Positions 1 to 36,938 of a stretch of DNA of 36,938 nucleotides are shown piece by piece. Source of the stretch: a virus. How positions within the stretch are numbered: position 1 is the stretch's first letter; every line of letters starts with the position of its first letter. The stretch spans positions 1 to 36,938 of the IMG/VR virus record IMGVR_UViG_3300025120_012093, one strand, 5' to 3'. Under the pieces are notes generated by a model. The model worked only from the letters and a program-made list of their open reading frames with translations. It had not been told where the DNA came from and made no database searches. The position numbers were made by a program, and so were the translations under genes.

Positions 1-2
1 CA

Positions 3-242
3 ATACAAGAACAATTAACATCAGCAATACACAATGCTGTAGATAAGATTACAGAAGGTAATAGAGGTGTTATTGTTACTATAGTAGGAACACATAATTG
101 TGTTAGCTGTAGAGGAGTTAAACATCAAGGAGCAGCAATGGTTACAACTAAAGCTTCAGGTGTGTTTAGAGAAAATGACAATTTAGCTAGAAAAGAATTT
201 TTTGACAGCCTAAAGATTAACAACGGAGGGCATAATATATAA
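3..242 (+). CDS. folE: GTP cyclohydrolase I, C-terminal part (cut by window start)
   Basis: The reading frame is open from base 3 to the TAA at 240-242 and gives the last 79 residues of a protein whose start lies outside the window. The stretch THNCVSCRGV, followed by a TTKASGVF segment and ARKEFFDSL, matches the C-terminal half of GTP cyclohydrolase I, where the Cys of the HxCVxxRGV motif binds the catalytic zinc and the end resembles the family's NTRxEFLxxV. The enzyme turns GTP into 7,8-dihydroneopterin triphosphate, the first step of both folate and 7-deazaguanine (queuosine/preQ0) synthesis. Phage copies may serve thymidylate synthesis or DNA base modification; the window does not show which. 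A MazG-like gene follows after 3 bases. Confidence 0.85.
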   Translation: MQEQLTSAIHNAVDKITEGNRGVIVTIVGTHNCVSCRGVKHQGAAMVTTKASGVFRENDNLARKEFFDSLKINNGGHNI

Positions 243-245
243 GTT

Positions 246-896
246 ATGAATAGAAATAGATCACTAGATGAGTACCGACAAACTAAAGATACAGTATATC
301 AGGTACCTAAATATGATCCCCAAACTGGGGAAATAAATCCTTACTATAAGGAACTAACAGGAATGGATGTCAATCAAACACAATTAGATTTCTATCCTGA
401 AATGCAAACGGATGTTGATTTTGTAAACGAAGTAGAAGAATTCAATAGAACGTTTGGTAAACCTAATAATTATGAACCAACAATACCGGAAAAAAAAGAA
501 TGGCAATTCGTATACGACTTTATACTTGAAGAATTGGAAGAATATAGACAAGCTTGCGAAAACGGAGACATCGTGGAAGTTTTGGATGCTTTGTGTGATA
601 TTGCTTATGTTTCCCTTGGGAACGGCACCATGTTACATGGCCTTAAGGATAAGATATGGCCAGCCTATCAAGAAGTACAAGAATCAAATATGTCTAAGTC
701 TTGCCTCACTGAGAAAGAAGCAATGGAAACTGTCACCCTCCGTGCTAAAGAACAAGCTGAGCCATGTCATTTTGAACAGGTAGGAACTAGATTTGTTGTT
801 TATAGAACAAGAGATCGTAAAGTAATGAAATCAATAAATTACTTTAGGCCTAATTTAACTAAATTCTTTACACAAAAGGAATTAGATAATGTTTAA
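246..896 (+). CDS. MazG-like nucleotide pyrophosphohydrolase
   Basis: This 216-residue protein carries the all-alpha NTP pyrophosphatase signature: EELEEY at residues 95-100 and, about 12 residues on, EVLDALCDIAY at 111-121. This is the paired ExxE...ExxD arrangement that binds Mg2+ in MazG and dUTPase-2 type enzymes, which hydrolyse (d)NTPs to monophosphates and pyrophosphate. Residues 1-60 and the C-terminal 60 lie outside that core and I do not recognise them. The start follows AAGTT just after the folE stop, and the end overlaps the DNA polymerase start by 8 bases, so the genes are probably cotranscribed. A role in trimming host or modified nucleotides fits, but the substrate is unknown. 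It could equally be described as a PRA-PH-like domain. Confidence 0.8.
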   Translation: MNRNRSLDEYRQTKDTVYQVPKYDPQTGEINPYYKELTGMDVNQTQLDFYPEMQTDVDFVNEVEEFNRTFGKPNNYEPTIPEKKEWQFVYDFILEELEEYRQACENGDIVEVLDALCDIAYVSLGNGTMLHGLKDKIWPAYQEVQESNMSKSCLTEKEAMETVTLRAKEQAEPCHFEQVGTRFVVYRTRDRKVMKSINYFRPNLTKFFTQKELDNV

Positions 897-2655
897 AAAA
901 TGTTTTGCAAGAAAATCAGGTTTTAATTCTTTTAATATTGATTTATGGACAGATGAGGGCCATGAAAAAATTGAAAATTGGAGGAACCATGCTTATAAAG
1001 AATGTGATGAATCAAAGGCAACACATATAGGGTTAAAAAATGAACCTTTAATGAAGACTCTTGATTGGAATAATGAATCTGAGGGTATTCATTTTCATGA
1101 TATGCCTCCTTACCAAAAATTCTTAATTGAAAAATATGGTACTAATGATGAAACATCTACTACTCATAAAATATTATACTTTGATATTGAAACTGAAATG
1201 GGAGATGCCCTAACACCTGAATATATTAGGTCTGCTCCTAAAAAAGTAACATCTATTGCCTATTACGATGATATGGGGGATGAATGGGGTTGTCTTATTT
1301 TAGACCCAGATAATAAGATATCAAGTAAAAAATTTAAAAATAAAATAATTACATCTTGTAGTGATGAAAAAGAATTACTTAGTAAGTTTATAACTAAATG
1401 GAATGAAATTGAACCTGATATTATAGTAGGTTGGAATAGTGATTATTTTGATATTCCTTATTTAGTTCATAGATGTAATAAAATTTTAGGTAAAGATATT
1501 ACTAAATATTTCTCACCAATTGGGTATATTAGAGAAACACCTTGGTTAATAACTGAAAGAGGAGGACAATATTTACAGATATGTGGTGTACAATCATTAG
1601 ATTATATGCGTTTACACATTAAATTTTCGTGGGCCGATGAACCTTCAATGCGTCTGCAGGCTATAGGAGAAAAATACGTTAAACTCGGGAAAGTTGATTA
1701 TGAAGGAAATTTAGATAGATTATATGAAACTGACATTGATAAGTTTATTCAATACAATTTTCGTGATGTTGAAATATTAGTTGAACTTAATAAAAAGTTA
1801 GAATATATTTCTTTAGTAAAAAATCTATCTCATAAGGGTAAACATAATTATGAGGAAGTATATGCAAATACTAAAACACAAGATGGTGCTATATCTGCTT
1901 ACTTATTAGGTAAAGGAATAATCCCACCTAAAAAAGGTAAAATGCCCCCAAGGGATCCAAATGGTAATAAACCTTCATATGCAGGTGGTTATTTATTTTG
2001 CCCTAAAGCAGGAATATATAATAATATGTTTGATTTAGATTTCACTTCACTATATCCTACTATCATAATGACTGTAAATATAGGAAATGAAACTATGGTA
2101 GGTAGAGTTGATTTACCCTTTAATGAAAAAAAGGTTAATTATGAAGGTAAAGAAGTTTGGAATTGTAGATATGCCCTATCAGATTTAAAACAAATGGATT
2201 CAAATAAAGAATTAAGTATTATTAGTTATAAAAACAATAAGGATGGGATAACTCGCCCCTTAAAAGTTAAGGATTTAATACATCATATTGAAAAGAATAA
2301 ATGGACTATATCAGCAAATGGTGTTATGTTTAGTTCTAAAACTGAATCAGTATTATCAACTATTCTAAAAAAATGGTTTAATGAAAGGGTTATGTATAAG
2401 AACCAAATGAAAGAAGCTAAAAAATCAGGTAATAAAGAATTAGCAGCTCAACTTCATATGAAGCAATATACAATGAAGATTTTATTAAATAGTTTATATG
2501 GTGCTACTGCTCTTGGTGCTTTTAGATATGGAAATATTCTATTAGCAGAATCAATTACTTTAACAGGTCAAAGATTAATCCAAGACTCAGCTAAAGCCAT
2601 AAATGATTATTTTAATGATGTAATGGAAGATAAAATAAAATTAGAATTATGTTAA
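889..2655 (+). CDS. 43A: DNA polymerase family B, N-terminal fragment (exonuclease plus motifs A and B)
   Basis: This is the first half of a T4 gp43-like replicative polymerase. The 3'-5' exonuclease motifs are all present: Exo I DIE at 99-101, Exo II GWNSDYFD at 181-188 and Exo III YNFRD at 289-293. Polymerase motif A is DFTSLYP at 384-390, and motif B has K530 with NSLYG at 534-538. The protein stops at residue 588 before the second catalytic aspartate motif (C), which is carried by the gene at 2941. The two parts add up to 900 residues, close to the 898 of T4 gp43, so together they look like one enzyme in two chains. The last residues, after about 580, have no counterpart I recognise and may come from whatever split the gene. 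Split gp43 genes are known in some T4-type Aeromonas phages. Confidence 0.93.
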   Translation: MFKKCFARKSGFNSFNIDLWTDEGHEKIENWRNHAYKECDESKATHIGLKNEPLMKTLDWNNESEGIHFHDMPPYQKFLIEKYGTNDETSTTHKILYFDIETEMGDALTPEYIRSAPKKVTSIAYYDDMGDEWGCLILDPDNKISSKKFKNKIITSCSDEKELLSKFITKWNEIEPDIIVGWNSDYFDIPYLVHRCNKILGKDITKYFSPIGYIRETPWLITERGGQYLQICGVQSLDYMRLHIKFSWADEPSMRLQAIGEKYVKLGKVDYEGNLDRLYETDIDKFIQYNFRDVEILVELNKKLEYISLVKNLSHKGKHNYEEVYANTKTQDGAISAYLLGKGIIPPKKGKMPPRDPNGNKPSYAGGYLFCPKAGIYNNMFDLDFTSLYPTIIMTVNIGNETMVGRVDLPFNEKKVNYEGKEVWNCRYALSDLKQMDSNKELSIISYKNNKDGITRPLKVKDLIHHIEKNKWTISANGVMFSSKTESVLSTILKKWFNERVMYKNQMKEAKKSGNKELAAQLHMKQYTMKILLNSLYGATALGAFRYGNILLAESITLTGQRLIQDSAKAINDYFNDVMEDKIKLELC

Positions 2656-2909
2656 GTAAACAATCAATAAGGAAAGAACATACTATTTATTTAAATGATG
2701 TTCAAATGACTAAAGAAGAAATTCTAAAAATAGCAGAAGACTTTAATGAAAAAGAAGAACTTCATTTTAGAAAAATGCTAAAGCAAGGAGGGAAGCTTAA
2801 AGTTAGAAATTATGTATTTGATATAAAGAAATCAGAAAAACAATTAAGAAATAGTAAAGGTGAATGGGAAAAACCAGCAAAACCCCACAACCCAGACCAA
2901 TGGAATTAA
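2649..2909 (+). CDS. small ORF between the two DNA polymerase fragments, unknown
   Basis: An 86-residue, lysine- and glutamate-rich ORF starts inside the last codons of the first polymerase fragment (7-base overlap) in another frame and ends 31 bases before the second. I do not recognise it. There is no visible HNH, GIY-YIG or LAGLIDADG motif, so it is not an obvious homing endonuclease, and no intein splice-site residues are evident. It sits where mobile elements interrupt polymerase genes in other T4-type phages, so it may be the remnant of such an insertion, or an accessory peptide linking the two polymerase chains. Base composition matches the neighbours. Whether it is translated is uncertain. 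Confidence 0.5.
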   Translation: MLSKQSIRKEHTIYLNDVQMTKEEILKIAEDFNEKEELHFRKMLKQGGKLKVRNYVFDIKKSEKQLRNSKGEWEKPAKPHNPDQWN

Positions 2910-2940
2910 TTTTAAAGTACAACTTATACAATTCAATTAA

Positions 2941-3879
2941 ATGAAGCACTTAGAGGATACACCTGAATTTGTATGTGATAAAGAAAAAAATAATTATTGT
3001 GTCTATATAGATACTGATAGTAATTATTTCCATGCAGAACCTTTATTAAAGAAACTCCACCCTAATTTTGATAAAATGTCAAATGAAGAGAAGGATGATT
3101 TAACAGAAAAGTTAGCTATTGCAAGTCAAACTATGGTAGGTCCAATTTTAAAACAAATAACTAAACAATCATTTAATCAACATAATCCTGAAAATCAAAG
3201 AATTGACTTTAAAAATGAATGTGTATTAAGATCAGGTTATATTAGGGCTACTAGAAGGTATACACAATACATTACTAGAGAAGAAGGTATTAAAACTAAT
3301 AAGTTTGATATTAAAGGTTTAGAATTTAAAAAAGCTAACTTCCCACCTAAATTTGGTAAATTTTTTAAAGAATTAGTTTTAAGTTCTTTAGAGGGGGTTG
3401 ATAAGGAGATACTAGATGCTAAAGTAAAGAAATTTAGAACCGATATATTAGATGGAACTATCCCTTTATCAGATTTAGCTAACCCTACATCAGTAAAAAA
3501 GTTAAATAAATATACTGAACGTAAAGCGAGATCGGGAGAAATATTTTCTAAAATAGGTAAAGGCGCCCCTGCTGCAGTTAAGGCTACTATTATTTACAAT
3601 GATTTATTAAGATTTTGGAATCTACATAGAGTACATAGTGAAATAGCTCAAGGGGATAAAATTAAATGGATTTATTTAAAAACAAACCCATATAATATTG
3701 AAGCAATTGCTCTTTTAGAGTGGGATTACCCAGATAAAATGCGTACATTCATTGAGGAATATGCAGATAGAAAGAAAATTTTTGAAAGTGTATTATTAAA
3801 TAAATTAGAAGGTTTTTATAGTGATTTAGAATGGTCATTAAATTTAAACCCTTACCAACAAACATTTTTCAACTTATGA
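2941..3879 (+). CDS. 43B: DNA polymerase family B, C-terminal fragment (motif C, thumb)
   Basis: This 312-residue protein supplies the missing second half of the polymerase. YIDTDSNY at residues 22-29 is motif C, whose aspartates complete the two-metal active site together with motif A of the fragment at 889. The rest corresponds to the palm end and thumb. It ends in NPYQQTFFNL, which resembles a clamp-binding tail (Q followed by an aromatic pair), fitting the sliding clamp gene that starts within its stop codon (ATGA overlap). A TAA lies directly before the ATG, so this is the first possible start and the fragment cannot be read from the first part by simple readthrough. It probably assembles noncovalently with the N-terminal chain. 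Confidence 0.92.
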   Translation: MKHLEDTPEFVCDKEKNNYCVYIDTDSNYFHAEPLLKKLHPNFDKMSNEEKDDLTEKLAIASQTMVGPILKQITKQSFNQHNPENQRIDFKNECVLRSGYIRATRRYTQYITREEGIKTNKFDIKGLEFKKANFPPKFGKFFKELVLSSLEGVDKEILDAKVKKFRTDILDGTIPLSDLANPTSVKKLNKYTERKARSGEIFSKIGKGAPAAVKATIIYNDLLRFWNLHRVHSEIAQGDKIKWIYLKTNPYNIEAIALLEWDYPDKMRTFIEEYADRKKIFESVLLNKLEGFYSDLEWSLNLNPYQQTFFNL

Positions 3880-4610
3880 TAAATAAATTAGTTTTACAAA
3901 GTATTATAAATAAATACCATTTAGGTATAGTACAATCAGTTAATTGGAGTATTAAAAATAATACAGTACTAATTGATTTTATGGATCCTTCAAAAGAAGT
4001 TATTGGGAGTGTTGAACATACTGAATTTGAATTAGAAAATTGTGATTTATCTATTTTTGATACTAAAAAATTGCAAAATTTAATTTCTATTACTAATGGG
4101 GATTTAATAGTAGAATTAGAAAAAAACCATTTGATCCCAACAAAGCTAAAAATATCAGATCCAAATTTTAATCTAACATATAGGTTAGGAGATCCTTTAT
4201 TAATTGATAAAGTAGGTACAGTTAATATCCCTAAATGGGAAAATAGAATACCATTAGAAGTAGAGGATCTAGAAAACTTAATTAAAGCTAAGAATGCATT
4301 AAGAGAAGAAGATAATATGTTTGTAGAAACTGTTACGAATGATGATGGGGATAACGTATGTAGATTTGTATTTGGGGATGTTAAAGAATTTGACAGTAAA
4401 ATTACTTACCAACTGCCCGGTGAGATAACAGAACTGGGGGTTAAAATGCCATTTAACTCAGAATTATTTAAATCTATATTGTACGCTAATAAAGATATGG
4501 ATACTGGAGAAATCCATTTAACTAGTACGGGATTAATGAAACTTAATTTTACTTCTGAAAATACTACTAGTGAATATTTTATTGTAAGAAAAGTAGAAGA
4601 TGAATTTTAA
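3876..4610 (+). CDS. 45: sliding clamp (gp45-like processivity factor)
   Basis: A 244-residue protein in the position and of the size expected for a T4 gp45-type clamp (228 in T4), which forms a trimeric ring that tethers the polymerase to DNA and, in T4, also activates late transcription. Identification rests on the beta-rich sequence with alternating hydrophobic strands, the conserved C-terminal pattern (GLMKLNF followed by SEYFIV), the acidic nature, and the location between the polymerase and the clamp loader genes. I chose the ATG at 3876, which overlaps the polymerase stop as ATGA, instead of an in-frame ATG at 3831 that would overlap the polymerase by 49 bases. No catalytic motif is expected. 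Confidence 0.82.
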   Translation: MINKLVLQSIINKYHLGIVQSVNWSIKNNTVLIDFMDPSKEVIGSVEHTEFELENCDLSIFDTKKLQNLISITNGDLIVELEKNHLIPTKLKISDPNFNLTYRLGDPLLIDKVGTVNIPKWENRIPLEVEDLENLIKAKNALREEDNMFVETVTNDDGDNVCRFVFGDVKEFDSKITYQLPGEITELGVKMPFNSELFKSILYANKDMDTGEIHLTSTGLMKLNFTSENTTSEYFIVRKVEDEF

Positions 4611-4619
4611 AGATAATTT

Positions 4620-4654
4620 ATTGATTTTCCTTTCTTCTTATATATGTATTGATG
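4620..4654 (+). promoter_or_regulatory. possible promoter upstream of hsp20
   Basis: The gap after the clamp gene holds TTGATTTTCC at 4621-4630, a pyrimidine-rich stretch, and TATATATG near 4640. The spacing roughly fits a Bacteroidetes-type -33 TTG and -7 TAnnTTTG pair, but the match is loose and the region is very AT-rich. It would drive the chaperone genes. Confidence 0.3.
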
Positions 4655-4667
4655 CAAGCTTAGGATG
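4655..4667 (+). repeat. left arm of 13-bp inverted repeat flanking hsp20
   Basis: CAAGCTTAGGATG here is the exact reverse complement of CATCCTAAGCTTG at 5176-5188. The two arms bracket the hsp20 gene. In RNA they could pair to enclose the whole hsp20 message; in DNA they could mark the ends of an inserted cassette. The arm contains an in-frame ATG (4665), which I do not use as the hsp20 start. Confidence 0.8.
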
Positions 4668-4727
4668 CACAAACAGCTCACCAAATTGGGAGCCGAGTAT
4701 TATATTAAAAACATAAATTTTAGAATT

Positions 4728-5168
4728 ATGACACTATTACGAGAAATAGACCCTGGTCTAGCCAGACGATTACACACCCCTTTTGACATTCTTGTCAGAA
4801 ACTTTTTCGAAGCCGAAACCCCATTTAACCCTCTAACAACAGTAAAACTCAAACATCCAGTAGATGTTTATGAAGATCCTAAAGGACTTCATTTAGAACT
4901 AGCTTGTACTGGGTTAACTAAAAAGGATATTAATTTAGCTATTGAAGGAGACGTTTTAAGAATTAGTTATATTAACAAAAATGAACAACCACCAAACCGA
5001 GAATATTATTATTCAGGTATTGCTAAACGTTCATTTAATTTTGGTTATAAAGTAATTAATCGATTTAATTTATCAAAAGCCGATGCTAAGATGGAAAATG
5101 GATTACTAATAATATCAGTCCCTTTTTCTGAAGAAACAACCACCACAAAAACAATCACAATAAAATAA
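4728..5168 (+). CDS. hsp20: small heat shock protein, Hsp20 / alpha-crystallin family
   Basis: With the start at 4728 the product is 146 residues, normal for the family. The first 45 residues are a variable N-terminal arm ending near NFFEAETPFNP. Then comes an alpha-crystallin domain: a VDVYEDPKGLHLELACTGL segment, KKDINLAIEGDVLRI, and the typical late strand with KADAKMENGLLIISVPF, where the GLL dipeptide is characteristic. It ends in an ITIK tail. These proteins bind unfolding proteins without ATP. An upstream in-frame ATG at 4665 would add 21 residues but lies in the inverted repeat; MTLLREID at 4728 looks like a usual family start. GroES and GroEL follow, making a phage chaperone block. 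T4-type cyanophages also carry hsp20 genes. Confidence 0.88.
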   Translation: MTLLREIDPGLARRLHTPFDILVRNFFEAETPFNPLTTVKLKHPVDVYEDPKGLHLELACTGLTKKDINLAIEGDVLRISYINKNEQPPNREYYYSGIAKRSFNFGYKVINRFNLSKADAKMENGLLIISVPFSEETTTTKTITIK

Positions 5169-5175
5169 AAGAAGT

Positions 5176-5188
5176 CATCCTAAGCTTG
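5176..5188 (+). repeat. right arm of 13-bp inverted repeat flanking hsp20
   Basis: CATCCTAAGCTTG, exact reverse complement of the arm at 4655-4667. It lies 8 bases after the hsp20 stop and is followed by TTTTATTG and a run of T. Any hairpin formed would have a loop of more than 500 nt, so it is not a normal terminator. Confidence 0.8.
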
Positions 5189-5234
5189 TTTTATTGAATT
5201 TTTTTTATTATATTAACCCAAAAATAAATACGTT
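5189..5234 (+). promoter_or_regulatory. AT-rich leader of groES, possible promoter
   Basis: The interval has TTG followed by a T-run, then TATATTA and AATAAATACGTTATG. It could hold a promoter for groES-groEL, but nothing matches the TTCGTATATTTAC element seen elsewhere. The call is weak. Confidence 0.25.
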
Positions 5235-5552
5235 ATGAAATTAAAAGCACTATTTAATGCTGTTGTAGTAAAACCAATAGAATCCGAAGAAGAAACATTT
5301 GGAAATATTGTAGTTCCTGATCTTGGAAATGAAAAAAACCAACAAGGAGAAGTTATAGCAGTTGGACCAGGTTTAACAACTCAAATGGGTCATTTTGTCC
5401 CTACCCAAGTAAAAGAAGGAGATACTGTAGTATTACCCACAATGGGGTTTACGAAATTAAACTTTGAAGGTGAAGAATACCACATAGGACCTGAAAATCA
5501 AATTTTAGCAATAATTGCTAAAGAAGAAGAAGAAAAAGATTTACCATTTTAA
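5235..5552 (+). CDS. groES: GroES-like co-chaperonin
   Basis: This 105-residue protein has the Cpn10 layout: a starting beta strand KALFNAVVVKPIE, a mobile loop around residues 17-33 (ESEEETFGNIVVPDLG), the GEVIAVGPG turn that is a hallmark of the family, EGDTVVLPTMG, then an EGEEYHI strand and ENQILAII at the end. It is slightly longer than bacterial GroES (about 97) because of an acidic tail EEEEKDLPF. GroES caps the GroEL ring to enclose a folding chamber. The groEL gene starts 9 bases downstream, so the pair is cotranscribed. T4 carries only its own GroES analogue (gp31) and uses host GroEL; here both partners are phage-encoded. Confidence 0.93.
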   Translation: MKLKALFNAVVVKPIESEEETFGNIVVPDLGNEKNQQGEVIAVGPGLTTQMGHFVPTQVKEGDTVVLPTMGFTKLNFEGEEYHIGPENQILAIIAKEEEEKDLPF

Positions 5553-5561
5553 AAAAAAAAT

Positions 5562-7163
5562 ATGTCAAAAATTATTGAATTAGGAGAAAAAGGCAGAGCA
5601 AAATTAGTTAAAGGAATTGATATCCTAGCAGACTCTGTCGTTTGTACTTTAGGACCAAACGGTAGAAATGCTGTAATATCAACCCCAAATGAAAGTGTAA
5701 AATCCACAAAAGATGGAGTTACAGTAGCTAAAAGTATAAGCTTAAAAGATCCTGTTGAAGAAACAGGAGTGAAATTAGTAAAACAAGCAGCAATTAAAAC
5801 AGCAGATAAAGCCGGGGATGGTACAACAACTTCAACTTTATTAGCTAGAGAGATGATTCATGGAGGATTATCGGCTTTAAATGAAGGTAAAAATGCAGTC
5901 CAAATTAAAAGAGATATTGATAAATCAGTTAAACAAATTATTGATGAATTAAAAAATATTAGTGAAGATATTTCATCTGAAGACCAATTGGAACAAGTAG
6001 CAACTTTATCAGCTAATAATGACCCTGAAGTTGGAAAATTAATTGCATCCGCTATGAAAAAAGTAGGTAGAGATGGGATAGTCCACATTGAAGAGTCTAA
6101 ATCTGGAGAAACTTATTTAGAAACAGTTGAAGGTATGCAATTAGATAGAGGTTATAAATCTCATTTTTTTGTTACTGATAATGATAGTATGACTTGTCTT
6201 TTAAAGGATGCTTATATTTTAATTGCGGATCATAAATTTACTCAAGTAAAGGAATTATTACCAATTCTGGAGCAAGTATCAGCTACTGATAAATCATTAT
6301 TTATAATTGCTGAGGATATTGATAATGAAGCCTTAGCTACTTTAATTGTAAATAAAGCTAGAGGTACATTAAAAGTATGTGCTATAAAAGCTCCTGATTT
6401 TGGGGATAGAAGAAAATTAGTTTTAGAAGATATTGCAACATTAACTAATGGTGTAGTATTTGATAAAGATAAAGGAATGAAATTAGATAAGTTTAGTTGG
6501 GATTGGTTTGGAGAGGCTCGTGCTGTAACTGTATCAAAATCAAAAACAACAATAGTTGATGGTAAAGGTGGAGAAAAAGAAATTAATTCTAGAGTAGATA
6601 GTCTTCAAAGTCAAATCGATACTTCTAACTCACCTTTTGAAACTGAACAATTACAAAACCGTTTAGCTAAAATGGTAGGTGGAGTTTCTATTATTCATGT
6701 AGGTGGATTTAACGAAACCGAAATGAATGAGAAAAAAGATAGAGTTGATGATGCTTTAAATGCAACCCAAGCGGCTTTAAGTGAAGGAATAATTCCAGGT
6801 GGTGGGGTAGCATTATACAAATCAAGAAAAGTATTAGGTAACTTTACAACAAGTATAGGATCTGAAATTGTATATAATGCGTGTGCAAAACCATTCCAAC
6901 AAATACTATCAAATGCTGGATACAATAACTCAACAATAGATTCTCTTACAAAAGAATTAGATGGTGATGATTGGGCTGGATATGATATTAAACAAGATAA
7001 AATGGTAGATTTTAAAGAAAATGGAATAATTGATCCACTTAAAGTAACAAGAACAGCATTAGAAAATGCAGCTGCTGTAGCTGGTACTGTATTATTAACA
7101 GAATGTGTTGTTGTAGAAGAAGAATCAGAAAATAATCAACCACAATTAAACGGAATGTTCTAA
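5562..7163 (+). CDS. groEL: GroEL-like chaperonin
   Basis: A 533-residue full-length chaperonin. ATP site residues are kept: D51 in KDGVTVAK, the GDGTTT loop at 85-90, the RVDDALNATQAA segment holding the ATPase aspartate (D398 of E. coli GroEL) and the GGGVAL motif. The apical domain is present (residues about 185-370). The end of the equatorial domain reads GIIDPLKVTRTALENAA followed by LLTECVVVEEE, again standard. Differences from bacterial GroEL are an unusual stretch around SWDWFGEARAVTV and the lack of the C-terminal GGM repeats (it ends NNQPQLNGMF). It forms the barrel that folds proteins with GroES. Complete GroEL genes are uncommon in phages, though known in some large ones. The next gene's ATG overlaps the stop (TAATG). 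Confidence 0.95.
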   Translation: MSKIIELGEKGRAKLVKGIDILADSVVCTLGPNGRNAVISTPNESVKSTKDGVTVAKSISLKDPVEETGVKLVKQAAIKTADKAGDGTTTSTLLAREMIHGGLSALNEGKNAVQIKRDIDKSVKQIIDELKNISEDISSEDQLEQVATLSANNDPEVGKLIASAMKKVGRDGIVHIEESKSGETYLETVEGMQLDRGYKSHFFVTDNDSMTCLLKDAYILIADHKFTQVKELLPILEQVSATDKSLFIIAEDIDNEALATLIVNKARGTLKVCAIKAPDFGDRRKLVLEDIATLTNGVVFDKDKGMKLDKFSWDWFGEARAVTVSKSKTTIVDGKGGEKEINSRVDSLQSQIDTSNSPFETEQLQNRLAKMVGGVSIIHVGGFNETEMNEKKDRVDDALNATQAALSEGIIPGGGVALYKSRKVLGNFTTSIGSEIVYNACAKPFQQILSNAGYNNSTIDSLTKELDGDDWAGYDIKQDKMVDFKENGIIDPLKVTRTALENAAAVAGTVLLTECVVVEEESENNQPQLNGMF

Positions 7164-7435
7164 TGAGTACTAAAACAGTTGAACATAATGAACTAATTGC
7201 CAAAAGAGTACCCCCTGGAGATCAGTGGGTGCTTGTTGGTGATCCTAAAAAAGAAGTATTTAAAACACTAACTGATACCTTAGAGGCGTTTCACCATCAA
7301 ACAAAATTTAAAGGTGAATACAGATTAGCTCCTTTAAATAGTAAACTATATGCTATTAAAACATCAGAAGAAGAAATAAGAATAGAAGAACCTAAAACAT
7401 TTTCTTTATATGGAGAGTTCCAACAGGGAATATAA
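7163..7435 (+). CDS. hypothetical protein following groEL
   Basis: A 90-residue protein I do not recognise. It starts on the last base of the groEL stop (TAATG), so it is translationally coupled to groEL. It is soluble-looking, with no membrane segment or metal motif, and has a VPPGDQWVLVGDPKK turn and several charged beta-type segments. The location suggests it is made with the chaperonins, but nothing shows that it works with them. Confidence 0.65.
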   Translation: MSTKTVEHNELIAKRVPPGDQWVLVGDPKKEVFKTLTDTLEAFHHQTKFKGEYRLAPLNSKLYAIKTSEEEIRIEEPKTFSLYGEFQQGI

Positions 7436-7439
7436 TTTG

Positions 7440-7471
7440 GATATTATAAAACAATTTCGTATATTTACGTT
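7440..7471 (+). promoter_or_regulatory. promoter of clamp loader gene, TTTCGTATATTTAC element
   Basis: TTTCGTATATTTAC at 7455-7468 ends only 3 bases before the ATG at 7472. The same element recurs at least six more times in front of genes in this window. TATATTTA fits the Bacteroidetes -7 box TAnnTTTG. If transcription begins about 5-8 bases after the box, the mRNA would start at or very near the start codon, making it leaderless or almost so. Confidence 0.65.
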
Positions 7472-8383
7472 ATGAATAAAGACCACGGATTATTAGTTGA
7501 ACGTTACCGTTCTAAAACACTAGAAGAGTATGTTGGAAACGAACACATCAAAAACCAAATACAAAACTATTTAGACCAAGATGATATTCAAAACTTCATT
7601 TTTTACGGGCCTGCTGGAACAGGTAAAACTACTCTTGCAAAACTTATTGTTAATAATTTGGACTGCGATTATTTATATATTAATGCTTCTGATGAACGGG
7701 GTATTGAAACTATTAGGGATAAGGTCACATCTTTCTCAAGTACTGCTTCGTTTCGACAGATTAAAGTTGTCATATTGGATGAGGCAGATTTCCTTACAAT
7801 TCAGGCGCAAGCGTCATTAAGAAATGTAATTGAAAAATTTTCACGTAGTACACGTTTTATTATGACTTGTAATTATGTTGAGAGGATTATTGACCCACTA
7901 CAATCAAGATGTCAAGTATTAAAGATAATACCACCAAGCAAGCAAGAAGTAGCAAGACATTTAGCAGATATATTAAATAAAGAAAATACTAAATTCGATC
8001 TTAATGATCTTGCGAATATAGTAAATTCTCACCACCCAGATATAAGAAAAATGCTTAATACTCTTCAATTATCAACTAAGGATAGTGAGATAATATTAGA
8101 CAAGTCAGTCATTATATCTTCTAACTACATGAATGAAGTATTAGTAGAATTGAAAAAATCAAAACCTAATTGGAGGACTATTAGGCAAATTATACTAAAT
8201 TCAAATGTTAAAGATTTTGAAGAATTATATAGGTTTCTTTATGATGAAGTTGGAAGTTATGCTTCGGGGAATGAAGGGTTAGCTACAGTATATTTAAATG
8301 AATACTCATATCATTCACAATTTAGAATTGACAAAGAAATAAACATAATGGCTTTAATAGCTAAATTAATAGAAATAAAATAA
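7472..8383 (+). CDS. 44: sliding clamp loader, large (AAA+ ATPase) subunit, gp44-like
   Basis: A 303-residue AAA+ protein of the RFC small subunit / T4 gp44 class. It has Walker A GPAGTGKT at 46-53, Walker B VVILDEAD at 99-106, a sensor 1 TCN at about 132-134 and the SRC arginine-finger motif at 145-147 that is diagnostic for clamp loaders. The C-terminal collar domain follows. Four gp44-type subunits with one gp62 open the clamp ring and place it on primer-template DNA using ATP. The length is close to T4 gp44 (319). The gene has its own promoter-like element directly upstream; the gp62-like subunit is encoded one small gene later. Confidence 0.94.
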   Translation: MNKDHGLLVERYRSKTLEEYVGNEHIKNQIQNYLDQDDIQNFIFYGPAGTGKTTLAKLIVNNLDCDYLYINASDERGIETIRDKVTSFSSTASFRQIKVVILDEADFLTIQAQASLRNVIEKFSRSTRFIMTCNYVERIIDPLQSRCQVLKIIPPSKQEVARHLADILNKENTKFDLNDLANIVNSHHPDIRKMLNTLQLSTKDSEIILDKSVIISSNYMNEVLVELKKSKPNWRTIRQIILNSNVKDFEELYRFLYDEVGSYASGNEGLATVYLNEYSYHSQFRIDKEINIMALIAKLIEIK

Positions 8384-8395
8384 AAACAAATAAAG

Positions 8396-8662
8396 ATGAA
8401 TCAAAACCAAACTCAAGCACAACCTAATGTAGATTTAAAAAATACTACATCAATCGAAACCGTAGGTGGGAATAAAATATTCCAACAAGGTGTAATTTTA
8501 AGAAAAGTTTCTAAATTTGTAGTAGGTGCAAATGAAGATGCTATAATGCCAATTCCTGTATTTTTTGACCCAGAAAGTGGTAAAATTTTAAAAGATACTA
8601 TTCCTTCAGATTTAAGAGAAGAGTATGAAGATCTAACTGCAGATGTAAAAGATACTGAATGA
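8396..8662 (+). CDS. hypothetical protein between clamp loader genes
   Basis: An 88-residue protein of unknown function. The first 20 residues are polar (Asn, Gln, Thr) and probably disordered; the middle is beta-rich (KIFQQGVILRKVSKFVVGANE) and the end is acidic. It lies between the two clamp loader subunit genes and overlaps the second by 4 bases (ATGA), so all three are probably made together. No motif links it to a function. Confidence 0.65.
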   Translation: MNQNQTQAQPNVDLKNTTSIETVGGNKIFQQGVILRKVSKFVVGANEDAIMPIPVFFDPESGKILKDTIPSDLREEYEDLTADVKDTE

Positions 8663-9072
8663 GAAACATCTTTGATTGGTTAAACGAAATTACAATAACA
8701 AAACGACCAGTTAATGATATTCCTGAAGAATCCTGGGAAAAGTGGAATTCCTATATGATGCACCGTTATTTGTCTATGTATGTGGGTTATGTTGAAATAG
8801 TAAATTATGTTCAAAAAATTAACCCACAAAGTAAAAAGCAAATATATAACATTTATAGACAATTAATTCCAAAAAAGAAAATTTATTTAAAGTATATTAA
8901 AAATCTTAATAAAAAATCAAACCAAGAACTTATTGAATATATATCTAGTTATTTTAAATGTGGTTTAGCAGAAGCTGATAATTATATTAACATTCTCCCA
9001 TTAGAAGAAATAAAAAATATATTATTTGAAATGGGGGTTGATGAAAAAGATCATAAAAAATTAATAAAATGA
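8659..9072 (+). CDS. 62: clamp loader small subunit, gp62-like
   Basis: A 137-residue protein downstream of the gp44-like gene, in the order seen in T4-type phages. It has the pattern of the short gp62 proteins of marine T4-like phages: a MMHRYLSM segment near residue 33, then YVQKINPQSKKQIYNIYRQLIPKKK and KYIK, followed by the helical C-terminus. T4 gp62 itself is longer (187), so this is the reduced version. It is the single non-ATPase subunit of the clamp loader. The assignment rests on these conserved short motifs and on context more than on any catalytic signature. Confidence 0.72.
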   Translation: MRNIFDWLNEITITKRPVNDIPEESWEKWNSYMMHRYLSMYVGYVEIVNYVQKINPQSKKQIYNIYRQLIPKKKIYLKYIKNLNKKSNQELIEYISSYFKCGLAEADNYINILPLEEIKNILFEMGVDEKDHKKLIK

Positions 9073-9293
9073 AAAAAAGTAAAGTTATATCAGCTTTAAA
9101 ATTACAAGCATTGGCCGATAAAGAAAAAGCATTAATGGCTTTAGATTTATTAGAAACTAAAGCAGTTGGGATAGGTGATCATACAGCAAATGATTTCTTA
9201 GCTGATGCTACAGAATCATTAAATTTATTAGCAGAAGCCGATGATAGATTATATGCTATAGAAAAATATTTTACAACAAAAGAAATTATATAA
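9069..9293 (+). CDS. small helical hypothetical protein
   Basis: A 74-residue, almost fully helical protein whose ATG overlaps the gp62 stop (ATGA). The middle reads GDHTANDFLADATESLNLL, followed by a DDRLYAIEKYF helix. I do not recognise a function. The coupling to the clamp loader operon is clear from the overlap; the next gene follows after 1 base. Confidence 0.65.
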   Translation: MKKSKVISALKLQALADKEKALMALDLLETKAVGIGDHTANDFLADATESLNLLAEADDRLYAIEKYFTTKEII

Positions 9294-9294
9294 A

Positions 9295-9666
9295 ATGGAA
9301 AAACCAATATCCCCTTGTGTAGGACATGATTTTGAAGTACTGCATATTTTTGAAGAAGAATATCCTGAACTATCAAAAGAATTTAAAAAAATCCAAGATG
9401 AAATGTATGAAACCTTTGCTCGTAAACATATGGATTATGGTTTACAAAATATTTCATTAGGTGGGGATTTAACTAAAGAAAATGATAAAACATTTTCATT
9501 AACTGGGTTGGCAATTAGATTAACTGATAAAGTATCCAGATTAAGAAACTTATTAGTAAATGGAAAAAGTTTTGTAAAAGGTGAAGGAATGGAAGACACA
9601 TTCCTAGATGTAGCTAATTATGGTATAATTGGTTTATTAGTTGGGCGTGATAAGTGGAAAAAATAA
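9295..9666 (+). CDS. DUF1599 / Nmad1-like nucleotide modification associated protein
   Basis: A 123-residue protein resembling the DUF1599 family, also named nucleotide modification associated domain 1. Visible signs are KHMDYGLQN near residue 41, the RLTDKVSRLRNLL helix around 75-87, and DTFLDVANYGIIG near the end, a helical pattern with acidic residues like that of all-alpha NTP pyrophosphatases. The family name comes from its association with phage base-modification genes; biochemical activity in this case is not shown. With the folE and MazG-like genes at the window start it suggests that nucleotide pools, and perhaps DNA bases, are altered. The following nuclease gene starts immediately after the stop. 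Confidence 0.68.
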   Translation: MEKPISPCVGHDFEVLHIFEEEYPELSKEFKKIQDEMYETFARKHMDYGLQNISLGGDLTKENDKTFSLTGLAIRLTDKVSRLRNLLVNGKSFVKGEGMEDTFLDVANYGIIGLLVGRDKWKK

Positions 9667-10623
9667 ATGAAAAAGATTCCTAAAATAGTAAAAGAAATTC
9701 AAAATTATGTTCCTAAGGCAATTAATTATGCTGTAGAAAAGAATATTTCTTTTTCTCAACTCTCAATGTACGATGGTTGTGCTCATAGATGGGCACTACA
9801 ATATAGAGATGGTCATAAAATTTATACTCCTAGCATGCATGCTGTGTTTGGAAAGGCATTACATGAAGCTCTTCAACATTATTTAGATATAATGTATAAA
9901 GAAAGTGGTGCGGCCGCTGATAGAATAGATATTTTAGATTTTTTTAAAACAAGTTTAAAAGAAAATTACTTATCGGATTATGAGAAAAATAAAAGCATTC
10001 ATTTTTTTAAAGATGGAGAGTTACAAGAATTCTACCAGGATGGCGAGAACATAATTAATTATTTTAAAAAACATAAGGGAAAAACTTTTAGTAAAAGAGG
10101 AACGTATTTAGTAGGTTGTGAGATTCCTATTATAATAAACCCAAATAAAATGTTTAATAAAGTTAAATTTCAAGGGTATCTTGATATTGTAATGTATAAT
10201 GAAACGTTAAATAGATTTACAATATATGATATTAAAACATCAACAAATGGGTGGGGTAAATGGGCTTTATCAAACAAAAATGCAATAAAGCACTACCAGT
10301 TAGTATTATATAAAAAGTTTTTTGCAGAACAGTTTGGAATCCCTGAAAAAAATATTGATATTGAGTTTTTTATAGTTAGAAGAAAAGTTTATGAAGATGG
10401 AGATTATCCACAAAAAAGAATACAAAAATTTATCCCTTCTCATGGAAAAACAACAATTAATAAAGCTACAAATGTATTAAATGATTTTATAAAAGATGTA
10501 TTTATTGGGAATGAATACAACCAGAAAGCTTACAAACCTAGTTTGGCTAACCCCAATAATTGTAGGTTTTGTCCGTATCACGGTAGTGATTTATGTCCTG
10601 GTACAAAGAATAGATCTTTATAA
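9667..10623 (+). CDS. PD-(D/E)XK nuclease of the Cas4/RecB type with Fe-S cysteines
   Basis: A 318-residue protein with the RecB-family nuclease layout: FSQLSMYDGCAHRW at the N-terminus (Cys38), FGKALHEAL with H66, GYLD at 170-173, YDIKT at 187-191 (D188 and K190 form the PD-(D/E)XK core) and HYQLVLY (Q211) after it. Cys299, Cys302 and Cys310 at the C-terminus plus Cys38 can hold a 4Fe-4S cluster as in Cas4 and AddB. Such enzymes are DNA exonucleases acting in recombination or end processing. Its position in the replication block, not next to any CRISPR array or Cas1, argues for a phage recombination or DNA-processing role. It starts directly after the Nmad1-like gene. Confidence 0.83.
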   Translation: MKKIPKIVKEIQNYVPKAINYAVEKNISFSQLSMYDGCAHRWALQYRDGHKIYTPSMHAVFGKALHEALQHYLDIMYKESGAAADRIDILDFFKTSLKENYLSDYEKNKSIHFFKDGELQEFYQDGENIINYFKKHKGKTFSKRGTYLVGCEIPIIINPNKMFNKVKFQGYLDIVMYNETLNRFTIYDIKTSTNGWGKWALSNKNAIKHYQLVLYKKFFAEQFGIPEKNIDIEFFIVRRKVYEDGDYPQKRIQKFIPSHGKTTINKATNVLNDFIKDVFIGNEYNQKAYKPSLANPNNCRFCPYHGSDLCPGTKNRSL

Positions 10624-10654
10624 TACGTATGTATAAATATAAAAATATAAGAAA
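10624..10654 (+). promoter_or_regulatory. possible promoter, contains TATAAATA
   Basis: The gap contains ATACGTATGTATAAATATAAA. TATAAATA at 10632-10639 equals the core of the T4 late promoter, and CGTATGTATAAAT also loosely resembles the TTCGTATATTTAC element. In such AT-rich DNA the match could be chance (it also occurs inside the clamp gene near 3905). If real it would open the small RHH-like gene and the glycan cluster. Confidence 0.3.
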
Positions 10655-10849
10655 ATGGCTAATAAAAATATGACACTAACAAGTGTAAAAGTAAAAAGTG
10701 ATTTGTTTGAAGAGTTTAAAATTCAATGTGTAAGAAGGAAATTTTCATTTCAAAAACTTTCAGATCGTGCAATCTATTTATATCTTACAGATGAAGATTT
10801 TAGAAAACAAATAAGCAACCATACAAATTTAGAATTAATAGAAAAATAA
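10655..10849 (+). CDS. small RHH-like putative DNA-binding protein
   Basis: A 64-residue protein. The segment TLTSVKVKSDLFEEFKIQC followed by a second helix (QKLSDRAIYLYL) has the strand-helix-helix arrangement and spacing of ribbon-helix-helix regulators of the Arc/MetJ/CopG type, in which the short strand reads DNA. No more specific match is possible by eye. It sits directly upstream of the glycan cluster (7-base gap), so it could regulate it, but that is only a guess from position. Confidence 0.5.
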   Translation: MANKNMTLTSVKVKSDLFEEFKIQCVRRKFSFQKLSDRAIYLYLTDEDFRKQISNHTNLELIEK

Positions 10850-10856
10850 ATAATAT

Positions 10857-12293
10857 ATGTCAAAAGAAGGTTACATTGAAAAAAATAAAAGGAAAAAAAT
10901 CCTTTTGTTATGTGATGATATTAGAGTCCACTCAGGGATAGCCCATATTGGGAAGGAAATAGTTTTAAAATCTGCTCATCATTATAACTGGGTTCAAATG
11001 GCAGGAGCAGTTAAACACCCAGACAAAGGTAAAACTATTGATTTATCCTCTACAATGGAAAAAGAACATGGTTTAAAAGATGCTTCAGTTATCTTATATC
11101 CCCAAGATGGGTATGGAGATAGTAGGATTGTAAGGGATATGATAAAAAAAGAAAAACCTGATGCTTTAATGTTAATTACTGACCCTAGATATTTCCAGTT
11201 TGTATTTCAAATTGAGAGTGAAATTAGAAAGGAAATTCCTATTATATATCTTAACATTTGGGATGATTATCCTGCCCCTCAATATAATGAAGAATACTAC
11301 GAGTCATGTGATGCTCTATATGGCATATCAAAACAAACAGTAAACATTAATAAAATAGTTTTAGGAGATAATGTAAAAGATAAGGTTATAGAATATCTCC
11401 CACATGGAATTAATGAAGAAATATTCAAACCCAGAGCTAAAGAAGATAAGTTAGTTTCTGAAATGGAAAAGAATATATTTAATGGTAAAGAATTTGATTT
11501 TAAAATACTTTTTAATTCTAGAAATATTAGAAGAAAACAAATATCGGATACTATATGGGCATTTAAAATGTTTTTAGATTCATTACCTAAAGAAAAAGCT
11601 GATAAATGTTGCCTTATGATGAAAACCCAACCAATAGATAATAATGGGACTGATTTAATAGCAGTATGTGAATATCTATTTGGTGATAGTTGGGTAAACC
11701 ATATTTTCTTTATTAATGCACATTTAAATACTGAACAGATGGGCTCTTTATATAATATAGCAGATGCTACTATTTTATTAACATCTAATGAAGGGTGGGG
11801 GTTAGCATTAACCGAAAGTTTATTATCAGGAACTCCAATTATAGCTAATGTTACAGGGGGAATGCAAGATCAAATGAGGTTTATTGATGAAAACGGAAAA
11901 TGGTTTACACCTTCACCTCAAATACCATCGAATAACACGCGTAAATATGAAACCCATGGTGAGTGGGCGTTTCCTGTTTTTCCCGCGTGTAGATCGCTTC
12001 AAGGTTCGCCTATAACGCCATATATTTGGGATGACCGATGCAAACCTGAGGATGCTACTGAAAGGATGAAAGAATTATATGAAATGTCATCTGAAGAAAG
12101 AGAATCAAGAGGAATGAAAGGTAGAGAATGGGCATTATCAGAAGAAGCTGGATTTACATCGGATTATCAAGGTAAAAGATTTATAGAATATACAGATAAA
12201 TTATTTAACACTTGGGAACCTAGAGAAAGATATGAATTCTTAAATAGTAATGAATATAAAGTAAGAACATTAAACCATAATTTAGTTTACTAA
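10857..12293 (+). CDS. glycosyltransferase, GT-B fold (GT4-like)
   Basis: A 478-residue protein with a GT-B layout. An N-terminal Rossmann part opens with KKILLLCDD and an HSGIAHIG loop. A central LPHGINEEIFKP linker is typical of GT4 enzymes. In the C-terminal nucleotide-sugar domain, SNEGWGLALTESLLSGTPIIA (about 311-331) is the E-x7-E motif region. Just after it comes a conserved-looking block with GEWAFPVFPACRSLQGSP, encoded by DNA richer in GC than the rest of the gene. The enzyme should move a sugar from an NDP-sugar to an acceptor. It opens the glycan cluster, and its stop overlaps the next start (TAATG). Confidence 0.82.
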   Translation: MSKEGYIEKNKRKKILLLCDDIRVHSGIAHIGKEIVLKSAHHYNWVQMAGAVKHPDKGKTIDLSSTMEKEHGLKDASVILYPQDGYGDSRIVRDMIKKEKPDALMLITDPRYFQFVFQIESEIRKEIPIIYLNIWDDYPAPQYNEEYYESCDALYGISKQTVNINKIVLGDNVKDKVIEYLPHGINEEIFKPRAKEDKLVSEMEKNIFNGKEFDFKILFNSRNIRRKQISDTIWAFKMFLDSLPKEKADKCCLMMKTQPIDNNGTDLIAVCEYLFGDSWVNHIFFINAHLNTEQMGSLYNIADATILLTSNEGWGLALTESLLSGTPIIANVTGGMQDQMRFIDENGKWFTPSPQIPSNNTRKYETHGEWAFPVFPACRSLQGSPITPYIWDDRCKPEDATERMKELYEMSSEERESRGMKGREWALSEEAGFTSDYQGKRFIEYTDKLFNTWEPRERYEFLNSNEYKVRTLNHNLVY

Positions 12294-13618
12294 TGAAAAA
12301 TACATTTTACATAAGCTGCCCAATTGATACTTACAGTGGGTATGGAGCTAGAGCAAGAGATTTTGTTAAAGCCATAATAGAATTAGATAAATATGAAGTT
12401 AAAATATTACCTCAAATGTGGGGTAATTGTCCTTGGGGTTTTATTGAAGATAATCCTGAATGGGAATTTTTAGATAAATTTATAATTAAAGATAATACTA
12501 TTCCACAAAAACCAGATATTTGGTGTCAACATACCATCCCAAGTGAATTTCAACCTGTGGGCCAATATAATATAGGTTTAACTGCGGGTATTGAAACTAC
12601 AATTCCAAACCCTAAATGGATAGAAGGATTAAATAGAATGGATTTAAATTTAGTTTCATCTGAACATTCTAAAAATGTATTTAAAGAAGCTAAATTTACA
12701 GGTAAAAATCCTCAAACTGGTCAAGAACATCCTTTAGAGTTAATAAAACCAATTGAAGTATTAATTGAGGGTGCAGATTTAGAATTATATAAACCTCATA
12801 ATGTATTTGAAAGTGAAGATATTTATGATGATATAAAATCTATACCTGAAAGTTTTGCTTACTTATTTGTAGGACATTGGATGCAAGGTGATATAGGACA
12901 CGATAGAAAGAATGTTGGTTTAATGATTAAGGCATTTTTAGAAAATTTTAAAAATAAGAAAAAATCCCCAGCACTTATTATGAAATGTAGTAGTTCAGTT
13001 TCATCTTATATGGATAGGAGAGAAATTCTTAGGAAGATACATGAAATAAAAAAATCTGTCCCAAGTAATAAATTACCTAATATTTATTTACTTCATGGAG
13101 AATTTACAAATGAAGAAATGAGTGAATTGTACAATCATCCTAAGGTAAAGGCTATGATTAATCTTACTAAAGGAGAAGGATTTGGTAGGCCTTTATTAGA
13201 ATTTAGCTTAACAAATAAACCTATTATTAGTACTAATTGGTCGGGTCATGTTGATTTTTTAAATCCTGAATTTGTACCTTTATGTGGAGGGCAATTAGAA
13301 GATGTCCATCCAACAGCTAAAAATGAATGGATTATAGAAGGGTCTAAATGGTTTAAGGTTGATTTAGGTAATGTGGGTTTCTTTTTAAATGATGTTTTTA
13401 ATAATTATAAAAATTATAAAAACAAAGCTAATAGACAAGGATTTTTTAGTAGAAGTAATTTTTCATTTGAAAAAATGGTTGAACAATTAAAAGATACTTT
13501 AAATAGAAATGTTCCTAAATTAACAAGCCAAGTTGAATTAAAACTACCAAAATTAAATCTCCCTAAGAAAAAACTACCAGAATTAAAATTACCAAATCTT
13601 AAAAAAGTTAAAGCATGA
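12293..13618 (+). CDS. glycosyltransferase, GT-B fold, with Lys/Leu/Pro repeat tail
   Basis: A 441-residue GT4-like protein. It begins with a CPIDTYSGYGARARDF loop, the usual glycine-rich acceptor-side turn. It has LIEGADLELYKP as the interdomain linker, and GEGFGRPLLEFSLTNKPII near residues 293-311 as the nucleotide-sugar binding helix with the E-x7-E glutamates. The last 30 residues are a striking run of short repeats of the form KLPxLxLP, ending KKVKA, unlike anything in the catalytic fold; this tail may bind a partner or a membrane surface. The donor and acceptor are unknown. It overlaps the following zinc-ribbon gene by 4 bases (ATGA). Confidence 0.8.
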   Translation: MKNTFYISCPIDTYSGYGARARDFVKAIIELDKYEVKILPQMWGNCPWGFIEDNPEWEFLDKFIIKDNTIPQKPDIWCQHTIPSEFQPVGQYNIGLTAGIETTIPNPKWIEGLNRMDLNLVSSEHSKNVFKEAKFTGKNPQTGQEHPLELIKPIEVLIEGADLELYKPHNVFESEDIYDDIKSIPESFAYLFVGHWMQGDIGHDRKNVGLMIKAFLENFKNKKKSPALIMKCSSSVSSYMDRREILRKIHEIKKSVPSNKLPNIYLLHGEFTNEEMSELYNHPKVKAMINLTKGEGFGRPLLEFSLTNKPIISTNWSGHVDFLNPEFVPLCGGQLEDVHPTAKNEWIIEGSKWFKVDLGNVGFFLNDVFNNYKNYKNKANRQGFFSRSNFSFEKMVEQLKDTLNRNVPKLTSQVELKLPKLNLPKKKLPELKLPNLKKVKA

Positions 13619-14088
13619 GCGTAGATAAATTAATAGTATGTAAACGTTGTGGATCAGATGCATGTTATGTAACTGAAGTAAATGATAAGATAAAAAATCA
13701 TTTCTGTTATGGGTGTGGTTTTCAATCTAATTCGTTAATGAAAAAAGATGAAGAGTTTTATAATAAGCAAATTGAATTACTTCCTAATTTATATAAGGAA
13801 TTAATGGGTGAAGATGAAGATGGGATGATTTGGATGCCTTCTACAATTAACATTCCAGAAAAAGGAATGGTATTTGCTAATGGTTCTAGTGGAGATAATT
13901 GGAAATGGGCAGCTGTACATGCGGTCCCAGTTAAAGACGAAGACAAAGAAAAATATCCTAATCCTCATAAAAAAGGAGAATATTATAAATGGAGAATGGA
14001 CATGGACACTATTAAAGAATTTGATGAAAGTGACTTTATAGAAGCCCTAGATTCTATAGGAATGTTTAAAGAACCAGTGGAAGATTAA
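13615..14088 (+). CDS. zinc-ribbon hypothetical protein
   Basis: A 157-residue protein with an N-terminal zinc ribbon: C9-x2-C12 and C31-x2-C34, with an extra C17. The remaining 120 residues contain GMIWMPSTINIPEKGMVF, a NWKWAAVHAVPV strand pair and a KWRMDMDTIKEFDESDFIEAL end. I do not recognise the family. It is coupled by overlap to the upstream glycosyltransferase and followed by a promoter-like element, so it closes the first glycan transcription unit. Confidence 0.65.
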   Translation: MSVDKLIVCKRCGSDACYVTEVNDKIKNHFCYGCGFQSNSLMKKDEEFYNKQIELLPNLYKELMGEDEDGMIWMPSTINIPEKGMVFANGSSGDNWKWAAVHAVPVKDEDKEKYPNPHKKGEYYKWRMDMDTIKEFDESDFIEALDSIGMFKEPVED

Positions 14089-14090
14089 GA

Positions 14091-14111
14091 TATTCTTCGT
14101 ATATTCCATAT
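14091..14111 (+). promoter_or_regulatory. promoter, TTCGTATATTCC element
   Basis: TTCGTATATTCC at 14096-14107 sits 4 bases before the ATG at 14112. It is a variant of the TTCGTATATTTAC element found before several genes. As with the clamp loader gene, the short spacing suggests a very short leader. It would start transcription of the remaining glycan genes. Confidence 0.5.
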
Positions 14112-14741
14112 ATGAAAGTAAGTTATGCAATCACTGTATGTAATGAATCTCAAGAAATTCAAAGACTAATTCCATTTTTAATTAATAATAAAAGGGAAGA
14201 AGATGAAATTGTAGTATTATATGATTCTGAAAACGGTACTAAATCTGTAGAAGATTATTTAAGAGCTAAATCAGTAAATACATATTCTAATTTTTCTTGG
14301 TATCCTTATAAATTCAATGGACATTTTGCGGATATGAAAAACTACCTTACTAGCTTATGTAAGGGGGATTACATATATCAAATTGATGCAGATGAACTTC
14401 CAACATTATTTACATTAAAAACCCTCCCCTCAGTATTAGAAATGAACCAAAATGTAGATGTTTTTTTAGTTCCTCGAATAAACACAGTAAAGGGCATTAC
14501 AAGTGACCATATACAAAAATGGAGATGGAATGTAAACCCAAAAGGCTGGGTAAATTTTCCTGACTATCAATGGAGAATCTATAAAAACCATGAAAATATT
14601 AAATGGAAAAATAAAGTACATGAAGTGTTAGAAGGATATGAAGTTATGACCCAACTCCCTTCTGAAGAAGAATGGTGTTTAATTCATGATAAGACTATAG
14701 AAAAGCAAGAAAAACAAAATAATTACTATAATACATTATGA
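14112..14741 (+). CDS. glycosyltransferase family 2-like (GT-A)
   Basis: A 209-residue protein opening with VSYAITVCNESQEI, the usual GT2 first strand, and holding DADE at 92-95 as the DxD metal and donor site. The segment RWNVNPKGWVNFPDYQWRI followed by KNKVHEVLEG resembles the C-terminal part of small GT2 enzymes such as the WaaE/KdtX type, where the WxxxVHE motif is conserved. The stop overlaps the next start (ATGA). The sugar donor is unknown. Confidence 0.75.
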   Translation: MKVSYAITVCNESQEIQRLIPFLINNKREEDEIVVLYDSENGTKSVEDYLRAKSVNTYSNFSWYPYKFNGHFADMKNYLTSLCKGDYIYQIDADELPTLFTLKTLPSVLEMNQNVDVFLVPRINTVKGITSDHIQKWRWNVNPKGWVNFPDYQWRIYKNHENIKWKNKVHEVLEGYEVMTQLPSEEEWCLIHDKTIEKQEKQNNYYNTL

Positions 14742-15751
14742 AAATAAGCTTTCTATCCATTATAGATTTTGCAAATGTGCTAACAGAGTACTCTTATTGT
14801 CTTAATAAACATAGTAAAGATATAGAATCAAAATCAATATGTTTTCAAAAACATCCATTTAATTATAATATCCAACATGATTATGATGTAGAGGAATGCG
14901 ATGCAGATCAAATTACAAAATCTAAACAATTTTTATTAGAAAGTGATATAATAATTTTCGCTGAAGAATCTTGGGAAGGTCAACAACCACATTTAGTGTA
15001 TAAAACTATAGAAAAATTTAGTATTGTTTATGGGATTGATTTATTTAAAATTAATGCAAAGTTTTGCATTTGGCATCCTGGATCATGTTATAGAGAAGTT
15101 TATCCTTTTTACAATAATCACCCTCAAAGGAAAAAAATACATAAACATTTTTATGGGATAGATTTATATAGGTTATCTAATAAAGAACAAAATGATGCAC
15201 CTATGCATGCCTACCAGTATATTGATTTTAATTATAATAAATTTATAACTACTTTTAAAGAAAAATTAAATCACAAACCTTGGACTATTTTACATATTCC
15301 TTCTAAAACCCAAACTAAAGGTACTAATATAATTAATAGAACTATTAATGATCTACATCTAGATTCTAATAAATTTCAATATAAAGTATTAACTAATATC
15401 CCTCATTCTGTCTCAATTTCTGAAAAACAAAAATCAATATTTTATATAGATCAATTTTGGCCTCAAGGTTGTGGAGGTTATGGAGTATCTACATTAGAAA
15501 GTTTATTTACTTCAAACTTTACATTTAGTACAATAAATAATATTACAGACTCAATGTTTAAATTAACAGGTAAATATGAATGTCCTGTTGTACCCTTAGG
15601 TACTACTGAAGAAGAATTATTAAATACTTTAAATCATTTTATAAAATCAATTACAGAAGATGATTTAATAGGATATATGGAAGGTATAGGTAAATGGTTA
15701 GAAGAATGTTATTCAGTTAAATCAGTAATTAAATTTTTTAAAAGCATATAA
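14738..15751 (+). CDS. putative glycosyltransferase, GT-B-like
   Basis: A 337-residue protein without a clear signature. The C-terminal half reads WTILHIPSKTQTKGTNII, like the start of the GT-B donor domain in which a His-x-Pro segment is followed by KGT, and later GYGVSTLESLFTSNF resembles the acidic helix of GT4 enzymes. The N-terminal half contains a CIWHPGSCYR strand. Context (glycosyltransferase before, aminotransferase after, 4-base overlap upstream) supports a glycan role. It could be a divergent transferase with an unusual acceptor. Confidence 0.55.
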   Translation: MKISFLSIIDFANVLTEYSYCLNKHSKDIESKSICFQKHPFNYNIQHDYDVEECDADQITKSKQFLLESDIIIFAEESWEGQQPHLVYKTIEKFSIVYGIDLFKINAKFCIWHPGSCYREVYPFYNNHPQRKKIHKHFYGIDLYRLSNKEQNDAPMHAYQYIDFNYNKFITTFKEKLNHKPWTILHIPSKTQTKGTNIINRTINDLHLDSNKFQYKVLTNIPHSVSISEKQKSIFYIDQFWPQGCGGYGVSTLESLFTSNFTFSTINNITDSMFKLTGKYECPVVPLGTTEEELLNTLNHFIKSITEDDLIGYMEGIGKWLEECYSVKSVIKFFKSI

Positions 15752-15752
15752 G

Positions 15753-16844
15753 ATGATTAGAATAATAAAACCATATTTAAAATATAGAAATATTAATAGG
15801 AAGTTTAGAAAAATATTTAAAACAGGGTTCTTTACTAAAGGGGAATATGTAGAACAATTCCAAAATGATTTAAAAAATTATATAGAATGTGATTATTCTT
15901 TTTTAACAACATCAGCTACAACTGCTTTAAGTTTATCTTTAGAAATTATTAATATCCAACCAGGTGATGAAGTTCTTGTTTCTGATTTTTCATACCCCGC
16001 AAGTGCTAATGTCATAGAAAATATGGGTGCTGTTCCTATATTTGTTGATGTTAATCTTAAAACATATAATATGGATACTAAGGATTTAATTTCAAAAATT
16101 ACTCCAAAATCAAAAGCAGTAATGTTTGTAGATGCTTTAGGTAATCCTTCTAATATCCATTCAATAAAAAATATATGCCAAGGCCATAATCTACCTCTTA
16201 TAGAAGATGCAGCATGTGCCTTAGGTAGTAGTGAATTTAATCAAAAAAATGGTTCTATAGCAGACTTAACCTGTTTTAGTTTTCATCCAAGAAAATTATT
16301 AACAACAGGAGAGGGAGGTGCAATTACTACAAATAATAAAGCATATGCCGATTTACTTAAGGTAAAATTAAATCATGGAGCTATTTACAATAATAATAAA
16401 TTAGACTTCATCCAACCTGGATATAATTATAGAATGACTGAATTTCAAGCTGTAATGGGAATTGAAAGTTTAAAAAAACTCAATTCAGTTATATTTTCTA
16501 GAAATAAAATAAAAAACCAATATATTAATTTATTAACACCTTTAGGTTTTACACCTCAAACTTTAAGCTTTGGGGCTTTTCATAATATTCAATCTGTAAT
16601 TTTTCAAGTCCCTAAAGATATAAAAAGAGATGAATTAATTTTATTTTTAAAATCTTGTGGGATAGAATCAACATTAGGAACTTATTGTTTAAGTAATACA
16701 ACTTATTATAAAACAAAATATAATAAGGTTCAACCTAATGCTTTATACTTAGAACAAAATACAATAACATTACCATGTTATGGAGGAGTAAATGTTAAAA
16801 AAATATGTAAAAAAATTGAAAAATTTATTCTTAATAATATATAA
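15753..16844 (+). CDS. DegT/DnrJ/EryC1-type sugar aminotransferase
   Basis: A 363-residue PLP enzyme of normal length. GDEVLVSDFSYPASANV at 71-87 and GAVPIFVDV are family strands; EDAACALGS (D152) binds the pyridine nitrogen; SFHPRKLLTTGEGGAI (176-191) holds the PLP lysine K181. The QPGYNYRMTEFQAVMG block is also typical. It transfers an amino group, usually from glutamate, to a 3- or 4-keto NDP-sugar. The SDR gene at 17998 could supply the keto sugar, and the formyltransferase-like gene at 17316 could act on the new amine. Confidence 0.9.
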   Translation: MIRIIKPYLKYRNINRKFRKIFKTGFFTKGEYVEQFQNDLKNYIECDYSFLTTSATTALSLSLEIINIQPGDEVLVSDFSYPASANVIENMGAVPIFVDVNLKTYNMDTKDLISKITPKSKAVMFVDALGNPSNIHSIKNICQGHNLPLIEDAACALGSSEFNQKNGSIADLTCFSFHPRKLLTTGEGGAITTNNKAYADLLKVKLNHGAIYNNNKLDFIQPGYNYRMTEFQAVMGIESLKKLNSVIFSRNKIKNQYINLLTPLGFTPQTLSFGAFHNIQSVIFQVPKDIKRDELILFLKSCGIESTLGTYCLSNTTYYKTKYNKVQPNALYLEQNTITLPCYGGVNVKKICKKIEKFILNNI

Positions 16845-17316
16845 AAAGGTTTATAATAGGTTATACCTAAATAAAAAATCTAAATATAATAGAAGTCTTT
16901 CTTTGGGGGATTATCTCAATGATAGATGGGAAAGAGGTAAAAAAGAAGGGTTTGGAGAAGGTACTTCAGTTTACGATAATGTTTTAATTTTAGGAGATGT
17001 TAAAGTTGGTAAAAATTGTTGGATTGGGCCTAATGTTGTATTAGATGGAAGTGGTGGATTAGAGATAGGTGATTATTGTTCTATATCAGCAGGGGCTCAA
17101 ATTTATACTCATCATACTGTAAAATGGTCAACTTCTTTAGGTAAAGAAAAAATAGAATATAACCCTACAAAAATAGGAAATGGAGTTTATATTGGACCTC
17201 ATAGTGTAGTTCAAATGGGGTGTAATATTGGAGATAAAGCAATAATTGGAGCTTTAACTTTTATTAATAAAGATATAAAAAAAGGAGAAAAATATCATAA
17301 TAAAATTAAAAAATAA
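16792..17316 (+). CDS. left-handed beta-helix acyltransferase (hexapeptide repeat)
   Basis: A 174-residue protein. After a basic, partly hydrophobic N-terminus it has hexapeptide turns (GDVKVGKNCWIGPNVVLDG, EIGDYCSISAGAQIYTHHT, KIGNGVYIGPHSVV, NIGDKAIIGALTFI), the fold of sugar O- and N-acetyltransferases; the histidine pair in YTHHTVKW is a likely catalytic site. The gene overlaps the aminotransferase by 53 bases. There is no later in-frame ATG before the conserved region, and the N-terminus looks family-like, so I keep this start. It probably acetylates the amino sugar or another hydroxyl group. It ends on the first base of the next start codon (TAATG). Confidence 0.83.
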   Translation: MLKKYVKKLKNLFLIIYKKVYNRLYLNKKSKYNRSLSLGDYLNDRWERGKKEGFGEGTSVYDNVLILGDVKVGKNCWIGPNVVLDGSGGLEIGDYCSISAGAQIYTHHTVKWSTSLGKEKIEYNPTKIGNGVYIGPHSVVQMGCNIGDKAIIGALTFINKDIKKGEKYHNKIKK

Positions 17317-18008
17317 TGAATATAGGAGTATTTGCTTACAATTTTCCACATTGGAAAACCCAAGAAGGAATAAACAATTTAATAATATCAGGTAATAAAC
17401 CTAAAGTAATATTTGCATCAGATCCAGTTAAACTAAATTTTTATAAATCAAAAATAAGAATAACACCTAAAGACTTATATTTAACCCATCCTAAAGAAAT
17501 AGCAAGACAACATGGAATTGATTATAAAATATTAATCCATAACTCAGAAGAAACAAATAATCAAGTAAAAGAATATAACCTAGATTTAGGTATAATATTA
17601 GGGGCAAGAATATTAAAACCAATTGCATTTGAAAACTTCACTATAGGAGTACTTAATATGCATCCTGGGCTGCTTCCAAAAAATAGAGGATTAGATAATA
17701 TTAAGTGGGCTATTTTAGATAATATTCCACAAGGAGTAACAACTCATTTAATAGATAAATCAATTGATAGAGGGAAAAGCATCTTAAAAGAAGAAATTAA
17801 AATATATAAAGATGATTCATTAGTTGATTTAAATATCAGAATTCAAAATTTAGAACAGAAGTTAATGGTAGACTCTATAACATCACTTAAAGAAAATATA
17901 CCTACTCAAATTTTAGGAGAAGGTACTTACTATAAATCTGTTCCTGAAGATATAGAAAAAACATTACACCAAAAATTTATAGAATATAAAAATAAAAATG
18001 GAAAATAG
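17316..18008 (+). CDS. sugar N-formyltransferase-like protein
   Basis: A 230-residue protein with the formyltransferase core: NMHPGLLPKNRG at 114-125 gives the catalytic Asn114 and His116, and DRG at 151-153 supplies the aspartate of the N-H-D triad shared by Fmt and ArnA-type enzymes. DLGIILGARIL precedes it as the expected strand. Family members use N10-formyl-tetrahydrofolate. Since it lies between an acyltransferase plus aminotransferase and an SDR gene, its substrate is probably an NDP-amino sugar and not Met-tRNA, and it lacks the tRNA-binding C-terminal domain. Overlaps the next gene by 11 bases. Confidence 0.8.
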   Translation: MNIGVFAYNFPHWKTQEGINNLIISGNKPKVIFASDPVKLNFYKSKIRITPKDLYLTHPKEIARQHGIDYKILIHNSEETNNQVKEYNLDLGIILGARILKPIAFENFTIGVLNMHPGLLPKNRGLDNIKWAILDNIPQGVTTHLIDKSIDRGKSILKEEIKIYKDDSLVDLNIRIQNLEQKLMVDSITSLKENIPTQILGEGTYYKSVPEDIEKTLHQKFIEYKNKNGK

Positions 18009-18975
18009 ACCAAAAATTAAAAATAGTACAATTCTAGTTACTGGTGGGGCTGGATTTATAGGGAGTCATTTAGTTGATAGACTATTATTAGAAGAAGCTA
18101 AACAAGTAATTGTCATAGATAATATGTTTCTTGGAAATGAAGATAATTTAAAAGATGCTTTTAAACAGGGAGTTATTCTTTATAAAGATGATTGTGAGAT
18201 ATATACTTCTTTAGAATATATATTTAATAAGCATAATATTGATATAGTTTTTAATTGTGCCACAAAACCAATTAATTATACTTTTTTAAACCCTGCAAAT
18301 GGATTTCATTGTAACACTAATATTATAGTTAACTTATTAGAACTTCAACGTAAAAATAAATTTAAAACATTAGTACATTTTTCCACATCAGAAGTATTTG
18401 GTAGTGCTGTTTATGAACCTATGGATGAAAATCATCCTTTAAATCCAAAAACAACATATGCTGCTGGAAAAGTAGGTGCGGATAAAGCATTAGAATCTTG
18501 GGTAGATAGTTTTGATTTAGATGCTTTTATAGTTAGACCGTTTAATAATTATGGCCCTAGACAAAATTCAAAACCACCTTTGGCTGCCGTAATTCCTGTT
18601 ACTATGTTTAACCTAATTAATAATAAACCCCCAGAAATTTGGGGAGATGGATTACAAAGTAGAGATTTTATTTATGTACATGATACTGTAGATGCTATTA
18701 TAAAAGTTTATGATAAATTAAAACCAAAGGAATCAGTAAATATATCTACAGATGGTCAAATTACTATTAAAGAAGTTATAGAAGATATTTGTAATATTAT
18801 GAGGGGGATGAATTATAATGTAAATGATATAGTTTACAAACCTACTAGAAAAGCAGATGTGGAATGTCATATAGCTAGTAATAAAAAAATAAAATCACTA
18901 ATTAATTATCAACTTACTGACTTTACATATGGTTTAGGAGAAACTATTAGTTGGTATCAAAACAAATTAAAATGA
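17998..18975 (+). CDS. NAD-dependent sugar epimerase/dehydratase (extended SDR)
   Basis: A 325-residue extended short-chain dehydrogenase. GGAGFIG at 16-22 is the NAD-binding glycine motif, FSTSEVFG (about 128-135) contains the catalytic Ser/Thr, and Y154-x3-K158 is the active-site pair in TTYAAGKVGADK. RPFNNYGPRQ and the DFIYVHDTVDAI block are typical of UDP-glucose 4-epimerase and dTDP-glucose 4,6-dehydratase relatives. It should oxidise a NDP-sugar at C4, giving either an epimer, a decarboxylated sugar or a 4-keto-6-deoxy sugar; which cannot be told by eye. It overlaps both neighbours. Confidence 0.9.
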   Translation: MENRPKIKNSTILVTGGAGFIGSHLVDRLLLEEAKQVIVIDNMFLGNEDNLKDAFKQGVILYKDDCEIYTSLEYIFNKHNIDIVFNCATKPINYTFLNPANGFHCNTNIIVNLLELQRKNKFKTLVHFSTSEVFGSAVYEPMDENHPLNPKTTYAAGKVGADKALESWVDSFDLDAFIVRPFNNYGPRQNSKPPLAAVIPVTMFNLINNKPPEIWGDGLQSRDFIYVHDTVDAIIKVYDKLKPKESVNISTDGQITIKEVIEDICNIMRGMNYNVNDIVYKPTRKADVECHIASNKKIKSLINYQLTDFTYGLGETISWYQNKLK

Positions 18976-19982
18976 AATATAAAGTAGGAATAATAGGATG
19001 TGGTGGGATATTTCCTAGACATATAGAAGCAATAGAAGCTAACTCAAATTTTAAACTATCTTCAGTATGTGATATCCAACCCTCATTAATAAAAAGTTTA
19101 GGAAAGAGATATAAAGTACCTTCTCATACGGCTTACAAGGATATGATAGCTGCTGAAGATCTAAATTTTATTGTAATAGCAACTCCAAATTCGTTACATA
19201 AAGAGCAAGCTATTTTTGCATTAGAAAAAGGTTGCGATGTTTTAATAGAAAAACCAGTATCATTTAACATTCAAGATATAAAGTTAATTCAAGATTGTGC
19301 TGTTAAAAATAAACAAAAAGTATATTGTGTTTTACAAGTTAGATTAAACCCAACAGTTAGTTTAGTAAAAGAAGTTTTAAAAGAGAAATTATTAGGAGAA
19401 ATTAGAGGATTTTCATTTACACAAAGGTGGCAAAGACCTTTAGAATACTTTTCAGGATGGAGAGGAGAACCAGATGTAGGAGGTGGTATATTATACGAAA
19501 CTGCAATCCACTATTTAGATATCTTACAATATTTAATTGGAAATCCTAAAGAAGTATTGTCAACAAAAACCTATACTACTAAACATAAGGATGCTATAAT
19601 TGAAGATACAGTTTATTCTCTAGTTGATTATGGTAAATTTGGGGGTACTATTGAATCTACAATAGCATCAGAACCTCATAACATAGAAAGTTCTATAACT
19701 TTAATGGGTTCTAATGGTTATATTAAAATTGGAGGTAAAGCTCTTAATATTATAGAATCAGCTAATTTTTTAAGTCAAGGATTTAAAAATGAATATAATA
19801 AAATATCTAAAAAATATTCTAAGATAAATGAACCTAATTCATATGGTTCATATCAAGGATCATGTCCTAATCATCCTGAAGTTTATCGAAATTTAAATAA
19901 TTTTAGCTTGGAAGAGACAAATAATGTCATTATCTTGATAGAAGAAATATATAAAAAGTCTAACATACAATATGGAAAGTAA
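18972..19982 (+). CDS. Gfo/Idh/MocA-family sugar oxidoreductase
   Basis: A 336-residue protein starting KVGIIGCGGI, the NAD(P)-binding motif, with EKPVS at 93-97, the dinucleotide-binding and catalytic lysine motif of the family. GGGILYETAIHYLDI follows, with the His of the active site in the usual place. I took the ATG at 18972, which overlaps the SDR stop (ATGA), over an in-frame ATG at 18951. These enzymes reduce or oxidise sugar nucleotides, for example at C3. It fits with the SDR and aminotransferase in an amino-sugar pathway. Confidence 0.9.
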   Translation: MKYKVGIIGCGGIFPRHIEAIEANSNFKLSSVCDIQPSLIKSLGKRYKVPSHTAYKDMIAAEDLNFIVIATPNSLHKEQAIFALEKGCDVLIEKPVSFNIQDIKLIQDCAVKNKQKVYCVLQVRLNPTVSLVKEVLKEKLLGEIRGFSFTQRWQRPLEYFSGWRGEPDVGGGILYETAIHYLDILQYLIGNPKEVLSTKTYTTKHKDAIIEDTVYSLVDYGKFGGTIESTIASEPHNIESSITLMGSNGYIKIGGKALNIIESANFLSQGFKNEYNKISKKYSKINEPNSYGSYQGSCPNHPEVYRNLNNFSLEETNNVIILIEEIYKKSNIQYGK

Positions 19983-20778
19983 ATTATTAATTTATATAGT
20001 ATCCTATGAAAGAAAATCATACACACAAGGTACTATAGAGTGTCTCCAAAAAACCAAACCATTAAATTCTCAAATTATAGTTTGCGATAACGGTTCTACA
20101 GATGGAACAAGAGAATGGTTGGAAGAAAACCAATCTAAATATGATTTAGGATTAATATTCCCCGAAGAAAATTTAAGGGTAGGTGGAGCTTGGACTTTAT
20201 TAACTAACTATTACAATGAGAATGATTTTGATCATATTCTTCTTTTAGATAATGATGGATGGGTTTTACCTAAAGAAAAAGATTGGTACGAACAATGCAT
20301 AGAATTATATAATTCGGATCCAAAAATAGGATCATTAGGGTTACATAAAGAAAGAAAACCTGGATATTATGTTTTTGATAAAGTAAAAGATGAAAATTAT
20401 GATAATAGAAAAACCTTTAAAAAACTAGAATACTATGATACGGTATTTTTTGCTGCTTTTAGATTAGATAAATTTTCATTATGGCATAAAACTATGAGTA
20501 ATTGGCCTCATAAATTTATTGGGGATAAAATTGGAAGACATTATAATTCTTTAGGATATAGAGCACTTAAAATAACCCCAGGATTTATAGTAGACATTTC
20601 AGAATGTAATTTTAACAATGAATCCCACCAAGAGTATAATCAATGGTTTTTTGAGAAAGAAAGAGATGGTAGAAATGGATCTGCTTATAACCATAAAATA
20701 TCAGGTTCATTTGAAAAAAATCAAACCCATGATTTTGTTACAGAAAACTTTGGAAAAGAATTTATTAAATTTTTATAA
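19972..20778 (+). CDS. glycosyltransferase family 2
   Basis: A 268-residue GT-A enzyme. IYIVSYERKSY begins the fold, VCDNGSTDGTREWL at 38-50 is the classic donor base-binding loop, and LLLDNDG at 90-96 holds the DxD metal site. The length is normal for a soluble GT2. No membrane segment is seen, so it acts in the cytoplasm on a soluble, lipid-linked or protein acceptor. It overlaps the oxidoreductase by 11 bases and is followed after 1 base by the methyltransferase. Confidence 0.9.
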   Translation: MESKLLIYIVSYERKSYTQGTIECLQKTKPLNSQIIVCDNGSTDGTREWLEENQSKYDLGLIFPEENLRVGGAWTLLTNYYNENDFDHILLLDNDGWVLPKEKDWYEQCIELYNSDPKIGSLGLHKERKPGYYVFDKVKDENYDNRKTFKKLEYYDTVFFAAFRLDKFSLWHKTMSNWPHKFIGDKIGRHYNSLGYRALKITPGFIVDISECNFNNESHQEYNQWFFEKERDGRNGSAYNHKISGSFEKNQTHDFVTENFGKEFIKFL

Positions 20779-20779
20779 A

Positions 20780-21358
20780 ATGATAGAACTAGAACAACGA
20801 ATAAATCAATTATACACAACCCCATCTGATATAAATGAACATATTCCTACATTAATTAAATATGGGCAAGAATGTAACCATATAACTGAAATGGGAGTTA
20901 GAGGAATAATTTCAACATGGGCTTTTTTAGGGAGTGCTCCTAAAAAAATGATGAGTTATGACATTCAAAACCCTAAAGAATGGGATCAAGATATAAATGA
21001 AGTATATGAAACAGCAGAAGCTTATGGTTTAGATTTTACATTTACTCAAGCAAATGTTTTAAAAATTGAGATTGAACCTACAGAATTGCTTTTTATTGAT
21101 ACATGGCATGCATATAAACAATTAAAATCAGAATTAGATTTACATGCTAATAAAGCATCTAAATATGTTATACTTCATGATACAACTTCATTTGAATTTC
21201 ATGATGAAACCTCATATGAAATGTGGGGTGATGAATGGAAAGGTGATGGGAAAGGGCTATGGCCAGCTGTTGAAGAATTTTTAGGAAGTAACCCACATTG
21301 GATACTTCATGAAAGATTTAAAAATAATAATGGTTTAACTATTTTAAAAAGAGTATAA
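20780..21358 (+). CDS. class I SAM-dependent methyltransferase
   Basis: With the ATG at 20780, just after the previous stop, the product is 192 residues; a longer version from 20618 would overlap the glycosyltransferase by more than 160 bases and looks like read-in. EMGVRGIIST at 37-46 is the SAM-binding motif I, FIDTWHAY at 105-112 and YVILHDTTSF at 129-138 match the CmcI / rhamnosyl O-methyltransferase type in which acidic residues and the LHDT histidine bind metal. It probably methylates a hydroxyl of the glycan made by this cluster. Confidence 0.8.
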   Translation: MIELEQRINQLYTTPSDINEHIPTLIKYGQECNHITEMGVRGIISTWAFLGSAPKKMMSYDIQNPKEWDQDINEVYETAEAYGLDFTFTQANVLKIEIEPTELLFIDTWHAYKQLKSELDLHANKASKYVILHDTTSFEFHDETSYEMWGDEWKGDGKGLWPAVEEFLGSNPHWILHERFKNNNGLTILKRV

Positions 21359-22003
21359 TTGGCAAACGGAATATATAAAGTAACAGAAGAATTCGAACAG
21401 GAATTATGTAAATATACAGGAGCAAAATATGCTGTAACTGTAGATAATATGAGTAATGGTTTATTTCTAGCTTTATATTATGAAAATCATATTAAAAAAA
21501 GTATCAAACCAAAATCAATTACCATCCCAAGTAGAACTTACCCATCAGTGCCTTGTGAAATAATACATGCAGGTTTAAAAGTAAAATGGGATAAAGTAAA
21601 TTCAAAAACTCTTACAGGAGCTTACCAATTAAAAGGATCTAATGTATGGGATTCAGCACTAACATTTACAGCTGAAATGTACCAACCTAAAACACATATG
21701 TGTGTGTCGTTTACTGGCCCATATAAGCATTTTAAATTAAGTAAAGGCGGAGCTATACTAACCGATAACCTACAAGCTTATCATTGGTTTAAACGCGCTA
21801 GATATAGTGGTAGACGTGAATGTTCTTATCATGATGATAATTTTGATATGCTTGGGTGGAATTTTTATATGATGCCTGAATTAGCAGCTAGAGGATTATT
21901 ATTAATGGGACAGTTTTATAATACTGATGGTACTAAAAAACAAAACAAGGATTTAACACTCCCTTATCCTGATTTATCAAAATTTAAAATATATAACCAA
22001 TGA
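21359..22003 (+). CDS. short DegT/DnrJ-type aminotransferase-like protein
   Basis: A 214-residue relative of sugar aminotransferases: FEQELCKYTGAKYAVTVDN, then PSRTYPSVPCEIIHAG (the strand around the PLP site), and SFTGPYKHFKLSKGGAILTDN, where the first lysine is in the place of the PLP lysine. It is about 150 residues shorter than the family norm and lacks most of the C-terminal domain. The start appears to be TTG at 21359, directly after the methyltransferase stop, as no suitable ATG exists. It may be a minimal or non-catalytic variant, perhaps working with the full-length enzyme at 15753. Ends overlapping the next start (ATGA). Confidence 0.7.
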   Translation: MANGIYKVTEEFEQELCKYTGAKYAVTVDNMSNGLFLALYYENHIKKSIKPKSITIPSRTYPSVPCEIIHAGLKVKWDKVNSKTLTGAYQLKGSNVWDSALTFTAEMYQPKTHMCVSFTGPYKHFKLSKGGAILTDNLQAYHWFKRARYSGRRECSYHDDNFDMLGWNFYMMPELAARGLLLMGQFYNTDGTKKQNKDLTLPYPDLSKFKIYNQ

Positions 22004-22584
22004 AATTAGCATTATTTGGGTATGGAGGACATGCCCGTGAAGTAGCAGCACAAATGCAAGAAGAAATAGTTTTTTTTGTAGATGATAAATTTGTCAAGTC
22101 TACACAAGGAAAAGCAAAACCAATATCAGAATTCAACCCAGAAACACATATGATGTTAGTAGCCATTTCTGATCCAAAAGAAAGAGAAAAAATAGTTAAA
22201 AGGATGCCTCTTAAAACATTATATTTTACCTATATTCATCCTTCAGCTCATACTATGGATGGCAATATCGAAGTAGGGGAAGGGAGTTTTATAGGTGCTA
22301 ATTCAATTTTAACTACAAATATAAAAATGGGAAAGCATTCTCTTTTAAATAGAGGAAATCATATTGGGCATGATTGTGTAATAGGAGATTATCTTAGTAT
22401 GATGCCTGGATCTATAATATCAGGAAATGTTACTGTTGGGGATAAAGTTTATATGGGGTCAAACTCAACAATTAGAGAAAAATTAACAATTTGCAATGAT
22501 GTTGTAATAGGAATGGTTTCATGTGTTGTAAGAAAAATAACAGAAAGTGGGATTTATGTAGGTACCCCTTGTAAAAAAATATAA
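22000..22584 (+). CDS. NeuD-type sugar O-/N-acyltransferase
   Basis: A 194-residue protein of the NeuD/PglD family. LALFGYGGHAREVAA at 3-17 is the Rossmann-like N-terminal part, with the GYGGHA glycine motif; IHPSAHTMDGNIEVGEGSFIGANSIL starts the left-handed beta-helix, and RGNHIGHDCVIGDYLSMMPG contains the catalytic histidine pair of the family. It ends GIYVGTPCKKI, the standard PAK-like terminus. It transfers an acyl group from a CoA donor to an amino or hydroxyl group of a sugar. It is the second acyltransferase in the cluster. Confidence 0.88.
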   Translation: MKLALFGYGGHAREVAAQMQEEIVFFVDDKFVKSTQGKAKPISEFNPETHMMLVAISDPKEREKIVKRMPLKTLYFTYIHPSAHTMDGNIEVGEGSFIGANSILTTNIKMGKHSLLNRGNHIGHDCVIGDYLSMMPGSIISGNVTVGDKVYMGSNSTIREKLTICNDVVIGMVSCVVRKITESGIYVGTPCKKI

Positions 22585-22586
22585 AA

Positions 22587-23264
22587 ATGAAATTACATAT
22601 ATTTTACAGACATTATAATGTTCAAGGAACAGATAATAGAAATAGGCCTAGTTGGTTTGATTACGAAAAGTGTTATGATAATTTAGTCTCAACCTTAGCA
22701 TTTAATGAAAATGTTAAAATTAATATAGTATATGATGGTAAGGAAGATAATTGGATTAAGAAAAAACATTATCATAATTTTATAGAAATTGAAGCCAAAG
22801 AAGATATGAAGTCTTTTTGGGAAACTGTTAAATTAGCTCATGCAGATGATTTAATTGAAGATGATGACTTGATTTATTTTTTAGAAAATGATTACATGCA
22901 TGTAGAAGGATGGGTAAGTAAAGTATTTGATTTATTCCAAGCATATAAAGGATTAGATTATGTATCTTTATATGATCATAACGATAAATATTTTCTACCA
23001 ATGTATGAGGGTTTAACATCATTAATATTTCCAACTAAATCTCATCATTGGAGAACAACTCCATCAACATGCGGTTCTTTTATAGCAACTAAACAAAAAA
23101 TTAAAGATGATTTTGATATATTATCCACAATGAGAGGTGATCATAATAAATGGTTATGGTTAAATGAAAATAGAGAAAGATTTGTATTCACACCTTTACC
23201 AGGCTTATCTACACACTGTATGGATGGTCTTTTATCACCAACAATTAATTGGGAAGAAATATGA
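22587..23264 (+). CDS. putative glycosyltransferase, GT-A-like
   Basis: A 225-residue protein that begins KLHIFYRHYN and has the acidic strand YFLENDYMHVEGW at 97-109, which resembles a DxD-type donor site (ENDY) followed by a conserved GW. Downstream, WRTTPSTCGSFIATK is a likely acceptor loop. There is no clear GT family signature, and the assignment draws on context. It is preceded by the NeuD-like gene (2-base gap) and overlaps a GT2 gene by 4 bases (ATGA). Confidence 0.6.
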   Translation: MKLHIFYRHYNVQGTDNRNRPSWFDYEKCYDNLVSTLAFNENVKINIVYDGKEDNWIKKKHYHNFIEIEAKEDMKSFWETVKLAHADDLIEDDDLIYFLENDYMHVEGWVSKVFDLFQAYKGLDYVSLYDHNDKYFLPMYEGLTSLIFPTKSHHWRTTPSTCGSFIATKQKIKDDFDILSTMRGDHNKWLWLNENRERFVFTPLPGLSTHCMDGLLSPTINWEEI

Positions 23265-24016
23265 TCTCAGTAATAATACCAACATATAAAAATCCAGAAA
23301 TGTTAGATTTATGTTTAGAATCTGCAATCAAAGGACAAACAAAAGAAAACCAAATAATAGTAGTAGTTGATGGTTTTTATGACTTAAATAAAGAAGTCTT
23401 AGAAAAATGGGAAGATAGTATAGAGATTCTAAATTTAGAAGAAAATGTAGGTTTATGTAGAGGAACTAATTTAGGTGTTTATAATGCTCAATATGAAGAT
23501 ATTTTAATTGTAAATGATGATAATGTTTTCCCACACCAATGGAATTTAAAGTTAGAACATTGGAAGCTTCAAGATAATCAAATGATTGTCCCTAATCAAA
23601 TAGAGCCTAATCCATCTATATTTCCTCAATTTCATATAAAAGATTTTGGATCTGATGTTGAGTTATTTAATTTAAATGATTTTATTTCATATGAAAGTGC
23701 AATATCAAAAGATAAAATGGATATAGCAGGTTCAACATTACCCATTTATATGAAAAAATTAGATTATATAAGAATTGGGGGTTGGGATGAGAATTATGAA
23801 TTAGGTATGGTAGCCGATTGGGATTTTTTTCTTAAATGTAACCTATCAGGAATAAGATCATCAAGAGTGTATAATTGTCATTTCTATCATTTTGCTTCAG
23901 TTTCAACAAATGGGGAAAAGAGACAACGTGCAGAACAAAATGGACATGATTATTCCCAATATAAGTGGGGAAGTTATATAAAACATAATTCTTCTACAAA
24001 TTTAAAATATTTATAA
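23261..24016 (+). CDS. glycosyltransferase family 2
   Basis: A 251-residue GT2 enzyme: MISVIIPTYKNPEMLDLCLESA is the standard first helix and strand, ENVGLCRGTNLGVYNA is the usual mid motif, and VNDDN at 84-88 is the metal-binding acidic cluster. IGGWDENYELGMVADWDFFLK matches the acceptor and catalytic-base region (GGWDE...DWDF). I use the ATG at 23261, overlapping the previous stop as ATGA; an in-frame ATG 12 bases earlier is less likely. This is the last recognisable glycan gene. Confidence 0.9.
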   Translation: MISVIIPTYKNPEMLDLCLESAIKGQTKENQIIVVVDGFYDLNKEVLEKWEDSIEILNLEENVGLCRGTNLGVYNAQYEDILIVNDDNVFPHQWNLKLEHWKLQDNQMIVPNQIEPNPSIFPQFHIKDFGSDVELFNLNDFISYESAISKDKMDIAGSTLPIYMKKLDYIRIGGWDENYELGMVADWDFFLKCNLSGIRSSRVYNCHFYHFASVSTNGEKRQRAEQNGHDYSQYKWGSYIKHNSSTNLKYL

Positions 24017-24017
24017 A

Positions 24018-24353
24018 ATGAACCTTCAATCCCCCAATATTATGGATAAAGAAACATATAGAGAAGTAACCCAAATTGAAATCACATATAATACTAAAAA
24101 AGATTTAGATGAATTAGCATCAAGTGATCAATTTAAATCATTTATATTAAAACGTACATTAGAAGAAATAGAATTTGCTTTAGAAAATGATTTGGAAAAG
24201 ATAGAAATTTTTAATATATTTAATCTATCTTTAATAATAGAACTAGAACGGAAGAATTTTAAAAGTGTATTAAATAAAGTTATGAATTCATATGCTGAGG
24301 ATGAAGATTTTGAAAAGTGTAACCAAATAAAACAATTAATAGAAAAAATATGA
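24018..24353 (+). CDS. hypothetical protein with UVR-like C-terminus
   Basis: A 111-residue helical protein. Its end (NFKSVLNKVMNSYAEDEDFEKCNQIKQLIEKI region, residues 79-111) has the pattern E-D-[FY]-E-x-C-x-x-I found in UVR-type helical hairpins, which mediate protein contacts. The protein at 26059 ends in the same pattern, so the two look like paralogs. Function unknown. The gene starts 1 base after the last glycosyltransferase stop and overlaps the next small gene (ATGA). Confidence 0.6.
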   Translation: MNLQSPNIMDKETYREVTQIEITYNTKKDLDELASSDQFKSFILKRTLEEIEFALENDLEKIEIFNIFNLSLIIELERKNFKSVLNKVMNSYAEDEDFEKCNQIKQLIEKI

Positions 24354-24508
24354 CACAATACAAATACTATTCTTTATCAGATTCCTTAAAAGAACCAATG
24401 GGAAAAATTGAGGCCCAAAATTTAGAAAAAGCAATAAAAAAGGCAGCTGAAAAAAAACAATTAAGTATAAAAAACTTTTTAGAGTTATTTAAAATAGAAG
24501 AAGTATAA
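24350..24508 (+). CDS. small hypothetical protein
   Basis: A 52-residue lysine-rich ORF beginning MTQYKYYSLSDSLKEPMGK, whose ATG overlaps the previous stop (ATGA) and whose stop lies 1 base before the next ATG. It consists of two predicted helices. No known family is evident. The tight packing on both sides is the main reason to believe it is a gene. Confidence 0.6.
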   Translation: MTQYKYYSLSDSLKEPMGKIEAQNLEKAIKKAAEKKQLSIKNFLELFKIEEV

Positions 24509-24509
24509 A

Positions 24510-24944
24510 ATGTCAAAAAAAGAAATACATGATCCTTGGAGTGATGATTTAAAAAATCTATTTAATGGGATATTAGGATCTGAAATAAAACTCAAAGATA
24601 ATATTGATGCTACTGAAGAAAAAGTATTTTGTTTATTTATTAAAAAGTTAGATGAAACTTTTGAAATGGAGAATAAAATATACGAAACCGCAGGGATAGA
24701 TTTAAATAAAATAAATGATGGGTTGTGGTTTGTAGTTGAAAATAGTTTTAGATTTTTATACGGAGAAGATGCTACAGAATTGATAATGTGGTATGTACTT
24801 AATAGAACTGATGAAAATGGGGAAATAGAATATTTACAAGATGAAGATGGAAAAAAACATATTATTGATACTCCTCAAAAACTATTTAAACAAATAAAAG
24901 GAAGACATAGAACCGGAGGAGACTCACCAATTACATCTTTTTAA
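24510..24944 (+). CDS. hypothetical protein
   Basis: A 144-residue acidic protein I do not recognise. It starts with SKKEIHDPWSDDLKNLFNG and has a central segment NDGLWFVVENSFRFLYGED, and ends with KGRHRTGGDSPITSF. No metal motif, membrane segment or signal is visible. The gene is separated from the next by 23 bases and lies in a run of small accessory genes. Confidence 0.65.
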   Translation: MSKKEIHDPWSDDLKNLFNGILGSEIKLKDNIDATEEKVFCLFIKKLDETFEMENKIYETAGIDLNKINDGLWFVVENSFRFLYGEDATELIMWYVLNRTDENGEIEYLQDEDGKKHIIDTPQKLFKQIKGRHRTGGDSPITSF

Positions 24945-24967
24945 AAGGTTACATATAATTATAAGTT

Positions 24968-25270
24968 ATGAATAAAGAAAATTTAATAATGATACCTTGC
25001 AAAAGTTGCAAGGAACCAATGCCAGAGTTAAGATTAACCAAATTTGGATATCATGTTTGTGTAAATTGTTCAACTACATCAGCATATAGAGCTATTAATA
25101 CAACAAATGGGACAGGTGACCACACTTGGAATGAAATGCAAGTAGTCACCCAGGAACAATTTGATCAATACAATGGTCAAAAAGACGCAACCTCAGGTTT
25201 TGATAAAATTGAAGAAAATAAAGAAGAAAATAATTTACAAGGACCATTTACTATAATAAAAACAGATTAA
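24968..25270 (+). CDS. C4 zinc-finger hypothetical protein
   Basis: A 100-residue protein with a four-cysteine finger near the N-terminus: C11-x2-C14 and C31-x2-C34, 16 residues apart. The layout resembles the zinc knuckle of DksA/TraR-type and zinc-ribbon proteins, but the coiled-coil of DksA is missing. The C-terminal half is acidic and probably flexible. It overlaps the next gene's start by one base (TAATG). Confidence 0.62.
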   Translation: MNKENLIMIPCKSCKEPMPELRLTKFGYHVCVNCSTTSAYRAINTTNGTGDHTWNEMQVVTQEQFDQYNGQKDATSGFDKIEENKEENNLQGPFTIIKTD

Positions 25271-25902
25271 TGCCCAAACCAAAACCATTAACAAAAGAAA
25301 TGATTTTGGCTGCTATGAATAAGACTAAGTCTAATAGAGCAGCGGCAAGGTATTTAAATGTTTCTTATCAACATTATAAAAAATGGGCTAAATTATATGA
25401 ATCAAATAAAGAAGAATATAAATCTTTATTTGCTCAGCATTTAAATCAAGCAGGTGTAGGAATTCCTAAATTTTTAAATGGTGGTGGAAAAGAACCTCCT
25501 TTATTAGATATAATAGAAGGCAGAGTAGACGCATCTTCATTTTCACCAGAAAAAATAAAATATAGATTAGTTACTGATGGACACTTAGAAGAAAAATGTA
25601 ATAGTTGTGGATTTCAAGAAAGAAGGGTATTAGACTATAAAATGCCTTTATTGTTACATTTTAAGGATAATAATAAAAAAAACTATAGAAAAGAGAATAT
25701 TCAATTTCTTTGCTATAATTGTTACTATTTATCAATAGGTGATTTATTTACTAATAAACAAATTGAGGGTATTGAAGACCATAAACCAGTTAACCAGGGA
25801 GAAGTTGATTGGGAAGTAGATGAATATACTAAACAAAGATTAGAAGAACTTGGTTTAGGAGATATTAACGATGATGAATATGATATAATTTCAAGAGTAT
25901 GA
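25270..25902 (+). CDS. HTH protein with degenerate HNH-like zinc domain
   Basis: A 210-residue protein. Residues 11-40 (ILAAMNKTKSNRAAARYLNV then YQHYKKWAK) look like a Fis- or terminase-type helix-turn-helix. Further on, C110-x2-C113, H130, a KENIQFLCYNC block and C148-x2-C151 follow the outline of an HNH nuclease zinc fold, but the first-histidine DH pair and final CxxCH histidine are altered (CYNCYY), so catalysis is doubtful. It may be an HNH-derived DNA-binding protein or a virus-type regulator. The stop overlaps the next gene (ATGA). Confidence 0.6.
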   Translation: MPKPKPLTKEMILAAMNKTKSNRAAARYLNVSYQHYKKWAKLYESNKEEYKSLFAQHLNQAGVGIPKFLNGGGKEPPLLDIIEGRVDASSFSPEKIKYRLVTDGHLEEKCNSCGFQERRVLDYKMPLLLHFKDNNKKNYRKENIQFLCYNCYYLSIGDLFTNKQIEGIEDHKPVNQGEVDWEVDEYTKQRLEELGLGDINDDEYDIISRV

Positions 25903-26057
25903 AGTATAGAAAGAAACATGATAAACTTATAAAAGATTATGATGCTCAAAAATCCAGACATCTAGAGAAATTAGCAAAAAAGATGTTAGATGAAGATGAC
26001 AAAATGAATAAATTAAAACAAAAAAACATCAAAGGTGATTTTTTAGATAAATTTTAA
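25899..26057 (+). CDS. small basic helical protein
   Basis: A 52-residue ORF, very rich in Lys and Asp, starting MKYRKKHDKLIKDYDAQKSR. Its ATG overlaps the previous stop and its stop lies 1 base before the next ATG, so it fills the gap exactly. It looks like one long charged helix. Function unknown. Confidence 0.58.
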   Translation: MKYRKKHDKLIKDYDAQKSRHLEKLAKKMLDEDDKMNKLKQKNIKGDFLDKF

Positions 26058-26058
26058 A

Positions 26059-26355
26059 ATGGCGTATTTAGTAAATATAGAAACACTTGATGATTTAAGT
26101 GAGATTTATTCTCAAGATTTATCAATCTCCCAAGCTATAGCTATGTCAATATTAGATAACCTAAATACAACACGAAGGTGGGTTCCTGCCTTAGAAATTT
26201 ATATTTCAAATAGTGACAAAACATTTAATTACTCAGTAGATAGACAAAGTTTTATACCTGTACTTGAAAAATGTTTAAAAGTTCATGAAATAAAAGAAGA
26301 TTATGAAACGTGTCATACAATAAATAAAGCAATACAAAAACTAAAAAAACAATAA
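26059..26355 (+). CDS. hypothetical protein with UVR-like C-terminus, paralog of the 24018 gene
   Basis: A 98-residue protein whose C-terminal 33 residues (SFIPVLEKCLKVHEIKEDYE followed by TCHTINKAIQKL) parallel the end of the protein at 24018: same hydrophobic spacing, then E-D-[YF]-E-x-C-x-x-I-x-x-x-I. The N-terminal part contains ISQAIAMSILDNL. The two genes are 1.7 kb apart and each is next to a 52-residue gene. A duplicated module is likely; the function is unknown. Confidence 0.6.
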   Translation: MAYLVNIETLDDLSEIYSQDLSISQAIAMSILDNLNTTRRWVPALEIYISNSDKTFNYSVDRQSFIPVLEKCLKVHEIKEDYETCHTINKAIQKLKKQ

Positions 26356-26356
26356 A

Positions 26357-26488
26357 ATGGTAAAAATGAAAAATGGGACTCCCTCGGTTAGTAAAAAGAA
26401 AAGACCAGGTATACATTCAAAATCAAAGTCTTCTAAATTAAAAAGTTCTAGAAATTATAAGAAAAAATATAGAGGTCAAGGAAAATGA
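26357..26488 (+). CDS. small Lys/Ser/Arg-rich basic protein
   Basis: A 43-residue ORF with about 40% Lys plus Arg and many serines, starting MVKMKNGTPSVSKKKRPG and ending KKKYRGQGK. It starts one base after the previous stop and its stop overlaps the lipoprotein gene start (ATGA). Such peptides could bind nucleic acid, but no family is recognisable. Confidence 0.55.
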   Translation: MVKMKNGTPSVSKKKRPGIHSKSKSSKLKSSRNYKKKYRGQGK

Positions 26489-26670
26489 AAAAATTAATTT
26501 GGGTTATATTAATATTTTCATTACATTCATGTACACAATATAAGAGATGGAAGTGCAACAGAATAGTTAAAAAATTAAATTATACCCAACCACACCAAAG
26601 TTATAGTGACAAACCAACAAAAAGAAGAGTATGGAAAGTAGTAGGACATACTCACCATCGTAGTTATTAA
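26485..26670 (+). CDS. small predicted lipoprotein
   Basis: A 61-residue protein with a lipoprotein signal: KK followed by the hydrophobic segment LIWVILIFSLHSC, so the lipobox cysteine is C16. The mature part is short, basic, and ends HTHHRSY. It would be exported and lipidated at the host membrane. Phage lipoproteins often block further infection at the cell surface; that role here is only a possibility. Confidence 0.6.
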   Translation: MKKLIWVILIFSLHSCTQYKRWKCNRIVKKLNYTQPHQSYSDKPTKRRVWKVVGHTHHRSY

Positions 26671-26691
26671 TCAAAAATAAAAAATAAAGTT

Positions 26692-26808
26692 ATGAGTAAA
26701 AATTCACCTAGACAAAATACTAGACAAATTGATATTTGGAGAGATTGGTTTATAAAAAGTTTTAGAAAACCTGTTAAACAGAACCCAAAATTTGGTAAAA
26801 GAAAATAA
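26692..26808 (+). CDS. small basic protein
   Basis: A 38-residue ORF starting MSKNSPRQNTRQIDIWRDW and ending KFGKRK, preceded by the usual AAAATAAAGTT leader. It is strongly basic with a short tryptophan-rich helix. It is followed at once by the hairpin and promoter cassette. Function unknown. Confidence 0.5.
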   Translation: MSKNSPRQNTRQIDIWRDWFIKSFRKPVKQNPKFGKRK

Positions 26809-26828
26809 AGACTTCTGCATATACGCTT

Positions 26829-26844
26829 GGCTCCCGCAGGGAGC
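26829..26844 (+). terminator. stem-loop in cassette 1, possible terminator
   Basis: GCTCCC at 26830-26835 pairs with GGGAGC at 26839-26844 around a GCA triloop. Only TTT follows before the promoter, so as an intrinsic terminator it would be weak or act mainly as a transcript-end stem. Confidence 0.5.
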
Positions 26845-26858
26845 TTTCGTATATTTAC
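26845..26858 (+). promoter_or_regulatory. promoter in cassette 1, TTTCGTATATTTAC
   Basis: Exact match to the element at 7455-7468 (TTTCGTATATTTAC), with TATATTTA as the presumed -7 box. A start of transcription around 26864 would give a short leader before the ATG at 26868. Confidence 0.62.
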
Positions 26859-26867
26859 CACGTAGTT

Positions 26868-26945
26868 ATGAGTAGCACAAGTTGTGAAATAACCTCACTT
26901 ATGAGAATAATAAGAAATTGCCTTAATAGAGTTGGCGTAATTTAA
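26868..26945 (+). CDS. possible 25-residue micro-ORF behind cassette promoter
   Basis: ATG to TAA with 25 codons, starting MSSTSCEITSLM. It follows the promoter closely and its start context AGTTATG is like that of other genes here. It has no recognisable feature and may be only an open leader of the next gene at 26981. Confidence 0.3.
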   Translation: MSSTSCEITSLMRIIRNCLNRVGVI

Positions 26946-26980
26946 AATAAATTAGCTCTTATAATTAAAAAATAAAGGTT

Positions 26981-27205
26981 ATGATTAGATATATAGCAAA
27001 ATCCAAAAAAACAAGTAAATCACTATTACCAGGTAATTATGCAACTCCTGCAAATTTAATTAAAGCAGTTAAAGCAGCTGGGTATGGTCTTCAAGATTTA
27101 ACAATTCAAACATTCCAAGAAATGGAATTAGAAGGTGCAGATGGTAGAAATACATCAAGAGGTAAGCAATTTTCATCTAGAAAAAATAAAAACCATACTA
27201 GATAA
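26981..27205 (+). CDS. hypothetical basic protein
   Basis: A 74-residue protein preceded by AAAAAATAAAGGTTATG, the common start leader of this phage. It begins MIRYIAKSKKTSKSLLPG and has the helix NLIKAVKAAGYGLQDLTIQT; the end (RGKQFSSRKNKNHTR) is strongly basic. No family is recognised. It is the first solid gene of the unit behind the hairpin-promoter cassette at 26810. Confidence 0.6.
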   Translation: MIRYIAKSKKTSKSLLPGNYATPANLIKAVKAAGYGLQDLTIQTFQEMELEGADGRNTSRGKQFSSRKNKNHTR

Positions 27206-27208
27206 ATA

Positions 27209-27652
27209 ATGGCATTATTCAAATTTCAAAATTTAAACAAGCATGGTAATCTAAGAACTAGAATAGTTCATAGTCCTACCTCACAATTTTCATTTAATCC
27301 ATCTGGTTATGGTAAATTTGTAAATGTACAAAGATTTTACTATGAAATGAAACACACATATTTAAGTGCTTCATTGTATACAGATGCTAATGGTGATAAA
27401 TTTATATTACCATCAATGGAAAAGGTACATCCTGAAACAACATTAGATGATATTAAAAATATCAAACCAAAAGTTGTAAAACGAAAGGACCCAATTATAG
27501 AAACTAGTATGAGTAGCTCAAGTGATGTTGAATATATAACTAGATATTTCCCAGATTCAGGTAAGATATATTGTGATTGTCCTGGTACATGGAGAGCAAA
27601 AGATAGAAGATGTAAGCATATCAAAGCAATGGAATTAAAAGTTAAAAAGTGA
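27209..27652 (+). CDS. SWIM-type zinc-finger protein
   Basis: A 147-residue protein with a C-terminal SWIM signature, CxC-xn-CxH: C122-D-C124 and C135-K-H137 in the segment YCDCPGTWRAKDRRCKHI. SWIM fingers bind DNA or proteins and are found in MuDR transposases, SWI2/SNF2 helicases and Zn-binding recombination accessory proteins. The N-terminal 110 residues are not recognised. A role in DNA binding is an inference from the finger only. It overlaps the following small ORF through GTGA. Confidence 0.72.
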   Translation: MALFKFQNLNKHGNLRTRIVHSPTSQFSFNPSGYGKFVNVQRFYYEMKHTYLSASLYTDANGDKFILPSMEKVHPETTLDDIKNIKPKVVKRKDPIIETSMSSSSDVEYITRYFPDSGKIYCDCPGTWRAKDRRCKHIKAMELKVKK

Positions 27653-27774
27653 AAAGAAAAGGTAGATATTATTGTGAAGAACAATCGTCTTTATATTGGG
27701 AAGTCTATAATGAGATGAATAATATAAAAACAAAAAATAAAGGAACCAAAAAAGGTAAAAGATGTGTAAAGTAA
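27649..27774 (+). CDS. small basic protein with GTG start
   Basis: A 42-residue ORF using GTG at 27649, overlapping the previous stop (GTGA) and the next gene by 13 bases. It reads MKRKGRYYCEEQSSLYWEVY then a Lys-rich tail ending KKGKRCVK. The tight overlap supports it; the unusual start codon lowers the confidence. Confidence 0.42.
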   Translation: MKRKGRYYCEEQSSLYWEVYNEMNNIKTKNKGTKKGKRCVK

Positions 27775-28139
27775 GTTGGTGTAATAAAAACGATAGGTTT
27801 TATTTAAATGGGAAACCAAAAACTTACTGCTCATTACATTATAAAAGAGCAGGAAATGCTAATAGCAGGCCTTGGTTATTTTATAAAGCAGAACGAATAG
27901 CAATGGGTAAATTAGAATGTGAACATTGTGAAGATAATTATATTGAAAAATATCCTGATATTGATGTTAATATTTTAAGCTCAGTAATGGATGTTGACCA
28001 TATAAATTCAAAATTAAAAGGTACACAAGAAGGAGAACACCCCGATAATTATCAATTACTTTGTAAAACGTGTCATGCAATAAAATCCCATAAAGATGGA
28101 GATTATAAAAATAACAAATATAAAAATGGAAAGAGGTAG
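27762..28139 (+). CDS. HNH endonuclease-like protein
   Basis: A 125-residue protein with an HNH zinc fold: C53-x2-C56, then DVDHIN (H80 as the catalytic histidine), N96 in PDNYQLL, and C101-x2-C104-H105. An extra N-terminal set (C2, C7, C23, H26) may bind a second zinc. HNH enzymes of this size in T4-type phages are often homing-type or terminase-associated endonucleases; no insertion site is visible here, so a free-standing nuclease is the plain reading. It overlaps both neighbours. Confidence 0.76.
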   Translation: MCKVSWCNKNDRFYLNGKPKTYCSLHYKRAGNANSRPWLFYKAERIAMGKLECEHCEDNYIEKYPDIDVNILSSVMDVDHINSKLKGTQEGEHPDNYQLLCKTCHAIKSHKDGDYKNNKYKNGKR

Positions 28140-28551
28140 ACCAAAAGAAAATATTGAAGTAAGAGAAAAATGGGTTGAAATACATCATGAAGTTCCAACT
28201 AAACCAGAATTAGGATGGACTTCAAAATGGCATTATGATAAAAGCAAAAACCAATTTGGGGCTTGGAAAGTAGATAATACACCTCCAAAAGGTTGGAAAG
28301 CACCAAAAATCAAAGCTGAAAAAGGTAAGGCATATGCTAAGCAACCTGTAGTAATGGTATTTAAAACATCTAATCGTTCAAATGCTAAAATAAAAATGAA
28401 AATATGGAAAAATGAAAATATTGACTACATATTAACAGCTGATAAATTACCAGGTGTACCTGAAAAGGCAGAAATATTAGATGTGGGGGTAGGTGCAAGT
28501 TTTATAGAAACTTACAAGAAAAAGCACAAAATATTTGGAGGAGCGAAATAG
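28126..28551 (+). CDS. hypothetical protein
   Basis: A 141-residue protein starting MERGRPKENIEVREKWVEI, which I take from the ATG at 28126; an earlier in-frame ATG at 28096 lies deeper in the HNH gene. It has a GWTSKWHYDKSKNQFGAW block and a beta-rich end with YILTADKLPG. No family recognised. It ends just before the promoter-leader repeat. Confidence 0.58.
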   Translation: MERGRPKENIEVREKWVEIHHEVPTKPELGWTSKWHYDKSKNQFGAWKVDNTPPKGWKAPKIKAEKGKAYAKQPVVMVFKTSNRSNAKIKMKIWKNENIDYILTADKLPGVPEKAEILDVGVGASFIETYKKKHKIFGGAK

Positions 28552-28594
28552 GGTTCGTATATTTACATCGTAAGTTAAAAAAATAAAGGTTATG
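28545..28594 (+). promoter_or_regulatory. promoter-leader repeat, copy A
   Basis: GAAATAGGGTTCGTATATTTAC, then GTAAGTTAAAAAAATAAAGGTTATG. The promoter element TTCGTATATTTAC lies at 28554-28566 and the leader is shared with the copies at 28747-28821 and 30566-30640. It drives the 54-residue gene at 28592. Confidence 0.65.
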
Positions 28595-28756
28595 ATAAAA
28601 ATAAATGATTTAGTAAGTGTTTTTCAGTTTGGAACTGATACATTTAAAGTTAAAAGAATTCAAGGTAATAATGTTTTAATTCAGGGTGCTAATAAAGCAA
28701 CCACTACAGTTCATATTGATGATTGTATTAAAAAAACATTTAAAGTAATTGCGTAA
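28592..28756 (+). CDS. small hypothetical protein
   Basis: A 54-residue ORF with the standard AAATAAAGGTT leader. It is a compact beta-type sequence: FGTDTFKVKRIQGNNVLIQG and then a DDCIKKTFKVIA end, possibly a small SH3-like or cold-shock-like barrel, without a firm match. Its last codons are part of the next repeat copy. Confidence 0.55.
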   Translation: MIKINDLVSVFQFGTDTFKVKRIQGNNVLIQGANKATTTVHIDDCIKKTFKVIA

Positions 28757-28821
28757 ATATTTGGCTACCTGAAATAGGGTTCGTATATTTACCGAGTAAG
28801 TTAAAAAAATAAAGGTTATGA
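28747..28821 (+). repeat. 75-bp promoter-leader repeat, copy B
   Basis: This 75-base segment matches 30566-30640 at 69 of 75 positions without gaps. It spans the last codons of one gene (ATTGCGTAA), TTCGTATATTTAC at 28780-28792, and AAATAAAGGTTATG of the next gene. The promoter would drive the membrane-peptide gene at 28818. Confidence 0.72.
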
Positions 28822-28949
28822 AAAAAATGTTAGAATATATCAACAATAATATAATTGAATTTAGAGCAATTAGAGATTCTATATTATTAGTAGCAATGCT
28901 TTATGTAGCATGGTTAGGTTTTAAATTTATAATTTTAAATATAGCGTAA
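28818..28949 (+). CDS. small single-pass membrane protein
   Basis: A 43-residue ORF with a hydrophobic segment near the C-terminus (ILLVAMLYVAWLGFKFIIL), so probably a one-pass inner-membrane peptide. It starts in the leader repeat and its stop overlaps the next ATG (TAATG). The role is unknown. Confidence 0.5.
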   Translation: MKKMLEYINNNIIEFRAIRDSILLVAMLYVAWLGFKFIILNIA

Positions 28950-29332
28950 TGTATAAGCAAGAAGTTGAAAATATAGTAAATGAGGTTTATCCATTAATAA
29001 AAGAATATTATGGTAAATCTAAATTTAATGGTGAAACACCTAAAGTAGATTATCATCATAGTATTTGGGCTCGTATTACAGGAATAAATGAAGCTGAAGG
29101 TGATTTTATGCCTGCAGCTGATTTTGAGCGTGAAACAAATACAATCTGGATTTATTACCCAGAAGCAATAAATGAAAAATGGGTTATTCAAACACTAATA
29201 CATGAATACACTCATTACCTTCAAGATGGAGATGAAATGAAGAGATTATATGATGAAGAAGGGTATGAATATGATAATCACCCATTTGAATTAGAAGCAA
29301 TAAAAAAAGAAGAAGATTGGTACAAATTTTAA
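28949..29332 (+). CDS. HExxH zincin-like metalloprotein
   Basis: A 127-residue protein with HEYTH at 85-89 in the helix TLIHEYTHYLQD, preceded by a beta strand (TNTIWIYYPEAI), as in small zincin metallopeptidases. A third ligand could be one of the glutamates in HPFELEA at 111-117. This is the ImmA/SprT-like minimal layout, though I cannot assign it to a family. It could be a host-protein-cleaving protease or an inactive zinc binder. It starts on the previous stop (TAATG). Confidence 0.65.
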   Translation: MYKQEVENIVNEVYPLIKEYYGKSKFNGETPKVDYHHSIWARITGINEAEGDFMPAADFERETNTIWIYYPEAINEKWVIQTLIHEYTHYLQDGDEMKRLYDEEGYEYDNHPFELEAIKKEEDWYKF

Positions 29333-29358
29333 ATAAACAAAAACAAAAAATAAAAGTT

Positions 29359-29745
29359 ATGAAGATGCAAAAATCGTATGTTACCCCAAAATGGATAAAA
29401 ATTAAAGGAATTTATAAAGCAAATACTAATGGTTCAGATAAATATGGAACTAATTTCCCTATTAAGGGAGAATTAGATAATATGTCAATGGAATTTGTTG
29501 AAATGTTAGGAGTATTAACTCGTAAATTTGGTTGGGATTACATTATAGAAGATGTTTCTTTAGATTTATGGAAAGAAAGAATTTGGTCATTAATTGAAAA
29601 CGCTGGTTTACTTCAAGATATAGCTTGGAAATTAGAAAAAGAGGATGAAGTTGAAGATTCTTTTTATAAAGATGAAGATGAATTTGAAATGGAGGATAGA
29701 GAACCTACATTAGAAGAATTAAATAACTTAAATTTAGCAATATGA
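29359..29745 (+). CDS. acidic hypothetical protein
   Basis: A 128-residue protein starting MKMQKSYVTPKWIKIKGIY after the leader AAATAAAAGTT; an earlier in-frame ATG at 29317 would overlap the HExxH gene and lacks such a leader. The middle (NMSMEFVEMLGVLTRKFGWDYI) is helical and the end is a long run of Glu and Asp. Function unknown. Its stop overlaps the next start. Confidence 0.6.
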   Translation: MKMQKSYVTPKWIKIKGIYKANTNGSDKYGTNFPIKGELDNMSMEFVEMLGVLTRKFGWDYIIEDVSLDLWKERIWSLIENAGLLQDIAWKLEKEDEVEDSFYKDEDEFEMEDREPTLEELNNLNLAI

Positions 29746-29864
29746 ATCCTCAAGAATTATATGATAAGTTAATTCAAATTGATTTATTATTAGAAGATAA
29801 GTATCCATCTTTAGCTAAAGAAGTATTGGAAGTATTAATTGAAGAAATAAAACATACATTATGA
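29742..29864 (+). CDS. small helical protein
   Basis: A 40-residue leucine- and glutamate-rich ORF starting MNPQELYDKLIQIDLLLEDK. It overlaps the preceding stop (ATGA) and the following start (ATGA). It is probably a single amphipathic helix and could form a coiled coil. Function unknown. Confidence 0.52.
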   Translation: MNPQELYDKLIQIDLLLEDKYPSLAKEVLEVLIEEIKHTL

Positions 29865-30055
29865 ATTACATTTTAATATATTTTACAATAGGTTTTACTA
29901 TTACATTTTTGGTAGAATTTTTAACACAAGCTAAAGAATTTGTAGAAGATGAAAAATCAACTAATTTTGATTGGTTTGATAGAGTATTTAATATAACTTT
30001 ATGGCCTATTACAATTATGCTATTTATTAAAAATTTAAAAGATTTATTTAAATGA
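29861..30055 (+). CDS. small membrane protein
   Basis: A 64-residue protein with two hydrophobic segments, ILIYFTIGFTITFLVEFL at the N-terminus and FNITLWPITIMLFI near the end, joined by a charged loop with KEFVEDEKS. It is likely a two-pass inner membrane protein, coupled to both neighbours by ATGA overlaps. It might join the next membrane protein in a complex. Confidence 0.55.
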   Translation: MNYILIYFTIGFTITFLVEFLTQAKEFVEDEKSTNFDWFDRVFNITLWPITIMLFIKNLKDLFK

Positions 30056-30390
30056 ATTTAGTATACGGGATATTGTTTATGATGGCAGGTCATATTTTAG
30101 CCTGGTTTCAATTAAATAGCCAGTTTAAGTGGGATTGGGCTAAAGAACATGAATGGATAATGGCTGTAATAGGGATACCATGTTCTTATTTTTTTATATG
30201 GGCTACTAAATATACAGTACTTGGTCTAGATGGCTTATTATGGCCTGCAAGATTTGTTGGATTTGGGATTGGAATGGTGGTTTATGCCTTACTAGTCAAT
30301 CATTTTTTTAGCGAAGGCATTACTACTAAAACATTTATATCATTATCACTAGCATTAATATTAATTTGCATCCAAGTATTATGGAAATAA
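30052..30390 (+). CDS. multi-pass membrane protein
   Basis: A 112-residue protein with about four hydrophobic segments (YGILFMMAGHILAWFQL, WIMAVIGIPCSYFFIW, ARFVGFGIGMVVYALLV, FISLSLALILICIQVL). The AWFQLNSQF pattern after the first segment is similar to small hypothetical membrane proteins of marine T4-type phages. No transport motif is seen. It overlaps the previous stop and the next start. Confidence 0.6.
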   Translation: MNLVYGILFMMAGHILAWFQLNSQFKWDWAKEHEWIMAVIGIPCSYFFIWATKYTVLGLDGLLWPARFVGFGIGMVVYALLVNHFFSEGITTKTFISLSLALILICIQVLWK

Positions 30391-30575
30391 AGTTTATAAA
30401 TCATGGAGATGAATTATGGGTCTTAAAAAGAAAATTTAAGAAAGACCGTTTTCTTGATATGGATTGGGTAAAAAAATATAGGGATTGGATTAATTGCGAT
30501 CATGTATTACAAGATAATACCCACTATTTATTTGTTAATTCAGTTCCCACCATTGAGTTTGAGGAAATTGCGTAA
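30381..30575 (+). CDS. small hypothetical protein
   Basis: A 64-residue protein starting MEIKFINHGDELWVLKRKF, taken from the ATG at 30381 that overlaps the membrane protein by 10 bases. It has a beta pair and the DNTHYLFVNSVPTIEF end. No family is recognised. Its final codons lie inside the 75-bp promoter repeat that starts at 30566. Confidence 0.58.
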   Translation: MEIKFINHGDELWVLKRKFKKDRFLDMDWVKKYRDWINCDHVLQDNTHYLFVNSVPTIEFEEIA

Positions 30576-30640
30576 ATATTTGGTTACCTGAAATATTGTT
30601 CGTATATTTACATCGTAAGTTAAAAAAATAAAGGTTATGA
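30566..30640 (+). repeat. 75-bp promoter-leader repeat, copy C
   Basis: The partner of 28747-28821. TTCGTATATTTAC lies at 30599-30611 and the leader GTAAGTTAAAAAAATAAAGGTTATGA is identical to copies A and B. It drives the lipoprotein gene at 30637. The repeat includes the stop region of the upstream gene, so a copy carrying gene-end, promoter and gene-start was probably duplicated. Confidence 0.72.
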
Positions 30641-31296
30641 AAGATTTTAAAAAAACAATATTAGCATTAATAGTATTAGTAATAGTATTATGTCTACATC
30701 CATCATGTACAAAACAAACAATTTATGCCACTGCGTGTAATGGCAATTGTGATACAGAATTTGAAGTTGTCTATCAGGGGTTACCACTCCAAAGTATAAA
30801 TGGATATTATGAAATTAAATGGGATGGATTAAATTATTTCCAAATTAAAGGACAACTATCAGAATTAAATGATGAATATGTAATAAATGGGGTTCCATTA
30901 GTTGAAGTTAAATATGATTCAGATTATTGGATACTTACTGATTCAATCCAATTCCAAACCCCAATGTATTCTTATCTAGGTTGGTTTAATGATGCAACAT
31001 TCAATACACCAATTACTTTTGATAATTATACTTATACAATTGGCAATATTTTAAACCAACATTCTCCATTAAATGTAGTAGGATATCAATATCCAAAAAA
31101 CTTGTGTGTTGATTGCCCCTATACTGAATCTTTACTAGGATCTTATTCAAAATATAACTATAAACCAACACAAAACATTTTACTTGATAATGAAATGATT
31201 GGAGATACCATAAATATATTTATAGAAACTGAATTTAATACAGATATAGGTGAAAGTGAAACCGTTACTAATCAAATAAAAGTTATAGTAATATGA
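30637..31296 (+). CDS. predicted lipoprotein
   Basis: A 219-residue protein. It begins with KKTILALIVLVIVLCLHPSC, a lipoprotein signal with the lipobox cysteine at position 24, followed by a mature domain that is beta-rich (VYQGLPLQSINGYYEIKWDG and similar strands) with several cysteines (CNGNC, LCVDC). It would face the periplasm or the cell surface. Phage-encoded surface lipoproteins often act in superinfection exclusion; the sequence gives no direct proof. Driven by the repeat promoter at 30599. Confidence 0.72.
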   Translation: MKDFKKTILALIVLVIVLCLHPSCTKQTIYATACNGNCDTEFEVVYQGLPLQSINGYYEIKWDGLNYFQIKGQLSELNDEYVINGVPLVEVKYDSDYWILTDSIQFQTPMYSYLGWFNDATFNTPITFDNYTYTIGNILNQHSPLNVVGYQYPKNLCVDCPYTESLLGSYSKYNYKPTQNILLDNEMIGDTINIFIETEFNTDIGESETVTNQIKVIVI

Positions 31297-31463
31297 GAAC
31301 CGCATTAGTTTGGTTTTTACTTGCTGTTGTACCTATACTAGGTTCATTAATTGATTATCATAAAAATGAAAGACCTAAGAAAAAGCAACAAATATTGCTA
31401 GAAATTAATACTAATGACACATTAAATATAAAAAATAATGGAAAAGACAGGATTAACAGATAA
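31293..31463 (+). CDS. small membrane-anchored protein
   Basis: A 56-residue ORF starting with an N-terminal hydrophobic segment ALVWFLLAVVPILGSLI, then a charged tail (DYHKNERPKKKQQ). Its ATG overlaps the lipoprotein stop (ATGA) and the end overlaps the next gene by 26 bases. It may be a membrane partner of the lipoprotein. Function unknown. Confidence 0.5.
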   Translation: MRTALVWFLLAVVPILGSLIDYHKNERPKKKQQILLEINTNDTLNIKNNGKDRINR

Positions 31464-31743
31464 ACCAGAATATTTATTTAACACCAGCGCTAACCTAGAA
31501 GTATATTTAGTCGGATGTAAAAGATGGCATCGAGTAACATGCAACGATTTTAAATCATGGGATGGTAAAAGACGTATCAACGAAGAAACCTATGAAGGCC
31601 CATTATATGCTTACGGAACTAATCGAAGAGTATTAGCAGAAGGCAGAAATGGTATAGTTGAATCTGAAGTAACTGAAGCTAGAAAGAAAATTTCACAAAA
31701 AATTAGAGGTAGTAGCGAATTAAATTATCAAGATAAAAATTAA
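31438..31743 (+). CDS. hypothetical protein
   Basis: A 101-residue protein starting MEKTGLTDKPEYLFNTSAN. It has a CKRWHRVTCNDFKSWDGKRR block and a basic C-terminal helix (TEARKKISQKIRG). No family recognised. The start overlaps the previous ORF; no leader of the AAATAAAGGTT type precedes it. It ends the accessory block before a 54-base gap. Confidence 0.6.
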   Translation: MEKTGLTDKPEYLFNTSANLEVYLVGCKRWHRVTCNDFKSWDGKRRINEETYEGPLYAYGTNRRVLAEGRNGIVESEVTEARKKISQKIRGSSELNYQDKN

Positions 31744-31797
31744 ATTCCAGTTATCTAACTCAAATCTTATATATTTATAACAATAAACATAATAAAA
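31744..31797 (+). promoter_or_regulatory. AT-rich leader, possible promoter of the 31798 gene
   Basis: The gap has AACTCAAATCTTATATATTTATAAC followed by AATAAACATAATAAAAATG. TATATTTA resembles the -7 box of the other promoters, but the TTCG part is missing. It may be a different promoter class for the structural-type genes that follow. Confidence 0.35.
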
Positions 31798-32967
31798 ATG
31801 GATAATTTCGATTTTAAAAAATATTTAGCTGAAGGTAAGCTATTAAATGAAAATGAATATGATGATGAAGACATTGTAATATACGATGGAGAAGAGCATA
31901 TAATTATGAGTCGTGATGGAAATATGATTTACATTAGACCATTAGAAGATTCTGCTATACTAGGTAAAAGAGATGTAATAAAAGTACCTGCAAGAGCTTT
32001 AGCATACAAATCAGATTTAGATAAAATGTATGATGAGTATAAGCCTAAAGATGAATTAGATGAAGACATGAATGATCCTGTTTTAATGAAAGCAAGAGCA
32101 GCTAAAATGGCTGATGAAAAAGAAATGGCTAGACAAGCAGCATTAGATAAAAAATATGGTTCCAATTTTATGGATAAATTAGATGCTGAAATAGGTTTAA
32201 AAAATGAACTTCAAGATCTAAAAGATGAAAGAGCTCAACTAATGATAGATATGGAGCAAGAAGCAGAACCTGAAGGTGGGGAAATAGCAGATGACTATGG
32301 TTCTAGACTTAATGATATTGATTCTAGAAGGGAATTAATTCAAAAAGATATTGATGATTTAAGAATGTATGAATCAGTAAATGAAGTAGATGAAAAATGG
32401 GATAAGATTGCAAGAGATGAGTATGACAAACCTTGGATGGAATTAAGTATTGCCCAAAAGCAAGAGATGCTAAGTTATGCGAATAGAGAGACAGAAAAAG
32501 AATTTGAAACGGACTACGCAAAACGTAGAAGAGAAACATCTGATTATATGAATGAAGAATTTAAAATTGGAGATAAAGTTACTTTTAAATCTGGTGGTGA
32601 TGATATGGAAATAATTGATGTTAGAGATATGTTTGCTTCTGATTTAAAAGCTTATAGAGTTAAAAATGCAGATGGTGAAACATTTGAATATTCTGAAGAT
32701 CAATTACAATTAACTGAAGATGAAGAATTTGAATATAAAGCTCCTAAAGATACAGATAAAGATGATATTAAAGTAGATCCTGATACTGAATTTAAAATTG
32801 ATTTAAAACATTTAATTCAAAAACATAAAATAAAGGAAGAATCATTTGATCTTGATGTTACAGATTCAGGTAATCCAGAAACAATAGGAGATGAATCAAT
32901 TGAAAGGGAATCAGCATCACCTGCATTTGAAACTAAATTAACAAGAATATACAAATCAATTAAATAA
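31798..32967 (+). CDS. acidic coiled-coil protein, putative internal virion protein
   Basis: A 389-residue acidic, helical protein with long charged stretches (for example LKDERAQLMIDMEQEAEPEGG). The N-terminus MDNFDFKKYLAEGKLLNE resembles the capsid-targeting peptide of T4 internal proteins (MKTYQEFIAEA in T4 IPIII), including an LAE site like the L/I-x-E sites cut by the T4 prohead protease. It also has a KIGDKVTFKSGGDDMEIIDV barrel-like segment near residues 256-275. The protein at 32974 shares this N-terminus. An internal head or core protein is the likely role, but it is inferred from the motif. Confidence 0.55.
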   Translation: MDNFDFKKYLAEGKLLNENEYDDEDIVIYDGEEHIIMSRDGNMIYIRPLEDSAILGKRDVIKVPARALAYKSDLDKMYDEYKPKDELDEDMNDPVLMKARAAKMADEKEMARQAALDKKYGSNFMDKLDAEIGLKNELQDLKDERAQLMIDMEQEAEPEGGEIADDYGSRLNDIDSRRELIQKDIDDLRMYESVNEVDEKWDKIARDEYDKPWMELSIAQKQEMLSYANRETEKEFETDYAKRRRETSDYMNEEFKIGDKVTFKSGGDDMEIIDVRDMFASDLKAYRVKNADGETFEYSEDQLQLTEDEEFEYKAPKDTDKDDIKVDPDTEFKIDLKHLIQKHKIKEESFDLDVTDSGNPETIGDESIERESASPAFETKLTRIYKSIK

Positions 32968-32973
32968 ATAAAA

Positions 32974-33360
32974 ATGAGTGAATTTAATTATAAAGACTTC
33001 CTAAAAAAAGGAACTTTAATAGAAGATAAAATGCGTCCCAAAGATCTGGAGTTTGAAAAAGCTAAAGAAGCAGAACGTTTAGAAAATCACCCAGAAAAAG
33101 ATAAAATTAAAGATATCAAGGCTATGATGGATAGAGAAAGAGAAGACCAATCAAAATCTTCATCTTTAATAGGAAGAATGGGTGATAGATCATTAAAAGA
33201 AGATACAGACATACTAGAATCTCAATTTGATGACTTATATCAAGTAGTTAGAAACATCCACCATGTAGGTGAATTTGAAGATATTAAAGAAGCAGCAGAA
33301 GAAGCTCTACAAAGGATAGGTGAAGAATTTGGTGTTAATTTCGAATACGGAAGAGATTAA
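32974..33360 (+). CDS. acidic protein with shared capsid-targeting-like N-terminus
   Basis: A 128-residue acidic helical protein. Its first 16 residues, MSEFNYKDFLKKGTLI, follow the same pattern as the protein at 31798 (Met-x-x-Phe-[DN]-[FY]-Lys-x-[YF]-Leu-x-x-Gly-x-Leu), 6 bases apart as genes. The rest is charged, with ILESQFDDLYQVVRNIHHVG as a likely helix. Two neighbours sharing only the N-terminus suggests a sorting signal. It is probably also packaged in the head, by inference. Confidence 0.55.
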   Translation: MSEFNYKDFLKKGTLIEDKMRPKDLEFEKAKEAERLENHPEKDKIKDIKAMMDREREDQSKSSSLIGRMGDRSLKEDTDILESQFDDLYQVVRNIHHVGEFEDIKEAAEEALQRIGEEFGVNFEYGRD

Positions 33361-33418
33361 TAAACATATTAACACCCCCCTAGAAAATAGAATAGAAGGT
33401 ATGAAAAGTTAAATTAAA
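33361..33418 (+). other. short untranslated stretch before cassette 2
   Basis: The bases hold ACACCCCCCTAGAAAATAGA and a four-codon ATG frame, and no convincing gene. The stretch leads directly into the hairpin-promoter unit. Confidence 0.4.
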
Positions 33419-33437
33419 GACTTCCACAAAAATACTA

Positions 33438-33454
33438 GGCTCCTCAAGGGAGCC
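33438..33454 (+). terminator. stem-loop in cassette 2, possible terminator
   Basis: GGCTCC (33438-33443) pairs with GGAGCC (33449-33454); a T-G pair at the stem end can extend it, leaving a CAA loop. It is directly followed by the promoter without a U-run, so termination may rely on the stem plus pausing. Confidence 0.5.
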
Positions 33455-33467
33455 TTCGTATATTTAC
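33455..33467 (+). promoter_or_regulatory. promoter in cassette 2, TTCGTATATTTAC
   Basis: Exact 13-base match to the promoter element of the other cassettes. It is followed by GACGTAAATAAATAAATAAAGGTTATG, the start leader of the 33492 gene. Confidence 0.64.
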
Positions 33468-33491
33468 GACGTAAATAAATAAATAAAGGTT

Positions 33492-33647
33492 ATGACAAAT
33501 AAAGTAAAATCAAATATCCAAAATAGATTGGATATAATATATAATAAAATGTTTCACCATGCCTCAACATCAGGCACAGTTATTTATTGTGGTCTTTGTA
33601 AGAATACTAAAATAAGTTATGGTAAAGAATGTTTAATTTGTAAATAA
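33492..33647 (+). CDS. small zinc-ribbon-like protein
   Basis: A 51-residue ORF with the leader AAATAAAGGTT. Its C-terminal half has two CxxC pairs (YCGLC and ECLIC, 13 residues apart), fitting a zinc ribbon. The N-terminal helix (VKSNIQNRLDIIYNKMF) may carry it. Small zinc-binding proteins recur in this phage; function unknown. Confidence 0.58.
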   Translation: MTNKVKSNIQNRLDIIYNKMFHHASTSGTVIYCGLCKNTKISYGKECLICK

Positions 33648-33652
33648 AAAGG

Positions 33653-33904
33653 ATGAAAAATCAAAAAAGATACGCTGTTGTAATAGATACATATGTTTAT
33701 GCTGAAAATGATTATATGGCTAGACAAATGGCTCATAGTATTAAAAGGGATATGGATGGGGATCATTCGAGAGTAATTGAAATTTTTGAATGTCCTTTTG
33801 CAAATTTACAAACTAGAAAATTAAAAAATATAACTGAACCAACTAAAAAAATAGAAGGTCTATTTACCCAAATGGGTATGAATGAAGTTGAATTACCATT
33901 TTAA
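33653..33904 (+). CDS. hypothetical protein
   Basis: An 83-residue protein starting MKNQKRYAVVIDTYVYAEND and containing MARQMAHSIKRDMDGDHSRV. It has a beta-alpha-beta-like order, with no metal or membrane motif. It sits between the zinc-ribbon and transglycosylase genes. The family is unknown to me. Confidence 0.6.
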   Translation: MKNQKRYAVVIDTYVYAENDYMARQMAHSIKRDMDGDHSRVIEIFECPFANLQTRKLKNITEPTKKIEGLFTQMGMNEVELPF

Positions 33905-33914
33905 ATTATAAATT

Positions 33915-34427
33915 ATGATAAGAAGTATAGTACTCACTGGGGTATCAGCATTATGTATAATGTTAGGTGCTAATAAAAATAAAACAGATTTATTAAAAAT
34001 ATATCATGATCTTCCACAAAAAATTAATGTTGAAGAACCTAAGATTAATAAAGACTTAAGGTTAATTAACGCTTTAATTCAAGTAGAAAGCAATGGAAAT
34101 GATAGTTGTATTGGAGATAGACATTTAATAATTCCATCTGTGGGGTGTTTACAGATTCGTCCTATTATGGTGCGAGAAGTTAACCGTATACTAGCGATAT
34201 TAGGCGATAATACGCAATACAAAAATAAGGACAGATACAGCCATAAGAAATCTATTGAAATGTTTTTAATATGGAAGAATTTTCACCATAAAGATCATAG
34301 TAATGAGATAATTGCTCGTTCATGGAATGGAGGACCTAAAGGTCCTTTAAGAAAAAGAACAATCCATTATTGGTATAAAGTTCAAAAAGAACTTTCAAAA
34401 AATAGTAAGGATAGTTTGGATATTTAA
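33915..34427 (+). CDS. lytic transglycosylase-like protein (SLT domain)
   Basis: A 170-residue protein with an N-terminal hydrophobic segment (IVLTGVSALCIMLG), which may be a signal anchor, then an SLT-type lysozyme fold: LINALIQVESNGND with the catalytic glutamate E58, SVGCLQIRP at 75-83 (the usual GxxQ motif), and ARSWNGGPKG at 134-143, where the WNGG motif is typical. It should cleave peptidoglycan between MurNAc and GlcNAc. It could be the endolysin acting at lysis, or a secreted entry enzyme. Leader AAATTATAAATT precedes the ATG. Confidence 0.8.
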   Translation: MIRSIVLTGVSALCIMLGANKNKTDLLKIYHDLPQKINVEEPKINKDLRLINALIQVESNGNDSCIGDRHLIIPSVGCLQIRPIMVREVNRILAILGDNTQYKNKDRYSHKKSIEMFLIWKNFHHKDHSNEIIARSWNGGPKGPLRKRTIHYWYKVQKELSKNSKDSLDI

Positions 34428-34430
34428 ATA

Positions 34431-34472
34431 ATAGTTCGTATATTAAAATAAAAGTTATAAAAAACCAGTTAT
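34431..34472 (+). promoter_or_regulatory. promoter-like element upstream of the 34473 gene
   Basis: TTCGTATATTAAAATAAAAGTTAT, with TTCGTATATT at 34435-34444 as in the other promoters but ending AAA in place of TAC. The leader fits the start of the next gene. Confidence 0.5.
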
Positions 34473-34808
34473 ATGAGAAATAAAACAAGATTACCCCAAT
34501 TTCACTCCAATTTTCATTATGTTAAGATTAATGGAGAAGCACAATTAATAGAATCTCCTTACTATGACCAGAAAGAATTATGTAAGGATTTAGGTTATAC
34601 TTCTATGAGTTTTTCATGGAGAATTACCAATAGAGATTTATATAAGCAAGCAAAAATCTCATTTGATGAGATAGCTTTACATAAACATACAGGCCAAAGA
34701 TTAATGAAATATAGATCTATTAGGAAAAGATTTAAAGACCTTCAAAAACTTGGATATTTCCCAACATTAGAAAATATAAATGAAAATAAAACAGTTAAAA
34801 CAAAATAA
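34473..34808 (+). CDS. hypothetical basic protein
   Basis: A 111-residue protein with net positive charge, starting MRNKTRLPQFHSNFHYVKI. A helix pair around DQKELCKDLGYTSMSFSW then RITNRDLYKQAKISFDEI resembles a small DNA-binding head, but this is uncertain. The end is KENKTVKTK-like and flexible. Function unknown. Confidence 0.58.
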   Translation: MRNKTRLPQFHSNFHYVKINGEAQLIESPYYDQKELCKDLGYTSMSFSWRITNRDLYKQAKISFDEIALHKHTGQRLMKYRSIRKRFKDLQKLGYFPTLENINENKTVKTK

Positions 34809-34813
34809 GAGTT

Positions 34814-35224
34814 ATGGATATAAATTTTAAGAAAATAGTGCTTGATTATTTGGATACAGAAATGTATCATGATATGAATGATTGGGATAAGGCAGATGTT
34901 AAAGCGTATACAGAGTCTACAGCAGATGGGTATGAGTTGTTTATTGTTACTTTTGATGATCAGCATCCTTCTATAAATGAGGATGTGCATTATTATGATT
35001 CAGATGTTGCGGATCGAATAATGGAAAATCTAGAACAAGGGTATTCAGTTTATATTGATGAGTATTTGTATGATGATGTCTATTTGGATGATCAGTTTGA
35101 GGAGTATTTTGCCTCTAATGTAGAGAATATTATTTCAGATGATCCAGAGTCGTTTACTAAAGAAGAATTAGCGTTTGTTAAATCAGAATATGGTATAGAT
35201 GAAGACGAAGAAACAGAAGAGTAA
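34814..35224 (+). CDS. acidic hypothetical protein
   Basis: A 136-residue, strongly acidic protein (many Asp, Glu, Tyr), from MDINFKKIVLDYLDTEMYHD to a DEDEETEE end. The tyrosine- and aspartate-rich middle (VYIDEYLYDDVYLDDQFEEY) could mimic DNA, as some phage anti-restriction proteins do; that is only a resemblance in charge. The codon use shifts from here on: more GAG, GTG, TTG and CGT than in the genes before. Confidence 0.6.
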   Translation: MDINFKKIVLDYLDTEMYHDMNDWDKADVKAYTESTADGYELFIVTFDDQHPSINEDVHYYDSDVADRIMENLEQGYSVYIDEYLYDDVYLDDQFEEYFASNVENIISDDPESFTKEELAFVKSEYGIDEDEETEE

Positions 35225-35318
35225 TTGGTGGGTATTTTGGGATAATGTTAATATACCATTACTGAAAAAAATTAAACGTATTAAACGTAAAAAACCAAGT
35301 GTATGGGATCTCAAGTAA
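35199..35318 (+). CDS. small basic protein in the gap before the 35318 gene
   Basis: A 39-residue ORF, MKTKKQKSNWWVFWDNVNIP and then a basic part KKIKRIKRKKPSVWDLK. It overlaps the end of the acidic protein by 26 bases and its TAA overlaps the next ATG (TAATG). It fills a region that would otherwise be an unexplained gap of 90 bases. No known family. Confidence 0.5.
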   Translation: MKTKKQKSNWWVFWDNVNIPLLKKIKRIKRKKPSVWDLK

Positions 35319-35656
35319 TGGAAATTGTAGTGTGGGTATTTTCAATTGTTATTATTAGTACCTTTTTAGGAATGATATTTCAAGTATTGAGAGGTTGGTT
35401 TCATGGTTATATGGATAGATGGGAAAATAAATATTTGACTAATGATAACCCAGTTGATGAAAATGATTGGGCTAATGATCCCGATGTGTTAGATTTTTTG
35501 GAACGTGCAGATGAGCAAGGACCATGGTCAGAGGAAGATGATAAGATTTATACTGTTGGTGGATTAACAGCTGATAAAGATCAAGATTTTAAGAAGTTTA
35601 TTAATAAAATTGAGGGGGATTATTTAGAAAATAATGACGTTGAGAAAAAAGAGTAA
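35318..35656 (+). CDS. membrane-anchored acidic protein
   Basis: With the ATG at 35318 the protein has 112 residues; an in-frame ATG at 35303 gives 5 more. It has an N-terminal membrane segment (VVWVFSIVIISTFLGMIF), then a linker with HGYMDRWENKY, and an acidic cytoplasmic or periplasmic tail. The next gene overlaps its end by 23 bases. Function unknown. Confidence 0.58.
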   Translation: MEIVVWVFSIVIISTFLGMIFQVLRGWFHGYMDRWENKYLTNDNPVDENDWANDPDVLDFLERADEQGPWSEEDDKIYTVGGLTADKDQDFKKFINKIEGDYLENNDVEKKE

Positions 35657-35825
35657 AATACCATATATTAGAAGACAACAACATACCAAGTATGTTGAGC
35701 AGTGTGCTGTGGAGCAGCGTAGTAAAATAATTAACACAGCACTTATGTTTGGTATGGTAAATAATATTGATCGTGAGTTATTTCTGAAATATAATGATTA
35801 TTTAACTAAATTAAAACAAAAATAG
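35634..35825 (+). CDS. small basic hypothetical protein
   Basis: A 63-residue protein overlapping the previous gene by 23 bases in another frame. It starts MTLRKKSKIPYIRRQQHTKY and has a helical middle (RSKIINTALMFGMVNNIDREL). No recognisable family. It is followed by a one-base gap and a membrane protein gene. Confidence 0.52.
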   Translation: MTLRKKSKIPYIRRQQHTKYVEQCAVEQRSKIINTALMFGMVNNIDRELFLKYNDYLTKLKQK

Positions 35826-35826
35826 T

Positions 35827-36087
35827 ATGCAAAGAAGGTTTATAATGGTAACAATAATATTGGCTATGGCTAGTATTACTTGGTTGTTCGGAAAGAATAA
35901 GGCGTTAACTCAATTATTAGAGAATAGTAAGACACAAGACGCTACACACGTAGATAAAATATTTGATTTAGAGCAGGAAAATGCTGATTTAATGGAATAT
36001 ATTATGACATTGGAAACGGATAATTCAATATTATTATCATGTTGCAGTAATGGTGGTTTAAATGCTGATACTACTTTAATAAATTAA
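35827..36087 (+). CDS. single-pass membrane protein with coiled coil
   Basis: An 86-residue protein: an N-terminal membrane segment (FIMVTIILAMASITWLF), then a heptad-like region (LLENSKTQDATHVDKIFDLE followed by QENADLMEYIMTLETD). The layout of a short anchor with a periplasmic coiled coil is like that of phage i-spanins, and the transglycosylase gene lies 1.4 kb upstream; still, the size and the missing cognate o-spanin leave the function open. Two cysteines (SCCS) are near the end. Confidence 0.52.
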   Translation: MQRRFIMVTIILAMASITWLFGKNKALTQLLENSKTQDATHVDKIFDLEQENADLMEYIMTLETDNSILLSCCSNGGLNADTTLIN

Positions 36088-36090
36088 GTT

Positions 36091-36258
36091 ATGTTTAAGA
36101 TTACTAATGTAGATAATGGTAAAACGTTTACACATCATACTAAAATGGGTGTGGTACAAGATGAGACTATATTATTTCGTTATGGGGTTCCGTTTGTGGT
36201 TGAAGAAATTGGTGAGGAGAATTCAATGGATGATTTTGGGTTTAAATCTAAATTTTAA
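36091..36258 (+). CDS. small hypothetical protein
   Basis: A 55-residue ORF beginning MFKITNVDNGKTFTHHTKMG with the leader AATTAAGTT. It seems to have beta strands around VVQDETILFRYGVPFVVEE. It fills the gap between the spanin-like gene and the next ORF, and a longer, overlapping frame that starts at 36116 is likely read-in. Family unknown. Confidence 0.55.
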   Translation: MFKITNVDNGKTFTHHTKMGVVQDETILFRYGVPFVVEEIGEENSMDDFGFKSKF

Positions 36259-36268
36259 AAAAGAAAAA

Positions 36269-36469
36269 ATGGAAAATGGATGTTATGTTATATCAAGGGA
36301 TCAAGTTAATCTTGATTTAAATATTGTTGAGTGTAAAAATGAGACTGTAGCTAAACAGTTAATTAATGAGAATAGAAAACGTTATGTTGATTCTATACAT
36401 TTAACATTAAATGATTTAGAAAAATTAAACAATACAATTAAACGGGAACAAATATTATCTTCACTTTGA
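36269..36469 (+). CDS. small hypothetical protein
   Basis: A 66-residue protein starting MENGCYVISRDQVNLDLNIV at the ATG after AAAAAAGAAAAA; an in-frame ATG at 36116 would overlap the previous gene in another frame. It ends KREQILSSL. It looks helical in the second half (NETVAKQLINENRKRYVDSI). Function unknown. Confidence 0.55.
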   Translation: MENGCYVISRDQVNLDLNIVECKNETVAKQLINENRKRYVDSIHLTLNDLEKLNNTIKREQILSSL

Positions 36470-36477
36470 TAATTGTA

Positions 36478-36615
36478 ATGAAAAATACAATTGACTACCT
36501 TATTTCCAGTCAAAGGGCTCAAGATTTAGATAGATTAATGGGGTCTAATTTAGATTGGCAACATGGTGAAACTAAAACAGGTACACAATATTATAGATTA
36601 TATGGACATGAGTAA
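36478..36615 (+). CDS. small hypothetical protein
   Basis: A 45-residue ORF, MKNTIDYLISSQRAQDLDRL followed by MGSNLDWQHGETKTGTQYYR. It starts 8 bases after the previous stop and its end overlaps the GH16-like gene by 8 bases. No known family. Confidence 0.5.
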   Translation: MKNTIDYLISSQRAQDLDRLMGSNLDWQHGETKTGTQYYRLYGHE

Positions 36616-36938
36616 AATAAAATGGTCAGGATATAAATGGCAAACGAGAGAAAGATGGGGAGACATACACCCAGACAAAGCTTATGTATGGTATGATCCA
36701 AAATGTGTTAAGGTTGATAATTGGGGGTATGCTCATTTAGAAACCCATTATAATCCACGAGTATTTCCTAATATTGGAGAATCTAAATATGGGGTAGGTT
36801 TATTATCAAGTGTTGATGATTTTGATTATGGGTATTTTGAAATAGAAGCTAAATTACCATCTGCTAAAAAAATATGGCCTGCTTTTTGGTTATGGGCATC
36901 TGATAGTTGGCCACCTGAGATTGATATCTTTGAGGGTT
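36608..36938 (+). CDS. glycoside hydrolase family 16-like protein, N-terminal part (cut by window end)
   Basis: The frame is open from the ATG at 36608 to the window end (110 residues). The segment DYGYFEIEAKLPSAKKIWPA and FWLWASDSWPPEIDIFEG match GH16 beta-glucanases: a beta strand with FEIEAKLP, the WPAFWLW block, and EIDIFE with both catalytic glutamates. Family members cut beta-1,3/1,4-glucans such as laminarin, or agar and carrageenan. A phage copy could be a virion depolymerase that opens the host capsule, or act after lysis. No signal peptide is seen. The residue numbering is N-terminal, so the start is close to the domain. Confidence 0.82.
   Translation, partial: MSKIKWSGYKWQTRERWGDIHPDKAYVWYDPKCVKVDNWGYAHLETHYNPRVFPNIGESKYGVGLLSSVDDFDYGYFEIEAKLPSAKKIWPAFWLWASDSWPPEIDIFEG

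Follow-up and report, generated by a model that had tools for sequence, protein, structure and literature searches.

The window analysed here, which is the whole stretch of 36,938 nucleotides from an aquatic phage (IMG/VR record IMGVR_UViG_3300025120_012093, positions 1-36,938), contains a genuine sugar-building gene cluster in two parts: a conserved base (the glycosyltransferase genes GT-B1 and GT-B2, p157 and usually a GT-A gene), then hypervariable sugar genes. The base is kept lineage-wide, and the sugar genes behind it are exchanged as cassettes between phages. The phage is T4-related and probably Bacteroidota-infecting. We give about an even chance to the view that this self-contained cytosolic locus glycosylates, in the cytoplasm, an acceptor borne by the phage, probably one or more virion proteins. 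Glycan clusters of T4-type phages are already known from cyanophages and pelagimyophages; what is new here is a fixed base followed by a cassette that moves, together with the sugar it is predicted to make.

Results

The cluster comprises 16 genes, all on the plus strand, at 10857-24016 (about 13 kb), with a biggest intergenic gap of 23 bp; the coordinates, strand, gene order and near-gapless packing in an earlier sequence-only reading all hold. The order is not due to chance, since it recurs in dozens of independent contigs. That reading assigned recognisable or probable glycan functions to 15 of the 16 genes, a generous count. Pfam's own cut-offs are passed by 11 of them as glycan enzymes (GT-B1, GT-A1, DegT, hexapeptide, formyltransferase, SDR, Gfo/Idh/MocA, GT-A2, short DegT, PglD-type hexapeptide and GT-A3), whereas p157 is an orphan, p337 and p225 match no family, and the methyltransferase match is weak (PF04989, E 0.012). 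NDP-sugar enzymes stand beside several glycosyltransferases, as in O-antigen or capsule loci; the claim that the cluster is as complete as an O-antigen locus nevertheless fails, because a priming transferase, a flippase and a polymerase are lacking, as is a UDP-sugar 6-dehydrogenase in the window.

An assembly chimera was ruled out by identical sequence in three contigs (G001, G002, G006), and bacterial contamination by phage replication genes on one side, a phage HNH gene and small genes on the other, and the same order in kin. The window gave no hits in Rfam or tRNA scans, and the cluster none in a megablast search of isolated phages.

Directly 5' of the base lies a small conserved protein of 64 aa (10655..10849, plus strand; 60-97% identity in kin, at the same place), possibly, as a guess from its sequence, a ribbon-helix-helix protein. 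The invariant base genes are GT-B1 (10857..12293; GT4-type, PF00534 E 3.8e-9) and GT-B2 (12293..13618), whose C-terminal Lys/Leu/Pro tail, of the LPKLKKIELPKLKK type, is conserved. GT-B2 alone falls below the Pfam cut-off (17.0 bits vs 26.4); its family profile matches the solved GT-B enzyme 3OY2 (E 5e-4). The base continues with p157 (13615..14088), conserved in kin and bearing degenerate Cys pairs; its AlphaFold model has a pLDDT of 91.8, and a search with the predicted fold found no PDB relative and one uncultured-phage match in BFVD. The near-invariant GT-A1 (14112..14741; GT2, PF00535 E 7.2e-7) is 43-68% identical in kin.

Base genes were counted in unbiased loci, those of clamp-loader-anchored relatives with enough flank. 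GT-B1 is present in 31/31 and GT-B2 in 20/20 informative loci, the cultured Flavobacterium phage immuto included. Distances of both transferases correlate with those of a nearby nuclease (r 0.80) and of the clamp-loader subunit gp62 (r 0.67-0.77), so the pair behaves as core genes; it also occurs in phages of Flavobacterium, Microcystis and, divergently, Rhodothermus. The best solved match of GT-B1, by sequence and fold alike, is the chlorovirus NY2A glycosyltransferase 3OY2 (B736L), mainly over the nucleotide-sugar domain and with other GT4 enzymes close behind; the fold comparison points to no particular donor or acceptor, as many GT4 enzymes are alike, MshA and BshA among the matches.

A promoter-like element, TTTG-N20-TATATTTAC, stands before the clamp loader (7436..7468, plus strand) and is the last such site ahead of the glycan cluster. 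The motif CGTATATTTAC occurs six times exactly on the plus strand; allowing one mismatch and counting both strands, there are eight sites where 0.76 would be expected. The base is apparently transcribed from the clamp-loader promoter; this, and its position next to replication rather than structural genes, speaks against a virion acceptor.

The mobile part is a block of six plus-strand genes (14730..19983) with 92.6% nucleotide identity over 5,254 bp to G003, a different phage (146 kb). Such identity in a different phage indicates that the block moves as a unit, and the edges of the match coincide with gene borders. Cassettes also differ between the close kin L027 and L028, where GT-B1 is 91% identical, yet just one cassette protein reaches at least 60%. 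The block opens with p337 (14738..15751), a probable glycosyltransferase with no Pfam match, 85% identical in G003; its bacterial homologues (25-33%) lie in sugar loci, and the copy in L080 adjoins a 63% homologue of Hexa1. There follow a DegT-type sugar aminotransferase (15753..16844; PF01041 E 1.4e-85, PLP lysine present; nearest solved structures 9BGP, 8VR5 and 8VR3) and Hexa1, a hexapeptide N-acyltransferase (16792..17316; nearest solved 8VR6 at E 2.8e-47, the next at 1.5e-9). The sugar N-formyltransferase (17316..18008; PF00551 E 1.1e-17) has the N/H/D motif residues (NMHPGLLP, DRG), and its matches include solved sugar formyltransferases. An extended SDR, an NDP-sugar dehydratase or decarboxylase (17998..18975; PF01370 E 9.8e-49, STSEVFG motif), is 60-66% identical in bacterial sugar loci and 91-98% in two other phage contigs. 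A Gfo/Idh/MocA sugar dehydrogenase (18951..19982; PF01408 E 3.2e-24, EKP motif; nearest solved 3Q2I and 3Q2K) completes the block.

Behind it, also on the plus strand, lie GT-A2 (19972..20778; GT2, PF00535 E 8.1e-14) and the probable methyltransferase (20780..21358; 63% homologue in G003), which, judging from a 195-aa relative (L006:13406-13993), probably starts at 20780 and not at 20618. The next gene encodes a short DegT-like protein of 214 aa (21359..22003). Two DegT aminotransferases had been proposed, and both pass the PF01041 cut-off; the second is short, yet it keeps the PLP Asp and Lys. A pseudogene or broken gene was ruled out here: the length recurs in other phages (76% identity in immuto), with active-site residues conserved. 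The adjoining PglD/NeuD-type sugar acetyltransferase (22000..22584; TIGR03570, 165.9 bits, over cut-off) has a 58% homologue in immuto, beside the short DegT there too. The cluster ends with p225 (22587..23264), which recurs in kin cassettes (G003, G005, L060, L066, L070, Mel-JY01), and GT-A3 (23249..24016; GT2, PF00535 E 2.8e-15).

By its sequence the cassette resembles pathways for N-acylated amino sugars, and we infer the structure of its product as follows. Gfo/Idh would oxidise the sugar at C3, the SDR would form a 4-keto sugar by C6 decarboxylation or 4,6-dehydration, DegT would aminate it, and the hexapeptide acyltransferase and formyltransferase would N-acylate it to an acetamido/formamido amino sugar; GT-A2 and GT-A3 would extend the glycan further, perhaps with methylation. 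NCBIfam equivalog models leave the precise sugar unnamed (PseC, LegB and RmlB are all below cut-off). When a triamino-pentose of the 2,3,4-triacetamido-arabinose type was considered, DegT and Hexa1 matched 8VR3/8VR5/8VR6 best by a clear margin, entries which we take to represent the Psychrobacter triamino-pentose pathway. The SDR is only a middling match to the decarboxylating SDR 8VR2, and its motif fits dehydratase and decarboxylase alike. A UDP-sugar 6-dehydrogenase gene adjoins the cassette in G003 and G005; for the present phage the host may supply this enzyme.

Export families were searched in 20 phage records, including the four complete genomes of immuto, Mel-JY01, RM378 and P-SSM2, with control bacteria alongside. 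The Wzx flippase (PF01943) passed the cut-off in 0/20 phage records and in 13/14 controls. None of the 20 gave Wzy (PF04932) over cut-off, with one sub-threshold P-SSM2 fragment containing stops, or priming transferases (PF02397, PF00953), with only a sub-threshold RM378 fragment containing stops; the GtrA flippase of gtrABC serotype conversion (PF04138) was found in 0/20. In about 1.3 Mb of phage DNA no ORF other than tape measures has at least 8 TM segments. The absence of flippase, Wzy and membrane transferase reported for the cluster thus extends to the relatives, and a wzx/wzy or undecaprenyl transferase gene elsewhere, which would have pointed to export, was looked for in the complete relatives and not found. 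Near the same epimerase, 12/14 bacterial loci carry a polytopic protein of Wzx/Wzy type. Set against these loci, the absence of export and priming families supports the view that the glycan is not exported by phage genes. A conserved 112-aa protein with 3-4 TM segments (30052-30390) could, by its sequence, be a small transporter; the relative in immuto shows a weak resemblance to SMR proteins (E 0.0098, below cut-off). Both this protein and a host flippase, which could carry lipid-linked glycans made by the phage out of the cell, count against a virion acceptor.

Discussion

We infer the acceptor and the purpose of the glycan from the gene content. The persistence of the transferase pair in phages of Flavobacterium, Microcystis and Rhodothermus points to an acceptor that the phage brings along. 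GT-B1, GT-B2 and usually GT-A1, lineage-core genes, would with p157 start the glycan on it, and the swappable cassette would make an outer sugar and add it to this base glycan. In chloroviruses, virus-encoded enzymes attach glycans to the capsid protein in the cytoplasm, and every member has the core transferases (PMC5408694, PMC7826918). More tentative, and in our judgement somewhat short of an even chance, is a lineage-wide glycoprotein coat with "serotypes", in which the pair is fixed on a virion protein and outer-sugar cassettes are exchanged between unrelated phages, with antigen-like variation of the virions, driven by a factor able to recognise sugars on the phage.

Host-surface remodelling, in which the phage transferases extend the host's lipid-linked intermediates or its LPS core, the host flippase, ligase and polymerase export the product and competing phages are blocked (superinfection exclusion), is the published reading of cyanophage and pelagimyophage clusters (PMC3037559, PMC2984593, PMC7824862, PMC7029224). 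In its favour, the cluster's sugar enzymes are of the sort that builds bacterial surface polysaccharides, and the hypervariability is like that of O-antigen loci. We hold it to be rather unlikely: no relative, complete genomes included, carries export or priming genes, and a host acceptor sits oddly with a base that stays invariant in phages of widely differing envelopes; host flippases could serve, and for this reason we retain it. A soluble glycoside, nucleotide-sugar signal or lipid instead of a coat would fit the many single-sugar enzymes, and GT4 enzymes such as MshA and BshA also make small glycosides; 5-7 transferases in line, with GT-A chain-extension types, indicate an oligosaccharide and make such a product very improbable.

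T4-type phages glycosylate DNA, the cluster has an early-gene location, and the base transferases might put the glycan on a modified phage-DNA base against restriction. The same phage modifies DNA precursors: contig G006, 100% identical over 16,408 bases, encodes FolE, QueD, QueE, QueC and DpdA, a preQ0-type 7-deazaguanine route, and immuto, G008 and G013 have thymidylate-synthase-family (PF00303) genes, not separable from ThyA. The expected product, preQ0, has no obvious hydroxyl or amine group to accept a sugar, and G006 gives no QueF match. The DNA available from this incomplete genome (the window, G001 and G006) contains no PF00303/hydroxymethylase-family gene; Mel-JY01 and RM378 carry the pair without this DpdA; and no cluster gene matches the Pfam families of known DNA glucosyltransferases (AGT/BGT). 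With genes for preQ0-DNA but, in the DNA available, none for a hydroxymethylase, this phage makes a poor case for DNA as the acceptor, and we regard DNA glycosylation as improbable. The proposal of cytoplasmic attachment to virion proteins or DNA is upheld as to non-export; of its two acceptors, DNA has become less likely and the virion is plausible.

Ever since the genome of cyanophage P-SSM2, the sugar clusters of marine T4-type phages have been interpreted as LPS genes; to our knowledge, this reading is without tested function, and even "stuffer DNA" has been raised as a possibility (PMC3037559). The conserved base with p157 and the missing export machinery provide a concrete gene set, in a cultured phage, open to knockout and assay. 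A virion acceptor, if true, would mean a phage sugar-serotype system comparable to chloroviruses; with a cell acceptor, the route must use host flippases. Either would recast many annotated phage "LPS" genes.

Comparison with known systems

The closest system is phage immuto (vB_FspM_immuto, Immutovirus, MW353175), with the same order of nuclease, 60-aa protein, GT-B1 (52%), GT-B2 (54%), p157 (42%) and GT-A1 (55%), followed by DegT, short DegT, PglD, epimerase and GT genes; groEL and 7-deazaguanine DNA genes are also shared. Its sugar cassette is different (no Gfo/Idh or Hexa1 counterpart was found; SDR and long DegT about 25%), and the literature searched gave no description of its cluster function. 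Bacterial DegT-hexapeptide-Gfo/Idh-SDR-DegT-hexapeptide loci, such as Marinomonas L090, have the same neighbourhood (SDR 60-66%, DegT 48-65%, Hexa1 52-63%). Unlike the phage cluster they include 8-14-TM proteins of Wzx/Wzy type, and the window has no counterpart of their first amination/acylation pair, unless the short DegT and PglD take that role.

Like the "LPS" clusters of the T4-type aquatic cyanophages P-SSM2, S-SSM7 and S-SM2 (PMC3037559, PMC7824862), the present one is large, combines sugar and GT genes, belongs to a T4-related phage and varies between relatives; P-SSM2, whose cluster was compared by family searches and from papers, is also without Wzx and priming-transferase families. 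Those clusters differ in having no GT-B1 match, other locations and no described fixed base with cassette. The pelagimyophage host-recognition cluster is likewise a hypervariable GT island in T4-like aquatic phages (PMC7029224), but its transferases are mostly GT8 and often in a tail-fibre island, not a replication-side operon. Chlorovirus capsid glycosylation, although it belongs to a eukaryotic virus and yields N-glycans, is alike at the gene level in its virus-encoded soluble transferases, universal core transferases and variable decoration.

Results

The window is a virus record of 36,938 bases. The 16-gene glycan cluster that the sequence-only reading placed at 10857-24016 stands with small corrections: its genes lie on one strand, no more than 23 bp apart, and 11 of the 16 match glycan-enzyme families above the Pfam cut-offs. 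It is preceded at 246-10623 by replication and chaperone genes of T4 type (MazG-type, family-B DNA polymerase in two ORFs, Hsp20, GroEL, a clamp loader of gp44 and gp62, and a PD-(D/E)XK nuclease); after 24016 there are small genes and an HNH endonuclease. The polymerase (889-3879) comprises ORFs of 588 and 312 aa that flank one of 86 aa; several related contigs (L027, L039 and L055) are split likewise, with an 86-93-aa ORF, and the related contig G008 has a single 908-aa ORF. This split is conserved and natural.

The first genes of the cluster, the glycosyltransferases GT-B1 (10857-12293) and GT-B2 (12293-13618) and the orphan p157 (13615-14088), form a fixed base. With GT-B2 as query, IMG/VR yielded 55 loci, which fall into 39 groups at 95% identity, and the order gp44, gp62, nuclease, 64-aa protein, GT-B1, GT-B2, p157 is repeated in the fragments that are long enough, usually with the glycosyltransferase GT-A1 next. 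A second search was anchored on the clamp loader to avoid the bias of the GT-B2 query. Among its loci having the nuclease, GT-B1 is present in 31 of 31 with more than 1.5 kb behind the nuclease, and GT-B2 in 20 of 20 with more than 3.5 kb. Exceptions may exist, since two loci in which the nuclease was not recognised (L160, L186) carry different genes at this position. GT-B1 and GT-B2 behave as core genes: their pairwise distances track those of the nuclease (Mantel r of 0.80 for both) and of gp62 (0.67 and 0.77, respectively). The predicted structure of p157, which adjoins the pair in nearly all relatives, is confident (pLDDT 91.8); a fold search found no relative in PDB, and the Cys pairs are partly lost in some family members. 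The C-terminus of GT-B2 (13510-13618) is a Lys/Leu/Pro repeat tail, LPKLKKIELPKLKK, kept in nearly all relatives and perhaps binding a membrane or a partner.

The genes behind the base differ between relatives. The sister contig G004 carries a UDP-GlcNAc 2-epimerase, NeuB and a CMP-sugar-type cytidylyltransferase, a combination like that for nonulosonic acids; in G005 most of the window's genes are present, together with a UDP-sugar dehydrogenase and another DegT. The 148 cassette proteins of 16 related loci are most frequently epimerase/dehydratases (22), GT2 (17), FkbM methyltransferases (11) and DegT (10). L027 and L028 are 91% alike in GT-B1, yet have one cassette protein in common at 60% or more. 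The block 14730-19983, exactly from p337 to the Gfo/Idh gene, matches G003 with 92.6% identity across 5,254 bases. G003 is a 146-kb phage; its DNA polymerase belongs to another PHROG, and sugar genes are all that it was seen to have in common with the window. Such identity with an otherwise different phage marks the block as a unit of recent exchange. Its G+C content is 26.4%, lower than that of the base (29.9%). G005 (L017:6589-11957) and G004 (L019:3386-4117) also have sugar genes at a second site, the gp62/nuclease interval, including the formyltransferase in G004; G003 has many sulfotransferase-like (HIPKTGG) and glycosyltransferase-like genes (L009-L016) and more than one glycan region.

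The cassette SDR is 60-66% identical to proteins of bacterial loci, where Gfo/Idh lies directly upstream in 10 of 14 and DegT (48-65% identity with the phage enzyme) directly downstream in 10 of 14; several of the 14 contain a homologue (52-63%) of the hexapeptide acyltransferase Hexa1. By a clear margin, the nearest solved structures are 9BGP/8VR5/8VR3 for DegT and 8VR6 for Hexa1; 8VR2, an SDR with a neighbouring code, matches the phage SDR only moderately. For the Gfo/Idh enzyme the closest solved structures are 3Q2I/3Q2K, which we take to be WlbA, a UDP-GlcNAcA 3-dehydrogenase. The predicted product that fits best is a di- or triamino sugar derived from UDP-GlcNAcA and bearing acetyl and formyl groups; by analogy, it may resemble the 2,3,4-triacetamido-arabinose of a Psychrobacter O-antigen (PMC8040287). 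Alternatively, the SDR could act as a 4,6-dehydratase; a 6-dehydrogenase is absent from the window. The DegT-like protein at 21359-22003 is missing about one third of the fold, and its length of 214 aa is conserved in four other phages. It keeps the PLP Asp and Lys, is paired with a PglD-type acetyltransferase, as in Flavobacterium phage immuto and L056, and is possibly a compact PLP enzyme.

The element CGTATATTTAC has six exact copies on the plus strand; with one mismatch allowed and both strands counted there are eight, against 0.76 expected. Most have TTTG about 20 bases upstream. Promoters of Bacteroidota have the form TTTG/TAnnTTTG, and the repeated TTTG-N20-CGTATATTTAC sites (7436-7468, 26848, 28534, 28760, 30579 and 33457), all in coding orientation, resemble them; the 85-bp surroundings at 28513, 28739 and 30558 are near-identical. 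Since the 7436 element is the last before the cluster, the latter is probably transcribed together with the clamp-loader genes. These elements and the kinship with immuto suggest a Bacteroidota host.

Discussion

The proposal of a cytoplasmic glycan, placed on the virion or on DNA, gained support as to non-export and less as to DNA. A search for export genes elsewhere (Wzx, Wzy_C, PHPT, PNPT, GtrA) in 20 records, including complete immuto, Mel-JY01, RM378 and P-SSM2, gave nothing over the cut-off, only two sub-threshold fragments with stops; the same family searches were positive in 8-13 of 14 control genomes. Tape measures are the only ORFs with more than five predicted TM segments in about 1.3 Mb of related DNA (overlaps included), and 12 of the 14 bacterial SDR loci have an ORF with at least eight. 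A conserved 112-aa protein (30052-30390) with 3-4 TM segments has relatives in immuto and G014; the immuto one shows a weak SMR likeness (E 0.0098, below the cut-off), and the protein is the sole candidate small transporter.

We give an even chance to the virion as acceptor; this fits the soluble enzymes, a base kept in phages whose hosts belong to different phyla, and the chlorovirus parallel. Phage sugar clusters of this sort are usually proposed to act on the host surface (PMC3037559, PMC7824862, PMC7029224), which would be reached through host flippases; we regard this as rather unlikely. As to DNA, the contig G006 equals window 1-16408 at 100% and continues into FolE, QueE, QueD, QueC and DpdA, so phage DNA of preQ0 type is probable; however, a hydroxymethylase-family gene was not found in the available DNA of this phage, RM378 and Mel-JY01 are without this DpdA, and we consider DNA an improbable acceptor. 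Some other acceptor or product is very improbable.

Sugar clusters in T4-type aquatic phages are of an already known kind. The literature searched contained neither a lineage-wide fixed base with an exchangeable cassette, nor a six-gene unit moved between different phages, nor the predicted formylated amino sugar; we believe that these three are new. The closest isolate, immuto, shares this gene arrangement (GT-B1 52%, GT-B2 54%), and Microcystis phage Mel-JY01 has the GT-B1/GT-B2 pair; in Rhodothermus phage RM378, GT-B1 is divergent and the gene after it is a hypothetical one sized like GT-B2. Among solved structures, sequence and fold comparisons both place chlorovirus B736L closest to GT-B1.
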